Origin: Marinilabiliaceae bacterium ANBcel2
Lineage (GTDB): Bacteria; Bacteroidota; Bacteroidia; Bacteroidales; Marinilabiliaceae
Direction: 5' to 3'
DNA length: 64,000 nucleotides
Assembly (NCBI GenBank): GCA_029688995.1
Contig: JARULA010000005.1
Span: 124,001 to 188,000 of the forward strand
Shown: one piece after another, positions 1 through 64,000 of the stretch
Layout: the number at the start of each line of letters is the position of its first letter
Numbering within the stretch: position 1 is the stretch's first letter
Notes under the pieces: generated by a model
The model's database searches: none
The model's input: only the letters and a program-made list of their open reading frames with translations
Told to the model about the DNA's origin: nothing
Translations under genes and position numbers: made by a program

Positions 1-478
1 AGGCAAAACGAGGATAATCCCTTATAAAAAGCTGCGTAACTTCATATTCACTCTTAAAAGATTCAGAACTATAAACCTCGGCAGGCAAAAGCTGCAAAAA
101 TGATTGAGTAGCATAAAAAAGAGCACTCTCATTATAAACTGTAAAAACAATATTATCACTACATATGTCAATTTCATACCCCTCATCTCCAAGGTCTTCA
201 CGCTGATTATCTAAATTTAAAATAATAGCATTGTCTTGTAATTGATAAATCCTTTCAACAGGTAATCCGGTTGTTTTACTAATTAATTTCTGAATAAACA
301 GAGCCGACTCCTCAAGCTCATTCTCAACATAAATTCCGGTCTCACTATTAACCACTATGACACCCTCTTTTACCTGAGAATAAACAGGTTTTGGAACTAT
401 TCCAACTCCCGATAAATCAAAACTTAAAAAAAACAGTAGTACCGAAACAAATAAAACCTTTAACACTTTACATCCCAT
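1..478 (-). CDS. GH20 beta-N-acetylhexosaminidase, N-terminal part (cut by window edge)
   Basis: I translated 159 codons from the ATG at 476-478 to the window edge. A hydrophobic signal segment covers about residues 5-24. After it comes the N-terminal accessory fold of family GH20: glycine/leucine-rich strands, a YATQSFLQLLP segment and then IRDYPRFA, the hallmark that leads into the catalytic TIM barrel. The barrel and its Asp-Glu catalytic pair lie outside the window. The family removes terminal beta-linked GlcNAc or GalNAc. It is the last visible gene of the SusC/SusD operon, so it probably trims GlcNAc from peptidoglycan fragments next to NamZ, which is inference. Family call is firm; substrate is not. 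Confidence 0.85.
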   Translation of the reverse strand, partial: MGCKVLKVLFVSVLLFFLSFDLSGVGIVPKPVYSQVKEGVIVVNSETGIYVENELEESALFIQKLISKTTGLPVERIYQLQDNAIILNLDNQREDLGDEGYEIDICSDNIVFTVYNESALFYATQSFLQLLPAEVYSSESFKSEYEVTQLFIRDYPRFA

Positions 479-520
479 AATAATATATCTCTTTTATCAT
501 AATAAACATAAAATAACCAC

Positions 521-2380
521 TTAATATCTATAACCCAACTCATCATATAAAACCTGAAGAACTGATTGACGAACACGTAAAGATGATATTGCTGAATGTG
601 ACCGTGAAGGATAAACACGATTAGACAAAAAAACATAAACAATATCAAATTCAGGATCGGCCCACACAAATGTGCCTGTAAATCCGGAATGACCAAACCC
701 CTTGGGATCAGCCCCTTTAGCCGGATAAGCATCTTTCAAAGATAACTCTAAATTATTCTCATTAGGCTTATCAAAACCAAGCCCCCTATGATTTTCCAAA
801 TGAGGGTACTGAACTTTAATAAACTCATCAACAATATATCGAGGTATAATCTCAACCCCGCCATACTCTCCGCGATTCAAATACATCTGCATAAGCTTTG
901 CCATATCATTGGCATTAGCAAAAAGCCCTGCGTTACCACTAACACCACCAAGAACTGCAGCAGCTTCATCGTGCACTCTCCCATGTACCAATGAACTCCT
1001 AAAATAACTGTCAAACTCGGTAGGAGGAATTTCATACTTAGAAAACCCTTTTTGCAAAGGATTATATACCACTCTTGAAGCGCCTAAAAGAGAATAAACA
1101 TTACTATATAAGAGATTTTCAAAAGAGGAACCGGTAATATCAGCTATCAACTCAGGATAAATCAAAAAAGAGAGACAAGAGTATCGATATTGATCTGTTG
1201 GTGAAAGATTTGACCGACGAATAGAACGATATACCCTTTTTTTAAAGTTATCCCTTAAATAAAGGTGATCTCCTAACTCGAGGGTATATCCTTGTTGCGG
1301 ATTATGTCGATAAAATCTTCTATTGTAACGACCATCATTTTTTGTCTCGGCCCAAAAATTGATGTATGATTGTAGTCTACCCCTGTGAGAGAGCAACTGC
1401 CGTAATGTAACAGTATCTTTATCTGATCTCCTGAAAAGTCCTCCTCTCCAATCTCTCCAGTAATTACTAAAAGGCTCGTCTAAATCCAGATCTCCCTTAC
1501 CAACTAACTGCATAATTAAAGGCAAAGCACCGCTTATTTTAGTAACTGATGCCAAATCATACAGATCACTATCTTTCACCCTGTTTCTATTATTATAGGT
1601 ATGAAAACCATATGATTCTTTGTAAATAACCTTTCCACCAACAGCCATTAACACCTGGCACCCGGGAAAAGCCTCCTTTTCAATAGCCTCAAAAACAATA
1701 CTATCTATACGTGCTCTTAATCTTTTATTCTCTATTCCAATATAATCAGGGGAGACATAGCTTAAGCGCACATTTTTATTTTCAATATTTTTTTGATTAA
1801 TATTAAATCCACCAAAAACTATCTGAGCTGCTATATCTGCTGCCAAATAGTGGTTATAATTACTAACTAAAAGAACTGAGGCATCTTCTAAAATATCCAG
1901 TTGAGCCAACTCTTCTTCGCTCCCAAGCCATACAGTAATTGAATTATCTTTTTTAATAAGAGATTTTATTAACTTCCCGTTTTCTATACTAATAGTATCA
2001 GAATCAACAAAAATCAGCAGTTTGTCATAACTCTCAAAATAGCCGCTATCAATATCACTACAATCTAAACTCTTTGACAAAAGATCTATTACAGGCATCT
2101 CTAAATATGAAATCACTCTTTGTGCAAAAAGATCATTTTCACTTAAAATAACAGAAGCAAACGAACCATTTTCAATATTTTTTAAAGGAAGCAGATCATT
2201 TTTGTTTTTTAACAATAACATTGAATTTAGAGCAGAATCAATATCAGAAGAGTCAGCTTTAAAGATCAACTTGCTACTATCACCACCTACCGGCCTGGTA
2301 GCAAACAGATTACCAAAACCAGTAAGCAGTATAATAACCCAAAACACTATACATCTTGAAAAGATCGTAGTTTTACTCAT
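521..2380 (-). CDS. Serine beta-lactamase-family hydrolase with GH3 C-terminal-like leader domain
   Basis: I prefer the ATG at 2378-2380 (MSKTTIF), which overlaps the preceding gene by 8 nt and opens a clear signal peptide, over an in-frame start ten codons earlier. Numbered from that earlier start, residues 45-210 resemble the C-terminal domain of GH3 enzymes (LLLKNKNDLLPL), and the rest is a class C beta-lactamase/DD-peptidase fold. The SxxK motif is SVTK at 288-291 and the third motif is HSG at 574-576. The YxN position reads YSC at 410-412. In many Bacteroidota the same fold is fused to a whole GH3 enzyme; here the GH3 catalytic barrel is missing. Likely periplasmic esterase or peptidase acting on peptidoglycan. 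Confidence 0.8.
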   Translation of the reverse strand: MSKTTIFSRCIVFWVIILLTGFGNLFATRPVGGDSSKLIFKADSSDIDSALNSMLLLKNKNDLLPLKNIENGSFASVILSENDLFAQRVISYLEMPVIDLLSKSLDCSDIDSGYFESYDKLLIFVDSDTISIENGKLIKSLIKKDNSITVWLGSEEELAQLDILEDASVLLVSNYNHYLAADIAAQIVFGGFNINQKNIENKNVRLSYVSPDYIGIENKRLRARIDSIVFEAIEKEAFPGCQVLMAVGGKVIYKESYGFHTYNNRNRVKDSDLYDLASVTKISGALPLIMQLVGKGDLDLDEPFSNYWRDWRGGLFRRSDKDTVTLRQLLSHRGRLQSYINFWAETKNDGRYNRRFYRHNPQQGYTLELGDHLYLRDNFKKRVYRSIRRSNLSPTDQYRYSCLSFLIYPELIADITGSSFENLLYSNVYSLLGASRVVYNPLQKGFSKYEIPPTEFDSYFRSSLVHGRVHDEAAAVLGGVSGNAGLFANANDMAKLMQMYLNRGEYGGVEIIPRYIVDEFIKVQYPHLENHRGLGFDKPNENNLELSLKDAYPAKGADPKGFGHSGFTGTFVWADPEFDIVYVFLSNRVYPSRSHSAISSLRVRQSVLQVLYDELGYRY

Positions 2381-3560
2381 ATAAAAGATATGGCTCTCTT
2401 TGTTTATCATATTTTTTATGCTCCTCTTTCCAGGTCAAACGTATCTCCTCTTCACTCATACCCGACTCTATCTGCTCTATTAAAATATCATTCCCTGCCA
2501 GCAAATTAAACCATCCCCTGCGTGATGTAAATTCAGAATCTTCTCCCGACAAATGGTAAAAGTCTATATAATATTTAAGGGTAAATTTCTGCTCAAGAGG
2601 GTCAAGATCTCTTAAATCAACACCAAAACACTCCTCATCCTGTTGCGGAGGAGAAGAGGCCATTCCTTTTATACTTCGCGGAGTAAAAGAAAATTCTCCA
2701 TATGAAGGATCCGGATATCCAATAACCTGAAAAGGAAATGTTGTACCACGACCAATACTAACATTTGTAGCTTCAAAAAAACAGAGTGAAGGATAGAGAC
2801 GAATAGAAAGGTCGTTTGGTAAATTAGGAGAAGGAGGAACCAAAACCGAATAGAACATATCCTTTGAATAGTTATCAACTTCAACAATAGTCAGGTCACA
2901 TTCGATACCATCATTGAGCCAACCTTCACCATTTATCATTAATGCCAGCTCTCCAACAGTTAAGCCATGAACAAGTGGAATAGGATGCATCCCAACGAAG
3001 GACTGAAAATCAAGATCTAATACAGGACCATCAAAATAGTCACCGGTAGGATTTGGCCTGTCAAGAACAATCATTGGAATGTCTGCTTCACCACACGCCT
3101 CCATCATATAGTGCATAGATGAAATATAGGTATAAAATCGAGCCCCTACATCCTGAATATCAAACAAAACTATATCGAGCCCTCCCATCTGCTCCATAGA
3201 AGGCTTGCGGCTTTCTCCATAGAGTGATACTATTGGCAGCCCGGTATCAGGATCAACACTATCATCAATATGCTCTCCGGCATCAGCGTCACCTCTAAAA
3301 CCATGCTCAGGAACGAAAATACGGTCAACATTAACACCCAATGCCAAAAGAGTATCTACAATATGTTCCCCATCGGTAGTTAACGCAGTATGATTAACCA
3401 ATAGCCCCACTTTTTTATCTTCAAGCTTATAAGCCCACTCGTTTACTTTATCTGCTCCGGTTTTTATCTCTTTGCTGTTACTCTCTTCATGAACACATGC
3501 AGGACTAAAAACAACCAACATTAACAGCACAATAGTTACAATAATCGCTTCTTTTTTCAT
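2373..3560 (-). CDS. namZ: NamZ-type exo-beta-N-acetylmuramidase (DUF1343, GH171), lipoprotein
   Basis: This is a 395-residue DUF1343 protein. NamZ enzymes release MurNAc from the non-reducing end of peptidoglycan chains. The signal peptide ends in a lipobox (SPAC, Cys22), so the enzyme is membrane-anchored, probably facing the periplasm or surface. Family landmarks are PEHG at 84-87, DIQDVG at 134-139 and DRPNP at 167-171. It sits between the phosphatase/PQQ gene and the beta-lactamase-fold gene, overlapping the latter by 8 nt, within the SusC/SusD operon. A second, non-lipidated copy lies at 14113-15339. Assignment to the family is firm; exo-muramidase activity is from family knowledge. Confidence 0.9.
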   Translation of the reverse strand: MKKEAIIVTIVLLMLVVFSPACVHEESNSKEIKTGADKVNEWAYKLEDKKVGLLVNHTALTTDGEHIVDTLLALGVNVDRIFVPEHGFRGDADAGEHIDDSVDPDTGLPIVSLYGESRKPSMEQMGGLDIVLFDIQDVGARFYTYISSMHYMMEACGEADIPMIVLDRPNPTGDYFDGPVLDLDFQSFVGMHPIPLVHGLTVGELALMINGEGWLNDGIECDLTIVEVDNYSKDMFYSVLVPPSPNLPNDLSIRLYPSLCFFEATNVSIGRGTTFPFQVIGYPDPSYGEFSFTPRSIKGMASSPPQQDEECFGVDLRDLDPLEQKFTLKYYIDFYHLSGEDSEFTSRRGWFNLLAGNDILIEQIESGMSEEEIRLTWKEEHKKYDKQREPYLLYE

Positions 3561-3571
3561 CTATCTATAAT

Positions 3572-3691
3572 TTATTTTGTTAAGGTAAAATGAAACTCGC
3601 CACAATAATCATTAGCTTTACTGTTAATTGATTCTTCTTTTTGAGAAAACTTTAACTGCGTCAATCTGGCGATTCTCATGGCTCGTTTCAT
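3572..3691 (-). repeat. Intercistronic palindromic repeat, copy 1 (possible 39-aa ORF)
   Basis: This gap between namZ and the phosphatase gene carries a short element whose ends recur at 39402-39489. The left end reads ATGAAACTCGCCA and the right end TGGCTCGTTTCAT, so the ends are imperfect inverted repeats (11 of 13 bases) around a copy-specific middle. On the minus strand it also forms an ORF of 39 codons starting MKRAM and ending GEFHFTLTK. In the other copy the corresponding GEFH-coding segment is in a different frame from the ATG, so conservation is at DNA level. It looks like a REP/MITE-type element rather than a gene. Confidence 0.6.
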
Positions 3692-3747
3692 AATATTAAT
3701 TTAAAAAAAAATATTTAATCATTGACCTGATAAATACCGGCCAAATG

Positions 3748-5607
3748 TTACTCCTTATACTTAATCTTTATAACACGTCCATCCATTGAGGTAAGCCAAA
3801 TATTACCGGCACTATCAAAATCCATAAAATTAACCGAAGAGTTACCTACCTTATGGATCCATTTTAACTCCTCATTGGATCGGTCAATAGCTGTAACAAG
3901 GCCATTTCGTGTTGCTCCTACAACAATATCATCACTGCTAATAACAGGACAGGGATTATGGTCATATCCAATTCCGGCATCAACAATCCAATTTAAGTCA
4001 AAAGAGTTAGTTGTTGTAGATACACTAATTATGTAATCATCCATCAATTTTGCATAAACCTCTTCTCCGCAAGGAGATACTCCCATTGATTCCCTTACAT
4101 CATACTCTCCTGTTCTCCAAATTTCATTTCCACTCTTTAAATCAAGAGAAGTCATATAACGATCAGGTGCAACAATAAAAACCCTTCCTTCAGAAATGGC
4201 AGGAACCACATTGCCCGGAGAGTATAAAACAGCGCCATGATCATTATTCCACTTCCATCTCAACTCACCTGTTTCGGCAGACAAGTTATATAAATGCCTA
4301 TCCCAGGCACCAAACACAACATGATCATCTTTCACAACAGCCTCAGCCTGTACTTGTGCATCAATACCATCAAAGGCCCATTGAACCTCACCACTTACTA
4401 CATCTATTTTATAAAAAGCACTATAACCACCTCCTATATATACAAACCCATCTTTTATAACAGGAGCAGCAACTACCGGACTGCCAGCATTAACCTGCCA
4501 AAGAATATCTCCTGTTGCAACATTAAATCCATAAATATACCCATCGGCAGCACCTGTAACAACAATATCATCATAATATGCAGGAGTTGAAAACAGAGAA
4601 CCTTCAAAATTATGTTCCCACAACACCTCATCAGATAAATAACTAACCACCTTAAGTTCTCCCAATGAATTACCATAAACAAATGCTGTATCATTGATTA
4701 AGGATACACCGGTAAAAACAGATGCTGCATCAACCCACTCATAGTCAATACCAACTGCAGGATATTCGGCATTTACAGAATAGTCAGGCGCAGCTGAAGT
4801 CTCTAACTCCTCTATCTTAACAGGATTATTTAAATCAATAGCAATATCAGGCTCTCCAAGTGGTTTATCCAAAATCTTCTCATAAGCCTGTAATGAATCA
4901 TTATCAATCTTAATAATATTATATCCGGGTTCACCACCATCTCTTAATACAAGAGAACGCCCCATTATACCGGGAATACCATCAAAATTCATAACCCTTA
5001 ACTGATGATGATGACCACAAAAAGAGGCCCTGCAATCATAACTATTTAAAATATCTGTGATCTCATACCAATTATCCAACTCTTCATTAAGAGGATAATG
5101 TGCAAAAGAGAAGAGTTGCTTCCCTTCGGCTCTTTCCTCTAACTCCTTTTTAAGCCAATGAACATCTTCACGCTTAACATGTCCATCTCCCATTTTTAAG
5201 TAAGGTCCAGTACTAAACCCAACAAATAAAAAATCTTTCCATTCTACTATAAAACGATCGTCTCCCCACAATTCAATAAATTTTTGTCCTGCACTCTCCG
5301 ACCAGTTGGTCTCATGATTACCGGGAACTATATGATAATCCTTGTCCAAACCATCAAGAAGATCATAAACCAATAAAAGCTCTTCATTTGATCCTGAATT
5401 GCATATATCACCGGTAATTAAAACCATATCAACATCTGAGCTATTTATTTCATCTATCACATTTTTCATATGCCCAATATTATCTGAGCCCGGAGTAATA
5501 TGAAGATCGGTTAAAAAAGCAAACTTGACTGCCGAAGAGTCGCCCTTTCCGCATCCAATCAATAATGGAATCAATAATGCTAAAAATAATAAACTAACAC
5601 TTCTCAT
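3748..5607 (-). CDS. Lipoprotein with calcineurin-like phosphatase and PQQ beta-propeller domains
   Basis: The 619-residue product starts with a lipoprotein signal (LIGC, Cys19). Residues 27-220 carry the metallophosphoesterase motifs: TDLH (Asp34, His36), GD at 66-67, GNHE at 96-99, AHYP and GHHH, which bind two metals. From about residue 280 to the end, WEHNFEGSL, ILWQVNAGS, VQWAFDG, LRWKWNN and IWRTG mark the regular tryptophan-docked blades of a PQQ-like (YVTN/BamB-type) propeller. The substrate is unknown. Its place between amidase and namZ in a muropeptide operon suggests it removes phosphate from wall-linked polymers such as glycosyl phosphates, but this is inference. Confidence 0.85.
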   Translation of the reverse strand: MRSVSLLFLALLIPLLIGCGKGDSSAVKFAFLTDLHITPGSDNIGHMKNVIDEINSSDVDMVLITGDICNSGSNEELLLVYDLLDGLDKDYHIVPGNHETNWSESAGQKFIELWGDDRFIVEWKDFLFVGFSTGPYLKMGDGHVKREDVHWLKKELEERAEGKQLFSFAHYPLNEELDNWYEITDILNSYDCRASFCGHHHQLRVMNFDGIPGIMGRSLVLRDGGEPGYNIIKIDNDSLQAYEKILDKPLGEPDIAIDLNNPVKIEELETSAAPDYSVNAEYPAVGIDYEWVDAASVFTGVSLINDTAFVYGNSLGELKVVSYLSDEVLWEHNFEGSLFSTPAYYDDIVVTGAADGYIYGFNVATGDILWQVNAGSPVVAAPVIKDGFVYIGGGYSAFYKIDVVSGEVQWAFDGIDAQVQAEAVVKDDHVVFGAWDRHLYNLSAETGELRWKWNNDHGAVLYSPGNVVPAISEGRVFIVAPDRYMTSLDLKSGNEIWRTGEYDVRESMGVSPCGEEVYAKLMDDYIISVSTTTNSFDLNWIVDAGIGYDHNPCPVISSDDIVVGATRNGLVTAIDRSNEELKWIHKVGNSSVNFMDFDSAGNIWLTSMDGRVIKIKYKE

Positions 5608-5617
5608 AATATTTATA

Positions 5618-8587
5618 TTAAAAATTCAACTCAAAAATATCTAAAACTCCTTTTATCAGCTCTACTCCCTCTTTCTCACAAATCACAGACTCTAAAGGAA
5701 AACCAAAACTTAAAACAGAATAGTGCTTATCATAAAAAACAGCAGCTGCCGAATTTGTTTGACTATACCTATACAAAACCCTGCTATAATCTGATGATTC
5801 AATAAATGAGTCAGGATTTAAAACACCATAGATCTCACTATTTGTTAAACTATTATTATAATACAACTCACCTGGCAAATTAAAATCAGAACACCCACTA
5901 CATACTATACGTCCCGAACGATCTGCATAACCCGAATGCCACTTATACCCCAAAACATCCTTCATAAAACCCTCTGTTTCATCATCGCCTCGCTCCTTAG
6001 CATCCGAAGCAATATAAGCTCCGGAAAAAAGCATTTTCCCACCTTTACTGGCATAAAGTTCGATCTGCTTTTTTATTCTGTCACAAAACAGTGTATAGCG
6101 ATATAGGTTACTATCCTTATAATCGATCACACTTTTTTGCCTGCCATAAATAAAATTTATTAAGGAAAACATTTTAAGCTGATCTACTTCAAAATCTTTA
6201 AACGCCTCTTTGCTAACAGATATAAAAGAGATATCTGCTCCCTTAAAAAATTTACCTTGCCTGTTAACATTTTCAAAAGTATTACCTAAAACACCATGCC
6301 CTTCCAGCTCTGAAGAGCTCGCGCCCCAGCCCGGACTGTCATCATGAATCCAGGGAGAAGAGCGATCAAAATCATACTGAAAACCTGTACGACTATAATC
6401 TAACCCATCAGAAACCCCATAATCCTCCCACCAGGCAATTCCACCAATATTCCCGTTATCAAAAAAAGAAGGAGCATCAACCCGGTCAAAACAGTTAACA
6501 ATTAATACCATTTCTTTATTTACGCCACCCGTGTAAACCGACAAAGTTTCACCGGCAAAACTTTCTCCTCCCTTATTTACCGCTGTAACCTTAAAATCAT
6601 AAATATAATCCTCACAAGGCAGTTCAATATCATAATAGATCTCATCTGTTAATCCAACTTTTTTAAATCCATAACCCTCTTTACGCATATATATTGTATA
6701 ATAATCAGCTATTGCAGTAGGTTCCAATTTATCTATCTGTTCCTTCCATTTAACTCTTACCCTATTATCTTCAAGATACATTATTGACATCTGCCTAACA
6801 GGAAGAGGCTGTACAACAGCATCGGCACCAACTAAAAATCTTAAAACTCCTTTATAAACAGACCTGCTCAAATCAAACTGAAACGTAGGATCGAGACCAT
6901 ATTTCATGTCTGCTGCATTTTGATGAGAAAAAAATTCAATTAAAGAAGCAGGAACATCTGGTCGCCAGGCTTCAGAATATTGACGATCCCATAAAGGTCG
7001 CCTAACCCATTCACTGTTATATTTTACTTTTATATCATCAACAATTGAAGTTTGTATAATATCGGTTAAATGTCTTGATAACAATCGAGAATCACCGGAT
7101 GGAAATTTACCATCATTTTTATAAGTACTATATATTCCCAAAGTCCCAATTATAGAATCAAAGGGAGTTATGCCGGCATCGGTATGCAACGATAAAGAGA
7201 TATCAACAGGAATATTCAATCCTTTAATCGAATCAGCATCATTATCACCTTTTAAATAGTTCACCCACTCACCTCTTGACATATAGTCATCATTATAATC
7301 ATTTTTGCCATCATTAAGACTATATATAGTATCAGGAACACCAGAATATTGAAGAAAATAACGAGCTCCTTCCATATATCTTAAACGCTTACTGGTAAGC
7401 TTGTTATTGCCCTTTCCACGAGCAACAGATCCCATTCCGCCTCCAAATCTTACTGCATCTGTTGTTATCACACCACCGGGTTCACCATATCCTAATATCT
7501 CAACACTTGCCAGATCCCGGGAATTTCCCTCTTTAAAATAAAACTCTCCCAAATAGATCCATGTTCCATATCCCATCTGTTGATTGAGAGTAAATGATGT
7601 AGAACCTCCACTATAATTGACCCTGCATTTAACATTATTTAATGCATCTTTATTATAAGCCCACGAAGTATAAACTGCATAATATCCATCTTCAGGGATT
7701 TCAGGGATATATATAATTTTACCGGGTTTTTCAAAAGAAGCATCTATAGCATAATGTGAACCTTTAGTAAAAGGATTTTCTCCGCTATAAAGTCTTTCTT
7801 TATGCATAAAGCCTCCTATATCATGGGTTAACCATGAAAACTCCCCATCAACAATCTCTATTTTAGAATTGCCGGATGAAATAGCATTATCCACAATAAC
7901 TTCATTAGCATTAGCGCAAATTTCCCGTGGATAAAAAACATTAGCTCCGGCATTGTTAAGCATAGGAATTAAATATTTTGTAGCGATTGAATGAACAAAA
8001 AGATCTTCAACAGTTCCAAACAATCTTGCTCTTTGCCATTGCCATCTATCTAAATCATGATTATAGTACCAACCATGACCACCCCATAAAGCAATGTGGC
8101 TATTAGTTAATCCTCTGGGAAAATTGTATCCATCACGTTTAACTACTGCTTTGTCAACCCTAATACCATCATAAGATGCAGAACTCTCAATATTTTTATA
8201 AAAGTCAGGAATATAATCCCATAAACTATCCCCTTTCAACAAAAAGTCAATTTTATAACCGGGATACTCTTTATACAAACGATTAGTTAATAATGTAGTA
8301 ACAGAATCAACATTATTAAGACGAATGGGATAATGAATTAATGCTTGAGAAAAATTTAACTCTAAAACAGAATCAGCCTCATAGATTATCAATGTATCTA
8401 CAACAACATCTCCTTTGTTTGGAGCTGCAAAACAATTATCTATAAGAGAGTTTAAATCAGAAATCAACTCATCTTTTTTATCATCAGAATAGAAAAGACT
8501 CTTAGTTTGTGAACATCCAATAGATATAACCAACAAAACTATCGCTGTAACCCATGAAATCGATCTAAAGAGTTTTACAAAACACAT
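5618..8587 (-). CDS. N-acetylmuramoyl-L-alanine amidase-like lipoprotein with golvesin/xanthan-lyase-type domain
   Basis: The ATG at 8585-8587 opens a clean lipoprotein signal (ISIGC, Cys25) preceded by an AAAAGG-like ribosome site; a longer in-frame start at 8683 has none. The first third holds the amidase_3-type metal-site pieces ALWGGHGWY, a conserved acidic TVEDL and, further on, SLSLHTDAG and SLIEFFSHQN. A golvesin/xanthan-lyase beta domain (DGYYAVYTSW, DAVRFGGGMG) is inserted between the catalytic halves, followed by a fibronectin-like strand region and a C-terminal domain with GGKMLFSGAY. The family cleaves the MurNAc-L-Ala amide. It is directly downstream of susD in the operon. Often misannotated as xanthan lyase. 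Confidence 0.8.
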   Translation of the reverse strand: MCFVKLFRSISWVTAIVLLVISIGCSQTKSLFYSDDKKDELISDLNSLIDNCFAAPNKGDVVVDTLIIYEADSVLELNFSQALIHYPIRLNNVDSVTTLLTNRLYKEYPGYKIDFLLKGDSLWDYIPDFYKNIESSASYDGIRVDKAVVKRDGYNFPRGLTNSHIALWGGHGWYYNHDLDRWQWQRARLFGTVEDLFVHSIATKYLIPMLNNAGANVFYPREICANANEVIVDNAISSGNSKIEIVDGEFSWLTHDIGGFMHKERLYSGENPFTKGSHYAIDASFEKPGKIIYIPEIPEDGYYAVYTSWAYNKDALNNVKCRVNYSGGSTSFTLNQQMGYGTWIYLGEFYFKEGNSRDLASVEILGYGEPGGVITTDAVRFGGGMGSVARGKGNNKLTSKRLRYMEGARYFLQYSGVPDTIYSLNDGKNDYNDDYMSRGEWVNYLKGDNDADSIKGLNIPVDISLSLHTDAGITPFDSIIGTLGIYSTYKNDGKFPSGDSRLLSRHLTDIIQTSIVDDIKVKYNSEWVRRPLWDRQYSEAWRPDVPASLIEFFSHQNAADMKYGLDPTFQFDLSRSVYKGVLRFLVGADAVVQPLPVRQMSIMYLEDNRVRVKWKEQIDKLEPTAIADYYTIYMRKEGYGFKKVGLTDEIYYDIELPCEDYIYDFKVTAVNKGGESFAGETLSVYTGGVNKEMVLIVNCFDRVDAPSFFDNGNIGGIAWWEDYGVSDGLDYSRTGFQYDFDRSSPWIHDDSPGWGASSSELEGHGVLGNTFENVNRQGKFFKGADISFISVSKEAFKDFEVDQLKMFSLINFIYGRQKSVIDYKDSNLYRYTLFCDRIKKQIELYASKGGKMLFSGAYIASDAKERGDDETEGFMKDVLGYKWHSGYADRSGRIVCSGCSDFNLPGELYYNNSLTNSEIYGVLNPDSFIESSDYSRVLYRYSQTNSAAAVFYDKHYSVLSFGFPLESVICEKEGVELIKGVLDIFELNF

Positions 8588-8617
8588 AAAATCAACCTTT
8601 TCACTATAAAATATTAA

Positions 8618-8665
8618 GAAGGAGGAAAATAAGTATATGAAAACATACCCTATTTTCCATCCTTC
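8618..8665 (-). terminator. Intercistronic hairpin between susD and amidase gene
   Basis: The arms 8618-8639 and 8644-8665 can pair over about 20 bases with a four-base loop and a few mismatches. No strong T-run follows on the minus strand, so it may be a leaky terminator or an mRNA-stability hairpin that lets susCD be expressed above the downstream enzymes. This is inference from position and pairing only. Confidence 0.4.
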
Positions 8666-8712
8666 TAAAGAACTATATAACAACTATTAATACAATTGTT
8701 ATTATAAATTTT

Positions 8713-10419
8713 CTACTCCCACCCAGGATTTTGCTCAAGAACAAATCCATTATCACGATAAAGAGCTATTTGATCAACAGGAAGAGGAAACAGATAAACC
8801 CTCTCATCATTAAAGCGTCTTTGACTCTCCTCTCTGTATGCTGGCACTATATATCCTTCTTCTGCACCATCCTCAATAACAACATTTGTCATATCAGGAT
8901 AGTCTGAAGCTTTAATATATGCTCCACGATTAATATCAGAATCACGAGTATCGGTATACTCAAGCTTTTTCCATCGGCGAAGGTCACTATTCCTAAAACC
9001 CTCAAATACAAGCTCAATACGTCTCTCTCGTCTTATTTCCCAAATAATAGAAGAGACATCCTCATCACGTTTAGGATCATCAAAAACCACCCCGTTAACA
9101 GCCGGTTCATCACCAATCAATTCCAAATCGGGTAACCTTACCTCGTCAGGATACCTCCTACGTAACTGATTTATTGAACGATCAAGATCATCCTGAGTAA
9201 GCTCACCCAACTCAGCACAAGCTTCAACATAATTTAATAACACCTCTCCAAATCTTATTATAGGAGCATCTGTAGGATTAAAAGCATTAGTTCCTATAAC
9301 ATCATCAATAATATCCTCATTTAAAAATTTATGCGTAGCATATCCAGTTGTAGAATAGTTAGAGGAGACTCCATTAATTCGAAGTTCATCAACAAACACA
9401 TCATGGATACGTGGATCACGATTAGCCATAACATTATCAATACCATCATCTCCCTGATACTGACTACTTAAATCAACAGGCAAACCATCTAAAGCCAAAT
9501 ATGATTCTAATAAATCTTTTGAAGCTCCTGTTTGAGGCTCATATGCATTATATGTGTGCAAACAATGCGTAACAACCCCAGATTCATAAGAGCGATAAAG
9601 GATAACCTCTTGATTGCCTGATAAGCTCAAACTATTAAACATTCCTCGATAATCACTAACAATCTGATAATCAAATTGAGACATCAACATATCTGCAGCA
9701 TCACGAGCAGCCTCTAAAAATTTAACCGATTGCTCATTCTCTACATCATGATATTTTTGCCAGGTTCCTTCCCATAAAAAGATTCGAGACATAAAAGCTA
9801 ACACAACTCCTCTATTAACTTCCAGTCCATCATTATCAACACTTTTTCTTACATTCTCGGCAGCAAATTCAAAATCCTCTAACACTTTTTGCATTACAGT
9901 AACCCTGCTTTCTCTGGGCCTATACAACTCCTCTTTATCCTCTGAAGAAACCGTTCGGTCAAAATAGGGAACATCACCAAATCGACGTACTAAACGAGCA
10001 TACTCCATACCTCTAAAAAAACGAGCAACACCTAACCAATGCGCTTCAGCCTCTTCGGTTAAAGGAGCTTCAGGAATTCTCTCTATAAACAAATTAGCTC
10101 TTCTAACATAATCAAAGTTCCATCCTCCTCCACTTGTAGGAACATTCTCTACAAATTGTGATGGTTGTGAAGGTCCAAAATCATCATTCAACGATTCACC
10201 CGAAAAGAAATTTCCCCATGTCCATCCATTCCCATAACCTTCAAAAAAATGTGGATAAAAATCATATGAGAATGTTTGAAGGTTATTTTCACTGGTCCAA
10301 AAATTTTCATCTGTCATATCATCTATTGGCAACCTCTCTAAAAAATCATCGGCACATCCATATAAGCCAATAACAGCCAGTATTATAATCAATCGAAATT
10401 TATTATATAATATTTTCAT
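8713..10419 (-). CDS. RagB/SusD-family nutrient-binding outer-membrane lipoprotein
   Basis: The chosen ATG gives a 22-residue lipoprotein signal (LYGC, Cys22); an upstream TTG and another ATG at 10426-10428 are alternatives. The body shows the SusD pattern: DDFLERLPIDDMTDENFW after the Cys, TPR-like helices with RGMEYARLVRRFGDVPYF, the loop around FGEVLLNYVEACAELG, and a C-terminal region IRRERRIELVFEG FR with final P-x-PxDQIALYRDN. SusD proteins cap the paired SusC barrel and bind the incoming glycan. The gene starts just after susC with essentially no gap. The enzymes downstream make murein-derived glycan the best guess for the ligand. Confidence 0.93.
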   Translation of the reverse strand: MKILYNKFRLIIILAVIGLYGCADDFLERLPIDDMTDENFWTSENNLQTFSYDFYPHFFEGYGNGWTWGNFFSGESLNDDFGPSQPSQFVENVPTSGGGWNFDYVRRANLFIERIPEAPLTEEAEAHWLGVARFFRGMEYARLVRRFGDVPYFDRTVSSEDKEELYRPRESRVTVMQKVLEDFEFAAENVRKSVDNDGLEVNRGVVLAFMSRIFLWEGTWQKYHDVENEQSVKFLEAARDAADMLMSQFDYQIVSDYRGMFNSLSLSGNQEVILYRSYESGVVTHCLHTYNAYEPQTGASKDLLESYLALDGLPVDLSSQYQGDDGIDNVMANRDPRIHDVFVDELRINGVSSNYSTTGYATHKFLNEDIIDDVIGTNAFNPTDAPIIRFGEVLLNYVEACAELGELTQDDLDRSINQLRRRYPDEVRLPDLELIGDEPAVNGVVFDDPKRDEDVSSIIWEIRRERRIELVFEGFRNSDLRRWKKLEYTDTRDSDINRGAYIKASDYPDMTNVVIEDGAEEGYIVPAYREESQRRFNDERVYLFPLPVDQIALYRDNGFVLEQNPGWE

Positions 10420-10451
10420 CTTAAACATGATTATTTTATTCAACAATTAGT

Positions 10452-13400
10452 TTATAAAGCAATCTGCAACCCAAAAGAGATAGTTCTGCTATATGGATAT
10501 GATCTACCAAAAGAAAAGCCATAGGCACCTTCTCTGTCTCCTGTTTCAGGATCCATTGGAATATCCATATTATCAAACTCAAACAGATTCTCACCACTAA
10601 AATAGAGCCTCAAATTTGCCAGTCCGGTTCTATTAATAATATGATCAGGTATAGTATAACCAACCGTAACATTTTTGCATCGCAGATAAGACATATCAAG
10701 CATATATTTTGTCTGGCGCAAAAAGTTTCTACCATTATTTATCCAATCATGATCAGTAGGACGTGGATAAAAGGCATCAGGATTATCAGGAGTCCAGTAA
10801 TCAAGTTGATGATCATACCAGGCCTCTGTTGGTCTATATCCAGGAATAAAAACCGGTCCGCTAGCCCACATATCTCTTTTGCCGACACCCTGGAAAAAGA
10901 TACTAAAATCAACCCCTCTGTAATCACCTCCAACCTGAAAACTATATTGATATCTTGGAGTGCTGTTTCCTATGCGGCGTAAATCGCCATGATCATCAAT
11001 AGTGTTTGACCCATAATTAATCTCACCATCACCATTCAGGTCTTTATACTTAACATCTCCGGGACCATATGAAAACCATCCCGATTCAAAAACTTCCTGA
11101 GAAGGAATCCCATCTTTAAGTATATAACGACCATCTTCCATTATTAGCTCTCCATTATCATCGGCAACAAAATCATCATGAGTAAAAAAGCGATCAGTTT
11201 CATATCCCCATATCTCACCCAACTGCTTTCCTTCATAATAACCATAAATATTACGATCATCTCCTGGAAACTTAACAATCTCCTCTTTAAAATCAGCTAT
11301 TGAAGCAGCTCCAGTTAATGATAAGCCATTTACAAACTGATAATTCCAATCAAGAGCAAACTCCCATCCTCTTGTCTGTAACTCACCATAGTTTTGCTGA
11401 GGCGCCGAAGCTCCAAATGAATTAGGTAAAGTTTCACCTGAAGTAATCATATCACTGGTAGTTCTCTCATACCAATCAAACATAAATCCAATATGATTAT
11501 TTAATAGACGGGCATCAACACCAAAATTTAGTGTAGTCACTGTTTCCCATGTAAGACTGGAAGCTACAACACGCGGACTACCCATGGTAAGTTGATTTTG
11601 CCCATTAATAATCCAATTAGAATTTCTGTTACCCATCGTTCGTAAAAATGTGTTGGTTCCAACATCATGATTACCTATAGAACCCCACGATCCTCTTAAC
11701 TTTAAATCATATAAAAATGATCGGGAAAAGTCCATAAAGTCCTCTTCAGTTATACGATATCCAACTGAAAAAGATGGGAAAAACGCCCATTGATCATCGG
11801 CTGGAAATCTTGAAGAGCCATCATAACGACCATTTAATTCAAAAAGATAGCGATCACGATATGAATAGTTTATTCGTCCGAAAAAACCTAAGGTTGACCA
11901 GTGGTTACGTGCTCCACTTACATATTGATCACCGGTAGCTAAACTAAGTTCAGGTTTGTCTTTATCTATTAACGATCTTCTCTCAGATGAATGCATCCAA
12001 TACTCAAGCTTTTCTACATCAGTACCACCCATTGCTTTAATCTCATGCTCATCATATCTTTGATCATAAGTGATAAAAGACTTAAAAGTATTTCTCTCAT
12101 GCCATGAAGAGCGATAGGTTACTCTGTTATGAGTATCACTTGTGTGTCGTCTAAAATTATCAATACCTTCTCCGCCCCAAAAATCATAAGACTCTGCATA
12201 GCCTCCGGGTTCATGAACATGATTATTGTTTTCGGTATAAGTATAATCAGTATCCCAGGTTAATCCATCAGCTAAATCAACTGTAGCACCCAAGTTAATA
12301 CGAGCAAGAGTGGTTTTGTTTTCAATCATATTTGCCTGCTCTATTTCAGTAATAGCATTTCTAAAAGGCAGTCCTTCATAAGTTCCATATGGATAGAATT
12401 CGGGCCAACGCAAAAGATAATACCAGGGATCGGCCAATGTTCCACTATAAGAATAAGGAGTTTGAAAATTTGATTTAGATAGCATCGAACGAGAGCGCAA
12501 CTTAATTCTATCATGCACCTGACTGGCAATGTTAAGAGTAACATTATACCTGTCATAAGAATCAGTTTGAGCTTTCAAAATACCTTCACGTTCCAGTAAA
12601 CCAAACCCCAATGTATATTGAGTTATTTCATTTCCACCGGAAACATTAAGATTGTGATTCTGTTGAGGTGCCCAATCTCTAATATAAAGATCGGTAACAT
12701 CCCATGGACGATAAAAATACCATCTGCCATCACGATACTCAAAATCACGCCCCATAACCATCTCATCACTTAAATCCTGATCTCCATACTGCTCTTTCCA
12801 ATCTCTCATCTTTTCAATCGCAAGTTCATCAACCGACATCCCTAATGTTGTAAACTGAGTAACACTTGGATTTGCCCTTTGAAGAGCTGCAAAAGCCATT
12901 TCTGCACCCTCAGCAGCATCTGCAATTTCAGGAGTAGAGGTAGGTTTATTCCATGAAAAATTACTATTATAGTTAACACTTACCGTACCATCATCAGATC
13001 CGCTCTTAGTAGTAATTAATATAACACCAAAGGCTGCACGCGAACCATAAATTGAAGAAGCTGCAGCATCCTTTAATACAGAGATAGATTCAATATCTGA
13101 AGGATTAACCATAGAAAGATCAGGGATCTCAACATTATCAACCAATATAAGAGGTTGCGCAGCAGTATTTAAAGAGCCGCTATTACCTCTTAAACGAATA
13201 TTAGGAGTCTCCCCCAAATCACCCGTATTACTTGTAATTGTTAGTCCGGGAGCCAATCCCTGCAGCCCTTTAGCCACATCAGTAATAGGCCTGGTTTCCA
13301 GATCTCTTTCAACATTAACCGTAGATACAGCTCCGGTAAGATTTTCTCTACGCTGAGTACCATAACCAACAACTATAACATCATCAAGAGTGATATCATC

Positions 13401-13688
13401 CGGCTCCAGATAAATAGTATAAAACTCTCCATCTTCCACCTCAATATATTTTGTCTGAAAACCAATATAAGTAAATCTAAGAATTTCATTATCAGAAGGC
13501 AAAGAGATCTCAAAGTTTCCATCCATATCAGTTACAGTTCCCTGAGAGGTCTCCTCAATAGTTATCGTTACTCCCGGTAATGGTTCCTGAGTACCAAATT
13601 CCATAACAGTTCCTGAAACTGTTTGTCCGGCCAATTGATGACCGACCAGAAAAATCATACTAAACAATAATAAACTAAATTGTTTCAT
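10452..13688 (-). CDS. SusC/RagA-family TonB-linked outer-membrane transporter
   Basis: The 1078-residue product begins with a Sec signal (cleavage near AGQ at 20-22), then a CarboxypepD_reg-like domain (SGTVMEFGTQEPLPGVTI) to about residue 105, a TonB plug (VIVVGYGTQRRENLTGAV, later VLKDAAASSIYGSRAAFGV) and a long beta-barrel ending in aromatic ISFGLQIAL. The class imports oligosaccharides with its SusD partner. It is the first gene of a minus-strand operon that also encodes SusD, an amidase, a phosphatase, NamZ, a beta-lactamase-fold protein and GH20. A TATATTTG promoter element and a TGTATTACA palindrome lie 70-95 bp upstream of the start. Confidence 0.95.
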   Translation of the reverse strand: MKQFSLLLFSMIFLVGHQLAGQTVSGTVMEFGTQEPLPGVTITIEETSQGTVTDMDGNFEISLPSDNEILRFTYIGFQTKYIEVEDGEFYTIYLEPDDITLDDVIVVGYGTQRRENLTGAVSTVNVERDLETRPITDVAKGLQGLAPGLTITSNTGDLGETPNIRLRGNSGSLNTAAQPLILVDNVEIPDLSMVNPSDIESISVLKDAAASSIYGSRAAFGVILITTKSGSDDGTVSVNYNSNFSWNKPTSTPEIADAAEGAEMAFAALQRANPSVTQFTTLGMSVDELAIEKMRDWKEQYGDQDLSDEMVMGRDFEYRDGRWYFYRPWDVTDLYIRDWAPQQNHNLNVSGGNEITQYTLGFGLLEREGILKAQTDSYDRYNVTLNIASQVHDRIKLRSRSMLSKSNFQTPYSYSGTLADPWYYLLRWPEFYPYGTYEGLPFRNAITEIEQANMIENKTTLARINLGATVDLADGLTWDTDYTYTENNNHVHEPGGYAESYDFWGGEGIDNFRRHTSDTHNRVTYRSSWHERNTFKSFITYDQRYDEHEIKAMGGTDVEKLEYWMHSSERRSLIDKDKPELSLATGDQYVSGARNHWSTLGFFGRINYSYRDRYLFELNGRYDGSSRFPADDQWAFFPSFSVGYRITEEDFMDFSRSFLYDLKLRGSWGSIGNHDVGTNTFLRTMGNRNSNWIINGQNQLTMGSPRVVASSLTWETVTTLNFGVDARLLNNHIGFMFDWYERTTSDMITSGETLPNSFGASAPQQNYGELQTRGWEFALDWNYQFVNGLSLTGAASIADFKEEIVKFPGDDRNIYGYYEGKQLGEIWGYETDRFFTHDDFVADDNGELIMEDGRYILKDGIPSQEVFESGWFSYGPGDVKYKDLNGDGEINYGSNTIDDHGDLRRIGNSTPRYQYSFQVGGDYRGVDFSIFFQGVGKRDMWASGPVFIPGYRPTEAWYDHQLDYWTPDNPDAFYPRPTDHDWINNGRNFLRQTKYMLDMSYLRCKNVTVGYTIPDHIINRTGLANLRLYFSGENLFEFDNMDIPMDPETGDREGAYGFSFGRSYPYSRTISFGLQIAL

Positions 13689-13759
13689 AATAAATTAAAA
13701 GATTTGGTTAATAATAAAAAGGGTAATATACATACACACAAAATGTCGACACATATAAG

Positions 13760-13770
13760 ATGTATTACAT
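13760..13770. promoter_or_regulatory. Palindromic operator ATGTATTACAT, copy 1 (susC side)
   Basis: The 11-bp palindrome sits directly downstream of the minus-strand -7 element TATATTTG (13773-13780), so a bound protein would cover the transcription start of the susC operon. The core TGTATTACA recurs at 13922-13930, 21198-21206 and 24119-24127. The likely binder is the GntR/FadR-type protein encoded at 23189-23920, which is inference. Confidence 0.6.
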
Positions 13771-13772
13771 GT

Positions 13773-13780
13773 CAAATATA
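13773..13780 (-). promoter_or_regulatory. Bacteroidota -7 element TATATTTG for the susC operon
   Basis: The minus strand reads TATATTTG, an exact match to the TAnnTTTG consensus of the Bacteroidota housekeeping sigma factor. A TTTG stands 17 bp upstream, slightly closer than the usual 19 bp. The predicted start of transcription falls in the adjacent palindrome, giving a leader of about 75 nt. Confidence 0.5.
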
Positions 13781-13904
13781 CAAGTTTTAACAAAAAACAA
13801 AATTTTGAAACATATGTTATAAAACACTCTTTTTACACAAAAAAAGGGAAAACAAAGAGTACAAAAATGAGAAACAAGGGGTTGCCAACTAGTTTTATCA
13901 AACT

Positions 13905-13934
13905 TTTGTATCAATATAACATGTATTACATTTG
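13905..13934 (+). promoter_or_regulatory. Promoter of second namZ (TTTG-N18-TACATTTG) with overlapping operator
   Basis: TTTG at 13905-13908 and TACATTTG at 13927-13934 match the Bacteroidota -33 and -7 elements with an 18-bp spacer. The palindrome ATGTATTACAT at 13921-13931 overlaps the -7 element, the classic arrangement for repression. The predicted leader of the namZ mRNA is about 170 nt. Confidence 0.55.
13921..13931. promoter_or_regulatory. Palindromic operator ATGTATTACAT, copy 2 (second namZ side)
   Basis: An exact copy of the 11-bp palindrome at 13760-13770. It overlaps the TACATTTG -7 element of the rightward promoter, so binding should block RNA polymerase. Part of a four-copy set spread across the muropeptide locus. 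Confidence 0.6.
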
Positions 13935-14112
13935 TGAAAAAATAATTGTACTGAAATAAAATTGATTAATTTTATAACATCAATACATTATAAAAGCTAT
14001 TGAATATTATTCTACGATAATAAAAAGCGAAACGCTTTAAAAATCAACCAATTACGAGAAGCTAAATAGCATAAAAATTTAATATAGTTAGTAACCTATA
14101 ATTTATAAACAA

Positions 14113-15339
14113 ATGAAAAAAATCATGTTTACACTTTTAGCTGTTTTAACAACTATGACGGTAAGCTCACAAGTTAAAACAGGAATTGAAGTATTACGAG
14201 AAAGCAATTTTGAACTATTAAAAGGTCAAAGAGTTGGATTAATAACAAATCCAACAGGAGTTGACAGTCAGTTAAAATCTACAATCGACATTCTTCACGA
14301 AGCCAAAGAGGTAGAGCTAACAGCAATGTATGCACCCGAACATGGTGTAAGAGGAGATTATTATGCAGGCGACCATGTTCAACACACAAAAGATGAAAAA
14401 ACTGGAGTCCAGGTTTACAGTCTGCATGGAGAAATTCGTAAACCCACTCCCGAAATGCTTGAAAACATAGATGTACTGGTATATGATATTCAGGATATAG
14501 GATCACGTTCATATACATATATTAGTACGCTCGGACTCGCAATGGAGGCGGCTGCCGAAAATGATATAAAAATGGTTGTGCTTGACCGCCCAAACCCTTT
14601 AGGAGGAAATAAGTTTGAAGGCCCTCTCGTTGATCAGGAGTTTATCTCTTTTGTAAGTCAATTTCCAATTACCTATGTGCACGGCTTTACAGTAGGAGAA
14701 CTTGCACTTTTCTTAAATGAAGAAAAGATGCTGACAAATGGTGTAAAATGCGATCTTACAGTTATAGAAATGAAAGGATGGAAAAGAGATATGTCATTCG
14801 ATGATACCGGTCTGCCATGGGTTGCTTCATCTCCCCACATACCACATGCACATTCAGCCTACTACTATCCTGTATCAGGCATTTTGGGAGAACTATATGT
14901 TGTAAGTATTGGTGTAGGTTACACTATGCCCTTTGAAGTTTTTGGTGCAAAATGGATGGAGGCTCAAGAACTAAGCGATAGACTAAACTCTATAAACATT
15001 CCGGGAGTTATATTTCGCCCTATACATTACCGCCCATATTACAGCGTATCAGAAGGGGAGTTAATCCAGGGAGTTCAGGTACATATTACCGATCTGCAAA
15101 AGGTTCCGTTATCTATTATTCAGTTTTATGTTTTGCAAGAAGCATACAAAATGAATCCCGAAAAAAATGTATTTGAACTTTGTAATGAAAACAGATTATC
15201 AATGTTTGACAGAGTATCCGGGACTGATCAAATAAGAGAAAAGTTTCAAAAGAGATTTTTAGTTGAAGATATAATAGAGTTATGGGAAAAAGATGTTGAA
15301 CCTTTTGTAAATAAAGCAAAACACTATTTTCTATATTAA
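14113..15339 (+). CDS. namZ: Second NamZ-type exo-beta-N-acetylmuramidase (DUF1343, GH171), periplasmic
   Basis: The 408-residue protein has a Sec signal peptide without lipobox (cut near SSQ at 18-20), so unlike the paralogue at 2373-3560 it should be soluble in the periplasm. The same landmarks are present: PEHG at 75-78, DIQDIG at 125-130 and DRPNP at 158-162. It is a single-gene unit, divergent from the susC operon, with a TACATTTG promoter overlapped by the TGTATTACA palindrome, and ends at a strong terminator. Likely role is to release MurNAc from muropeptides or glycan strands that SusCD has imported, feeding AmpG-like uptake and MurK/MurQ. Confidence 0.92.
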   Translation: MKKIMFTLLAVLTTMTVSSQVKTGIEVLRESNFELLKGQRVGLITNPTGVDSQLKSTIDILHEAKEVELTAMYAPEHGVRGDYYAGDHVQHTKDEKTGVQVYSLHGEIRKPTPEMLENIDVLVYDIQDIGSRSYTYISTLGLAMEAAAENDIKMVVLDRPNPLGGNKFEGPLVDQEFISFVSQFPITYVHGFTVGELALFLNEEKMLTNGVKCDLTVIEMKGWKRDMSFDDTGLPWVASSPHIPHAHSAYYYPVSGILGELYVVSIGVGYTMPFEVFGAKWMEAQELSDRLNSINIPGVIFRPIHYRPYYSVSEGELIQGVQVHITDLQKVPLSIIQFYVLQEAYKMNPEKNVFELCNENRLSMFDRVSGTDQIREKFQKRFLVEDIIELWEKDVEPFVNKAKHYFLY

Positions 15340-15389
15340 ATCCATAGCCATAACATATAAAGAATAAAATAAAGCTTTATAAAATAAAA

Positions 15390-15430
15390 AACAGCTGCTC
15401 GTTTAATTAAAAGTGAGCAGCTGTTTTTTT
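15390..15430. terminator. Bidirectional terminator between convergent namZ and ampG-like genes
   Basis: AACAGCTGCTC (15390-15400) pairs perfectly with GAGCAGCTGTT (15415-15425), followed by a T-run to 15430. An A-run before the left arm gives a T-run in the other direction, so it can stop both converging transcripts. Confidence 0.85.
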
Positions 15431-15458
15431 ATCTCCATCTGTAATTATACAGAAATGT

Positions 15459-17309
15459 CTATTTCTTCTTTATTCCAAAATCAGGAGCTACTTTCTTACG
15501 TAGAAGGAATATAAGTATAAATCCTGGGATAGTACAAATCATAACCCAAATAAAGAAATTTACATACCCTACAGCTTCCTGTATCCAACCGGAAATCATT
15601 CCGGGCAACATCATACCCATAGCCATTAATCCGGTACAAATTGCAAAATGAGCTGTTTTATGCTTACCCTCCGAAAAATAGATCATGAATAACATATAAG
15701 CAGTAAAGCCAAATCCATATCCAAATTGCTCAACTGCAACTGCTGAGCTTATAAGCCATAAACTTTCAGGAGTTGTATAAGAGAGAATAATAAAAACAAT
15801 ATTTGGAGCATTCATAGCAATAGTCATAGGAAAAAGCCAATATCTCAATCCTTTTTTTGAAGCCATTAATCCTCCTAAAATTCCTCCCAGAGTTAAAGCC
15901 AAAATGCCAATTGTTCCATAAACCAAACCAACATCACCCGTTGTCAAGCCCAGTCCACCTATCTCACGTGAATCAAGCATAAAAGGTGAGGCAAGCTTAA
16001 CTATTTGTGCTTCTCCCAGGCGAAACAACAATAAAAATGAGAGAGCCAGACCAATATCTTTCTTTTTAAAGAAAGAGCTAAAGGTTTCAAAAAACTCCTT
16101 AAAAATACCATTATCACTATTCCCGGCAGTTGAAACATCATTATCCGGTCTGGGCATAATTAACTTATGATAAAGAAAAAGCAAAATAAAGAGTGCTGCC
16201 AACCCAAAAAACGTTATACTCCATGCCAGAGGTATATTACCTGAAAGTCCTTCAAAATGAGTAACGACACTTGAATCAAGCCGAGGGTCACTTTGAAAAA
16301 CCATAAAAGCAGTTTTATTCCAATTATCTCTGTTAAACTCAAGACGGTCTCCCGAAACCAGCTGAATGCTTTGATCTCCTCTTGTTTGTGCAGTATTCAT
16401 CACAACTGGATCATCTGAATCGGGGGGAGACGAAAGAGTAACACCAACTATAGCAACATTACCCGCAATATCAGAAACCTCCTCAATATCCTGAGGATTA
16501 AATATTGCAGCCAATTTTTGACTTAATGGATCAGAGATATTTCGTGCAAACCATGATGGCTCTCCAGCTTGCTGAGCCAATTCTCCTTCAGAGACAACAA
16601 ATCCATTTTCAACATTATGCTCATAAGCCACATTTATTATACTATCAGCATAGGAGGCCGGTACAGATTCCCATGACATTTCAATATCTTTTTCAGTCAC
16701 AATAAAATCAAGATCGCTTGAGGAAGGCTGATCTAAATCTATAACAGGGAAATCTGAAACAACTTCTATTTTATCAGTTGTCTTAACCGAAATATTTACA
16801 GGATCAAGGCCTGTCCATGTCTCAAAAAAGCCTGCAACAATAATAAGCAGCCCCTGACCGGTTATCATAGCTACTCTGTAAAAAGTGCTTCGAATACCAA
16901 TAAAATAGGATTGCTCTCCCTCTTTCAATGCCAACATATAAAAACCATCAGCTGCTATATCATGAGTTGCTGAGCTAAATGCTAAAAGCCAGAAAAAAGC
17001 TAAGGTGTATTGAAAAAAGTTTGGAGCAGGAATAGTAAAAGCAACCCCAGCTAAACCGGCTCCTACTATCAACTGCATTGTGACTATCCACCATCGTTTG
17101 GTTTTAAGCAGATCCACAACAGGACTCCACAAAGGTTTAATTACCCATGGTAAATAGAGCCAACTTGTATAAAGAGCAATTTCAGTATTTGATATCCCCA
17201 ATCGTTTATACATTATAACCGCAACGGTCATAACGATAACATAAGGAATTCCCTGCGCAAAATAGAGTGTCGGAATCCATCCCCAGGGTGATTTTAATTT
17301 ATTCCACAT
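15459..17309 (-). CDS. AmpG-like MFS muropeptide/MurNAc permease with large central insertion
   Basis: The 616-residue protein is MFS in its N- and C-terminal parts, starting WGWIPTLYFAQGIPYV, a motif typical of AmpG. The first half of the transporter runs to about residue 165 and the second begins near 370, with LLFRLGEAQIVKLASPFML and several helices to the end. The roughly 200 residues between are hydrophilic and acidic, which AmpG proteins normally lack. AmpG carries anhydro-muropeptides or amino sugars from periplasm to cytoplasm. It is the last gene of an operon with SpoIID, DUF4922 and GT2 genes. The transporter call is firm; the exact substrate is inferred from context. Confidence 0.85.
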   Translation of the reverse strand: MWNKLKSPWGWIPTLYFAQGIPYVIVMTVAVIMYKRLGISNTEIALYTSWLYLPWVIKPLWSPVVDLLKTKRWWIVTMQLIVGAGLAGVAFTIPAPNFFQYTLAFFWLLAFSSATHDIAADGFYMLALKEGEQSYFIGIRSTFYRVAMITGQGLLIIVAGFFETWTGLDPVNISVKTTDKIEVVSDFPVIDLDQPSSSDLDFIVTEKDIEMSWESVPASYADSIINVAYEHNVENGFVVSEGELAQQAGEPSWFARNISDPLSQKLAAIFNPQDIEEVSDIAGNVAIVGVTLSSPPDSDDPVVMNTAQTRGDQSIQLVSGDRLEFNRDNWNKTAFMVFQSDPRLDSSVVTHFEGLSGNIPLAWSITFFGLAALFILLFLYHKLIMPRPDNDVSTAGNSDNGIFKEFFETFSSFFKKKDIGLALSFLLLFRLGEAQIVKLASPFMLDSREIGGLGLTTGDVGLVYGTIGILALTLGGILGGLMASKKGLRYWLFPMTIAMNAPNIVFIILSYTTPESLWLISSAVAVEQFGYGFGFTAYMLFMIYFSEGKHKTAHFAICTGLMAMGMMLPGMISGWIQEAVGYVNFFIWVMICTIPGFILIFLLRKKVAPDFGIKKK

Positions 17310-17333
17310 AGTATATACAATTTAAAATAGAGT

Positions 17334-18668
17334 TTAATATTTCTGTGTTAGGGAGGCTCCTTTAAAATAGTGATTTAATATCTCGTTATAACTATATCCT
17401 TTTGATCCCATAACAGCTGCACCAATTTGACATAATCCAACACCATGACCCCATCCTGCACCTTTAAGTGTAAAGAATTGAGGAACACCATCTACGATAT
17501 CACCCTTTTCAGGCACAAATGCTGAACTGTAAAGATGAGATGAAGAGAAAGCTTTTCTTATCTCCAACTCCTTACCAATTGTTACACTACCCGTGGATCC
17601 TTCAATTTTTAACTTAACCAATCTTGAAGATACTCCCCGTTGAACAGGAATTAAATCAAGAATATCTCCTACCTCTATTCCTACTCTCTCTTTTAAAAGA
17701 TCCTTTATTTTTTGCTGAGAAAGGGTGACACTCCATCTGTAAAAGTCAAAGGTCTCCTGATCATAATCATTTAAAACCTGCTTTAGCACCTCTTTATCGG
17801 TGGTATTACAAAATGTATTAGGATTACCCTTTATCCATTCAACAGAATTATCCTCCTGCTCAAGATTCATATCATAGCCTTCGGGAGCTTTATCTGCATC
17901 TATAACTTTAGTAAGATAAGGATGTGAAACATGCTCCCACACATTCTCAAACAACTCCGAAACACCACCACAACACTTTGAATAGCGGGCATCGCATATT
18001 TTTCCATCATAGGTTAAAACATTTCCGGATGTTGCAGAAACAGCCTCTTCTACCTCAGAGGTTGAAGCTCTGGTAATACCTTGATAACGCTGGCAGTGAT
18101 CATCAGCACAAACATCAAAATATTGGTGGTCCTCTCTGTCATACCACCTTATCACCTCATCACCCTCTATTATAGTGTTACTATAATTACCACTCTTTTT
18201 AAGAGACTCTCCCTTTTCAATTTGAGCAATAAGCCAGCTGCGAGAAATAACAGAATGAGCCTTTAACATCTCAAGAGAAGATGTGGCACTCATCTCTGAA
18301 GAGATTACACTAATTAAGTAATCTTCAATAGGCAAAATATTAATCGCGCTTAAATGATCTTTCTCCTTTATAACCCTTAAAGCTCCTTTAAACTTTTGAT
18401 TTTCCTGCCTCTCCCAATGAAAGTTTATTCCAATTGTAACATTATAAAGCTCAAAATATGCATTATCGTAATCTACCGGTTCAAAATTAAATGGCAAATC
18501 ACCAGATAGTTTTTTACCATCTATTTCGGCTACAACTCCATTACTGGTTAAAACAATTTCTCCACTACCTTCAAAACAGTTCCCTGTCTCTATATGACGA
18601 TAACGCCCATTAAAGCAAAATGAAATTTTAGGGGCAAACATTATTCCCACTCTTATTCTTGGTTCCAT
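17334..18668 (-). CDS. SpoIID/LytB-domain protein without signal peptide
   Basis: The ATG at 18666-18668 (MEPRIRVGIMFAPK) leaves a 38-bp gap to the previous gene; the longer frame start at 18740 would overlap it. The 444-residue product carries the SpoIID region: NILPIEDYLISVISSEM with the predicted catalytic Glu125, LKAHSVISRSW, and the C-terminal GWGHGVGLCQIGA signature. Cysteines at 187, 192, 225, 232 and 233 may bind a metal or form disulfides. SpoIID is a lytic transglycosylase of denuded glycan strands. No signal peptide or membrane segment is seen, so this copy appears cytoplasmic, which is odd for a wall enzyme. Operon partners are DUF4922 and AmpG-like proteins. Confidence 0.85.
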   Translation of the reverse strand: MEPRIRVGIMFAPKISFCFNGRYRHIETGNCFEGSGEIVLTSNGVVAEIDGKKLSGDLPFNFEPVDYDNAYFELYNVTIGINFHWERQENQKFKGALRVIKEKDHLSAINILPIEDYLISVISSEMSATSSLEMLKAHSVISRSWLIAQIEKGESLKKSGNYSNTIIEGDEVIRWYDREDHQYFDVCADDHCQRYQGITRASTSEVEEAVSATSGNVLTYDGKICDARYSKCCGGVSELFENVWEHVSHPYLTKVIDADKAPEGYDMNLEQEDNSVEWIKGNPNTFCNTTDKEVLKQVLNDYDQETFDFYRWSVTLSQQKIKDLLKERVGIEVGDILDLIPVQRGVSSRLVKLKIEGSTGSVTIGKELEIRKAFSSSHLYSSAFVPEKGDIVDGVPQFFTLKGAGWGHGVGLCQIGAAVMGSKGYSYNEILNHYFKGASLTQKY

Positions 18669-18706
18669 ATATAAACCGGTTAATTTTAATTGATTAAAAT
18701 TAATTA

Positions 18707-19654
18707 TTACTTCGAGAAAACTCTTTTCAGCTTCTCCCAAACATTGTCATCAATAGTTACCTGATTAAAAATATCTGTAATAATCTCACCATTTAATTTT
18801 TCAAAATCCTCCTTTCGGGGAGTTATTAAAACACCTCCAAAATCAACTGATGCCGGACTAAGCATTATTTTGTCGGGATCATCATAAAAGAACTGTTTTG
18901 GACGATGGCCATTTCGGGGAAAAAGAAAAATCTTCCATTGATTCTTCTCCCAAAATGTAAGAATATTTACCATAGGCTCAGGATCGGATGGAATGTTATC
19001 TTTAAAAAAGCTCCACGCTTTACTAAATAACTGATTTAACACAGTAGTATCGCAACCGGTAAAGACCAAGCCTTTGCGCAAATAATTATCAAGAGCATAA
19101 ACTTTATAATCATCGGTTGAGTCTAAAAGAGTCTTGTTTTTAAAAGAGTTAAACTCATCCTCAACAGGTAGAAAACCAACATTGCCCGCCTGAAAATGAA
19201 AATGATCTGGCGCAGAAGCACCACATTTAGGCCCATTATAAAAAACTACATATTTCTCAAGAGCCCTTGAAATTTGAAGCATGTCAACAAATCGCTCTTC
19301 AATTCTTTGATCCTGATGCAAATTACCGGGTATAGTTAAATGCTTCTTAAAAATTGGAAATGGATTTATAAGAATAGTATATTCACCATTAAAATCGACC
19401 CCCTTTTGTACTGAGGGTCGATTTTGTGAACACAAAAAACATTTACGCTCTTTAATAGACTTATCATCAACTTTTGCAGAAGAAGATCTGATTCTCTCAG
19501 GATTAAACTGAACTTTAACCTTAAAATCACCTTCGAACTTTACCTCCTTAACTTCAACACTATTTAACCCATAAAAGTTATCCTTTGCCATTGGCCAATT
19601 CTCCAACTGCTCTTTTATCAAATCCTCGGTCTGTTCATATATTGTCTTTTGCAT
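18707..19654 (-). CDS. DUF4922 protein, GalT/HIT-like nucleotidyltransferase or phosphorylase fold
   Basis: The 315-residue cytosolic protein carries KCFLC (Cys72, Cys75), like a zinc site, and GASAPDHFHFQAG with the His151-x-His153-x-Gln155 triad characteristic of GalT and Ap4A-phosphorylase enzymes, in which the middle His carries the nucleotidyl group. The C-terminal half (LLNQLF..., FPRNGHRPKQFF) fits the GalT C-terminal half. Substrate is unknown. Its operon position, between a glycosyltransferase-like protein and SpoIID, makes an activated amino-sugar or sugar-phosphate substrate plausible, which is inference. It is separated from the GT2 gene by 12 bp. Confidence 0.75.
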   Translation of the reverse strand: MQKTIYEQTEDLIKEQLENWPMAKDNFYGLNSVEVKEVKFEGDFKVKVQFNPERIRSSSAKVDDKSIKERKCFLCSQNRPSVQKGVDFNGEYTILINPFPIFKKHLTIPGNLHQDQRIEERFVDMLQISRALEKYVVFYNGPKCGASAPDHFHFQAGNVGFLPVEDEFNSFKNKTLLDSTDDYKVYALDNYLRKGLVFTGCDTTVLNQLFSKAWSFFKDNIPSDPEPMVNILTFWEKNQWKIFLFPRNGHRPKQFFYDDPDKIMLSPASVDFGGVLITPRKEDFEKLNGEIITDIFNQVTIDDNVWEKLKRVFSK

Positions 19655-19666
19655 ATCATCAAAAAA

Positions 19667-21136
19667 TTACTGCTTATTCATTTTTATACGTGCCCATAAC
19701 TCCATTGTACGAATACGATCTTTATAAATATTATGAGCATTCATCTTTTGAATATCTAAAGAAGCATCAGAATTGTCATCCCATCTGCGACACAAATACA
19801 ATGGATCATATATTCTTCCAATTTGATATTTTCTGGAAATGTTTAAGCCAAGAGCGTAATCTTCGCCATAGCTTGTATTAGGAACTCTCACTTTTCTCAG
19901 CACCGGAGTGTAAAAAGCGCGAGGAGCACCCAATCCGTTAATGCGTAAAGCATTATTACGACCATTATCAGGAGTCCATTCACGATGATCAATAATTCCC
20001 GGGGGTATCTCTTCAAGCTTAAAATTAACCATACGATAACTACCAATAACCATGGCACAGTTTTGATCATAAAATGCTTCAACAACTGTTTTTATAACAT
20101 TATCATCTATATACATATCATCGCTATCAAGCTGAATAGCAAATTTACCACATGCAGGATGAAATGCTCCCTGGTTCCAACATCCACCAATACCCAAATC
20201 TTTTCGCTCGGGAATCACATGAATAAGTCGATCATCATCTGCAGCATACTTTTCTAAAATCTCAGATGTGCCATCGGTAGAGTGATTATCAACAACAATT
20301 AAGTTGAACTTAAAAGGTGTTTTTTGACTTAGCACCGATTTAACAGCATCCTCAACAGTTTTCACCCGATTCATTACAGGTATAATAACCGATGCCTCAA
20401 CAGGAAAATCGGACTTGTCAAATTCAATATTTTCAAACTCTGGCTTAAGCCATCCTCCGATCTTTTTCAAATGATCGGTACAGGCTTTCTCCATCTCGAT
20501 TTGAACCTCCCTGTTTTTAGGATCTACATAATCAAAAATTTTCTCGCCAGAATGCCTTGTATCGGTCTCCATTTCGGTATATAAAGGCTCAGGCAATCTT
20601 AAAATTCTACTCTTTTGAGAAACTTTAAGTCTTAAATCATACAACCCTGCAAATTTATAAGTTGCATCCATATCAGCAACAGCAGATTTTAATGCTGATG
20701 AATCATAAAAGAGAACAGATCCAAAATCAAAATCATCTCTCAAACTTCCATCCTGATAATCAATAACGGGATTAGGTTTTCGTTTTCCATCTGAAACCTT
20801 AACATAATCAGAATAAACCAAACCCGCCGAGGTATCATCAGCTACTGAAGCCAATCTATCCACAGCAAATGCACCTAAATTAAGAGGTAAATTTTTACTA
20901 TAAATTAAAGCATATGGGGTATCGCATTTATCAGCAATAGATTTTACCACATCCGTAGTTTTTAATGAATCTCCTTTAATCCAATCTACCCCATCTTTTA
21001 AAAGTTCATCTACAGGTTTCTCTGCAGCTACAACATAAACCTTCTCGATACAAGAAACCTTTTGAAGTCCGTCGATCGTAACTTTAAGATCTTTCACACT
21101 TCCATTAGCAATAAAACATGTTACTTTTTTATCCAT
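19667..21136 (-). CDS. Two-domain GT2-family glycosyltransferase-like protein
   Basis: The 489-residue soluble protein has two GT-A-type halves. The N-terminal half (about 1-200) looks like a GT2 domain without a recognisable DxD motif. The C-terminal half starts at EASVIIPVMNRVKT (about 247) and contains VVDNHSTDGT and the metal-binding QLDSDD at 335-340, then a GEDYALGLN region typical of GT2 acceptor sites. It is the first gene of the operon that continues with DUF4922, SpoIID and AmpG-like genes and starts opposite murK. A TGTAATACA palindrome lies 62 bp upstream. Donor and acceptor are unknown. Confidence 0.8.
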   Translation of the reverse strand: MDKKVTCFIANGSVKDLKVTIDGLQKVSCIEKVYVVAAEKPVDELLKDGVDWIKGDSLKTTDVVKSIADKCDTPYALIYSKNLPLNLGAFAVDRLASVADDTSAGLVYSDYVKVSDGKRKPNPVIDYQDGSLRDDFDFGSVLFYDSSALKSAVADMDATYKFAGLYDLRLKVSQKSRILRLPEPLYTEMETDTRHSGEKIFDYVDPKNREVQIEMEKACTDHLKKIGGWLKPEFENIEFDKSDFPVEASVIIPVMNRVKTVEDAVKSVLSQKTPFKFNLIVVDNHSTDGTSEILEKYAADDDRLIHVIPERKDLGIGGCWNQGAFHPACGKFAIQLDSDDMYIDDNVIKTVVEAFYDQNCAMVIGSYRMVNFKLEEIPPGIIDHREWTPDNGRNNALRINGLGAPRAFYTPVLRKVRVPNTSYGEDYALGLNISRKYQIGRIYDPLYLCRRWDDNSDASLDIQKMNAHNIYKDRIRTMELWARIKMNKQ

Positions 21137-21197
21137 AGTTCTGAATTTTTGTTATAATTCTCAAAATTAAAAACAAATTTCAAAGAATCAAAGAACT

Positions 21198-21206
21198 TGT
21201 AATACA
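21198..21206. promoter_or_regulatory. Palindromic operator TGTAATACA, copy 3 (GT2/murK divergent region)
   Basis: This is the reverse complement of the TGTATTACA core found at 13761, 13922 and 24119. It lies in the 239-bp region between the divergent GT2 operon and murK-murQ, closer to the GT2 side. The region otherwise shows no gene. Likely bound by the GntR-type regulator at 23189-23920, by inference. Confidence 0.55.
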
Positions 21207-21375
21207 TCTTACATCATTTTGCTGTTTTCACTTTTTTTTATAATATTGCAAAAGATAATAATCAATTTTTATACAAAGTATCAATAATAGAGTGTTTAAC
21301 AAAACCTTTGCCCAATAAAGTTTGTTTTAACAGATAAGGTGCTAAAATATATTTTGTAACATATACTACAATAAG

Positions 21376-22212
21376 ATGATTATAATTGCAGACAGCGGAT
21401 CAACAAAAACAACCTGGACTTTTATCAAAAAAACAGGTGAAATAGTTAATCAAGTAAAAACTAAAGGCATTAACCCTTTTTACCAATCGAAAGAAGAGAT
21501 AAGCCACATAATAAAAGAAGAGATCTCTTTTAAAGTAAATACACCGGTTGAAGTGCATTTTTACGGAGCAGGTTGTGCAAATGAAGAGAAAAACAGTCTG
21601 GTTAAAAATGCAATAACGCAGGTATGGAACACATCACAAATAAATGTAGAAAGTGATCTATTAGCTGCAGCACGCTCCCTATGCAAGCATAGGCCGGGTA
21701 TAGCCTGTATCATGGGAACCGGCTCAAACTCATGCGTATATGATGGAAAAACAATAATCAATCATGTATCACCATTAGGTTATATTTTGGGTGATGAAGG
21801 TAGTGGTGCAGTTTTAGGAAAAAAGCTTGTAGCGGATATTTTAAAACAACAACTACCAAATGAAATAATAAAAGAATTTGAAAACACCTACAGCTATAGT
21901 GCTGCAGAAATTTTAGACAGGGTATACAAACAGCCATTTCCTAACAGATTTTTGGCACAATTCACCTATTTTCTCTCTAAAAACAGAGATCACAATAAAA
22001 TAAAAAATCTTATAGTCAGCAGTTTTATAGAGTTTTTTAAGAGAAATATAGATCAATATGAAAATGCTAAACATCAGCCTGTTCACTTTACAGGTAGTAT
22101 TGCATGGTACTTTAAAGATCTTTTAGAGGAGGCCGCAAAAGAGTGTGGGTATCAAATCGAAGAAATAAGTAAAGATCCCATGAACGGATTAATTGAATAT
22201 CATACAAACTAA
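21376..22212 (+). CDS. murK: BadF/BadG-type sugar kinase, probable MurNAc/GlcNAc kinase MurK
   Basis: The 278-residue protein belongs to the actin-like BadF/BadG/BcrA/BcrD ATPase fold. The phosphate-1 loop is ADSGSTKTTW at 5-14; IMGTGSNS and GYILGDEGSGAVLG form the later phosphate and adenosine loops, and HFTGSIAWYF is near the C-terminus. This family includes MurK and GlcNAc kinase, which make MurNAc-6-phosphate or GlcNAc-6-phosphate from the imported sugar. The next gene, murQ, is 21 bp away in the same direction and uses MurNAc-6-phosphate, so MurNAc kinase is the best reading. No amgK/murU route genes are seen nearby. Confidence 0.85.
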   Translation: MIIIADSGSTKTTWTFIKKTGEIVNQVKTKGINPFYQSKEEISHIIKEEISFKVNTPVEVHFYGAGCANEEKNSLVKNAITQVWNTSQINVESDLLAAARSLCKHRPGIACIMGTGSNSCVYDGKTIINHVSPLGYILGDEGSGAVLGKKLVADILKQQLPNEIIKEFENTYSYSAAEILDRVYKQPFPNRFLAQFTYFLSKNRDHNKIKNLIVSSFIEFFKRNIDQYENAKHQPVHFTGSIAWYFKDLLEEAAKECGYQIEEISKDPMNGLIEYHTN

Positions 22213-22233
22213 GAATCAATAAGAAATAAAGAT

Positions 22234-23085
22234 ATGGTCGGCGAAAAAGAAAATAGAAAGTTCACATTAAGCATCACTGAATCTCCATCACAATTCAGTC
22301 AGCTTGATAAGATGTCGGTTAATGATTTAATAAATGCAATAAATCAGGAAGATGCCAAAGTTCACAAAGCAGTGGAAAAAGTACTGCCTACAATAGAAAA
22401 ATTTATTGTCCTAATTGTTGAAAGAATGAAAAAAGGAGGACGAGTATTTTATCTAGGAGCTGGAACGAGTGGACGTTTAGGTGTTTTAGATGCTTCAGAA
22501 CTACCACCAACCTTTGGAGTTCCCGAAAATATGGTTATAGGATTAATTGCAGGTGGAGATGTTGCATTAAGAAAAGCAGTAGAAAAAGCTGAGGATGACC
22601 CTCTTCAGGCCTGGAAGGAGCTTCAAGGATATAATATAAATAAAAACGATACGGTAATAGGTATTGCTGCATCCGGAACTACACCCTATGTAATTGGAGG
22701 TGTTGATACTGCAAGGAAAAACGGACTTTTAACGGGTTGTATAACCTGTAATCCAAACTCTAAAATTGCCAAAGTAGCAGATTTTCCAATAGAAGCAATT
22801 GTTGGACCGGAATTCATCACCGGGAGCACAAGGCTCAAAGCTGGTACTGCTCAAAAAATGATCCTCAATATGATAACCACAACAATCATGATTAAATTGG
22901 GGAAAGTAAAAGGTAATAAGATGGTAAACATGCAGCTCACCAATCAAAAACTAATAAAAAGAGGAACACACATGATTATGGAAGAGCTAAAAATATCGTA
23001 TGAAGATGCTCATGATCTATTAATTAAGTGCGGTTCTGTTAAAAAAGCCATAGATACATGGAACAGAGGGGGACAACTAAAATAA
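22234..23085 (+). CDS. murQ: N-acetylmuramic acid-6-phosphate etherase MurQ
   Basis: The 283-residue protein has a SIS sugar-phosphate fold with GAGTSGR at 75-81 and the catalytic ASELPPTFG (Glu89); KAEDD supplies the second acid, and the C-terminus has GSTRLKAGTAQKMILNM, a MurQ signature. The enzyme removes D-lactate from MurNAc-6-phosphate to give GlcNAc-6-phosphate, which joins amino-sugar catabolism. Length agrees with the family. It is co-transcribed with murK and ends at a strong hairpin terminator. Confidence 0.95.
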   Translation: MVGEKENRKFTLSITESPSQFSQLDKMSVNDLINAINQEDAKVHKAVEKVLPTIEKFIVLIVERMKKGGRVFYLGAGTSGRLGVLDASELPPTFGVPENMVIGLIAGGDVALRKAVEKAEDDPLQAWKELQGYNINKNDTVIGIAASGTTPYVIGGVDTARKNGLLTGCITCNPNSKIAKVADFPIEAIVGPEFITGSTRLKAGTAQKMILNMITTTIMIKLGKVKGNKMVNMQLTNQKLIKRGTHMIMEELKISYEDAHDLLIKCGSVKKAIDTWNRGGQLK

Positions 23086-23130
23086 CAGCTTTATAAATTA
23101 TTAAATACCTAACATAAACCTATGGACAAA

Positions 23131-23169
23131 AACGAGGTGCTATTAAAACAAAATAGCACCTCGTTTTTT
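23131..23169. terminator. Bidirectional terminator between convergent murQ and gntR
   Basis: AACGAGGTGCTATT (23131-23144) pairs perfectly with AATAGCACCTCGTT (23152-23165), with a 7-base loop and a T-run to 23169 on the plus strand. A-rich sequence before the left arm serves the opposite direction. Confidence 0.85.
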
Positions 23170-23188
23170 ATCTGATTAATGTGAAAAA

Positions 23189-23920
23189 CTACTTTAAAAC
23201 AGCTTTAAAATATTTTTCATACATCTCATGATTTCGTATCAGCAACTTAACAGCTTCTTTATGGGCTGCTTCCTCATCCTGCTTCTCAACCGCAGCTAAA
23301 ATTTTCTTTTGAGCTTCAAGAGTGTACTCTTTTTCTCCCTCAACATTAGCATAAATAAAATTACGCATTCTGGGTAAAAGAGAATAAATAGGCTCCATAG
23401 TGACAATAACAATAGGATTTCCCGTTGCATTTGCCAAAGTCATATGAAACTTATTAATAGTATCAACCTCAAGCTGAGTATTATCCGGGTCACAACTTTC
23501 AAGGTCATTCAAATTTTTTCTTAATTCAGCCAAAGCCTCCTCTGGTCTGTTACGAGCTGCAAGTCTTGCTATTTCAGGCTCAAAAAGTCGACGCACCTCA
23601 ATAATTTGAGAAATAAGATTAGAATCAAACTTTAAATCATAATAGAGATTTAATGAATTAATTGCATCCTCTATCCTTATCTCCGAAACATACATTCCGC
23701 TACCTTTGCGAATTTGTATTAACCCACGTGCACTCAATCTACGCAACGCCTCCCTAAGAGCAGTACGGCTAACAGCAAACCGTTCACACATCTCTTTCTC
23801 GGAAGGAAGTCGAGAACCACTCAACAACTTTTTTTGTCTTATAGCCTCTTCTATCTTTCTTTCAATCTTTTGACTCAGGGTTTGCGTAACACCTATCTTA
23901 CTGAAAACATCATTATCCAT
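23189..23920 (-). CDS. GntR-family (FadR subfamily) transcription regulator
   Basis: I take the ATG at 23918-23920 (MDNDVFSKIG); the frame extends 13 codons upstream without a plausible start. The 243-residue product has an N-terminal winged helix, with SRLPSEKEMCERFAVSRTALREALRRLSARGLIQIRKGSGMYV matching GntR, followed by an all-helical FCD ligand domain from about residue 80. That domain contains RRLFEPEIARLAA, then KFHMTLANATGN and RNHEMYEKYFKAVL, with histidines for metal or ligand binding. It most likely senses an amino sugar or muropeptide and controls the surrounding locus. A TGTATTACA palindrome lies 199 bp upstream of its start. Confidence 0.9.
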   Translation of the reverse strand: MDNDVFSKIGVTQTLSQKIERKIEEAIRQKKLLSGSRLPSEKEMCERFAVSRTALREALRRLSARGLIQIRKGSGMYVSEIRIEDAINSLNLYYDLKFDSNLISQIIEVRRLFEPEIARLAARNRPEEALAELRKNLNDLESCDPDNTQLEVDTINKFHMTLANATGNPIVIVTMEPIYSLLPRMRNFIYANVEGEKEYTLEAQKKILAAVEKQDEEAAHKEAVKLLIRNHEMYEKYFKAVLK

Positions 23921-24118
23921 TGTTATAACTAATAATACAACATATAAGTTAATTGGCAAAGGTAGCTTTTTAAACAGATAAAGAGAAATTTTTAAGATAA
24001 TAAGTTCATGCCAATGAGTAAAACAAAAAAAACATCAAATATAAGATGCTCACTTTCAAACTTTTGAAGAAGGTAACACATAACACAAATAAAACCAATT
24101 AAACCACACGAAAAAAGA

Positions 24119-24127
24119 TGTATTACA
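24119..24127. promoter_or_regulatory. Palindromic operator TGTATTACA, copy 4 (upstream of gntR)
   Basis: The fourth copy of the palindrome, 199 bp upstream of the gntR start and just beyond the terminator of the neighbouring T9SS operon. The position suggests autoregulation, but no consensus promoter was found next to it, so this copy is less certain. The rest of 23921-24195 shows only this site and the terminator. Confidence 0.45.
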
Positions 24128-24128
24128 A

Positions 24129-24164
24129 AAAAAGGGATTGATTGGTAAAATCAATCCCTTTTTT
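24129..24164 (-). terminator. Terminator of the T9SS/beta-helix operon
   Basis: GGGATTGAT (24134-24142) pairs with ATCAATCCC (24150-24158), flanked by A-run and T-run on both sides. On the minus strand it follows the stop codon of the T9SS gene by about 30 bp. Confidence 0.75.
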
Positions 24165-24195
24165 AAATCAATATACACAACAATTAAAAAAAGTG

Positions 24196-26088
24196 CTATT
24201 TTTTAATCACTCTAACATAAGAGGAGTATCCATCTTTTTCAATCTGCAATATATATATACCATTCGCATAGGAACTAAGATCAATCGAAATATTATCTAC
24301 ATCATTAAATGATTGCAAATAAACATGTTTTCCAGTAATAGTGAAAACTTGCAGGGTAACATAATCAATGAAAGAATCAAACTCCACATTAAGCAGCCCG
24401 GAGGTTGGATTTGGATATACTCTGCTGTATGGTGCACCATTTTTCGAAAGGTGCGAAAAGTGCGAAACAACCATATCTATACAATCCGAAACAACTGTAC
24501 ACCCATTTTTAGTAATTTCAACAGCATAACTACCACTATCACTAACCTTAAGGCTTTGTTCTGTTGCACCATCAATTGCAATTAAATCATTATCACAACT
24601 AAACCATTGATAAGTTGCTCCTTCAGCAACCGCAGTAACAATATCACCTTCTACATTAAGATTTGTATTGGGCAAAGGTGTAACATTTACGGTTATCTCA
24701 TCTTCAGCAGTACCACAATACTCGGTTGATGCAGTCACAACATAAGTTTTAGTCTCTAAAGGGGAAACAACTCTATTTTCAACATTCCACTCAATAGTAC
24801 CAACATAAGATTTAACATCCAGTTCAAAGTGATCACCATAACATATATCCACATCCGCAACAGTCTCAACATATGGCAACGGGGCAATTTCAACATCTAA
24901 AACAGCAGGGTCAATATTGCCACATGGATTAGCTGCAACAGCACTTATAGTAACATCACCTGAATAGTTATCATTCCATTCTATTTCAACACTATTATAA
25001 TCAGATGTAATTAATCCTGCTTCAACCGGAGAAATTGACCACTCCACATCAGTTACATTTAAAGCAACATCAACACTGTAATTTTTGACACTTCCCTGAC
25101 AAATTTCAATATCCCCTTTAATATCTCCAACATATCGAGGTAAGCACTCTTCAACATTAAACTGCTCGGTAACAACAACACTCCAACGATTGCGCAAATC
25201 CCTGAATCGTATATTCAAACTATGCTCACCAGCTTCAAGATATGGAGTTTCAACATCATAAATTAAATGATAAGGATTTACCGGTTCATCTAATTCAACT
25301 CTATAAACCTCTTTACTGTAGTCATCAAACCAATATTCATAAGCATCTACTAAATTGCCCCCATCAGCTTCTTGCTGGGGAATTTTGTAGAAGAACTGAC
25401 TAACAACACTGCTCCAAACACCACGTGAATCTTTAGCTCTAAAATTAAAAGTGTGCAAACCATCGGGTAATAAACCGGCATCAATTGATTCTGATATGTT
25501 AAAATACTCATTACCACTTGCAGATTTAGTTACAGCATCCTGATAATCTCCATTAAACCAATATTGATACTCCACTATACTATTAGAACCGGGTGACTCG
25601 GGAACCTTGTAGAAGAACTGACTAACAACACTGCTCCAAACACCACGTGAATCTTTAGCTCTAAAATTAAAAGTGTGCAAACCATCGGGTAATAAACCGG
25701 CATCAATTGATTCTGATATGTTAAAATACTCATTACCACTTGCAGATTTAGTTACAGCATCCTGATAATCTCCATTAAACCAATATTGATACTCCACTAT
25801 ACTATTAGAACCGGGTGATTCGGGAATTTTGTAGAAGAACTGACTAACAACACTGCTCCACCTACCCTCACTATCCAAAAATCTGATATTAAAATTGTGA
25901 AGACCATCTGAAAGATGCTGAGCCGAAATTTCACGTTGTAGATTAAAATGTTGAGGCTGTCCAGCAACTTGATTCATAACAGCTACCTCCTTATCATTAT
26001 TAAACCAAAACTCATACCCTTTAATATAGGTCTGCCCTACAACCCCAAAAGTTAGGTTAAGGAAAATATATAATATAAAAAATCTCAT
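24196..26088 (-). CDS. T9SS-secreted repeat protein with Ig/PKD-like domains
   Basis: The 630-residue protein has a Sec signal peptide, four units of about 74 residues built around YxYWFN...DGLHxFNxRxxDSxGxWSSVVSQFFYK, then two Ig/PKD-like strands regions with paired cysteines, and a C-terminal type A sorting domain (YPNPTSGLLNVEF ... YANGIYILQI ... VRVIKK). The last feature targets it through the type IX system to the cell surface or medium. The middle two repeat units are near-identical at DNA level. Binding partner unknown; the architecture suggests a surface adhesin or glycan-binding protein. It is the last of three genes transcribed leftward. Confidence 0.85.
   Translation of the reverse strand: MRFFILYIFLNLTFGVVGQTYIKGYEFWFNNDKEVAVMNQVAGQPQHFNLQREISAQHLSDGLHNFNIRFLDSEGRWSSVVSQFFYKIPESPGSNSIVEYQYWFNGDYQDAVTKSASGNEYFNISESIDAGLLPDGLHTFNFRAKDSRGVWSSVVSQFFYKVPESPGSNSIVEYQYWFNGDYQDAVTKSASGNEYFNISESIDAGLLPDGLHTFNFRAKDSRGVWSSVVSQFFYKIPQQEADGGNLVDAYEYWFDDYSKEVYRVELDEPVNPYHLIYDVETPYLEAGEHSLNIRFRDLRNRWSVVVTEQFNVEECLPRYVGDIKGDIEICQGSVKNYSVDVALNVTDVEWSISPVEAGLITSDYNSVEIEWNDNYSGDVTISAVAANPCGNIDPAVLDVEIAPLPYVETVADVDICYGDHFELDVKSYVGTIEWNVENRVVSPLETKTYVVTASTEYCGTAEDEITVNVTPLPNTNLNVEGDIVTAVAEGATYQWFSCDNDLIAIDGATEQSLKVSDSGSYAVEITKNGCTVVSDCIDMVVSHFSHLSKNGAPYSRVYPNPTSGLLNVEFDSFIDYVTLQVFTITGKHVYLQSFNDVDNISIDLSSYANGIYILQIEKDGYSSYVRVIKK
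25387..25830 (-). repeat. Two near-identical tandem 222-bp coding repeats
   Basis: Units 25387-25608 and 25609-25830 differ at only a few bases and encode the same 74-residue module twice. Flanking units in the same gene are diverged. The near identity points to a recent in-frame duplication or to gene conversion. Confidence 0.85.
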
Positions 26089-26100
26089 ATCTGCATTATT

Positions 26101-27147
26101 TTAATAATCCTGAGCTTCAACTTCAATATCAATAAAGAGACTTCCCGATTCATCCAGAGAGCGCTCAATATTTTTAGATGTTATATGAGGAACAGAAGGA
26201 ACATAATTATCCTTTACAGGAATAGTGCCTCCAAATATACCCACTGGCCCAATAGTTCCGGGAAAAGTTTCAGGATTTTCCAGCTTGTAATTCTCTTCAA
26301 AACTAAAATTGTCATCTATATAATCTATAAAAATATCGGGTATTGAAACATCAATAAAGTTTAACTCCCAGGTATTTTCGTTATCATCGGTAGGATCATA
26401 ATTGAAAATATTATTTAAAAATGTATTATTACTAACATCACTGTGAAATGTATAGCTGGAATTGTCGTAATTATAAATAACATTATTCTCAAAGAGAGCT
26501 CCTGAAATATTTAATATCATATATCTTGATTGAAAATTAGGTGTACGGTATCCCCTTCCCGAGATAATGTTATTGTGTATCCAGGCCGAATTATGAATAT
26601 TTCTCATAAGATTATAACTATTATTCTTAAGAATATTATTCCTGAAAATTAGTCCGTAACTACCTGCTCCATTAAAACCAGCAGTTAAAATACTCTCGGC
26701 TATAACAACATTCTTAGAGTAGCCATCTGAAGGCCCGGATAAAGATAAGCTTGAATTAAAAAAACAGCGTTTAAATTGTACATCATCAACCTTTTGACCG
26801 CTTCCAAAACTTACAGACCCCTCAAACAAAATACCCTCAAAATAACTGCCGGAAGCTTGTGAACGCAAATGTAACCCATTTAAACGTGTTACACCTGAAG
26901 CTTCTGTAGCTTCAGGATGAAATCCTGTTCCATAAACTACAATTTGCTTTTCAATAGTAGGCGCTGAATACTCCAATCCGGGCAGATATATAGTATCACC
27001 ATCAATTGCAGCCTCATAAGCTTTAGAAAATGCATCACTACCTCCAAAATATAAATATTCACCACTACTGCTTAAAGCCACCTGCTTTTGCGCGCTTACA
27101 CTCAATACCATAAGCAACAGACCAAATAAAGTAAAAAACTGTTTCAT
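26101..27147 (-). CDS. Secreted right-handed beta-helix protein A
   Basis: The 348-residue protein has a Sec signal (MKQFFTLFGLLLMVLSVSAQ) and a body of short repeating strands rich in Asn, Ser and hydrophobics (FRNNILKNNSYN, IHNNIISGRG, FENNVIYNYDN, FLNNIFNYD) typical of parallel beta-helix or pectate-lyase-like folds. A DGDTIYLPG motif near residue 48 occurs in many such proteins. No T9SS sorting domain is seen; it ends IDIEVEAQDY. It is paralogous to the next gene upstream. Such folds bind or cleave polysaccharides; no catalytic site could be identified. Confidence 0.7.
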   Translation of the reverse strand: MKQFFTLFGLLLMVLSVSAQKQVALSSSGEYLYFGGSDAFSKAYEAAIDGDTIYLPGLEYSAPTIEKQIVVYGTGFHPEATEASGVTRLNGLHLRSQASGSYFEGILFEGSVSFGSGQKVDDVQFKRCFFNSSLSLSGPSDGYSKNVVIAESILTAGFNGAGSYGLIFRNNILKNNSYNLMRNIHNSAWIHNNIISGRGYRTPNFQSRYMILNISGALFENNVIYNYDNSSYTFHSDVSNNTFLNNIFNYDPTDDNENTWELNFIDVSIPDIFIDYIDDNFSFEENYKLENPETFPGTIGPVGIFGGTIPVKDNYVPSVPHITSKNIERSLDESGSLFIDIEVEAQDY

Positions 27148-27189
27148 AATTTTTACGGGACTTAATTTGAATTAGTAAAATTATAGTTC

Positions 27190-28269
27190 TTATTTCTCTT
27201 GTGCTTCTACCTCTATATCAATATCAAGTTTACCAGCACTGCCAGTTTCAAAACTAATCCTGCTACTAACTATATAAGGCAGAGAAGGAACCGCATTAGC
27301 CTTAAATGGGAAAGCTCCTCCATAAATACCCGGCTCATTATAAATACCTAATTCTTGATCCACTAAAACCTTGTATAAGTCAGGATTCAATAAAGAGTAA
27401 TCATTATCATAATTAAAAACAGTATCATCAAAATTGGCAAATAATAAATCAGTGCTAACACTCATCCAATTCTCATATACACTATCATAATTACCAAAAG
27501 CTGAAGCCGAACAGTCAAAAATATTATACTCAAAAGTGTTATTGCTACAAGCTCGCTGAAAATAGTTAGGTGAATTTCGAGTATAGAGAATATTATAAGA
27601 GAACCTATTATTATCACAATTACCGATAAGATAACTATACCCTCCCCGATTAATAATTATATTATTACTTATAACATTACCATAACTATAATCGATATTA
27701 TAATTATATGAAGTTATTCGTCCACCTAAAATAGAGTTTGTAAGCAACACGCTTCTGGCATTGCGCAGTACAACTCCTTCCAATATAATAGATTCACGTA
27801 TTACTATCTGCTCACAATAGTTTGTCATCTGCGATAATGGAAAATTAACAATGCCAGATATGTGATTCCTGTTAAGAGTTATATTATTAACCGAAACATC
27901 AGTAACAACAGAAAAATCACCATTAATTGCAACTCCCTCTAAATAAAAATAATCAGCTCCACTATCAAGCACAATATCACCTGCAATAACTGAGCGCCCC
28001 GTTGCAGTTGTACCGTCAGGGTAATGACCTGCACCAAAAATTTTAATCTGCTTTGCTATTTTTTCAGGGGGATCAAAAGTTCCACCCGGCAATATAATAA
28101 CATCTCCATCTTTAGCTTCTTCATAAGCCTTTTGAAACCCCTCTGCACTATTAAAATAAGAGAAAGTGTCTCCACTTTTTAGAGTAACTGTAGACTGACT
28201 ATTAACATTTACAGTCGATAAAAAAAGAGAACTGATAAGAATCAATCCAAAAAGTAGTAATTTTTTCAT
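27190..28269 (-). CDS. Secreted right-handed beta-helix protein B (paralogue of A)
   Basis: The ATG at 28267-28269 (MKKLLLFGLIL) opens a good signal peptide, whereas the frame start six codons upstream does not. The 359-residue product has the same layout as its neighbour at 26101: AKDGDVIILPGGTFDPPEKIAKQIKIFGAGHYPDG, followed by Asn-rich beta-helix strands (ISNNIIINRGG, FSYNILYTRN, FEYNIFDCS), and ends LDIDIEVEAQEK. Sequence similarity between the two is visible along the length, so they arose by duplication. First gene of the leftward trio with the T9SS protein. Function unknown. Confidence 0.7.
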   Translation of the reverse strand: MKKLLLFGLILISSLFLSTVNVNSQSTVTLKSGDTFSYFNSAEGFQKAYEEAKDGDVIILPGGTFDPPEKIAKQIKIFGAGHYPDGTTATGRSVIAGDIVLDSGADYFYLEGVAINGDFSVVTDVSVNNITLNRNHISGIVNFPLSQMTNYCEQIVIRESIILEGVVLRNARSVLLTNSILGGRITSYNYNIDYSYGNVISNNIIINRGGYSYLIGNCDNNRFSYNILYTRNSPNYFQRACSNNTFEYNIFDCSASAFGNYDSVYENWMSVSTDLLFANFDDTVFNYDNDYSLLNPDLYKVLVDQELGIYNEPGIYGGAFPFKANAVPSLPYIVSSRISFETGSAGKLDIDIEVEAQEK

Positions 28270-28349
28270 CCGGATAAATTTTGTCAAAATTGATATTGTA
28301 ATAATTAAACTGTTAAAGTTTCAATTATACGCAAATAACAGATCCGGGA

Positions 28350-28388
28350 ATTGTCAAACTGTAAAATTATATTGTCAAATTGTAAAAT
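28350..28388. repeat. Two direct 18-bp repeats, 21-bp period, in divergent promoter region
   Basis: ATTGTCAAACTGTAAAAT (28350-28367) and ATTGTCAAATTGTAAAAT (28371-28388) differ at one base and start 21 bp apart, i.e. two helical turns. They lie in the 244-bp gap between the beta-helix operon and the CBM9 gene. This spacing is typical of tandem activator sites. No other signal is evident in the gap. Confidence 0.55.
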
Positions 28389-28513
28389 AGTATTCAATGC
28401 AATAATCCCGTTGCATCATTAATAGAGCATTCTTTACGAAATATAACAACTCACCATCATTTGTTTTAATATTTTTTCATATATTTAAAACAACTTTTTA
28501 AATATATTGAGAA

Positions 28514-29596
28514 ATGAAAAAGATTGTTATTGCATTTTTTATCCTAACTATTGGGATTAATAGTTTATTATCTCAGGTACGTCTTTTAGAAACTCCACCC
28601 AAAAGTTATGTCGTATATCGAGCAGCAGACTCTATTACCACCGATGGAAAATTAGATGAAGAGTCATGGCAAAATATCCCTTGGACCGAAGATTTTCAGG
28701 ATATCGAAGGATCTCTTAAGCCAGATCCTCACTATCGAACAAGAGTTAAAATGCTTTGGGATGAGAACTATTTTTATATAGCAGCTCAACTAGAAGAACC
28801 ACATATATGGGCCACATTCACTGAAAGGGAATCAATCATATTTCACGAAAACAATTTTGAAGTATTTATAGATCCCTCTGGCGATACCCACAACTATTAT
28901 GAATTAGAGATTAATGCACTGGGCACTATTTGGGATCTTATGCTCACAAAACCATACCGTAACGGAGGATTACCCATAAGTGCATGGGATGTAAGAGGTT
29001 TTAAATACGGTATTCATAAAGAAGGTACAATAAACGACCCCTCAGATGTAGATAAAATGTGGACAGTCGAAATGGCTTTTCCATGGAATATACTTGCTGA
29101 ATCAGCACCGGCCAAAAGAAAACCATCTTCGGGTGAGTATTGGAGAGTAAACTTTTCAAGGGTACAATGGAAACTTGATATTGTTAATGGGGAGTATCAA
29201 AAAAGAGTAAATCCGGAAACCGGAAAACCCTATCCCGAATATAACTGGGTATGGTCACCTCAGTGGGCGATTGATATGCATCGCCCAGAATTATGGGGGT
29301 ATGCACTTTTTTCAGATATAAAAGCAGGTGAAGGAACACAAACCTTTAAACTACCTAAAGATGAAAAAGTAAAATTCATATTAAGAGAGTTATATTATAA
29401 GCAACACAACTACAAAAGAGAAAACAACAAATTTGCACAATCGCTTAAAGAGCTAAATCCAAAAAACAAAAAGTTATATAAATTTATAAAGCCAAAGTTT
29501 GATATAGCAAAAACACGTTTCAAAATATCTGCTCCCACAACAGACAAAAGTGGCAAATGGCATATAACCGAAGATAGCAAAATATGGAGAGATTAA
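28514..29596 (+). CDS. Carbohydrate-binding family 9-like secreted protein
   Basis: The 360-residue protein has a Sec signal (to about residue 20), then the CBM9-like/DUF1083 sandwich: ITTDGKLDEESWQNIPW, RVKMLWDENYFYIAAQL, NNFEVFIDPSGDTHNYYELEINALGTIWDL, and WTVEMAFPW. The C-terminal 80 residues are basic and helical. Related modules bind sugars at chain ends and are frequent companions of glycoside hydrolases. It starts a plus-strand group with PNGase F, GH10-like and GH2 genes, so it may be part of N-glycan use. No catalytic residues are apparent. Confidence 0.8.
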   Translation: MKKIVIAFFILTIGINSLLSQVRLLETPPKSYVVYRAADSITTDGKLDEESWQNIPWTEDFQDIEGSLKPDPHYRTRVKMLWDENYFYIAAQLEEPHIWATFTERESIIFHENNFEVFIDPSGDTHNYYELEINALGTIWDLMLTKPYRNGGLPISAWDVRGFKYGIHKEGTINDPSDVDKMWTVEMAFPWNILAESAPAKRKPSSGEYWRVNFSRVQWKLDIVNGEYQKRVNPETGKPYPEYNWVWSPQWAIDMHRPELWGYALFSDIKAGEGTQTFKLPKDEKVKFILRELYYKQHNYKRENNKFAQSLKELNPKNKKLYKFIKPKFDIAKTRFKISAPTTDKSGKWHITEDSKIWRD

Positions 29597-29653
29597 AAAA
29601 AGAGATTGTATAATAGAATAGTAAACGAAATACCAAAATTAAAATATACTATT

Positions 29654-30715
29654 ATGAATTTTACAACTTTTATCACACTATTTTTACTAATCATATTTTA
29701 TGGATGTAGTAGCTCGGATGATACCCCGGAAAAAAATGGTAGCTCGGATGATACCCCGGAAAAAAATGATAAGCATACATATACAATAAGTACCTTTCAA
29801 GAAGAGCACCACGCTTTTGGTGAAGGGTTTTCTCAAAGAATCGAGAAAGAGTTTCACTTCCCTACAGATCCAACAAAAGTAGAAAAGATATTAATGTTTG
29901 TAAAGCTACGCTGCCCGGAACAATCGGGCTGTAATGCCTGGGATGTGTTTGCAAATGTTAAGGTAAAAGATCCAAAGAGAAATAAATGGTTCGAAATAGG
30001 AAGATATATAACCCCTTATGGAGTTGACAACTCACAATTAAGCAGAGGATTCATGATTGATGTAACAGATTTTAAAGAGATTCTCACAGGGGATGTTAAC
30101 CTAATGTCTTTTATAGAAGTGTGGGGTAACGATGGATGGTTAGTTTCAATCGATTTTGATGTTATTGAAGGCACCCCTGATTACAAATATATCTCTGTTG
30201 CTCCAATATTAGATTACACAACAAACTCTTTAGAAGGAGTTCCCTATGGAGTTGAACATGATTTTGAATTAAAAAAGAATATAACAATGCCTGATGAAGC
30301 AGAAAAAAGTGCTTTAAGAACAATAATTACAGGATGGGGACATGCAACACCTGTTGATCCCGACGGAAGACCATGTGCCGAATGGTGTTTTAGATCACAT
30401 AATATTTTAATTAATAATAAAACTCAATTTGTACATAATATGGATGCAATGGGTTGTGATGATAATCCTGTTCAACCACAATATGGTAATTGGGAGCCTG
30501 ACAGAGCCGGATGGTGCCCGGGTATGGAGGTGCCAATTAGAAAAGATTATTTTACAAAAGATATAAGTGGAGAGAGTTTTACATTTGAATATCAATTTGA
30601 AGAGTGGAGTAACAACTTTCAATCAGAAGCAGACAATCCCAATGCCTATTATGCTATCTCAACTTATATAGTAGTAAAAAGTAACAGCCCCATTGATATG
30701 CCTTTAGTAGAATAG
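29654..30715 (+). CDS. Peptide-N-glycosidase F (PNGase F) family lipoprotein
   Basis: The start at 29654 (ATG) opens a lipoprotein signal (FYGC, Cys18); the frame's earlier TTG at 29606 lies outside it. From residue 40 the sequence follows the two-domain Elizabethkingia PNGase F closely: FPTDPTKVEKILMFVKLRCP, EIGRYITPYG, GTPDYKYISV, GWGHATP, GNWEPDRAGWCPGM. The three catalytic acids of that enzyme (Asp60, Glu118, Glu206 of the mature form) correspond to Asp97, Glu155 and Glu243 here, and disulfide cysteines are also present. The enzyme cleaves the Asn-GlcNAc amide of N-glycoproteins. Unlike the classical secreted form this copy is membrane-anchored. Neighbouring glycosidases suggest complete N-glycan use. 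Confidence 0.93.
   Translation: MNFTTFITLFLLIIFYGCSSSDDTPEKNGSSDDTPEKNDKHTYTISTFQEEHHAFGEGFSQRIEKEFHFPTDPTKVEKILMFVKLRCPEQSGCNAWDVFANVKVKDPKRNKWFEIGRYITPYGVDNSQLSRGFMIDVTDFKEILTGDVNLMSFIEVWGNDGWLVSIDFDVIEGTPDYKYISVAPILDYTTNSLEGVPYGVEHDFELKKNITMPDEAEKSALRTIITGWGHATPVDPDGRPCAEWCFRSHNILINNKTQFVHNMDAMGCDDNPVQPQYGNWEPDRAGWCPGMEVPIRKDYFTKDISGESFTFEYQFEEWSNNFQSEADNPNAYYAISTYIVVKSNSPIDMPLVE
29711..29770 (+). repeat. Tandem 30-bp duplication in the PNGase F linker
   Basis: Units 29711-29740 and 29741-29770 match except for one base, and code twice for SSDDTPEKN right after the lipid-attachment cysteine. It lengthens the acidic linker between membrane and enzyme, in frame. Confidence 0.9.
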
Positions 30716-30732
30716 TATAAAATAATGATATT

Positions 30733-31848
30733 ATGAATCGCAGAAACTTTATTAAAAATACAGGATTAACAACCATCTCCTTATCATTAGCACCATTAAT
30801 TTTAAAATCTTGCTCTAAAACAGATGATGAAAGATTTAAAAACTATGCATGGATAACTCCACAAGCCGAATTACCCGATATAGAGTGGGCTTACATATTC
30901 AAACAGTTAAAAAACAACGGATTTACCGGTCTGTTTGTACAAATATACTCCTCACACAAAGCCTGGTATAAAACATCCAACTTACCAATGCAGGAGCCAC
31001 TGCTAGACCGGTTAATTCCTATTGCAAAAGATTCAGGAATTGAGCTGCACGCATGGATGTGGACAATGCCCAATAACAATCCATGGTATGTTAACAATCA
31101 TCCGGAGTTTTATGCAGTTAACGGTAAAGGTCAACCCTCCCATACAGATCCGGCTTATGTACAATATTATAAATTTATGTGTCCTAATCAACAGGGAGTG
31201 CAGGATTTTATCACTTCCAATGTTAATGAACTGTCTAACAAAGAAGGACTTGATGGTATTCACTTCGATTATATACGTCTTCCCGATGTTATTATTGCCG
31301 AAGCTCTTCAGCCGGTATATGACATAGTACAAGATAGAGAGTATCCCGAATATGACTACTGTTACTGTGAAGTATGCCGTAATCTTTTTAAAAAACAGAC
31401 AGGAATTGATCCTCTTAAAGATCTAAAAGATCCGTCAGCTAACCAACAATGGCTGCAATTTAGATATGACTCTGTCACTAATTTGGTAAACAAAAAACTT
31501 ATTCCACTGGTAAAAGAGTCGGGAAAACAGGCAACTGCTGCAGTGTTTCCAAACTGGGAAAGTGTTAGGCAAGAATGGAGTAAATGGAAAATGGATGCAT
31601 ATTTCCCAATGCTCTATCACAATTTTTACAATGAATCAATTGAATGGATAGGCGACAACCTAAAATCGCAAATAAATGCATTAAAATATCCGGCCCCCGT
31701 CTATTCCGGACTCTTCATTCCTTCTTTATCATCTTCCCAGTTAAAAGAGGCAATTAAAATATCGAGAAATTCAGGAGCATCAGGGATATCATTATTCTCA
31801 TATAATGATATGAATGACAAACATTTTAAGATAATAAAAAAGAGCTAA
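30733..31848 (+). CDS. GH10-like (GHL10/DUF187-type) putative glycoside hydrolase, Tat/lipoprotein signal
   Basis: The 371-residue protein opens with a twin-arginine-like signal (NRRNFIK) ending in LKSC (Cys27), so it may be exported folded and lipidated. The body is a TIM barrel of the YngK/GHL10 type: WAYIFKQLKNNGFTGLFVQIY, GIELHAWMWTMPNNNPWY, EGLDGIHFDYIRLP and AYFPMLYHNFY. The DGIHFDYIR segment with its Asp/His pair is the most conserved part of this family. Substrates of the family are poorly known. It follows PNGase F by 17 bp, so co-transcription is likely. Confidence 0.78.
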   Translation: MNRRNFIKNTGLTTISLSLAPLILKSCSKTDDERFKNYAWITPQAELPDIEWAYIFKQLKNNGFTGLFVQIYSSHKAWYKTSNLPMQEPLLDRLIPIAKDSGIELHAWMWTMPNNNPWYVNNHPEFYAVNGKGQPSHTDPAYVQYYKFMCPNQQGVQDFITSNVNELSNKEGLDGIHFDYIRLPDVIIAEALQPVYDIVQDREYPEYDYCYCEVCRNLFKKQTGIDPLKDLKDPSANQQWLQFRYDSVTNLVNKKLIPLVKESGKQATAAVFPNWESVRQEWSKWKMDAYFPMLYHNFYNESIEWIGDNLKSQINALKYPAPVYSGLFIPSLSSSQLKEAIKISRNSGASGISLFSYNDMNDKHFKIIKKS

Positions 31849-31870
31849 ATATAATTGCAAACAATTAACT

Positions 31871-32001
31871 AACTGCATTTTAGTTATACAAATCAATAAT
31901 AATTCACATCCTGAGTGAGTGTAGAGTACCGTTTAAACGTATTATTATTAATAATACAAGGTTTATTCATATTACTTTAGATTGGTTAACAAAATGCAGT
32001 T
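31871..32001. repeat. Distant inverted repeat (AACTGCATTTT / AAAATGCAGTT) upstream of GH2 gene
   Basis: The 11-base arms at 31871-31881 and 31991-32001 are perfectly complementary with 109 bp between. Inside lie the palindrome CGTTTAAACG (31930-31939) and an AT-rich palindrome. The 257-bp gap has no gene. A control region is likely, but no promoter consensus was identified. Confidence 0.4.
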
Positions 32002-32105
32002 TTTACTCTAAATCACTCTATCGATGGCAACTTTTTGTCAAAAAAGTTGAAAATATGTATAAGCCCTTTTTGTTTAATACCATATAGAAAATAAAAAGAG
32101 CAAAA

Positions 32106-35100
32106 ATGAAAAAAACATTATTAAGTCTGTCTCTATGTTTAATCATAGCAGTGGTAACTACCGGTCAAACAATTTTACCCGGTTATTTTTATAAAAAACA
32201 AAAAGCTCCATCGGGCAATGAGTGGGAATCTCCGCAAAAGCATGCATTAAATAAAGAACTGCCAAGAGCCTGGTTCTTCTCATTTGAGAATATAGAAAAT
32301 GCCCTTAAAATATTACCCGAGAACTCTAAATATTGGAAATCTCTTGACGGAGAGTGGAGTTTCAACTGGACAAAACATCCCGACCATCGTCCTGCACAAT
32401 TTTACCAACCATCATTCGATGTTTCATCATGGGACAATATTAATGTACCTTCAAACTGGAATGTAGAAGGTATTCAAAAAGATGGTAGCTTAAAATACGG
32501 AGTTCCCATATATGTGAATCAACCGGTAATTTTTCAGCATGAAGTTGCTGTAGATGATTGGCGCGGAGGAGTTATGAGAACACCACCCTCAAATTGGACA
32601 ACCTATAAGCATAGAAATGAGGTAGGTTCTTACAGAAGAAGCTTTGAAATACCCGACAACTGGGACGGCAGAGAAATATTCGTAAACTTTGATGGAGTTG
32701 ACTCCTTCTTTTATCTATGGGTTAACGGGCACTATGTTGGATTTTCTAAAAATTCAAGAAATGCTGCTGCATTCAACATCACAGAGTATATAAAAAAGGG
32801 AGAAAACGTTATAGCTGCAGAAGTTTATCGTAACTCAGACGGCTCTTTTCTTGAGGCACAGGATATGTTTCGCCTGCCCGGAATATATCGTACAGTATCA
32901 TTATACTCAACACCTAAAGTACACATCAGGGATATCAATATATTCCCCGATTTTGATGATGAATACAACAATGCCCGGTTAAAGATAAATACTAATATTA
33001 GAAACTTAAGTGACAACAGAGCACGCGGACATAAAATAGAATATACACTTTACAAAAATGAACTCTACTCAGATGCTACAACCAAAGTGAAAGGAGTATC
33101 AGCTACATCAAATGTAATCAGAGTTAATAAACAAGATGAAGTAATAGTTCCAGAGACAATAATGAAGGTGCCATCTCCCAAAAAATGGACGGCTGAGACC
33201 CCATACAGATATACATTAATTGCTGAACTAAAAGATCGACGTGACAGAACTATTGAAACAATATCAACTGATGTTGGATTCACAAAGGTAGAGATCAAAG
33301 ATACTTCAGCCGAAGATGATGAGTTCGGACTGGCAGGGAGGTATTTTTATGTTAATGGAGAAACGGTTAAACTTAAAGGTGTTAACAGGCACGAAACTAA
33401 TCCTGAATTAGGACACGCAATAACTCGCGAGCAGATGAAAGAGGAGATAATGCTCATGAAAAGAGCAAACATTAACCATGTAAGAAATGCCCATTATCCA
33501 ACCGATCCCTATTGGTACTACCTATGCAACAAATATGGAATATATCTTGAAGATGAAGCTAATATAGAATCACATCAATATTACTATGGAAAAGAGTCTC
33601 TTTCTCATCCCATAGAGTGGGAAGCTGCTCATGTAGCTCGAGTTATGGAGATGGTTCACAGCAATATAAACAATCCATCTATTGTTATTTGGTCGCTTGG
33701 CAATGAGGCCGGACCGGGAGACAATTTTGTATCGGCATACAACGCACTTAAAGAAGTTGACCCCACTCGTCCGGTCCAATACGAACGAAACAACGATATT
33801 GTGGATATGGGATCTAACCAATATCCATCCATAGCATGGATAAATGGTGCTGCAACAGGCACCTTCGATATTAAGTACCCCTTTCATATATCGGAGTATG
33901 CACACTCTATGGGTAATGCATGCGGAAATCTTGTAGATTACTGGAATGCAATAGAGAGCTCTAATTTTATATGTGGTGGAGCTATATGGGACTGGATAGA
34001 TCAAGCTATATACAATTATGATCCCGATACAGGTGAACGCTACTTTGGTTATGGAGGTGACTTTGGAGATACTCCCAATGACGGGCAATTTGTTCTTAAT
34101 GGGATTATTTTTGCAGATATGGAACCAAAACCACAGTTTTATGAAGTGAAAAAAGTTTATCAGTATGTAGATGTAGAGGCCATAGATATAAAGGAAGGTG
34201 AATTCGAGGTATTTAATAAAAACTACTATACAAATCTATCTAATTATGATCTTCACTGGTCGCTTAATAAAAACGGGAAAATAATAAGTTCGGGAAAGGC
34301 AGACATACATAATACCGCACCCCGATCAAAAAAGAAGATAACAATACCATACAACTACACCAGCTTTGAAGATTGCTCAGAGTACTTTATTGAATTTAAG
34401 TTCCTTTTAAATAAAAATAAACCTTGGGCAGAAACTAGTTATGTGCAAGCCGAAGAACAAATATTGTTAAAAAAAGCTACATCACGACCATCTATTGCTG
34501 ACATCACATCTAAAACTAAATCATCATCAATAGATCTTAAAAAAGTAAACGGTGATATAAAAAGAGTAAAAGGTGATAATTTTACAGCTGATTTTGATTT
34601 GAACAAAGGTACTATCCACAGCCTTATTTATGGAGATAACAACACTATAATAGAACCTGGTAATGGGCCTAAACTAAATGCAATTCGTGCTTTCGTAAAT
34701 AATGATAACTGGTTTTACACACAATGGTTCGAAAGAGGATTACATAATTTAAAACACAATGCAATATCACAAAACTTTTACGAAAGAGATGATGGTGCAA
34801 TTGTAGCTTCTTTTACAGTAGAGTCTCAAGCTCCTAACGCTGCCCGTATTCATGGAGGAACCAGCTCGGGACGAAATACTATTGAAGAGCTAACCAATAA
34901 TAAGTTTGGAGCAGATGATTTCAAGTTCACCACAAATCAAATTTGGACAATATATAAGGATGGTTCAATTGAGTTGCAGGCAAGTATTAGCAGTAATCAG
35001 GAAGGGTTTATTGTTCCGCGTTTAGGTTATAAAATGAAGCTGCCCCAAAATTACAAAAACTTCACCTATTATGGTCGCGGACCAATAGATAACTATCCGG

Positions 35101-36134
35101 ATCGAAAATCCGGGCAATTCATTAAAATACATGAATCAACCGTAGCCGATGAATTTGTTAATTTCCCAAAACCACAAGATATGGGTAACCATGAAGATGT
35201 AAGATGGTGCGCCTTAACAGATCAGGAAGGCAATGGAGCACTCTTTATCTCAACTGGCCAATTATCAGCTACGGCACTGCAATACTCATCATTGGATATG
35301 ATTCTGGCTTCTCATCCTCATAAACTTCCTAAACCGGGAGATACATATCTTCATCTTGATTTAGCAGTGACAGGCTTAGGAGGAAACAGTTGCGGACAAG
35401 GAGGGCCTCTCGAACATGACAGGGTTGAAACAGGAGTGAACACATTTGGTTTTATAATTCGTCCGGCACAACCAGATCTTGTTAAAGCATCAAATATTAG
35501 CGCTGCAGGTGAAATGCCAATAAGCATCTCAAGAAACCGTACAGGCGATGTACAAATATCATCACGAAGCAATGATGAAATCAAATATATGGTTGATAAT
35601 GAAACTGCAAAAATATATACAGGTAAAATACCCTTTAGAGATGGAGGAACAATAAAAGCCTGGTACAGTAAAAACCCAAACTTACAAACAAAAGTTTATT
35701 TTCATAAAATCGAAGGAGTACCTGCAAGAGTAATTTTTGCAAGCAGTCAGGAGTCCGGCTCAGGCAACGCATCTCACTTAACCGATGGAGATCCCAATAC
35801 CATTTGGCACACAATGTACTCAGTAACAGTGGCTCAACATCCACATTGGGTAGATTTAGACGCAGGTGAAATTAAAGAGATGAAAGGTTTTACCTATCTT
35901 CCACGTGCAGGAGGCGGAAATGGTAATGTGAAAGAGTACTCAATACAGTTAAGTGTAGATGGAGAAGAGTGGGAAGATCCCATAATTAAAGGAACATTTG
36001 AAAATAATGATTCAGAAAAACGAGTAATATTTGATAACCCGCAAAAGGCCAGATTTTTTCGTTTTACAGCACTTAGTGAGCAAAGAGGACAAGATTTTGC
36101 ATCGGGAGCCCAAATAACAATTTTAGCAGACTAA
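32106..36134 (+). CDS. GH2 beta-galactosidase (LacZ type) with C-terminal discoidin-like domain
   Basis: The 1342-residue protein has a Sec signal, the GH2 sugar-binding domain (NVPSNWNVEG, YRRSFEIPDNWDG), immunoglobulin-like middle, TIM barrel with NHVRNAHYPTDPYWYYLCNKYGIYL and the acid/base Glu534 in WSLGNEAG, and nucleophile Glu597 in ISEYAHSMGN. After the barrel come a beta-galactosidase small-chain domain (GRGPIDNYPDRK, LDLAVTGLGGNSCGQGG) and a final F5/8 type C-like domain (SHLTDGDPNTIWHTMY ... KARFFRFTAL). It releases terminal beta-galactose, consistent with exo-trimming of complex N-glycans freed by the neighbouring PNGase F. A hairpin terminator follows. Confidence 0.93.
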   Translation: MKKTLLSLSLCLIIAVVTTGQTILPGYFYKKQKAPSGNEWESPQKHALNKELPRAWFFSFENIENALKILPENSKYWKSLDGEWSFNWTKHPDHRPAQFYQPSFDVSSWDNINVPSNWNVEGIQKDGSLKYGVPIYVNQPVIFQHEVAVDDWRGGVMRTPPSNWTTYKHRNEVGSYRRSFEIPDNWDGREIFVNFDGVDSFFYLWVNGHYVGFSKNSRNAAAFNITEYIKKGENVIAAEVYRNSDGSFLEAQDMFRLPGIYRTVSLYSTPKVHIRDINIFPDFDDEYNNARLKINTNIRNLSDNRARGHKIEYTLYKNELYSDATTKVKGVSATSNVIRVNKQDEVIVPETIMKVPSPKKWTAETPYRYTLIAELKDRRDRTIETISTDVGFTKVEIKDTSAEDDEFGLAGRYFYVNGETVKLKGVNRHETNPELGHAITREQMKEEIMLMKRANINHVRNAHYPTDPYWYYLCNKYGIYLEDEANIESHQYYYGKESLSHPIEWEAAHVARVMEMVHSNINNPSIVIWSLGNEAGPGDNFVSAYNALKEVDPTRPVQYERNNDIVDMGSNQYPSIAWINGAATGTFDIKYPFHISEYAHSMGNACGNLVDYWNAIESSNFICGGAIWDWIDQAIYNYDPDTGERYFGYGGDFGDTPNDGQFVLNGIIFADMEPKPQFYEVKKVYQYVDVEAIDIKEGEFEVFNKNYYTNLSNYDLHWSLNKNGKIISSGKADIHNTAPRSKKKITIPYNYTSFEDCSEYFIEFKFLLNKNKPWAETSYVQAEEQILLKKATSRPSIADITSKTKSSSIDLKKVNGDIKRVKGDNFTADFDLNKGTIHSLIYGDNNTIIEPGNGPKLNAIRAFVNNDNWFYTQWFERGLHNLKHNAISQNFYERDDGAIVASFTVESQAPNAARIHGGTSSGRNTIEELTNNKFGADDFKFTTNQIWTIYKDGSIELQASISSNQEGFIVPRLGYKMKLPQNYKNFTYYGRGPIDNYPDRKSGQFIKIHESTVADEFVNFPKPQDMGNHEDVRWCALTDQEGNGALFISTGQLSATALQYSSLDMILASHPHKLPKPGDTYLHLDLAVTGLGGNSCGQGGPLEHDRVETGVNTFGFIIRPAQPDLVKASNISAAGEMPISISRNRTGDVQISSRSNDEIKYMVDNETAKIYTGKIPFRDGGTIKAWYSKNPNLQTKVYFHKIEGVPARVIFASSQESGSGNASHLTDGDPNTIWHTMYSVTVAQHPHWVDLDAGEIKEMKGFTYLPRAGGGNGNVKEYSIQLSVDGEEWEDPIIKGTFENNDSEKRVIFDNPQKARFFRFTALSEQRGQDFASGAQITILAD

Positions 36135-36152
36135 TATAATTGTAGTCTTTAT

Positions 36153-36202
36153 AAAAAGTGGTGTGATCATCTATAACTAATAGATACATCATGCCACTTT
36201 TT
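36153..36202. terminator. Bidirectional terminator between convergent GH2 and phoR genes
   Basis: AAAAAGTGG (36153-36161) pairs with CCACTTTTT (36194-36202). Inner bases extend the stem with two G-U pairs, and ATCTAT/ATAGAT can form the tip. The right arm reaches the phoR stop codon at 36201. Confidence 0.75.
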
Positions 36203-37970
36203 ACACCCTCTCCAATGCAAAATAAAACTCTGTTCCGCCACCTTCACGCGTTTTAACATCAATGCCACTACCATGAAGCTCTATTGCATGCTTCACAATT
36301 GCCAATCCGAGACCTGTTCCACCACTTCTGCGATCACGCCCTTTCTCAACCCGATAAAATCTTTCAAATATTCTGGAGTGATACTTCTCATTAATTCCGC
36401 AACCATTATCAGAAACTACAAAATAGAGTTTACTTTTATCTTTCATATATTGATTAATCAAAACAGTAACATTATCACCTGCATAATTTAAGGCGTTTTC
36501 TACAAGATTTTGAAAAATCGAAAACAAGAGAGCTCTATTACCCTTTACTGTAGCATCTTTATTAACATTAACTTCAATATTAGCAGATGATCTGCTAATG
36601 TTAGAGCTCAAATTCTCCAACACATCATCAATAATATCCTTTACAAAAACTCTCTCCATTTTGTAAAGCTGTGCAGACTCCTCAATTTTGGTTAAAAGTG
36701 CAATATCCTGAATTAATTGTGATAACCTGTCAACTTGAAGTGAAGCCTTTTCTACAAAATAGTTAATTTTATCAGCTTCAATATCTTTACTTGTAAGTAT
36801 TGTATCAAGATATCCTTTAACCGAAGTAACCGGTGTTCTTAATTCATGAGCAATATTGGCCGTCATCTCCTGTTTAAGCTTTTTCTGCTTTACCGATTGA
36901 GTAACATCACTAATTGAAATCTCAAAACTTTTATCATAAAAAATAATACACTGAACTTCAAAATAGCGTAAATCCTTAGATATTGAAAGTCGCTTTACAG
37001 GAAGCTGTTTATAGCTAAAAAAATCCTCACTGCTAACCGATTTATTAACAAACTCATTTATCTCTATCATCTCCTCTATATCCAAAACATCTTCGATACG
37101 CTCAAATACTTTGTCACATAACAAGTTAGAGTATTGAACAAAATAGTTATTAGCCATTATAACCCTTTTATATTCAGAAAAAATGGCTATCCCCTCCTTT
37201 GCAATATGAATATGTTGTATAAGCTTCTCTCTCTCATTACTAATAGCCCTATTGGAGCGTTGTAATCCTGAGTACAGATCAACAATTTTTTTCCCTATTA
37301 CTCCCAACTCATTATCGGGAAATGAGATTGGAGAATCAAGACTTTCATCTTTGGCAGCCTTAACTGCAAAATCTTTTAATTTTAATATCGATTTGCCGAT
37401 AGTATCAGAAACATATAATAAAACCATAGTTGTAAACAAAAAGAGTATTCCAACAAGATACCAAAAAACACTTTCTACTTTTAAAAACTCCTGCAAAGAG
37501 CCACCATAAATAGCAGCTGCTCTAATGCTATATTGATTGTACTTTTTGGCAAAATAAAAAAACTCCTGATTTGTTGATTCTGACAACCTTATGTCAGTCC
37601 CGCTATTTGCAACAATTGCCTGTTTAAACTCGGGGCGCGATATATGATTGACCATCCCTGAAGGATTTTTATGAAAACTATCATACAACACCTCTCCGGT
37701 ATTTGCCATAACAGTAATACGAATATCCTCTCGTGGAAAAAAACTCTTAAGTGAATCAACCACTTCAAAGTTTAAGGTTTTATCAATACCGTTAATTTTT
37801 ATAAAATTATCGGTTAAATCGGTATAGGTTTCTAAAATACTTTTTAACTCCTGAGCTCTGTAGTTTTTCTCACGATTATACTGAACTATAGTAATTACCG
37901 AGATAAGAACAACAAATATTGTTAAAAAGTAGATAAATAAAGTTTTCCTATATGAAATTCCGGAAATCAT
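36201..37970 (-). CDS. phoR: Phosphate-regulon sensor histidine kinase PhoR
   Basis: The 589-residue kinase has a first membrane helix at about 10-27, a periplasmic loop to about 160, a second helix near 165-185, a HAMP-like linker, a PAS-like region, and then the kinase core. The phosphorylated His375 lies in IAHELRTP; N-box NLVENALNYA, DNGCGI, and GGTGLGLAIVKH complete the ATPase domain. It phosphorylates PhoB when phosphate is short, with the Pst complex and PhoU as signal source. It is the last gene of the pst-pho series, 11 bp after phoB. The presence of a periplasmic loop differs from enterobacterial PhoR. Confidence 0.9.
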   Translation of the reverse strand: MISGISYRKTLFIYFLTIFVVLISVITIVQYNREKNYRAQELKSILETYTDLTDNFIKINGIDKTLNFEVVDSLKSFFPREDIRITVMANTGEVLYDSFHKNPSGMVNHISRPEFKQAIVANSGTDIRLSESTNQEFFYFAKKYNQYSIRAAAIYGGSLQEFLKVESVFWYLVGILFLFTTMVLLYVSDTIGKSILKLKDFAVKAAKDESLDSPISFPDNELGVIGKKIVDLYSGLQRSNRAISNEREKLIQHIHIAKEGIAIFSEYKRVIMANNYFVQYSNLLCDKVFERIEDVLDIEEMIEINEFVNKSVSSEDFFSYKQLPVKRLSISKDLRYFEVQCIIFYDKSFEISISDVTQSVKQKKLKQEMTANIAHELRTPVTSVKGYLDTILTSKDIEADKINYFVEKASLQVDRLSQLIQDIALLTKIEESAQLYKMERVFVKDIIDDVLENLSSNISRSSANIEVNVNKDATVKGNRALLFSIFQNLVENALNYAGDNVTVLINQYMKDKSKLYFVVSDNGCGINEKYHSRIFERFYRVEKGRDRRSGGTGLGLAIVKHAIELHGSGIDVKTREGGGTEFYFALERV

Positions 37971-37981
37971 AGCAAATTAAA

Positions 37982-38671
37982 TTAATTCAGTTTGTCAAGA
38001 TCAAAACAATATCCATATCCCGAACGATTAACAAAGGCTTTCCCATATTTCCCGAGCTTCTTTCGCAACCGGGCAATATGAACATCTATAGTTCGATCAG
38101 ATACCACAACATCATCACCCCAGATATAATCAATAATTTGAGTACGAGAAAAGAGCTTATCCTTATTCTCTAAAAGCAGCTGAACAATATCAAACTCCTT
38201 TTTAGTTAGTGCAACCACCCTTTTATCAATAGTTACCTCCTTTTTATTCAAATCAACCATCAATCCCTCCACAACTATATTATCATCTTTTTTCTCTGAT
38301 TGACCGGTTCTTTTTAACACAGCTTTAACTCTTGCAATAACCTCTCTTACTGAAAAAGGCTTAGCAATATAATCATCGGCACCCAAACTAAAACCTGTTA
38401 AAGTATCATTTTCGGTATTTTTAGCAGTTAAAAATATAACAGGGGCCAAAATTCCTTTTTCTTTACGAATAGCTTGAGCCAGCTTAAATCCCGACATCTT
38501 ACCCATCATTATATCAAGTAAAAAAAGATTATAAAAATCAAGCTTTAAGTTAAGCGCCTCCTCGGCAGAGTTAGCTACATCTACAACAAACCCTTCATTT
38601 TCGAGATTGAACTGTAGTATTTCGCAAATATCTACTTCATCTTCTACCACTAATATTCGATATCCTTTCAT
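37982..38671 (-). CDS. phoB: Phosphate-regulon response regulator PhoB
   Basis: The 229-residue OmpR/PhoB-family regulator has a receiver domain with acidic pair VVEDE at 9-13, phosphorylatable Asp53 in LLDIMMG, conserved Thr (FLTAK) and Lys (AKPF). The C-terminal winged helix ends with RTQIIDYIWG...VSDRTIDVHIARLRKKL and SGYGYCF. Gene order pstSCAB-phoU-phoB-phoR supports the name. The 11-bp-phased repeats before pstS and the porin are the expected targets. Confidence 0.93.
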   Translation of the reverse strand: MKGYRILVVEDEVDICEILQFNLENEGFVVDVANSAEEALNLKLDFYNLFLLDIMMGKMSGFKLAQAIRKEKGILAPVIFLTAKNTENDTLTGFSLGADDYIAKPFSVREVIARVKAVLKRTGQSEKKDDNIVVEGLMVDLNKKEVTIDKRVVALTKKEFDIVQLLLENKDKLFSRTQIIDYIWGDDVVVSDRTIDVHIARLRKKLGKYGKAFVNRSGYGYCFDLDKLN

Positions 38672-38700
38672 ATCTCAATATCCTGAAATTATATACCGGG

Positions 38701-39399
38701 TTAAATCATGGTATCAAGATTAACATTTTTATGTCGAACATCCTTACCCATACTGGCATAAATGGCTGCTTCAGCAATATTCGTTGCCTTATCAGCTATC
38801 CTTTCAATGTATTTAACCACATTCATCAAATTTATAAAAGATTTTAATTCATCCGGGTTTTTAACATGCGGAAGCCTCTTTTTCATAATTTTTTTGATAA
38901 ATGAACTATGCAGCTCATCAACAACATCATCATTACGTATTGTCCATACTGCATAATCCATATCTTTATTATTAAGAGAGAGCAGTGCTTTTTCGGCCAT
39001 ATTTATCGAAATAATAAGTATATCACTAATTTTTTCGTTAAAGTTTTGATAAACCAGTTCATCATCAATCTTTTTTAAACTTCTAACAATATTAACCACT
39101 AAATCTCCTATTTTTTCAATGTCCAGGGAGACTCTGTATATAGACATAAGTTCACGCAATTCGGTTGCTACGGGACTATACAAAACAATAATATTGATAA
39201 CCCTCTCACTAACTTTAACTTCAAATTTATTTATCTCCTTCTCCTGCATTTTTATCTCTTTAAAATGCTCTTTAATAAGAGATAAAGAGTCCATATCAAA
39301 GATAGTTTCTAACAACCGGAGCTGCTTAAGTACAAGATTTGAATATGTTTCAAACTCCCCGCTCAACAATTTTAACGCCTCTTCTTTTTTACTTTTCAT
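38701..39399 (-). CDS. phoU: Phosphate transport regulator PhoU
   Basis: The 232-residue all-helical protein shows PhoU features: a first three-helix bundle with KEINKFEVKVSERVINIIVLYSPVATELRELM and a second with NDDVVDELHSSF and YIERIADKATNIAEAAIY, where the E/D-x-x-x-D clusters bind metals. PhoU couples Pst activity to PhoR. It sits between pstB and phoB. The 107-bp gap to pstB holds the palindromic repeat element described at 39402. Confidence 0.93.
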   Translation of the reverse strand: MKSKKEEALKLLSGEFETYSNLVLKQLRLLETIFDMDSLSLIKEHFKEIKMQEKEINKFEVKVSERVINIIVLYSPVATELRELMSIYRVSLDIEKIGDLVVNIVRSLKKIDDELVYQNFNEKISDILIISINMAEKALLSLNNKDMDYAVWTIRNDDVVDELHSSFIKKIMKKRLPHVKNPDELKSFINLMNVVKYIERIADKATNIAEAAIYASMGKDVRHKNVNLDTMI

Positions 39400-39401
39400 C
39401 T

Positions 39402-39489
39402 GTTTATATTTTGTTTTTTAAGGTCACATGGAACTCGCCAAACCAGTCATACTCCTGTGTGAGAAATAGTTGCTCATGGCTCGTTTCAT
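39402..39489 (-). repeat. Intercistronic palindromic repeat, copy 2 (between pstB and phoU)
   Basis: The right end TCATGGCTCGTTTCAT (39474-39489) is identical to 3676-3691, and the left end (AAGGTCACATGGAACTCGCCA) matches 3582-3602 with three differences. The middle is unrelated and shorter. The two ends are inverted relatives of each other, so the RNA can fold. Both copies lie between co-directional genes inside operons and read in the same direction as the genes. Confidence 0.6.
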
Positions 39490-39506
39490 ATATAGATAAT
39501 TTAATA

Positions 39507-40379
39507 TCAACCAAACTTCCCTGTTATATAGTTTTCAGTCTTTCTGTTTTCAGGATTTGTAAAAATCTTATTGGTAGAGTCATACTCAATGAGCTCACCC
39601 ATATAAAAAAATGCTGTTGTATCACTAACCCTTGATGCCTGTTGCATATTATGGGTAACAATAACAATGGAATACTTCTCTTTAAGTTCATTAATCAACT
39701 CCTCAATCTTCATAGAAGACAAAGGGTCTAATGAACTTGTAGGCTCATCCATTAATATAACCTCGGGTTCAATAGCTAAAGCTCTGGCTATAGACAATCT
39801 TTGCTGTTGACCACCTGAGAGTTTACCTCCCGGAGTATTCAAACGATCTTTTACCTCATTAAAAAGTGCTGCCTGACTTAAAGCTTTTTCACAAACCTCA
39901 TTTAAATACCTTTTATCCCTTGTGCCGGTCAGTTTTAATCCTGCAACCACATTATCAAAAATTGACATTATAGGAAAAGGGGTCGGTTTTTGAAAAACCA
40001 TTCCGATTTTGCGTCTTATAATAACAGGGTTAACTTTATCTCCATATATGTTTTCGCCGTCAAGTAAAACTTCACCAGATACTTTAATATTTCTATTTAA
40101 CTCATGCATCCTGTTAAGAGCCCGTAAAAAAGTTGTTTTACCACATCCCGAAGGACCAATAAGGGCAGTAACCTGTTTATTATAGACCGGAATAGATACA
40201 TCTTTCACTCCATAGTGATCACCATACTGTACCGACAATTTTTTTGTCTCCATCCTCACATCAGATAGTTGACTCATACTATTTAACTTTAAGATATTAT
40301 GAGAGTTATTCTCCGGTTTTTTGTACGAAATAGCTTTCTCTGCTCTATTTTTCTCTTTCACCATAGCCGGCATTTCCAT
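39507..40379 (-). CDS. pstB: Phosphate ABC transporter ATP-binding protein PstB
   Basis: The 290-residue ATPase carries Walker A (GPSGCGKTT), Q-loop FQKPTPFP, signature LSGGQQQR, Walker [14 protein letters not shown] and H-loop [13 protein letters not shown]. The family motif [18 protein letters not shown] is typical of PstB. About 40 residues at the N-terminus, before [14 protein letters not shown], exceed the usual length; an internal ATG (MSQLSD) could be the true start. It follows pstA by 4 bp. Confidence 0.95.
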
Positions 40380-40383
40380 TTTT

Positions 40384-41262
40384 TTAATGTTTTTGTTTTG
40401 TTAAAAGACGTGATATTACAAATAGTATAATTACAAATGATAAAAGCACAATGCCCGCTGCCCACCCCATGCTGTGCCACTCTTTGTACGGACTAATAGC
40501 AAGGCTGTAAAGTCGTTGTGGAAGGGTGTCAACCGGACCAAAAATCATTCCTGTCCAATGATTCGGCAAATAGTTGTTCCCAAACGAAGTAAACAAAAGT
40601 GGAGCAGCCTCCCCGGCAGCTCTTGCAAAAGCTATTAAAAAGCCTGTAACCAAACCTGTGCGAGCTGCCGGTATAACAGTTGACAATACTACCCGCCACC
40701 GGGGTAAGCCTATTGCCAAACCAGCCTCTCTAATTGACCACGGAATATTCATTAAAGCACTTTCGGTAGAACGCGCAATAATAGGTATCATAACAAAGGC
40801 CAATGCAACCCCACCGGCAAGACCCGAAAATGAACCCATTGGCTTAACAATAACTGCAAAAGCCAACAACCCTTTTAAAATAGCAGGCATTCCGTTTAAA
40901 GTGTCATTCATTATTCGTAAAAAAGGATTTAACTTATGATCGGGATACTCCGATAACATTATTCCGGCACCAATCCCCACAGGAGCAGAAATAATTAAAG
41001 CCAACAGATCAACCACTGCTGTTCCAACCATAGTATGTACTAATCCGGTAGGACGCCCCTGAATAGCACGAGTAGGAGAGCCAAGCTCCTGAGTAAAAAA
41101 ATCTGCATTAATTGCTCCTATCCCGTTATAAACAACATATCCAACAATAATTATTAATGGTGTCATCACAACTATAGTGCTAATCATCAACAGGGCAACC
41201 ATAAATTTATCATGGATCTTACGTTGCAATAGAGATTTTTCCGTTTTTTTATAACTGCACAT
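40384..41262 (-). CDS. pstA: Phosphate ABC transporter permease PstA
   Basis: The 292-residue membrane protein has six hydrophobic segments and the permease EAA loop ([32 protein letters not shown]), then [14 protein letters not shown], characteristic of PstA. It forms the channel with PstC for high-affinity phosphate uptake across the inner membrane. Coding order pstC-pstA-pstB matches the classic operon. Confidence 0.95.
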
Positions 41263-41291
41263 TATTTTTTCCTGTTTTATAAAGCAATCAA

Positions 41292-42281
41292 TTATATTGA
41301 TTGACCGCCTGTGATTGAAAGCTTTCTAGTAATATAAGCAGCAAAAAGATTAACAATAAGAGAAATTACAAATAGAACTAAACCTATAGCCATTAAACTA
41401 GACAAGTGTAAATTCTCAACAGCCTCACGAAACTCATTTATAATAACCGACGGCATCGTTGCTGCAGGTCCGAAAATCGTAAAGGGAAAATTATTTTTAT
41501 TACCTATAAGCATAGCCACAGCCATAGTTTCACCTATAGCCCTTCCAAAAGATAAAACTGAACCGGCCATTATACCACCTCTTGCATAAGGAGTTACCGC
41601 CATTCTAATAACTTCCCAATGAGTAGCTCCCAAAGCATAAGCTGCTTCACGCTGCTCTTTAGGAACCTGATCTATTGCATCTTTGGTAAGTGCTGTAGTA
41701 AAAGGGATAATCATTAAAGCCAAAATAATAGTTGCTGAAGCCATTCCGTAACCAATAGGATTACCAAGTATTGGAAGCAGGGAAGAGTTATTTTCTAACG
41801 CCCAGGTATAAACAGGTTGATAAACAACTTCTCTCATCCATGGAACAAAGACAAAAATCCCCCATATTCCAACTACAACACTGGGAATAGCAGCAATTAA
41901 GTGAACCATATTTTCTATAATATTACCTAACCATTTTGGAGCATACTCAGCAATAAAAATAGCAATAGCTATTGCAGGGAAAAATGCAATAACTAAAGCT
42001 CCTACACTTGTAACAACTGTTCCAAAAAGAAAGGGCAAAGAACCAAATCGTAATTTTACAGCAGGATCCCACTCAGAGCTGGTTAAAAAGCCAATAACTC
42101 CATGAACTTTTAAGGAGGTATGCCCTTCATAAAGAAGAACCCATGCCATACCAAGTGCCAGTAATATTATACTAATTCCCAGAGAGACTATTGTTATCAA
42201 AAATATTTTGTCTCCAAGCCAGTTATATATTAACGATAATGATTTTTTATAAATACTATTAACAAACTCTCTCTTTTGCAT
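41292..42281 (-). CDS. pstC: Phosphate ABC transporter permease PstC
   Basis: The 329-residue permease has a first helix near residues 25-50, a periplasmic segment (HTSLKVHGVIGFLTSSEWDP), further helices, and the cytoplasmic loop PKEQREAAYALGATHWEVIRMAVTPYARGG. FGRAIGETMAVAMLIGN is the PstC signature. Pairs with PstA. It starts 25 bp after pstS ends. Confidence 0.95.
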   Translation of the reverse strand: MQKREFVNSIYKKSLSLIYNWLGDKIFLITIVSLGISIILLALGMAWVLLYEGHTSLKVHGVIGFLTSSEWDPAVKLRFGSLPFLFGTVVTSVGALVIAFFPAIAIAIFIAEYAPKWLGNIIENMVHLIAAIPSVVVGIWGIFVFVPWMREVVYQPVYTWALENNSSLLPILGNPIGYGMASATIILALMIIPFTTALTKDAIDQVPKEQREAAYALGATHWEVIRMAVTPYARGGIMAGSVLSFGRAIGETMAVAMLIGNKNNFPFTIFGPAATMPSVIINEFREAVENLHLSSLMAIGLVLFVISLIVNLFAAYITRKLSITGGQSI

Positions 42282-42306
42282 AAGATATTAAATTACATTA
42301 CCCTGT

Positions 42307-43461
42307 TTAATTTATTGCTGCTTTAAGCAGCTCCTCTCCAATTTTTTCCCCTTCCCATTTAATTTGACGAATCATCTCAAAATTGCGATCCACAGCAGCT
42401 TGAGGTAAACGTGCATATCCAAGGTCTTCCGACAGGTTTTGTCCGTCGGTAATAGTCCAGATTAAAAACTTAACAAGCTCTACTGCTTCTTTACGACTAT
42501 TTATCGCATTGTTTTTTTCAAGATTTTCATAAACCAACATCCATGCAAAACCTGCAACAGGGTATCCGTCAGGAGCAGGAGTATTAGTAAACAAAACTCT
42601 TGTGTCAGCAGGCAAATCAATATCAGCAGCTGCCGTGGTAGCCTCATAACTGGGTTCAATTATATTACCCGAAGAGTTTATTATTGCAGCATAATCCATA
42701 TCATTAAGCAATGCATAGGATAAACTGTTATAACCTAATGCTCCGGGAGAGTTCATAACTGCTCCTGCAACTCCTTCATTTCCATTACCACCAACCCCTA
42801 CAGGCCAGTTAACACTTGTTGCAAATCCAATTCTATCCCTCCACTCTTTTGAAACAGAACTTAAATAGCTGGTCCAGATATTTGTAGTACCCGAACCATC
42901 TGAGCGGTGAACTATAGTTACGGGGATTGAAGGAAAATCAATATCAGGATTAATCTCTGCAATACGAGGATCATCCCAGGAAGTAATATTTCCTAAAAAG
43001 AGATTAACCAATAATTCGGAGTTAAAGACAATTTGCTCATCTACTCCGGGAATATTATAAGTGGCAACAACATCTGCCAAGGTAATAGGCATATTAAAAG
43101 CCTTTCCCTGAGTAGATTGCTCTATATTAGCAATAACTTCATCTGAGAGAAAAGCCTCAGTCATTCCAAACATAATGGTTTGCTCAACAAACTGCCTAAC
43201 TCCGCCTCCCGAACCAATAGATTGATAATTAACAGTAACACGATTATTTGTAATATCCCTGTAATCATCAGCCATAGCTGTTACCAATGGAGCAGGAAAA
43301 GATGCTCCGGCTCCTAAAACAGTTATCCTTTCACTTTTTGAACTTTTTTTGCTTCCCGTTTCAGAGGAGCTGTCCGATCTACCCCCACATGAGACAACAA
43401 GTAGAGAGAGAGAAAAAAGAACAAAGAGCTGTATAGACTTAATCATTTTAATTCGTTTCAT
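42307..43461 (-). CDS. pstS: Phosphate-binding lipoprotein PstS
   Basis: The 384-residue protein is a lipoprotein (VVSC near residues 22-25) with an acidic-serine linker. Phosphate-binding motifs are GAGASFPAP and the strongly conserved RSDGSGTT. The position of the aspartate that accepts the phosphate proton in E. coli PstS (in GASDAPLS) reads GMTEAFLS, a Glu, in this copy. It has its own upstream Pho-box-like repeat (43543-43575), so it can be expressed apart from the porin. Confidence 0.93.
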   Translation of the reverse strand: MKRIKMIKSIQLFVLFSLSLLVVSCGGRSDSSSETGSKKSSKSERITVLGAGASFPAPLVTAMADDYRDITNNRVTVNYQSIGSGGGVRQFVEQTIMFGMTEAFLSDEVIANIEQSTQGKAFNMPITLADVVATYNIPGVDEQIVFNSELLVNLFLGNITSWDDPRIAEINPDIDFPSIPVTIVHRSDGSGTTNIWTSYLSSVSKEWRDRIGFATSVNWPVGVGGNGNEGVAGAVMNSPGALGYNSLSYALLNDMDYAAIINSSGNIIEPSYEATTAAADIDLPADTRVLFTNTPAPDGYPVAGFAWMLVYENLEKNNAINSRKEAVELVKFLIWTITDGQNLSEDLGYARLPQAAVDRNFEMIRQIKWEGEKIGEELLKAAIN

Positions 43462-43542
43462 AATTTCAATTTTAACTTTTAAATACTAATCGACATCTCT
43501 TAGTTGTTATAACTATTACTAACACAAGAGTACAATACGATT

Positions 43543-43575
43543 GTTACAAATAGGTTATAGAATTATTACAAAAAT
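43543..43575 (-). promoter_or_regulatory. Pho-box-like direct repeats upstream of pstS
   Basis: Three units start exactly 11 bp apart on the plus strand: GTTACAAATAG, GTTATAGAATT, ATTACAAAAAT. In the minus direction these read as spaced TGTAAC-like half-sites. An 11-bp period is that of PhoB direct repeats in E. coli (TGTCAT-type half-sites). They sit 82 bp upstream of the pstS start. The match to PhoB is inference. Confidence 0.55.
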
Positions 43576-43582
43576 GTTGCGT

Positions 43583-44743
43583 TTAAAAATTGTACTGAGC
43601 ACGAAGTATTCCCAGTATAGGTTTTTGATTATGATTGTTCACATCTGCATCAGCAAATATCACATTAGCCATAAATCTTAAGCGATTACTGATATAATGA
43701 TTTAAAGCAAAAGTGAAATTACTCTGTTTACCCCCGGTAAAAGCATCATCATTTAAGTTAACAGAGCTGTATCGGACTGCAATTTCCCAGGCACCGGAAT
43801 CATTAGAAGGAGAGACTCCACCAACCGAGCCATTAGAATAGCTTCGGCTCTCACCTGTTAAAACATAGCTACTTTGAATATGCCACCCGTTAAAAGATAG
43901 ATTATCGTTAATTAAATTATTGACATTAACTTGCAAGTACTCCCCTTCAACAGAGAACGATCTATTAATATAGAGAGCCTCTGTCCCAAATTTAAAAGTA
44001 GACTTAGCGTCAGGAATATTAACATTAACAAGCCTTACAGCCCCTCCCCTTGCATCGCGTGCTTCAGGCCGGTCTCCAAAACCTGCACCATTATTATCGT
44101 TAAAGTCTTCATACACAATCGAGCTACCCAAATGCATAACACCATCTAAAATATCTGCAGAATAAAATCCACGTAAAGCAACGCCTAAAGGCATATTATT
44201 ACCATTACCATCTTCATCAGTTTCGATTGATGCGCGATCTCCCAGTGCACGACCAAACAACATGGTTTTAAATCCGGCTTCACCCGCGTTATGTTCATAG
44301 GCTAATCCAATTCGTCGGGAATCGGGAACAACATTACTAACCATTGATCTTTCAATAAATGTTATCGCATTTGAACTGGTTAGCTGATTTAATCCCTGGG
44401 GAACTTTAAACTGGCCTATCCAAAAACGACCACCATTATTAAAACTCCTTCTAAATCTAAAATCTTTAGGACTAACACCTCCGTCGGCAAAATCAATCTC
44501 AATACGGCCATCCCAATTTTCTACTATTGTGCCACCTGCACCTAATCTGGCTCTTCGATTATTAAATCCATTACTAAACTGGTCGGCATCTTTTAAACCA
44601 ACAAAAGCATCCATGTGAAGCCTGCCACGAACTTTAAAATCCTGAGATTTAACAGACGAGGAAAATGTTGTTAATAAAACTAACAACAAGAGAAGATCTC
44701 TTTTAACTTTAACTAAGTTTCTCATTTTAATTTGTTTTGTCAT
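43583..44743 (-). CDS. OprO/OprP-like phosphate-selective porin
   Basis: The 386-residue protein has a Sec signal (about residues 1-34, ending VKSQ) and beta-barrel strands with alternating residues; landmarks are RARLGAGGTIVENWDGRIEIDFADGG, KDFRFRRSFNNGGRFWIGQFKVPQGLNQLTSS and ERSMVSNVVPDSRRIG, typical of OprO/P porins, and it ends in an aromatic strand (LRAQYNF). These porins let phosphate or pyrophosphate cross the outer membrane. First gene of the pst-pho series, preceded by a second Pho-box-like array. Confidence 0.88.
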   Translation of the reverse strand: MTKQIKMRNLVKVKRDLLLLLVLLTTFSSSVKSQDFKVRGRLHMDAFVGLKDADQFSNGFNNRRARLGAGGTIVENWDGRIEIDFADGGVSPKDFRFRRSFNNGGRFWIGQFKVPQGLNQLTSSNAITFIERSMVSNVVPDSRRIGLAYEHNAGEAGFKTMLFGRALGDRASIETDEDGNGNNMPLGVALRGFYSADILDGVMHLGSSIVYEDFNDNNGAGFGDRPEARDARGGAVRLVNVNIPDAKSTFKFGTEALYINRSFSVEGEYLQVNVNNLINDNLSFNGWHIQSSYVLTGESRSYSNGSVGGVSPSNDSGAWEIAVRYSSVNLNDDAFTGGKQSNFTFALNHYISNRLRFMANVIFADADVNNHNQKPILGILRAQYNF

Positions 44744-44791
44744 TTTAATTAGTGTTATAATTTAGTTTCATGACAAAACTATTTTTAAAGA

Positions 44792-44835
44792 GTTACAGGA
44801 GCATTTAGAAAATGTTACTAAATAGTTACATTATA
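44792..44835 (-). promoter_or_regulatory. Pho-box-like direct repeats upstream of the porin gene
   Basis: Four units with exact 11-bp period: GTTACAGGAGC, ATTTAGAAAAT, GTTACTAAATA, GTTACATTATA on the plus strand (TGTAAC half-sites in the direction of transcription). Further toward the gene an in-phase TGTCAT follows at 44767-44772, the E. coli half-site itself. The array ends 49 bp before the start codon. The rest of 44744-44919 shows nothing else. Confidence 0.6.
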
Positions 44836-44919
44836 TTTATCACAATAAAATCAATACAGCATACAAAAAAACAAACGTTATAAGAACACCGCCGTCAAAC
44901 TACAAAGCTTATAAGCAAT

Positions 44920-45182
44920 CTATTTTACTTTAATAAAACGTTGTGTAGAAGAGATATTATTATTAGTAAACTTAGCAATATATATATATCAGGAGTAAAA
45001 TCACTGGTATTAATAGTTCCATTTCGAGTAATTTTACCAAAGCTAACAATCTGGCCGACACTATTATAAATTTTAAAAGCCACATCACCCTTACAACCAT
45101 TAACCAAAGTACTTAAGCTATAAAATATTAAAATAGCATGATAAACAAAATTAAAGTTACAAAACTTGAGCCTAACATACAA
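44920..45182 (-). pseudogene. Decayed fragment of a T9SS type A C-terminal sorting domain
   Basis: The open frame from a TTG at 45182 encodes VAFKIYNSVGQIVSFGKI and TSDFTPDIYI, the middle of a type A sorting domain. It then runs through an (AT)6 tract at 44978-44989 and leaves the frame. Removing one dinucleotide restores the expected end IAKFTNNNISSTQRFIKVK and a stop at 44920-44922. The beginning of the domain and any cargo protein are absent: the adjoining radical SAM gene ends just before it. So it is the tail of a deleted secreted-protein gene with a slippage frameshift. Confidence 0.7.
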
Positions 45183-46061
45183 TTATATCATCCCAAACAT
45201 TAAAGATGCAGGAGTTTCGTTAATTGTATCCTCAATTGTATGTATTAACCGGTTTTTATCTTTACGCAATGTTCCTGAAAGGGCAACATTATTTGACACA
45301 TGATTACTTCTAAATATAATTCTATCGGCAGTAATAGCCTCAATCATAATTTTAAGCTCCTCCATTATTTCAACTACCGATTGCTGCACAAAACCACCAT
45401 TAAAACGCTTTCTATAATGATCAATACCATACGGGAAACTTAAAGTAAGAGTAGAAAGGAACTTTGGTTCTGTTTTATTAATTACTAATGCCGAGCCTTC
45501 AGCATGCTGTCTGCTAAATTCTCTTCCTCCCAATCCATTTATTATCATAACCGATGTGTCAATACCAGCATTATGAGCTTTAACAATAGCCTCAACTGTT
45601 GAATTGTGGGTTTCTCCTTTATTTATCAATTTTAACAGCTCATCATCTCCCGACTCTATACCAATATATAAGAGCTTTAAACCTAAAAGTTTTAACTCTT
45701 CTAATTCACCATCAGTTTTTGATAAAATATTTTTGGGAGATGCATAAGCAGATATTCTTTGCAGACGGCCAAAATTTTGATTTATCTCATATAATATGGG
45801 TTTAAGTTTTGTTGAAGATAAAGCAAATGCATCACCATCACCCAAAAACACTTTTTTTACACCACCATAAAATTTAGATAAAGTATCTATCTCACCTTTT
45901 AATTCATTAAACGGTTTGGTTTTAAATTGCTTTGAAGTGTACATCTCACAAAAGGCACATCTATTCCATGAGCAACCAATAGTAGCCTGAATAATAGCAG
46001 AGCGACCCTCACCCGGAGGTCTAAAAAGTGGCTCATCATATTTTATCGGATTAAATAACAT
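45183..46061 (-). CDS. Radical SAM protein (CX4CX2C cluster variant)
   Basis: The 292-residue protein is a partial TIM-barrel radical SAM enzyme. The cluster motif is GCSWNRCAFC: Cys30, Cys35, Cys38, one residue longer in the first gap than the standard CX3CX2C. Downstream are KVFLGDGDAFALS (the GGE-equivalent region), YASPKNIL, and YIGIESGDDELL, typical SAM-binding strands. This spacing occurs in a family of uncharacterised radical SAM proteins widespread in anaerobes. No partner gene indicates substrate. Single gene, in the same direction as the pho group. Confidence 0.85.
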   Translation of the reverse strand: MLFNPIKYDEPLFRPPGEGRSAIIQATIGCSWNRCAFCEMYTSKQFKTKPFNELKGEIDTLSKFYGGVKKVFLGDGDAFALSSTKLKPILYEINQNFGRLQRISAYASPKNILSKTDGELEELKLLGLKLLYIGIESGDDELLKLINKGETHNSTVEAIVKAHNAGIDTSVMIINGLGGREFSRQHAEGSALVINKTEPKFLSTLTLSFPYGIDHYRKRFNGGFVQQSVVEIMEELKIMIEAITADRIIFRSNHVSNNVALSGTLRKDKNRLIHTIEDTINETPASLMFGMI

Positions 46062-46240
46062 AAGCTATGATTTTTTTCAAAAATATAATTAATAGTTACA
46101 ATGAAGCAACCTATATTAATTTACCTTAATTATAAAGCAATAATAGAGACTTTTGCAATTTAACATAAATCACAAATTCAATTATTAACAAAACAGTAAA
46201 TAATACTAATCAAAATTTTATAAAAATTACTCCCTATTGA

Positions 46241-46271
46241 TTTGATTATAAAACTTCATTTCGTAAGTTTG
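46241..46271 (+). promoter_or_regulatory. Promoter of the rhodanese-arsC-acr3 operon (TTTG-N19-TAAGTTTG)
   Basis: TTTG at 46241-46244 and TAAGTTTG at 46264-46271 match the Bacteroidota -33 and -7 elements with the usual 19-bp spacing. The -7 element is the centre of the TTTCG-N8-CGAAA palindrome, so a bound repressor should exclude RNA polymerase. Confidence 0.65.
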
Positions 46272-46276
46272 CGAAA
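46259..46276. promoter_or_regulatory. Arsenic-operon operator TTTCG-N8-CGAAA, copy 1
   Basis: The sequence TTTCGTAAGTTTGCGAAA spans the -7 element, 33 bp before the first start codon. Read in reverse complement it matches the site at 52467-52484 at 16 of 18 bases. Such palindromes are typical binding sites for ArsR/SmtB repressors. No arsR gene is in the window. Confidence 0.7.
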
Positions 46277-46309
46277 CGTTGAGCCGTTATTCACTACAAA
46301 ACAATACTA

Positions 46310-46735
46310 ATGAAATTATTAAAATTAAGTCTGATACTTTGCACACTACTATTTACAGGGATTTACTGTAATGGACAAAATACAAAAAGCGTAACCTCTA
46401 AAGAATTTTATGAAAATTATAAACATCTTTTAAATAATAATGATGTTGCTATTATTGACGGACGCACAGCTAAAATGTATTCAGAAAAACATATTAAAAA
46501 TGCAATAAATATTGATGCGGATGGCGAAAATTTATTAGAACTTTTAAAAGAGCAAGCAGATTCACCCATAATTGTAGTTTATTGCACCACTATACGTCGT
46601 ACAACTAAAATTGTAAATACATTAAAACCTATATATAACGGAGAACTAATTTATATTTCGGATGGCATACGGGGTTGGTTGAAAAACAAAAAAGAGAATA
46701 TCATAGATAGTAAAACCATCAATTACAAGTCTTAA
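46310..46735 (+). CDS. Exported rhodanese-domain protein
   Basis: The 141-residue product has a signal peptide (to about residue 23) and one rhodanese domain: VAIIDGRTAKMYSEKHIKNAINID and the active-site loop VVYCTTIRRTT with Cys92. Rhodaneses carry sulfur on this cysteine. First gene of the rightward ars operon, 13 bp before arsC. A periplasmic rhodanese could help in thiol or sulfur chemistry around arsenic, but this role is inference. Confidence 0.85.
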   Translation: MKLLKLSLILCTLLFTGIYCNGQNTKSVTSKEFYENYKHLLNNNDVAIIDGRTAKMYSEKHIKNAINIDADGENLLELLKEQADSPIIVVYCTTIRRTTKIVNTLKPIYNGELIYISDGIRGWLKNKKENIIDSKTINYKS

Positions 46736-46748
46736 AGAATTATTAAAT

Positions 46749-47174
46749 ATGAAAATATTAATACTATGTACAGGCAATTCATGCCGCAGCCAAATGGCTC
46801 ATGGTTTTTTGAAATCATTTGATGAAAGAATTAATGTATATTCAGCAGGAACCAAAGCTTCGGGAAAGCTTAACCAAAATGCTGTAAAAGCCATGAAAGA
46901 GATTGGCATCGACATTAGTCATCACACTTCTGACTCAGTAGAAAAATATCTCAAAGATGAGTGGGATTATGTTATAACAGTATGTGGCGGAGCCAATGAG
47001 GCTTGCCCAACTTTTATGGAAAAAGTGAAAAAACGCTTACACATCGGTTTTGACGATCCGTCACATACAACAGGTACAGATGAGTTTGTCTGGAGCGAGT
47101 TCATACGTGTGCGTGATGAGATCAAAGAGGGATTTTACAAACTATATAAACAAGAGATTAAGTCGCAGTTGTAA
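46749..47174 (+). CDS. arsC: Arsenate reductase ArsC (thioredoxin-coupled, LMW-phosphatase type)
   Basis: The 141-residue enzyme has the CX5R P-loop CTGNSCR (Cys7-Arg13), and cysteines 79 and 86 in VCGGANEACP. The spacing agrees with the Cys10, Cys82, Cys89 triad of the Staphylococcus pI258 enzyme, offset by three. It reduces arsenate to arsenite using a thiol relay ending in thioredoxin. HIGFDDPSHTTGTDE is the conserved C-terminal segment. It lies between rhodanese and acr3, 26 bp before the latter. Confidence 0.93.
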   Translation: MKILILCTGNSCRSQMAHGFLKSFDERINVYSAGTKASGKLNQNAVKAMKEIGIDISHHTSDSVEKYLKDEWDYVITVCGGANEACPTFMEKVKKRLHIGFDDPSHTTGTDEFVWSEFIRVRDEIKEGFYKLYKQEIKSQL

Positions 47175-47200
47175 CAATTAAACCTCAAAATTCAAAGATT

Positions 47201-48295
47201 ATGAACCGTCCCATAAAAAAAAATAATATCCAAACTCAACCAAAAAAGAATATTGGTTTTTTTGAAAAATACCTTACCATTTGGGTAGCATTAGGTATAA
47301 TAGCTGGGATTGTAATAGGCCATTTCGCAGGAGACAATATTGAATTAATTAGAGAATTGGAGATCGCAAAGGTAAATATTCCCGTTGCGATACTTATATG
47401 GTTTATGATTTATCCTATGATGCTTCAGGTAGATTTTACCAGTATTAAAAAGATAGGAAAAAAACCCAAAGGGTTAGTATGGACTATAGTTATAAATTGG
47501 CTAATAAAGCCTTTTACCATGGCATTTTTTGCCTGGTTATTTTTTACTCAATTATATCAGGCATGGATTAACCCTGAAGAAGCATATTACTATATTGCCG
47601 GGGCCATAATTCTGGGAGCGGCACCTTGTACAGCAATGGTGTTTGTATGGTCTTATCTTTCCGATGGAGACCCAAACTACACTTTAGTGCAGGTCTCGGT
47701 AAATGACATTATTGTTCTTGTAGCATTTATTCCTATAGTAGGACTGCTTCTGGAGTTAACAGGAGTTATGCTACCAGATGTAGAACGATTTCAGGTTCCT
47801 TATGATACTTTAGCAACAAGTATTATAGTCTTTGTAGTTGTTCCATTATCGGCAGGAGTAATAACGCAACAAATTTTAATTAAATCACGTGGAGAGGAGT
47901 GGTTTAAAAAAGTGTTTTTACCAAAGCTTAAACCAATTAGTATAGCAGCTCTATTGTTAACATTGGTATTACTATTTTCATTTCAGGGATACAGAATCGT
48001 AGAGCGTCCGTTGATAATTTTATTAATAGCTGTACCATTAATAGTTCAAACCTATTTTATCTTTTTTGTTGCATGGTACGGCGGAAAAAAACTCAAATTA
48101 AAATATTCTGTTTGTGCTCCTTCTTCAATGATTGGTGCCAGTAATTTCTTTGAGTTAGCTGTTGCTGTTGCTATAGCGATATTTGGATTTGATGGTGTAA
48201 TGGGTGGAGCAGCATTAGTTACGGTTGTTGGAGTTTTGGTAGAAGTCCCGGTGATGCTTTCGTTAGTTGCTTTTGCCAATAAAAAGAAGTATTGA
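47201..48295 (+). CDS. acr3: Arsenite efflux transporter Acr3
   Basis: The 364-residue membrane protein has about ten helices. GAAPCTAMVFVWS contains the cysteine that binds arsenite, and FFAWLFF and GASNFFELAVAVAI are typical of Acr3. It exports arsenite produced by ArsC. Last gene of the operon; the 16-bp stem terminator follows within 10 bp. Confidence 0.95.
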   Translation: MNRPIKKNNIQTQPKKNIGFFEKYLTIWVALGIIAGIVIGHFAGDNIELIRELEIAKVNIPVAILIWFMIYPMMLQVDFTSIKKIGKKPKGLVWTIVINWLIKPFTMAFFAWLFFTQLYQAWINPEEAYYYIAGAIILGAAPCTAMVFVWSYLSDGDPNYTLVQVSVNDIIVLVAFIPIVGLLLELTGVMLPDVERFQVPYDTLATSIIVFVVVPLSAGVITQQILIKSRGEEWFKKVFLPKLKPISIAALLLTLVLLFSFQGYRIVERPLIILLIAVPLIVQTYFIFFVAWYGGKKLKLKYSVCAPSSMIGASNFFELAVAVAIAIFGFDGVMGGAALVTVVGVLVEVPVMLSLVAFANKKKY

Positions 48296-48301
48296 ATCAT
48301 T

Positions 48302-48344
48302 TAAGATAAATGGCGCCGCATAATTTGTGGCGCCATTTATCTTA
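48302..48344. terminator. Bidirectional terminator joining the two convergent ars operons
   Basis: Perfect 16-bp arms 48302-48317 and 48329-48344 enclose an 11-base loop, with GGCGCC at the tip side and AT-rich base. T-rich flanks are weak, but the placement between convergent stop codons (48295 and 48353) makes the function clear. Confidence 0.85.
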
Positions 48345-48352
48345 TATAAAAA

Positions 48353-49186
48353 CTATTCACTTATTACCTTATAATGAATATTTGAAAATGTTCTATGACC
48401 AACTGATTCTTTATGGCACGAATTACAATCCATCTTGCCAAACGAATCATCTAGCTTACCGCTCTTCCCATGGCAGGCAAGACATGAGTTCACATTTTCA
48501 TTAGCATATTTATTTCCTATATATTTATTCAAACTAATATCATTAAGAGCAGTAACAACTTTTGCAGCAACATCACACGAAAGCCTTCTACAACGTTCTT
48601 TTCGTTCATCACTATCGACTTTCACTCCAGCCATTTTGCTCCAGGAAGTATTCGACACATGACATAAAACAGAATCTGTGGCAAAAGCCGGAAGAATAAA
48701 ATCATTAGCTGGTTTTCGAGGTTTAAATAAAGGAAGTGGCGTTTTCTCGTACCATTGAAAAATATCAGTAACAACACGATCTAAAACATCCCTGTCAGCA
48801 ATAAACAGCCCTAATACAGCAGAAGCACCGTTTAATGCTCCACAAATTGTTCCATAGCCAGCTATCCCCCCATGCCCGTACCGAAAAATATGATAAGGGA
48901 AACTCTTATAAGGTTCTCCATACTTATCGCTTAATTGCATAACAACACTCGCAAAAACAGCATACATGCAGCTGCCATTGCTATATTGTTGATAAGCAAA
49001 TTCAGCCGTAGTATCAGGATCTAAAAATTCATATCGCCATGAATCACTGGATAAATTATACTCTACTTCAACAGGATCATTTTGGGGCTCATATTTTGGT
49101 TTAAATAAATTAGGAATAGCAAACAAACCAAGACCACCTCCCCCAATCACACCTAAACTCATTTTGATTGCTTTTCTTCGTTTCAT
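48353..49186 (-). CDS. Split-Soret-type dihaem cytochrome c with C_GCAxxG_C_C domain
   Basis: The 277-residue protein begins with a twin-arginine-like export signal (KRRKAIK). The middle is the C_GCAxxG_C_C redox domain, modified: GSCMYAVFASV, GTICGALNGASAVLG, VLCHVS and ERCRRLSC supply the cysteines. The C-terminus has two haem c sites, CLACH and CNSCH. This layout matches the split-Soret cytochrome c of sulfate reducers. It is the last gene of the arsE-arsP operon, 22 bp after arsP, so it may pass electrons to or from an arsenical redox step in the periplasm, which is inference. Confidence 0.75.
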   Translation of the reverse strand: MKRRKAIKMSLGVIGGGGLGLFAIPNLFKPKYEPQNDPVEVEYNLSSDSWRYEFLDPDTTAEFAYQQYSNGSCMYAVFASVVMQLSDKYGEPYKSFPYHIFRYGHGGIAGYGTICGALNGASAVLGLFIADRDVLDRVVTDIFQWYEKTPLPLFKPRKPANDFILPAFATDSVLCHVSNTSWSKMAGVKVDSDERKERCRRLSCDVAAKVVTALNDISLNKYIGNKYANENVNSCLACHGKSGKLDDSFGKMDCNSCHKESVGHRTFSNIHYKVISE

Positions 49187-49208
49187 TCGTTTAAAATTTA
49201 GTAATTAT

Positions 49209-50528
49209 CTAATATAATGTCCCATAAATCAATCCTGATACAGTTGCCATTATAACAACCAATAAAACAAAAACTAATGTTTTTTGCGTTCCCATAACAC
49301 TTCTAATAACCAACATATTTGGCAAAGACAACGATGGCCCTGCTAAAAGTAAAGCCAAAGCAGGTCCTTTACCCATTCCTGATGCCATTAAACCTTGCAA
49401 AATAGGGACTTCGGTTAAAGTAGCAAAATACATAAAAGCTCCCAGTACCGATGCAAACAAATTGGCCCATAAAGAATTACCTCCTACCAAAGATGAGACC
49501 CAATGATCAGGAATAATTCCCGGCATCGATACACCATCGTAAGTGCTTCCAAGCAAAAATCCTGCAATTACAACACCTATAGCCAACATTGGCATAATTT
49601 GCTTGGCAAAATCCCAGGTAGCTAATGTCCATTCACGGTTTTCATTATCTTGTTTATCCATTAAAGTGATAACACTTAAAACAGCAACACCTACAATCAT
49701 TGGCACCAACGGAGAATTAGTCAATAATGCAGAAGTCGCTGTTACAACTCCACCAGCTATAACCCATTGCCATTTAATTTTTAAAATATAAATAAGTGAG
49801 TATATCAACATAAGGGAGAATAATGCTGTAATATTCCATTTATTAAGCCATATCCAGTGCCAAGCACCATCTGTTACCCCTTCTTGAGGTTCTCCCCAAT
49901 TAGCAAAAACCAATATTAATACCAAAGTAAAAAAATGAAAAGAAGTTTGCCACATAGGGCGTTTTTCGGCTACCTCAGGGATGTTCATCTGTTCTTCCTT
50001 TTTAGTTTTCTCCTCTTTACGATAAATGAACGACATAACCAACCCAATAACAATGGCAAATACTACTGCACCAATAATACGTGCTACCCCCATTTCAAAA
50101 CCTAAAATATGAGCAGTCAAAATAATAGCCAAAACATTAATTGCAGGTCCGGAATATAAAAAAGCAACAGCTGGCCCCAAACCTGCACCTCGTTTATGGA
50201 TACTCGAAAATAGTGGTAAAATGGTACAGCTGCATACAGCTAAAATGGTTCCCGAAACAGATGCTACTGTATAAGCCAACCATTTTTTAGCATTAGCTCC
50301 AAAATATTTTAGTATCGCACCCTGACTAACAAATACAGAAATAACACCTGCAATAAAAAATGCAGGCAACAAACATAAAATTACATGCTCCTGTGCATAC
50401 CATCTGGACAGATCGAGAGAAGCAGCAATGGCATTTTGAAAACGCTCACTCTCTAAAGGCATGTAGAAAACTGCCAAAAAAACAACAACAATCCAAAAAA
50501 GTGTTTTTAACTCTTTTTTTAGTTCCAT
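49209..50528 (-). CDS. arsP: ArsP-type organoarsenical efflux permease (UPF0718)
   Basis: The 439-residue membrane protein has the paired halves of the permease family with AVCSCTILPLFSSIHKRGAGLGPAVAFLYSGPAINVLAI, where the Cys pair and the SGPA motif mark ArsP-like proteins. A charged loop of about 30 residues separates the halves, and LTEVPILQGLMASGMGKGPALALLLAGPS is the matching C-terminal half. ArsP exports trivalent organoarsenicals. Its place after arsG agrees. Relatives act on other substrates, so substrate is inferred. Confidence 0.83.
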   Translation of the reverse strand: MELKKELKTLFWIVVVFLAVFYMPLESERFQNAIAASLDLSRWYAQEHVILCLLPAFFIAGVISVFVSQGAILKYFGANAKKWLAYTVASVSGTILAVCSCTILPLFSSIHKRGAGLGPAVAFLYSGPAINVLAIILTAHILGFEMGVARIIGAVVFAIVIGLVMSFIYRKEEKTKKEEQMNIPEVAEKRPMWQTSFHFFTLVLILVFANWGEPQEGVTDGAWHWIWLNKWNITALFSLMLIYSLIYILKIKWQWVIAGGVVTATSALLTNSPLVPMIVGVAVLSVITLMDKQDNENREWTLATWDFAKQIMPMLAIGVVIAGFLLGSTYDGVSMPGIIPDHWVSSLVGGNSLWANLFASVLGAFMYFATLTEVPILQGLMASGMGKGPALALLLAGPSLSLPNMLVIRSVMGTQKTLVFVLLVVIMATVSGLIYGTLY

Positions 50529-50539
50529 TTATTCAATTG

Positions 50540-51253
50540 TTAAAAATAAATTAACCATATGTAAAATAATCCAATCAATATAAATATGATAGCTACCACT
50601 CTTCTAAACCAAAACTCAAAGGCCTTTATTCTATTGTACATTTTTCCTACACCAGAGATACTGAAAGTAAGTATACAGGCAAATAAAATAACAGGCAAAC
50701 CTGTAGCAATTGCAAAAACTATTGGTAACATATAGCCCACACTGGAGGAAACCGACAAAGGAATCAATGCTCCAAAATAAATAACACCACTATAAGGACA
50801 AAATGCCAAAGCGAATACAATTCCAAGTAATAAAGAACTCCAATAGCTTCCACTTTTTGTTTTATTCTCTACCTTATCACTTAAGCCCCCGGTAAGAGAA
50901 ATGTTAAATTTTATAAAATCCAACATAAAAAGACCGATAATTATTAGAAGCGGACCAATAAAGAGCTCTCCATAAGTACCTATAGCGCGTTGTATTTGAT
51001 AAATACTGGAGCCCTGTTTAAGAATCAAAATTAAGATAACACCTAATACTGTGTAACTAATAGTGCGTCCCAAAGTATAGATCAACCCGTTAATAAAAGT
51101 TTTTCTTTTATCCTCAAGATCCTTACTGATAAAACCAATAGCAGAGATGTTAGTTGCTAAAGGGCATGGACTTAAAGCAGTCATCAAGCCAAGAACAAAT
51201 GCAGTAAAAATAGGTAGTTGAGCATTATCTGCAATACTTTGCAAAAAATCCAT
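50540..51253 (-). CDS. arsG: ArsG-family aromatic arsenical efflux permease (DsbD/CcdA fold)
   Basis: The 237-residue protein has six or so helices of the DsbD/CcdA fold. The two cysteine-proline motifs are TALSPCPLATNISA near the N-terminus and LAFCPYSGVIYFG in the middle, symmetric as in CcdA. ArsG proteins of this type export aromatic aminoarsenicals after ArsE/ArsF reduce the nitro group. It lies between arsF and arsP with gaps of 9-11 bp, so one transcript is likely. Confidence 0.83.
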   Translation of the reverse strand: MDFLQSIADNAQLPIFTAFVLGLMTALSPCPLATNISAIGFISKDLEDKRKTFINGLIYTLGRTISYTVLGVILILILKQGSSIYQIQRAIGTYGELFIGPLLIIIGLFMLDFIKFNISLTGGLSDKVENKTKSGSYWSSLLLGIVFALAFCPYSGVIYFGALIPLSVSSSVGYMLPIVFAIATGLPVILFACILTFSISGVGKMYNRIKAFEFWFRRVVAIIFILIGLFYIWLIYF

Positions 51254-51262
51254 AATTAACTA

Positions 51263-51646
51263 CTAATTCTTGTTTAAAATTGCGATTAAATTATTCTCAA
51301 ACTCTTCACGATTTCTGGTGCGCAAATATGTTCTTGATTCTGCAGAAATATCCACAAAATTTTCAACATCACCATTTTTTACAATCACAACAGTTTGAGA
51401 ACGTGCATCAAATTTTTCAACCAATTCAGCATTGTCAGGATTAGATAAGCGTACCTCTTTAAAGAGAACTTCTGATTCTTCAAAATTACTCTCTACCATT
51501 GCCTTAATATCATTTTGTAACATATCACACGCTCTTGCCCTGCAACATGCAAGCTCAGCTTTAAAATAAAGAACTTCGGCTTTTTGTGATATACAAGCCA
51601 TACCACTCATTAATATTATGGCTGCAATTATAAATAGACGTTTCAT
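51263..51646 (-). CDS. arsF: ArsF-family protein, second copy (CC-x4-C type)
   Basis: The 127-residue exported protein has a short signal with possible lipobox (GMAC), then YFKAELACCRARACDMLQNDI, where Cys-Cys and a third cysteine replace the CxxC of the neighbouring copy. A thioredoxin-like beta-alpha pattern continues (VLFKEVRLSNPDNAELVEKFD, TVVIVKNG). The ArsF family is annotated as the nitroreductase subunit acting on nitrophenyl arsenicals. Adjacent paralogue at 51676. Function of two copies is unknown. Confidence 0.72.
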   Translation of the reverse strand: MKRLFIIAAIILMSGMACISQKAEVLYFKAELACCRARACDMLQNDIKAMVESNFEESEVLFKEVRLSNPDNAELVEKFDARSQTVVIVKNGDVENFVDISAESRTYLRTRNREEFENNLIAILNKN

Positions 51647-51675
51647 ATACTCTAATAAATAACTATACGTAAAAT

Positions 51676-52104
51676 TTAATCATTCAAAAATCTGTTAGTC
51701 TCTTCCAATACTAAGTTTTTCAATCCTTCAGTATTATTCGCTACCATAGCAAAAGCCTCTTCTGTTAAATTAATATGATCTTCATCAGATGCAATAATTA
51801 CACTACTCCAGGCTACCTCATACTTATCTGCCAGGTATGCATTATCACTATCCGAAAAATCCACCTCCAGAAAACCAACATCCTCATTATCGGCAAAATT
51901 ATCAGCAATAGTTGATTTAACCACTTCCTGAATATTAATACAATTAGAACAACGCATACGACCGTGGAAGTAATAAACTTTTACTTTGAGATCATCAGCC
52001 AAACTAACCTCGGCTGATTGTTGACCACTATTACCTGACTGCGACTGTTGGCAAGATATAGCAATTAAAACAATGATTGCAGCAAATAAAATTTTCTTAA
52101 TCAT
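51676..52104 (-). CDS. arsF: ArsF-family lipoprotein, first copy (CxxC type)
   Basis: The ATG at 52102-52104 (MIKKILFAAIIV) opens a lipoprotein signal (AISC); the frame goes nine codons further without a good start. The 142-residue product continues with a Gln/Ser-rich linker and a thioredoxin-like domain: VKVYYFHGRMRCSNCINIQEVV, with CSNC as redox pair, FLEVDFSDSDNAYLADKYEV and SSVIIA. It lies between arsE and the second arsF. The fold and operon position support ArsF; a periplasmic location is expected from the signal. Confidence 0.75.
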   Translation of the reverse strand: MIKKILFAAIIVLIAISCQQSQSGNSGQQSAEVSLADDLKVKVYYFHGRMRCSNCINIQEVVKSTIADNFADNEDVGFLEVDFSDSDNAYLADKYEVAWSSVIIASDEDHINLTEEAFAMVANNTEGLKNLVLEETNRFLND

Positions 52105-52177
52105 GGTTATATATATTAATAAGCTTAACACTCTCCTTTATTATATTTTGATCATTAGCTAATTCAAACAAAATAGA

Positions 52178-52432
52178 CTATACATTACTTGTTTCCGCCT
52201 TAATTTGTTTTACCAACTCATCTTTAGAGGGCAAACGTCCTTTAACAACTACTTTTTCGTTAACTACAACAGCTGGTGTAGAAGCAATATTATAAGTCAT
52301 TATTTCCATAATATCCTCAACTTTTGTTATAGTTGCATCAAGCTGTAACTCCTCAGCTACTTCACGAGTAAGTTTTTCAAGAGTTTTGCATTTTGTACAG
52401 CCTGTACCCAAAACTTTAATTTCTACTGACAT
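52178..52432 (-). CDS. arsE: ArsE-type small thioredoxin-like protein
   Basis: The 84-residue cytosolic protein is a small thioredoxin/redox-active disulfide-2 fold: IKVLGTGCTKCKTLEKL with CTKC, then ASTPAVVVNEKVVVKG carrying the cis-proline. In the known arsEFG operon of Shewanella, ArsE and ArsF act together to reduce nitroaryl arsenicals and ArsG exports the product. First gene of the leftward operon, 35 bp after the TTTCG-N8-CGAAA operator. Confidence 0.75.
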   Translation of the reverse strand: MSVEIKVLGTGCTKCKTLEKLTREVAEELQLDATITKVEDIMEIMTYNIASTPAVVVNEKVVVKGRLPSKDELVKQIKAETSNV

Positions 52433-52466
52433 AATAAAAAATATTTAATGATTTTGCATTTCTTTA

Positions 52467-52484
52467 TTTCGCAAAATAACGAAA
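52467..52484. promoter_or_regulatory. Arsenic-operon operator TTTCG-N8-CGAAA, copy 2 with -7-like element
   Basis: The site is TTTCGCAAAATAACGAAA. In the minus direction its centre reads TTATTTTG, one base from TAnnTTTG, so it again overlaps the promoter. It stands 35 bp before the arsE start, the same arrangement as copy 1 (33 bp). The remaining 52433-52688 shows nothing else. Confidence 0.65.
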
Positions 52485-52688
52485 CATATTTAAAATATAC
52501 AACCAATGGCCATTTTTATTAAAATCGTAAAACCAACAGAATCTTGGTTGCCAGGATACAAAAATTAAATTATTTTTAATAGTTCTAAAATCAAATCACC
52601 TTATTGAGTAACACAATAAAACAACCTTGAAGCACCCTATCTATAAAATCAAAACCTGACAAAACTTAACCAAAATAATTCGCAAAAA

Positions 52689-55328
52689 ATGAAAAGCCAG
52701 CTTATCCCATTTTTATACAAACCCTTGCATTTAATTTTGATTTATTTATGCAGCTGTCACATAGCAGAAGCTTCAGGTTTAAAGGGACAGGTAACTAACC
52801 TTGACAATGAACCCATTCCCGGTGTTTCTATTTTTATCAAAGAATCACATTCAGGTGTAGCCACTAACAATGAAGGCTTTTATGAATTGAAATTGGAACC
52901 GGGAACCTATCATGTCATTTTTCAGGCACTGGGGTATTCACGGCAGGAGTTTCAAATTAATATAACAGAGAAAAAATGGTTAAAACTGGATGTTATACTA
53001 AACGAAGTGCAGGTCCATTTGCAGGAAGTAAGAGTATATCCCGGTGAAGAAGATCCCGCCTACACAATGATGCGCAAAGCCATCGGTCTGGCTCCATATT
53101 ATCTTCGTCAGGCAAAAGAGTACGAAGCCGAAGTTTATCTAAGAGGATCACTTCAGGTTAATAGAATCCCCCTACTGCTGCGAAGTAATATTTTAGTTAA
53201 CGATCTAAAAATTAAGTCTGGCGACACATATACTGCTGAATCAATGAATATTATTCATTTTGCTGCCCCCGACACATTCAATCATACCGTAGTAGATTCC
53301 AGAAGCTCATTTCCCGTTGGAGATGAATCCTCCCCCATCGGATACATAAGCTACAGCTTCTATGAATCTAATAATGATATGTATATATCCCCACTGGCAA
53401 CAAATGCAATGCGCCATTACCGTTTTCAATACGAAGGTTACATAACCGAAGGCGATCATATTATCAATCGTATTCGCGTAATCCCCCGCCGTAAAAGTCA
53501 ACAACTATTCGAAGGTGTTCTATACCTTGTAGAAGATTTTTGGAACATCCACTCTCTCAATTTTACCCTGGAAGCATTTTATGGCACCGTTAGAATGCAA
53601 CAACTCTATTCACCCGTTCAAAATGATATATGGTTACCTGTAAATCACCAATTCGAGATGGGTTTGTCAATCATGGGCATCCAGGCTGATGTCAACTATA
53701 TTGGCTCTGTTAAATATCTGGACGTTAAACCCAATAGAGACCTTGTAGTACCCGAATTAATAACAAGACAAGTCATTTCGGATTCGGATATTGCAAAAAA
53801 GAAAGAGAAACCTCTCTCCCCAAACCAAAAACGTATAGAAGCGTTACTGGAAAAAGAAGAGCTTAGCAACCGGGAGATGGTACGCCTGGCATCCTCAATT
53901 GAAAAAGAAAGCATTAGCCGCAAAAAAAATAAACCATTAGAGATACAAAGCTCCTACAGCATTAACATTAAAAAAGACTCTATACAACGTGATTCAATAA
54001 ACTGGAAAAAAATTCGTCCGGTACCACTTACCCGTAAGGAAGAGCAATCATTTGCAATACGCGACAGCATTAATGCAGCACAAACAAAGACATCCCAAAC
54101 CGATTCAACAGAACAACAAACCAGCACCTTCAAAAAAATAAGAAGTGCAGTTTTTTCAAAAAGCACACTTTACCGTTCCCAACAAGGCAATATAAATACC
54201 TATTACGGCGGATTAATAGATCCTAGTGCCATAGGGTTTAATGCAGTAGATGGATGGCGCTACCATCAAAAAGTTGGTCTAAACTGGCAACAAGATTCTC
54301 TTCACCGTATGAATGTAGAACTAAATACTGGATATGCCCTTGCCAGAGAATCACTATATGGATCACTAACCTTAAGACAAAACTACCTACCCATGAGCCG
54401 GGGAGCTATAACCCTCTCGGCAGGTGCAGACAGTTACGATTTTAAAAATGATAAAAGTGTTTTACCATTTGTCAACATGGGAGCATCACTTCTTTTTAAA
54501 GAGAATTACAATCGCTATTACGAAAACAATTTTGTTTCCCTTAAAAATGAAGTTGATCTGGCAAACGGATTTCAGCTGACAACTGCAGCAGCGTGGCACC
54601 ATCATCAACCTCTAGAAAACAATACAAACTACTCTTTTTTTAGACAAAACAGCCTATATCACCCAAATCAAATAACCCACTTATCGGCTCATGATAACCA
54701 TTTCAAAAAACAAAAAGCCTTAATAACTGAATTAGGCTTTGAATATACACCACGCTATTACTACCGTGTTCGCAATGGTCGCAAAATAATGTCACATTCA
54801 AATTATCCTACATTTAGCGGCAAAATAGAATATGGTTCAGGACTTTTTAACAGTGATGCTGATTATCTTCTTGTTGAAGCCGGCATTCAAAAACAAGAAG
54901 AGTTCTCATTTATGCCAACCTTATCGTGGAAAGTCAATGCAGGTAATTTTTTCCGCAATAAACAGATGCACTTCTCAAGATTTCGAGATTTTGAGGGAAC
55001 AGATATCCCTGTTTTATTCCAAAACCCGGGAAACTCCTTTTTATTAATGGATGGATACTCCACATCAACAAATAAGTGGTTCCTGCAAGCTCACACAACC
55101 TACTCATCTCCCTGGCTGTTACTCAAAAATCTTCCAATAATAAGTAACCGTATCTGGAACGAAAACCTTCACCTAAACTACCTGCACACTCCCGAAAATC
55201 CTCATTACATACAAGCAGGATACAGCATCAGTCGCATTTTTATGGCCGGAACAATTGCAATTTACACAGGTTTCTCCGAGGGAAAATATCAGCACTGGGG
55301 AGTTAGAGTTGCTATTGCAGGCTGGTAA
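52689..55328 (+). CDS. DUF5686 / carboxypeptidase-regulatory-like outer-membrane protein
   Basis: The 879-residue protein has a signal peptide, a CarboxypepD_reg-like domain (GLKGQVTNLDNEPIPGVSIFIKES) to about residue 105, then the DUF5686 region beginning YTMMRKAIGLAPYYLRQAKEYEAEVYLRGSLQV. A charged, low-complexity stretch with many Ser/Lys/Asp lies near 370-480, and the last 350 residues look like a beta-barrel. No plug domain of TonB receptors is visible. Function of the family is unknown. Flanked by the ars and cas operons; not evidently part of either. Confidence 0.85.
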   Translation: MKSQLIPFLYKPLHLILIYLCSCHIAEASGLKGQVTNLDNEPIPGVSIFIKESHSGVATNNEGFYELKLEPGTYHVIFQALGYSRQEFQINITEKKWLKLDVILNEVQVHLQEVRVYPGEEDPAYTMMRKAIGLAPYYLRQAKEYEAEVYLRGSLQVNRIPLLLRSNILVNDLKIKSGDTYTAESMNIIHFAAPDTFNHTVVDSRSSFPVGDESSPIGYISYSFYESNNDMYISPLATNAMRHYRFQYEGYITEGDHIINRIRVIPRRKSQQLFEGVLYLVEDFWNIHSLNFTLEAFYGTVRMQQLYSPVQNDIWLPVNHQFEMGLSIMGIQADVNYIGSVKYLDVKPNRDLVVPELITRQVISDSDIAKKKEKPLSPNQKRIEALLEKEELSNREMVRLASSIEKESISRKKNKPLEIQSSYSINIKKDSIQRDSINWKKIRPVPLTRKEEQSFAIRDSINAAQTKTSQTDSTEQQTSTFKKIRSAVFSKSTLYRSQQGNINTYYGGLIDPSAIGFNAVDGWRYHQKVGLNWQQDSLHRMNVELNTGYALARESLYGSLTLRQNYLPMSRGAITLSAGADSYDFKNDKSVLPFVNMGASLLFKENYNRYYENNFVSLKNEVDLANGFQLTTAAAWHHHQPLENNTNYSFFRQNSLYHPNQITHLSAHDNHFKKQKALITELGFEYTPRYYYRVRNGRKIMSHSNYPTFSGKIEYGSGLFNSDADYLLVEAGIQKQEEFSFMPTLSWKVNAGNFFRNKQMHFSRFRDFEGTDIPVLFQNPGNSFLLMDGYSTSTNKWFLQAHTTYSSPWLLLKNLPIISNRIWNENLHLNYLHTPENPHYIQAGYSISRIFMAGTIAIYTGFSEGKYQHWGVRVAIAGW

Positions 55329-55551
55329 AATACCAGGGACTCCCACAAACAAGAACAAAAAATAATATTAAGGCCTAACAAATTTTATCTTAATTTTTAT
55401 TTTTTTATCTTAAAACTCAATTACTCGAAAAAACCAAAAGTCCAATATACTAAAAGTCATCTAACACCATAAAACCGGCCTAACAGAAATATTTTATCAT
55501 AAATTAAAATAAAATATTTTTTGCTTGTCATTAGTTGTCAAAATCAAAAAT

Positions 55552-55559
55552 TATGTTTG
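55552..55559 (+). promoter_or_regulatory. Candidate -7 element TATGTTTG before the cas operon
   Basis: TATGTTTG fits TAnnTTTG and stands 30 bp before the cas6 start codon, but no TTTG lies at the expected distance upstream. The 261-bp region 55329-55589 otherwise shows no gene, hairpin or CRISPR repeat. Confidence 0.4.
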
Positions 55560-55589
55560 AAAAAAATATAAATCGAAAAAACAGATTAT

Positions 55590-56246
55590 ATGAGATTACA
55601 TATTAAAATTAAAACGGGTAACCAAATCGTACCTTTTAACCATCAACACTTATTAACAGGTGTTATACACAAATGGTTAGGCTGGAATCAAAAGCATGGA
55701 GACCTTTCCCTTTATTCTTTCTCACGCATTGAAGGTGGCCGCAAAACCAAAGGAGGCCTACTATTCGAAAATGAAAGTACTTTTTTCTTTAGCTCTTGGG
55801 AAGAGTCGCTGGCAAAAAAACTTATTGAAGGCATTCAAAAAGATCCAAAAATGTTTAACGAAATGCAGGTAGCCGAAGTGATTATACAGCCAACTCCCAA
55901 TCTTTCACAAAAAGAAATATTACATCCGGCAAGCCCCATTTTTATTAAACGCCATACTGATAAAAATACTGAACACATAATTTACAATAATAATCGCGCA
56001 AATGAGTACCTCAAAGAAACACTAAAAAACAAAATGCAAAAAGCGGGACTGATAGACGATACTTTGGATGTTCGGTTTGATCTATCCTACCCCCGCGCAG
56101 GCACTAAACTTATAACCTATAAAAACATAAAGAACCGAGCCAATTGGTGTCCTGTAATTATATCCGGAAAGCATGAAACAAAAGCTTTTGCATGGAACGT
56201 GGGACTAGGTAATAGTACAGGTATTGGCTTTGGCGCCGTTAAATAA
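55590..56246 (+). CDS. cas6: CRISPR endoribonuclease Cas6
   Basis: The 218-residue RAMP protein shows the Cas6 layout: a first ferredoxin-like fold with FNHQHLLTGVIHKWLGW (candidate catalytic His18, His20 or His27) and the C-terminal glycine-rich loop GLGNSTGIGFGAV at about 204-216. Cas6 cuts the pre-crRNA at each repeat. First gene of the cas operon; cas5 follows after 27 bp. Confidence 0.9.
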   Translation: MRLHIKIKTGNQIVPFNHQHLLTGVIHKWLGWNQKHGDLSLYSFSRIEGGRKTKGGLLFENESTFFFSSWEESLAKKLIEGIQKDPKMFNEMQVAEVIIQPTPNLSQKEILHPASPIFIKRHTDKNTEHIIYNNNRANEYLKETLKNKMQKAGLIDDTLDVRFDLSYPRAGTKLITYKNIKNRANWCPVIISGKHETKAFAWNVGLGNSTGIGFGAVK

Positions 56247-56273
56247 ATGTGAGCTTTCTAAAATGACAAAAAT

Positions 56274-56999
56274 ATGAAAAACATAGATTTAACAATACTG
56301 AAAAAAAAACCTGAACTGGATACCCGGGCAAAAGTCATTATTGAACCACTTGCCCCTCTTTCAATGGTTAGTGATTTACCTGGGTCTTTTTACAAATCAC
56401 TACGTAGCCCAAACAAAAAAATGCTCTGTGGGCTATTCGAGAACCTAATTGGATGGCACATTGATATCGCTGATCGAACCAAGATACAAAAAGATTTAAT
56501 AAAACACCGTAAAAAGCAAAAAATAGGCTATAACAAACCTCAAAGTGGTTCTACATACATACCACTTCTTTATGAGTATTTTGATATAGAAATGATAACT
56601 GTGCCACCTGCAATTCATTATAATGACTTATGGAGTAGAGCTTACCGAAGAGCGGACACTATAAAACATTTGGGAGGAACCAGATTTATGGACGGCTACT
56701 TCATTAAACCCTGGGATAAACTAACTTCAGAAATTGAAAATAATAAAGAAATATCATCAAAAGAGAAAACCAATCAATTAGACAAGAGCTTTAAAGAGCA
56801 TATTGGAAAGTTTGCTACTTTTTATTCAAGTCCAACCCCACGAGAGTATATTATTCCCAATGAGCCAATAGAAATAAATCTTACAATTGACCCAAAACTT
56901 TTGCATACAATAAAAGAATCAATACTAATCAATAATAACATGTATATGGGAAATAGTGAAGGCTGGATAAATTTAAAAGTAAAGGAATATGAAAAATAG
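56274..56999 (+). CDS. cas5: CRISPR Cascade subunit Cas5 (probably the PGING-type I-B variant)
   Basis: The 241-residue protein fits Cas5: PLSMVSDLPGSFYKSLRSP followed by KKMLCGLFENLIGWHI resembles the conserved Cas5 N-terminal region, in which a small N-domain fold binds the crRNA 5' handle. The C-terminal half has YIIPNEPIEINLTIDPKLL. It lies between cas6 and cas8 and overlaps the latter by 11 nt. Identity with Cas5 rests on position and this motif, so confidence is moderate. Confidence 0.72.
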   Translation: MKNIDLTILKKKPELDTRAKVIIEPLAPLSMVSDLPGSFYKSLRSPNKKMLCGLFENLIGWHIDIADRTKIQKDLIKHRKKQKIGYNKPQSGSTYIPLLYEYFDIEMITVPPAIHYNDLWSRAYRRADTIKHLGGTRFMDGYFIKPWDKLTSEIENNKEISSKEKTNQLDKSFKEHIGKFATFYSSPTPREYIIPNEPIEINLTIDPKLLHTIKESILINNNMYMGNSEGWINLKVKEYEK

Positions 57000-58512
57000 A
57001 CATCCCCTAATAAAATACGCCCAGGCATTGTTGATGGCAGAAGATAGCTATCAGAATAGTTCTGAAATTGATTCAGCAAAACTGAGCCATCACATTCAAG
57101 TAGGGCTTGAGCATTTCAGGGTTTTTCCCGTAAATGATTTTGAGGGAAAAGAAAAAGTTAATTTTGATTTTGCCATGATTGAAAAGGGAGATACTGCGAA
57201 GGGAATATATATGGCTCCCAATATCCTCTCTACTGATATGTTGGCGAAAAACACCTACAAGGCAGCGCATGATGTTTTAAAGGCAATAGAAAAAAGTTCT
57301 TTAGACAAAACCGAAAATGTTACCATGTCTGTGGTCCCAGTGGCAGGAGAGTTTTTATCATTTTCAACAGGCGGGGGGATTGGTCGGGGAAAACCTAAAA
57401 CCACATTACTCGAACTAGGGTTGGGCATGATTGCCACACTCACTCCCTACAAACCATGTATGCAAGATCGTGGTGATAACACTTGTATTATCCCTGATCT
57501 CCCTTTGGATAAGCAAGTTGATTTCATTCGGTTTTTTAAGGACATGATGCTTCACAGCACATCTGAAGAATTGAAAACAGGAAGAGTGAAAAAAGAGGAA
57601 ACGGGAAAAAAGAACAACATAAAAACAACTTATAAACCACTTAGACCACTTCTGTTTAATGGCAATTTCCCCAACCCGCCCAAAAGTACAACTTTAGGAG
57701 GAGTAGCTCTTCTGGCAACAATAGGTGAGTTTTGTAAAGTGGCTGAATTTTCTGAAAGAGCACAAAAGGTTTTGGACAGTTTAAAAGACACACCCTTTTA
57801 CCTGATAAAATATGGTGATGCTAAACCCTTCTCCTTTAATCATTATGTTATTGAATTAGCCAAAACCGGGAACCTAAAACAGATTGTGGATAGTATTTAT
57901 TATACAGTATTATTCAACAATCCACATCGTGATTTTAATAATACAGAATATCAAAAGTTCGATCTTTTTTCGTCTCGTTTCCTTCAACTATTTAATAATA
58001 GTTCTTTTAAAGACTTTTTATCCTTCGGAGCTGAATACCCAAATCCAATTGAATTATTGTTTAACACATATTTTAATAAAATGGAAAATATTGATTTAGA
58101 GATTGTCAAATCTGCAAGACATCTAGGAAAAAGGCTAAATTTGGTTGCATACCTGGCTGCTAAGGCAGAAATAAAAGAAGGTACACCAAACTATTTTGAA
58201 AAACTCCGGGAGCAAAAAGCCAAAGTTTTAGTAGAACTAGAAAGTGCTGCATTTTCTGCAAAATCAAGCGATGCTCTAATAGCCCAAGTAGTTACCAGAG
58301 CTGGACGATTATCAGGACTTGACATGCCTGAGGAGGCAGATTTATTTATGGAGAAGACAATGAGCAGCCAAATCACACTTGAGCAAGCCAAAAATCTCCT
58401 CATAGCCTTTTCACGTTTAAAAAACAAAAAAGAAGCTGAAGAACAACCAACTATAGAGGAAGAAATTAACAAGATTAAAGAAAGTGAAATTGGAATTAAT
58501 GAAAAACTATAA
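56989..58512 (+). CDS. cas8: CRISPR Cascade large subunit Cas8 (I-B type, Csp2-like)
   Basis: The 507-residue protein overlaps cas5 and precedes cas7 by 11 bp, the position of the large subunit. The sequence has GGGIGRGKPKTTLLELGLGMIATLTPYKPC in the middle and a helical acidic C-terminus (MEKTMSSQITLEQAKNLLIAFSRL), the latter possibly a small-subunit (Cas11-like) region. No zinc-finger cysteine pattern is seen. Cas8 proteins recognise the PAM and are highly divergent, so the call is by context. The gene order matches the I-B variant described in Porphyromonas. Confidence 0.7.
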   Translation: MKNRHPLIKYAQALLMAEDSYQNSSEIDSAKLSHHIQVGLEHFRVFPVNDFEGKEKVNFDFAMIEKGDTAKGIYMAPNILSTDMLAKNTYKAAHDVLKAIEKSSLDKTENVTMSVVPVAGEFLSFSTGGGIGRGKPKTTLLELGLGMIATLTPYKPCMQDRGDNTCIIPDLPLDKQVDFIRFFKDMMLHSTSEELKTGRVKKEETGKKNNIKTTYKPLRPLLFNGNFPNPPKSTTLGGVALLATIGEFCKVAEFSERAQKVLDSLKDTPFYLIKYGDAKPFSFNHYVIELAKTGNLKQIVDSIYYTVLFNNPHRDFNNTEYQKFDLFSSRFLQLFNNSSFKDFLSFGAEYPNPIELLFNTYFNKMENIDLEIVKSARHLGKRLNLVAYLAAKAEIKEGTPNYFEKLREQKAKVLVELESAAFSAKSSDALIAQVVTRAGRLSGLDMPEEADLFMEKTMSSQITLEQAKNLLIAFSRLKNKKEAEEQPTIEEEINKIKESEIGINEKL

Positions 58513-58523
58513 AAATTAAACCT

Positions 58524-59447
58524 ATGAACATTAAAGGAATATTAATATCAGTAGTAGCTCCATTTGAAAATCATATTGCAAACGGTGGAGAAAAGTTATT
58601 AGGCAACGCATCTTCAATAAAGAGAAGGCCGGACGGACGGGTCTATGTTTCCGGGCAGATGCAACGCCATGTATTATTCTCAGCTATCAACAAACTTAAC
58701 GAAACCGATGACAACAAAGGTGAAACTTTCGTTTCTAACGGAGATGGTATCAGCAATTTTATTGAAAAAGATTTGAGAGCCGATATGGGCGGATTCATGC
58801 ATCCCTCAAAAGGAGATTATTCGGGCAGAAGAACTGCTCCTTTATCTGTTACTCCTGCAGTAGCTATTGGGAAAAGTGATGTTGGTCGGGATTTATTGGT
58901 AAGAATAAAAATAGACCAGGCCGCCGGATCAAAAGATCAGGCATTAGCCACAAAAGAATTCAGCGAATACGACCTGATGCACATGAATTTCTTCCTTGAT
59001 GTAAGTGCTTTAAGTGTTTCCAAAGCATTTAAATACGAGGGTGGCTTTAATATTGGCACAAACTATTATAAACATGCTGATGAGGATGAACGCAAAAGAA
59101 GAGCCAAACTTTATCTTGAGGGAACCCGGTATATGAACGATTATGCCAGTCAGGCCAGGAATGCAGTTAGCGGAGAACCTCAAAAAGTAATCATTGTTTT
59201 TGATCCCAATCTGGGACGTAAAGCCAGTCGCTATTTTGTTGCTGAGGAGCAGGAGCAAAAAAACATCTTAGCAGAGCTTGATGCAAAAGGAGCAAATTAT
59301 TTCATTGGAGACGATAAAACAGAAAAAAGTGTTCAACAAGCTTATGATGATGCTTTAAAGTTCTTAGAAGAAAACTCTCTGTTTGATCCATCAAATGGTG
59401 CCGAAGTAAAAACCTTTGAAGAAGCTTTTAGCAGTGGAGCAAAATAA
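58524..59447 (+). CDS. cas7: CRISPR Cascade backbone protein Cas7 (DevR/Csp1-like)
   Basis: The 307-residue protein starts with IKGILISVVAPFENHIANGG and RRPDGRVYVSGQMQRHVLFSAI, conserved in the DevR/Cas7 family, where the first strand and the arginine-containing segment bind crRNA. SGRRTAPLSVTPAVAIGKSDVGRDLLVRI and EYDLMHMNFFLDVSALSVSKAF are also characteristic. Several copies wrap the crRNA in Cascade. It overlaps the cas3 reading frame at its end. Confidence 0.88.
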   Translation: MNIKGILISVVAPFENHIANGGEKLLGNASSIKRRPDGRVYVSGQMQRHVLFSAINKLNETDDNKGETFVSNGDGISNFIEKDLRADMGGFMHPSKGDYSGRRTAPLSVTPAVAIGKSDVGRDLLVRIKIDQAAGSKDQALATKEFSEYDLMHMNFFLDVSALSVSKAFKYEGGFNIGTNYYKHADEDERKRRAKLYLEGTRYMNDYASQARNAVSGEPQKVIIVFDPNLGRKASRYFVAEEQEQKNILAELDAKGANYFIGDDKTEKSVQQAYDDALKFLEENSLFDPSNGAEVKTFEEAFSSGAK

Positions 59448-61695
59448 TATAACCAGACTGGCCAAACCCTCGGGAATTACATTGGAAGCCCATGTTTCCA
59501 ATGTAATGACTGAGGCTAAAAAAGTAGAACAAATCCACCCGTTTATTTTCCGGAAGTACCAGGATCGTATAGAAAAATCTTTGAGCGCCAGGCTTGAAAA
59601 AGCAATCGAATACCATGATTTAGGGAAAAAGCATCCAAAATGGCAAACTGCTTGTCGCAAAGATTATGAGGCTTTTAAAGCGTGGCAGAAAAAAAACGGA
59701 GGAACCTTTAAAGATTATGAGAAAGCCAACAAAGAAGAAGCAGGCAAGAACTTGCGAAAAACAGGTGTTAGACATGAGTTGTACTCTTTAAAGGAAATAA
59801 TTCACACCTCCCCTCCATTAGCTTTGAATGCCGCCATCGCTGCACACCATTCAAAATTGTCTAAACGAGCTGCAAAAAGATGGGAGGAAGAAAAATTGCA
59901 TTCCCTTTGGAAGAAGTTCAAAATTGAGAGTGCAAGTGTTTGGGAGCAGTTCTCTTTTCCTTTAGCGCTGAAAAAGCAATACGAGGTTGCCGGCCCCAGA
60001 AGCTTACTTCAATTTACCGACAGACGTGCAAGTGCTATTGAAGCTAATGATTATGTTCCTGAACTAAATAATTTTCAATACAAATTTCCCCATGAGTCCA
60101 AAAGGGGAGTACAGCAATTAATTGAAAAACACTGGCAGGATGATATTTTGCTGGTAAGGGCTCCTACCGGAGCGGGAAAAACGGATGCTTCATTGCTATG
60201 GGCACAGTTACAAATGGAGAACAATAAAGCTGACCGTCTTATTATTGCCATGCCCACCCGTTTTACATCAAATGCTCTCTCGATTAGTGTTGCAGAGTCT
60301 TTGTCTGAAACTGGACTTTATCATTCAAGTGCATGGTTCAATAAGTTTCAGGAGAAAGTTAAAAACAAGGAGATAGACTACTCAAAGGCCAAAAAAGAAC
60401 ATGAATTTGCTCGCTTATTGCAGACTCCAATCACAGTTTGTACCATTGATCACCTTTTGACTGCATTAACACTGGTTCGTGAAGATCATCACCAAATCTC
60501 TTTTAATTTGGCCAATGCATGTCTAGTAATTGATGAAGCAGATTTCTATGATGACTTTACTCAGGCTAACATCCTGGTTTTGCTTGAGGCCTTAAAAGAA
60601 TGGAAAGTTCCTGTACTAATGATGAGCGCTTCATTACCGGAGAGAGTTTTGAATGACTACCAAAAAATTGGCTATACAGTCGAATCAATTATTGAAGATT
60701 CTTCCGATTCGGAGAGAGAGCGTTTCGAAATTGAGTCCATACAAGAATATGAAACCGTTGATATGTTGAAGCCATTGCTTGAGGATTGTATAGAAGCTGG
60801 GGCAGCTATTATTTATGTCAATACAGTAGATCGTGCATTAATGTTTTATGACTACTTTAAGGATAGAGATATCAAAGCTGTAGTTTACCATAGCCGATTT
60901 ACTGAACCCGATAAGCAAAAAAAGGAAGAGTTATTAATAAACATGCTCGGTAAAGATGCCTGGAAAAAGGAAAAGGCAAATGGTATTGCGATACTGACGC
61001 AAATTGGGGAAATGAGCATCAATATTAGTGCTAACATAATGGTTTCTGAACTTTGTCCTATAGACCGACTCACGCAGCGGGCAGGCAGATTGTGTCGGTT
61101 TGATAAAGAAAAAATCGGACAATTACATGTTATCATACCATTTAAAGATGATGCTGTCTATCCCGCCCCATACGGAGAATTTGACAAAAAAGATAAAATC
61201 TGGATTCCACTGGATGCTTTTAATAAAACCATAGAAATCCTTGAATTAAAGAAGTACAGTTCTAAATTACTGGTGAATCTCATCAATAAAATCTATTCTG
61301 AGAGTCAAAACTACTCTCCAAAAGCTATTGATAATTCCGGGAAACTAAAAGACAGTTTTAGAAACAATTGGCTAATCAATCCAATGCAAAAGATGCAACA
61401 GGACGACACGGATTCAAACATGTGGAAAAGCAGGAACATTCCTCCTCAGGACACAGTCTTCGTTAAAAAACCTGAATCACCTTATTTCAAAAATTATCTT
61501 GAATTTCAGTCCTGGAAACTGGGATGTTCTTTGGAAGTACCAGTCTATTTAATTGAGAGATATAAAAAAAAAACCATTTTAGATATGATGCCCATCTATA
61601 TTGGTGAAGACAAGGAAAACATTCGAATCATTCGCAATGGATTTTATGATTTCCATGTAGGGGTTTCACTTCCTTCAAAAGAGCAGTTTTGTTAA
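59416..61695 (+). CDS. cas3: CRISPR Cas3 helicase-nuclease
   Basis: The frame opens at TTG 59416, overlapping cas7 by 32 nt; a GTG at 59434 (14-nt overlap) is an equally likely start. Numbered from TTG (759 residues), the HD nuclease has His26, HDLGKKH (His67-Asp68) and AAHHSK. The helicase has Walker A at about 249-256 (APTGAGKT), DEAD at 373-376, MSAS instead of SAT at 403-406, and QRAGRLCR as motif VI. Motif V reads TQIGEMSINIS, where Asn replaces the Asp of typical SLDID. Both domains are fused in the usual order. It degrades DNA recruited by Cascade. Confidence 0.92.
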   Translation: MKKLLAVEQNNITRLAKPSGITLEAHVSNVMTEAKKVEQIHPFIFRKYQDRIEKSLSARLEKAIEYHDLGKKHPKWQTACRKDYEAFKAWQKKNGGTFKDYEKANKEEAGKNLRKTGVRHELYSLKEIIHTSPPLALNAAIAAHHSKLSKRAAKRWEEEKLHSLWKKFKIESASVWEQFSFPLALKKQYEVAGPRSLLQFTDRRASAIEANDYVPELNNFQYKFPHESKRGVQQLIEKHWQDDILLVRAPTGAGKTDASLLWAQLQMENNKADRLIIAMPTRFTSNALSISVAESLSETGLYHSSAWFNKFQEKVKNKEIDYSKAKKEHEFARLLQTPITVCTIDHLLTALTLVREDHHQISFNLANACLVIDEADFYDDFTQANILVLLEALKEWKVPVLMMSASLPERVLNDYQKIGYTVESIIEDSSDSERERFEIESIQEYETVDMLKPLLEDCIEAGAAIIYVNTVDRALMFYDYFKDRDIKAVVYHSRFTEPDKQKKEELLINMLGKDAWKKEKANGIAILTQIGEMSINISANIMVSELCPIDRLTQRAGRLCRFDKEKIGQLHVIIPFKDDAVYPAPYGEFDKKDKIWIPLDAFNKTIEILELKKYSSKLLVNLINKIYSESQNYSPKAIDNSGKLKDSFRNNWLINPMQKMQQDDTDSNMWKSRNIPPQDTVFVKKPESPYFKNYLEFQSWKLGCSLEVPVYLIERYKKKTILDMMPIYIGEDKENIRIIRNGFYDFHVGVSLPSKEQFC

Positions 61696-61865
61696 AAATA
61701 TTTTGCCATTCACAAACACCAATCCATCTGACCTCGCGTAAGCAATAGCAGGGTGAAACAGATTAAATTTTAGCATATTAATATAAAATGAAAAACGTAA
61801 AATAGATTTCATCAGGCATATTATAGGATTACCATTACGAACATTTTTAAACAAACCTCTTAATT

Positions 61866-62369
61866 ATGCAAATTACCGGTACCCACTTCAACTATTATAT
61901 AGTATGCCATCGCAAACTATGGCTATTCGCCAATGGAATAAACATGGAGCATTCTAGCGACCTTGTTTATGAAGGCAAAATGATTCACGAAACCACCTAT
62001 CCCCAACGTGCTGAGCGATACCGGGAAGTAGAAATAGAAGGAGTTAAAATAGATTTTTACGACCATTCCAACCGTGTAATTCATGAAATAAAAAAATCGC
62101 GTAAAGAACATGAATCACACATATGGCAATTAAAGCACTACATTGCTACGCTTGAAAAAACAGGTGTTAAAGGCGTTACAGGAATTCTAGAATATCCCAA
62201 AGAACGAAAAACAGAAAAAGTTATTTTAACCGAATATGACCGTAAACGCCTTCAAGAAATCAAAAGCAATATTAAACGAATAATCTATTCAGAAAAATGT
62301 CCAAATACAATTAATGAACCTAAATGCAAAAAGTGCGCCTATTTCGATTTTTGTTACAGCAATGAATAA
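61866..62369 (+). CDS. cas4: CRISPR adaptation nuclease Cas4
   Basis: The 167-residue protein has the RecB-like nuclease pieces VKIDFYD and VIHEIKKSR, QLKHYIATLE, and the iron-sulfur cluster cysteines: Cys14 in IVCHRKLWLF and the C-terminal CKKCAYFDFC. Cas4 trims and orients prespacers by PAM. It is separated from cas3 by 170 bp with no visible gene, and followed by cas1. Confidence 0.93.
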   Translation: MQITGTHFNYYIVCHRKLWLFANGINMEHSSDLVYEGKMIHETTYPQRAERYREVEIEGVKIDFYDHSNRVIHEIKKSRKEHESHIWQLKHYIATLEKTGVKGVTGILEYPKERKTEKVILTEYDRKRLQEIKSNIKRIIYSEKCPNTINEPKCKKCAYFDFCYSNE

Positions 62370-62434
62370 CTAATTTTCTAAAGAGCAATTAAGCTGGTAT
62401 AATTAATATGTTATCATACCAATAATCTAATTCT

Positions 62435-63439
62435 ATGAAAAAAACATACTACCTCTTCAATCCGGGTCGGCTTTCACGCAAAGACAATACTCTAAAATTT
62501 GTTGCTTTCGATGAAGAAGGAAGAGAACAAAAACCCCGTTATCTGCCCGTCGAAAATATTGATGAGCTTTATGCTTTTGGAGCATTAGATACCAACTCTG
62601 CACTGTATAATTTTTTGGGACAACAACAAGTACCAGTTCATTTTTTCGATTACTATGAGAATTACACCGGATCATTTATGCCCAAAGACAGTCTCCTGAG
62701 TGGTAAAGTTCTAATGGCACAAGCTAGAACTCACGATCACAAGTCAAACCGTATAGAGTTAGCACGCCGTATTCTCAAAGGTGGCACTCATAATATGCTT
62801 AAAAACCTTAAGTATTATAACAAACGCGGCAAAGACCTTGTGCCAATTATAGAACGTATCGAAACATATAGCCAGCAATTTGAAAACGTTAATGATATTG
62901 ATAAATTGATGGGACTGGAAGGAAATATCCGCCGAACTTATTATGAAGGTTTTGAATTAATAATAAATGACTTTAGTATGAGTGGCCGAAGTATGAGACC
63001 TCCACAAAACGAGGTAAATGCACTTATCTCATTTGGTAATATGATGTGCTACAGCCAATGTTTAAGGGCTATTCATCAAACACAACTTAATCCTGTTATT
63101 TCGTTTTTGCATACGCCAGGAGAAAGACGGTTCTCACTATCTCTCGATCTGGCCGAAATATTTAAACCTCTTTTAATAGACCGCGTAATTTTTAAGGTTT
63201 TAAACAAGAAAATCATCAGTTCTAAAGATTTTGATAGTTCTCTCAACCGTTTTGTGCTAAAAGATGCCGGGAAAAAAGCTTTCGTAAAAGCCTTTGAAGA
63301 TCGCTTGTCTGAGACAATACAGCACCGCAGCCTTAATCGCTCTGTTAGTTATAAACACCTCATCAAGCTGGAATGTTACAAACTAGTAAAACATGTTCTA
63401 AATATCGAAGAATACAAACCATTTAAAATGTGGTGGTAA
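62435..63439 (+). CDS. cas1: CRISPR integrase Cas1
   Basis: The 334-residue protein contains the Cas1 catalytic residues in GLEGNIRRTYYEGFE (Glu), ISFLHTPGERRFSLSLDLAE (His and Asp). N-terminal beta-domain RKDNTLKFVAFDEEG and ARRILKGG... HNMLKNL follow. It integrates new spacers with Cas2. Gap to cas4 is 65 bp, to cas2 59 bp. Confidence 0.96.
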   Translation: MKKTYYLFNPGRLSRKDNTLKFVAFDEEGREQKPRYLPVENIDELYAFGALDTNSALYNFLGQQQVPVHFFDYYENYTGSFMPKDSLLSGKVLMAQARTHDHKSNRIELARRILKGGTHNMLKNLKYYNKRGKDLVPIIERIETYSQQFENVNDIDKLMGLEGNIRRTYYEGFELIINDFSMSGRSMRPPQNEVNALISFGNMMCYSQCLRAIHQTQLNPVISFLHTPGERRFSLSLDLAEIFKPLLIDRVIFKVLNKKIISSKDFDSSLNRFVLKDAGKKAFVKAFEDRLSETIQHRSLNRSVSYKHLIKLECYKLVKHVLNIEEYKPFKMWW

Positions 63440-63498
63440 TTTTTTATAATGATATAGTGAGTTAAAATAAATCTAATCATCAACTTAAGAGCCAAAAA

Positions 63499-63762
63499 AT
63501 GTATATCATTCTCATGTACGATGTGAACGAAAAAAGAACAGGCAAAATGCTGAAGCTATGCCGTAAATATCTCAATTGGATACAGAACTCTGTTTTCGAA
63601 GGCAATATATCGAAAGTAAAACTTATAGAACTAAAAAACGAAGCAGCTCTGATTATGGATAATAAAACTGATAGTTTAATTATCTTTAAAGCAAGAAATG
63701 AGAAATGGCTGGTAAAAGAAATATTAGGTCACGAACGTGCTGAAACAGATAACTTTCTCTAA
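63499..63762 (+). CDS. cas2: CRISPR adaptation protein Cas2
   Basis: The 87-residue protein begins MYIILMYDVNEKRTGKML, the ferredoxin-like Cas2 start with Asp8, continues RKYLNWIQNSVFEGN and DSLIIFKARNEKWLVKEILG, and is a normal length. It bridges two Cas1 dimers. Last cas gene; the array should follow just beyond the window end. Confidence 0.95.
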   Translation: MYIILMYDVNEKRTGKMLKLCRKYLNWIQNSVFEGNISKVKLIELKNEAALIMDNKTDSLIIFKARNEKWLVKEILGHERAETDNFL

Positions 63763-64000
63763 AATTAAGTTGTCGTTCTTTTTATTTGAAAGAAAAAACA
63801 ATATTATAATCTTTATTTATCCCATGACTAATGTTCTTTGACTTATTGACTATCAACTTATAAAGACACATTGTCGAACCTCTAATACAATTATATTATT
63901 ACACATTGACAACTTTTATACTTAAAATTTTAGATCTTTACCTTTGAAATTACTTAATTTTAAGGCATAAATACTAGTCAAATAAACGGGCCTCAATCGC
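63763..64000 (+). promoter_or_regulatory. Probable CRISPR leader
   Basis: The final 238 bp are AT-rich without an ORF. TACCTTTG at 63949-63956 fits the -7 consensus, so a pre-crRNA start near 63963 is possible. A TTCTTTGACTTATTG segment at about 63832-63846 resembles promoter-like parts seen in leaders. No repeat-spacer unit is visible before the end. Confidence 0.45.

Follow-up and report, generated by a model that had tools for sequence, protein, structure and literature searches.

A SpoIID–DUF4922–GT2 trio tied to the AmpG permease may form a cytosolic peptidoglycan-recycling module in Bacteroidales

Three genes preceding that of an AmpG-type permease encode a SpoIID protein, a DUF4922 protein and a GT2 glycosyltransferase. 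They are one functional unit, which depends on AmpG and shows a replacement pattern with respect to AnmK. AnmK opens anhydro-MurNAc and is the standard enzyme for reuse of this imported anhydro-sugar. Since the trio is constantly found with AmpG, and mostly where AnmK is missing, it probably serves an undescribed route of wall-sugar recycling. We suggest, at about even confidence, that it is a cytosolic peptidoglycan-recycling module for the AmpG-imported GlcNAc-anhMurNAc, which replaces the NagZ/AnmK route.

The window is a stretch of 64,000 nucleotides from Marinilabiliaceae bacterium ANBcel2. The operon reads GT2, DUF4922, SpoIID, AmpG and spans 21136-15459 on the (-) strand; MurK and MurQ are divergent from it and NamZ lies close by (Table 1). 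The original prediction of a SpoIID, a DUF4922 and a GT2 protein beside an AmpG permease is borne out by the reading frames and their family matches. The match of AmpG to TIGR00901 (3.7e-49) is under the curated cut-off of the family, as it is in all 80 genomes examined. The gene of the GntR/FCD regulator adjoins MurQ in several relatives as well.

Table 1. Features of the trio locus and predicted active-site motifs (window coordinates)
Feature	Position	Strand	Description
GT2	19667..21136	(-)	489 aa; first gene of the operon; N-terminal GT-A-like domain and C-terminal active-type GT2 domain
GT2 DSDD motif, residues 337-340	20117..20128	(-)	Putative metal / nucleotide-sugar motif; invariant, 61/61
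GT2 ED motif, residues 425-426	19859..19864	(-)	Putative catalytic base; invariant, 61/61
DUF4922	18707..19654	(-)	315 aa; GalT/Ap4A-phosphorylase-type nucleotidyl-transfer protein
DUF4922 HFHFQ (HxHxQ) triad, H151-F-H153-F-Q155	19190..19204	(-)	Invariant, 57/57 relatives
SpoIID ORF	17334-18740	(-)	468 aa from TTG 18740
SpoIID, likely form	17334..18668	(-)	444 aa from ATG 18668
SpoIID predicted catalytic Glu, E125 (ATG form; in SVISSEM)	18294..18296	(-)	Kept in 60/60 orthologues
SpoIID predicted zinc site, H181-x5-C187-x3-H191-C192	18093..18128	(-)	Kept in 60/60 orthologues
AmpG-type permease	15459..17309	(-)	616 aa; insert in the central part; final gene of the operon
MurK-type sugar kinase	21376..22212	(+)	Divergent from the trio operon
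MurQ, MurNAc-6-phosphate etherase	22234..23085	(+)	TIGR00274, 9.5e-98
NamZ exo-beta-N-acetylmuramidase	14113..15339	(+)	Export signal present; profile match 5.5e-85
GT2-MurK divergent intergenic region	21137..21375		Presumed promoter region, from consensus matches only
GntR/FCD (NanR-like) regulator	23189..23959	(-)	Profile match

The gene order of the operon recurs throughout Bacteroidales. Fusions of two types, DUF4922-SpoIID and GT2-DUF4922, are found, with SpoIID fused behind DUF4922 in 8 loci. Within a set of 80 genomes (41 with the trio and 39 without), the SpoIID orthologue is present in 41/41 genomes with DUF4922 and in 0/39 others, which give weak generic matches only. The two genes are unlinked in 20 of the 41 (on different contigs in 19 and 3.15 Mb apart in one). 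DUF4922 is likewise found in all 23 genomes reached via GT2, and GT2 loci that seemed to lack it had it elsewhere in the same genome in every case checked. A chance neighbourhood is rejected by the conserved order, the fusions and the unlinked co-occurrence. A single-protein pattern search of the DNA gave no match. The trio is carried by many Bacteroidota and Ignavibacteria, gut Bacteroides among them; its carriers include Bacteroides fragilis, B. xylanisolvens and Parabacteroides distasonis.

AmpG is encoded in 41/41 genomes with the trio and in 5/39 without it (p 1e-17, relatedness ignored), which upholds the link to imported muropeptides proposed originally. AnmK behaves inversely: it is present in 10/41 against 37/39 genomes of the 80-genome set and in 11/79 against 203/245 genomes of the order of the window (p 5e-29, relatedness ignored). 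None of the 46 genomes with AmpG lacks both the trio and AnmK, and the five without the trio all have AnmK. The own genome of the window contains no AnmK (PF03702). The presence of AnmK alongside the trio in those 10 and 11 genomes speaks against the main reading. Two further markers were dropped as discriminators. NagZ (NF003740) does not discriminate, since its model is matched in 79/80 genomes by GH3 proteins, most of which are of the 950-1050 aa type, and a MurK homologue occurs in genomes with and without the trio alike. The best NagZ-type GH3 match in the own genome bears a lipoprotein signal, which favours the main reading; there are two weaker GH3 matches besides.

The association with both AmpG and AnmK could also come from shared ancestry, if Bacteroidales and Ignavibacteria retained the AmpG cluster while the loss of AnmK had other causes. 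On the rpoB tree the trio was gained or lost independently no more than about 5-7 times, and some trio genomes (e.g. G154, G272, G394 and G409) retain AnmK, as this explanation would have it. However, AnmK never changes in the direction of the trio: over five contrast pairs, 0 go the same way, ~3 the opposite way and ~2 show no difference (p ~0.25). AmpG follows the trio in 4.8 of the 5 (p 0.0625). So small a number of independent contrasts counts against the main reading. We regard descent as an unlikely explanation. Whatever the fate of AnmK, the two fusion types and the full co-occurrence of unlinked genes make the trio functionally coupled.

The SpoIID domain of the window protein is matched by PF08486 (1.4e-24), by SpoIID_LytB TIGR02669 (1.5e-53) and by PDB 4rwr (4.3e-28), and the SpoIID members of the trio are 44-65% identical to it. 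Its start is most likely ATG 18668 rather than TTG 18740. An export signal from another start was considered and rejected, since the frame is closed upstream by a stop at 18747, the 24 residues between the two starts are not signal-like and there is no hydrophobic N-terminus. Hydropathy gave no clear N-terminal signal sequence in 60 orthologues, although the highest value among them (2.10) approaches the minimum of the exported controls (2.20). Judging from these sequences, the SpoIID of the trio is predicted to be cytosolic, in line with the missing signal peptide noted originally. The residues equivalent to E125, for which the catalytic role is described, are E88 in B. subtilis and E101 in C. 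difficile (PMC6221140). The predicted zinc ligands are spaced H-x5-C-x3-HC, against H-x5-C-x4-HC in C. difficile, where they are H134, C140, H145 and C146 (PMC6221140).

DUF4922 gives a profile match of 1e-63, together with a marginal one to the Ap4A-phosphorylase N-domain (5.6e-5). Structure prediction, proposed along with the original prediction, yielded an AF2 model (pLDDT 93.5) nearest to the yeast Ap4A phosphorylase Apa2 (Foldseek, 4i5t, 1.8e-12) and then to GalT (1.8e-4). The modelled fold and the HxHxQ triad, which had been recognized correctly, mark it as a predicted member of the GalT / Ap4A phosphorylase superfamily. We found no report in the literature of a function for bacterial DUF4922. 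In GT2, the Glycos_transf_2 match (1.1e-24) falls in the C-terminal half, where DxD and ED are intact; the N-terminal GT-A-like domain is without DxD. An hhalign comparison of the two halves is of no significance by itself. The two-domain reading, also anticipated, is supported by the AF2 model (pLDDT 92), the fold of which is nearest to the tandem GT-A of the chondroitin polymerase K4CP (E 3e-20), with TarS/TarP also matched. With a modelled nucleotidyl-transfer fold next to GT2, the proposed activation or reuse of sugars is plausible. We suggest the sequence of reactions below; its assignment to the pathway has good support, while each single reaction is inferred.

Step 1: GlcNAc-anhMurNAc would be imported by AmpG, as suggested by homology and by the work on T. 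forsythia.

Step 2: SpoIID, in which the catalytic Glu and the predicted zinc site are both retained, may add water across the 1,6-anhydro bond, leaving a reducing MurNAc end. The SpoIID family favours polymers, and we know of no SpoIID that hydrates a 1,6-anhydro bond. The cutting of glycan fragments, which was the original prediction, is unlikely to be the main reaction, since the known cargo of AmpG is a disaccharide without a MurNAc-GlcNAc bond; the opening of the anhMurNAc ring fits better. A SpoIID of Waddlia can yield hydrolysed, non-anhydro products (PMC6635528).

Step 3: GlcNAc would be recovered by GT2 and DUF4922 via a nucleotide-sugar intermediate; this is the weakest step. In one version GT2 would run in reverse (GlcNAc-MurNAc + UDP → UDP-GlcNAc + MurNAc), and DUF4922 would phosphorolyse or exchange the nucleotide sugar (UDP-GlcNAc + Pi → GlcNAc-1-P + UDP), freeing UDP. 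Together with the ring hydration, the net reaction would be GlcNAc-anhMurNAc + H2O + Pi → GlcNAc-1-P + MurNAc, which would save ATP compared with hydrolysis plus a kinase. GT2 enzymes usually work in the synthetic direction, and we hold this particular cycle to be doubtful.

Step 4: MurNAc would be converted to GlcNAc-6-P by MurK and MurQ, as is established for T. forsythia. The trio had been expected to form a route distinct from MurK/MurQ; these genes adjoin it in many loci, and it most plausibly feeds them.

The usual direction of GT2 would be kept if the trio primed its substrate. Then an exported NagZ, such as the lipoprotein GH3 of the own genome, would strip GlcNAc, AmpG or another carrier would import anhMurNAc(-peptide), DUF4922 would make an NDP-sugar, and GT2 would add the sugar to O4 of anhMurNAc, giving a disaccharide that SpoIID binds and the ring of which is opened. 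Sites of the lytic-transglycosylase type do bind disaccharide units. However, a nucleotide sugar is spent and an extra step is needed to take the sugar off again, and a role of the T. forsythia AmpG in the uptake of free anhMurNAc has been ruled out (PMC7670621). We find such priming improbable.

Slightly more remote is that the cytosolic SpoIID acts as a transglycosylase or muramidase on imported tetrasaccharides or longer chains, the products being processed by GT2 and DUF4922. The retained catalytic Glu and predicted zinc ligands would suit this, and cleavage of glycan strands is known for SpoIID enzymes (PMC6635528, PMC6221140). The known disaccharide cargo stands against it, and a transglycosylase would add anhMurNAc in genomes mostly without AnmK. 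That the trio serves to make or trim a glycan, be it a storage polymer, a capsule or a protein glycan, with AmpG merely co-regulated, is very unlikely: GT2 is closest in fold to K4CP and the T. forsythia operon has been reported as glycosylation-related too (PMC5388701), but AmpG coupling is complete and AnmK inverse even where the genes are unlinked, and the trio was not seen to be accompanied by flippase, export or polymer genes.

The recycling module would supply three named candidate genes for the use of anhydro-MurNAc by Bacteroidales without AnmK. Its confirmation would add a third layout to those of peptidoglycan recycling and new activities to SpoIID and DUF4922; it would also bear on the retention or release of host-sensed muropeptides by gut Bacteroidota.

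Among known proteins, the window SpoIID shares its domain and catalytic Glu with those of B. subtilis, C. difficile and Waddlia, and has zinc ligands of the C. difficile type. Unlike them, it lacks a signal peptide and is predicted not to be exported to the sacculus, has orthologues fused to DUF4922 in some species and is tied to AmpG rather than to sporulation or division. DUF4922 has the fold and triad of Apa2, GDP-L-galactose phosphorylase and GalT, yet is only ~20% identical to them and is paired with GT2.

Among known pathways, T. forsythia appears to carry the same operon, by published annotation and gene order rather than by sequence comparison. Its Tanf_08345-08385 transcript comprises gtf, gtf, lytB, ampG, ybbC (NamZ), murT, murK and murQ (PMC5388701). 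The gtf-gtf-lytB-ampG order, NamZ and MurK/MurQ match our locus; in the window, however, MurK/MurQ are divergent, NamZ is on the other strand and no MurT is seen between AmpG and MurK. The operon is thus partly known from its joint transcription, although that study tested AmpG and regulation and gave gtf, gtf and lytB no function. T. forsythia has no AnmK yet uses GlcNAc-anhMurNAc, and its use of anhMurNAc is stated as an open question (PMC7670621). With the AmpG-NagZ-AmpD-AnmK-MurQ recycling of E. coli the window has AmpG import and the MurQ exit in common; its genome differs in having the trio, and MurK kinase instead of AnmK. It may also lack a cytosolic NagZ, the best GH3 match being the lipoprotein. 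Rhodothermus marinus is AmpG-less, has AnmK and exports its NagZ (PMC6987092). Its exported GH3 resembles that of our genome, and its lack of AmpG and presence of AnmK resemble most trio-less genomes here. This layout is the complement of the trio layout and is counted in favour of the recycling module.

The assembly that holds the window comprises 2.98 Mb and belongs to Bacteroidota. The ORFs of the GT2, DUF4922 and SpoIID genes (the trio) coincide exactly with the coordinates in the original prediction. They are followed by ampG in one operon with intergenic gaps of 12, 38 and 24 bases, the second being counted from the SpoIID ATG at 18668. To the left of namZ, at 3748-13688, large ORFs resemble two SusC/SusD-type pairs. 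The window AmpG (616 aa) has a central insert of ~190 residues, which is present in many relatives (about 604-646 aa) and absent from others (430-450 aa).

Genes of the operon and its surroundings in the window
Gene	Position	Strand	Context
GT2	21136-19667	-	operon gene 1
DUF4922	19654-18707	-	operon gene 2
SpoIID	18740/18668-17334	-	operon gene 3
AmpG	17309-15459	-	operon gene 4
MurK	21376-22212	+	divergent from operon
MurQ	22234-23085	+	divergent from operon
NamZ	14113-15339	+	near operon
GntR/FCD regulator	23189-23959	-	

The trio is one functional unit. All three genes occur together in 54 of the 80 loci found by GT2, and the GT2-DUF4922-SpoIID-AmpG order recurs across Bacteroidales, with NamZ, MurK and MurQ. 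SpoIID is fused behind DUF4922 in eight loci (L217, L233, L235, L246, L249, L251, L058, L061), and GT2 is fused to DUF4922 in L276, L278 and L062. In the 80-genome set a SpoIID orthologue (E < 1e-110) is present in 41/41 DUF4922-positive genomes and in 0/39 DUF4922-negative ones, where only weak generic matches appear. In 20 of these 41 genomes SpoIID lies apart from DUF4922, 19 times on another contig and once more at a distance of 3.15 Mb. DUF4922 was found in all 23 checked genomes reached via GT2. Carriers of the trio include Bacteroides fragilis, B. xylanisolvens, Parabacteroides distasonis, Marinilabilia, Anaerophaga, Dysgonomonas and Ignavibacteria.

The trio depends on AmpG and shows the inverse pattern with respect to AnmK. 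Within the 80-genome set AmpG is present in 41/41 trio-positive versus 5/39 trio-negative genomes, and AnmK in 10/41 versus 37/39. A wider set of genomes from the window's order, some of its trio-negative members being incomplete, has AnmK in 11/79 versus 203/245. None of the 46 AmpG-positive genomes lacks both the trio and AnmK, and all five without the trio have AnmK. The rpoB tree contains only about 7 trio changes. In its five well-supported independent pairs AnmK changed with the trio in 0, against it in ~3 and showed no difference in ~2, while AmpG changed with the trio in 4.8 of 5; these directions are consistent with replacement, five pairs being too few to reach significance.

Most trio-negative genomes of the 80-genome set have AnmK and no AmpG. 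This is the layout of Rhodothermus marinus, which has AnmK and an exported NagZ and no AmpG (PMC6987092). Hence, Bacteroidota seem to use two recycling layouts, of which the trio would mark the one with AmpG. One group that lies outside the window's class shows the order BadF kinase, GT2, GNAT acetyltransferase, DUF4922, SpoIID, AmpG (L082:6539-13307); four loci (L082, L072, L078, L081) have the acetyltransferase within the cluster, not all of them with this full order.

The claim that SpoIID has no signal peptide held when alternative starts were checked. The TTG start at 18740 falls within the DUF4922 gene, the conserved N-terminus (M-EP-I-VGI) begins at the ATG at 18668, and the frame is closed upstream at 18747, thus an alternative start cannot supply an export signal. 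No clear hydrophobic signal stretch is seen in 12-residue windows at the N-termini of 60 orthologues. Their maximum is 2.10 versus 2.20, 2.31 and 2.72 in three exported controls, a narrow margin for that single sequence. As judged from sequence, SpoIID is cytosolic. The predicted catalytic Glu (SVISSEM) and the H-x5-C-x3-HC motif are kept in 60/60 sequences; in C. difficile SpoIID the zinc ligands are H134, C140, H145 and C146, and E101 and C140 are required (PMC6221140).

The HxHxQ triad ascribed to DUF4922 is conserved in 57/57 sequences. Its predicted model (pLDDT 93.5) is nearest to the yeast Ap4A phosphorylase Apa2 (E 1.8e-12), followed by GalT. The GT2 model (pLDDT 92) matches the tandem GT-A enzyme K4CP along the whole length, versus one domain for TarS/TarP. 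DSDD and ED are invariant in its C-terminal domain, and the DxD motif is absent from the N-terminal one.

In E. coli NagZ cleaves GlcNAc-anhMurNAc, AnmK being the enzyme that opens the anhydro sugar and phosphorylates it. The window's own genome has no AnmK, and its best NagZ-type GH3 match (L279:1242-3041) carries a lipoprotein-type signal, FAFGC, so this enzyme is probably extracytosolic. The adjoining MurK needs free MurNAc (PMC10465942). Together this requires another opener of the anhydro ring. We suggest that AmpG would import GlcNAc-anhMurNAc and that SpoIID may open the ring, since it is the trio member with family chemistry at this bond; Waddlia SpoIID is able to yield hydrolysed products (PMC6635528). 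We hold this role with moderate confidence. GT2 and DUF4922 might recover GlcNAc, an obvious need, via a nucleotide sugar, which their fusion suggests to be common to both; this reaction is a tentative and rather doubtful assignment. While we infer each individual reaction, the assignment of the trio to a peptidoglycan recycling pathway is strongly favoured. The locus is neither an artefact nor ordinary: it represents a peptidoglycan recycling variant that is widespread and uncharacterised.

By published annotation, the T. forsythia operon has the same gene order as the operon in the window and is transcribed together with ampG and murTKQ (PMC5388701). This species makes use of GlcNAc-anhMurNAc without AnmK, by a route that the published work left open (PMC7670621). 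Near the operon, 41/120 examined loci encode a large protein that has a Golvesin_C domain and an N-terminal signal (e.g. L231:2998-6084) and is apparently of the 'xanthan lyase' Tanf_08345 type; none was seen beside the operon in the window. MurK-type kinases flank the operon on both sides in some loci (L047:7163-8038, L257), and T. forsythia likewise has two, MurK and K1058. The K1058 gene is directly upstream of the T. forsythia operon and its natural substrate is not assigned (PMC10465942); the product of the trio would fit.
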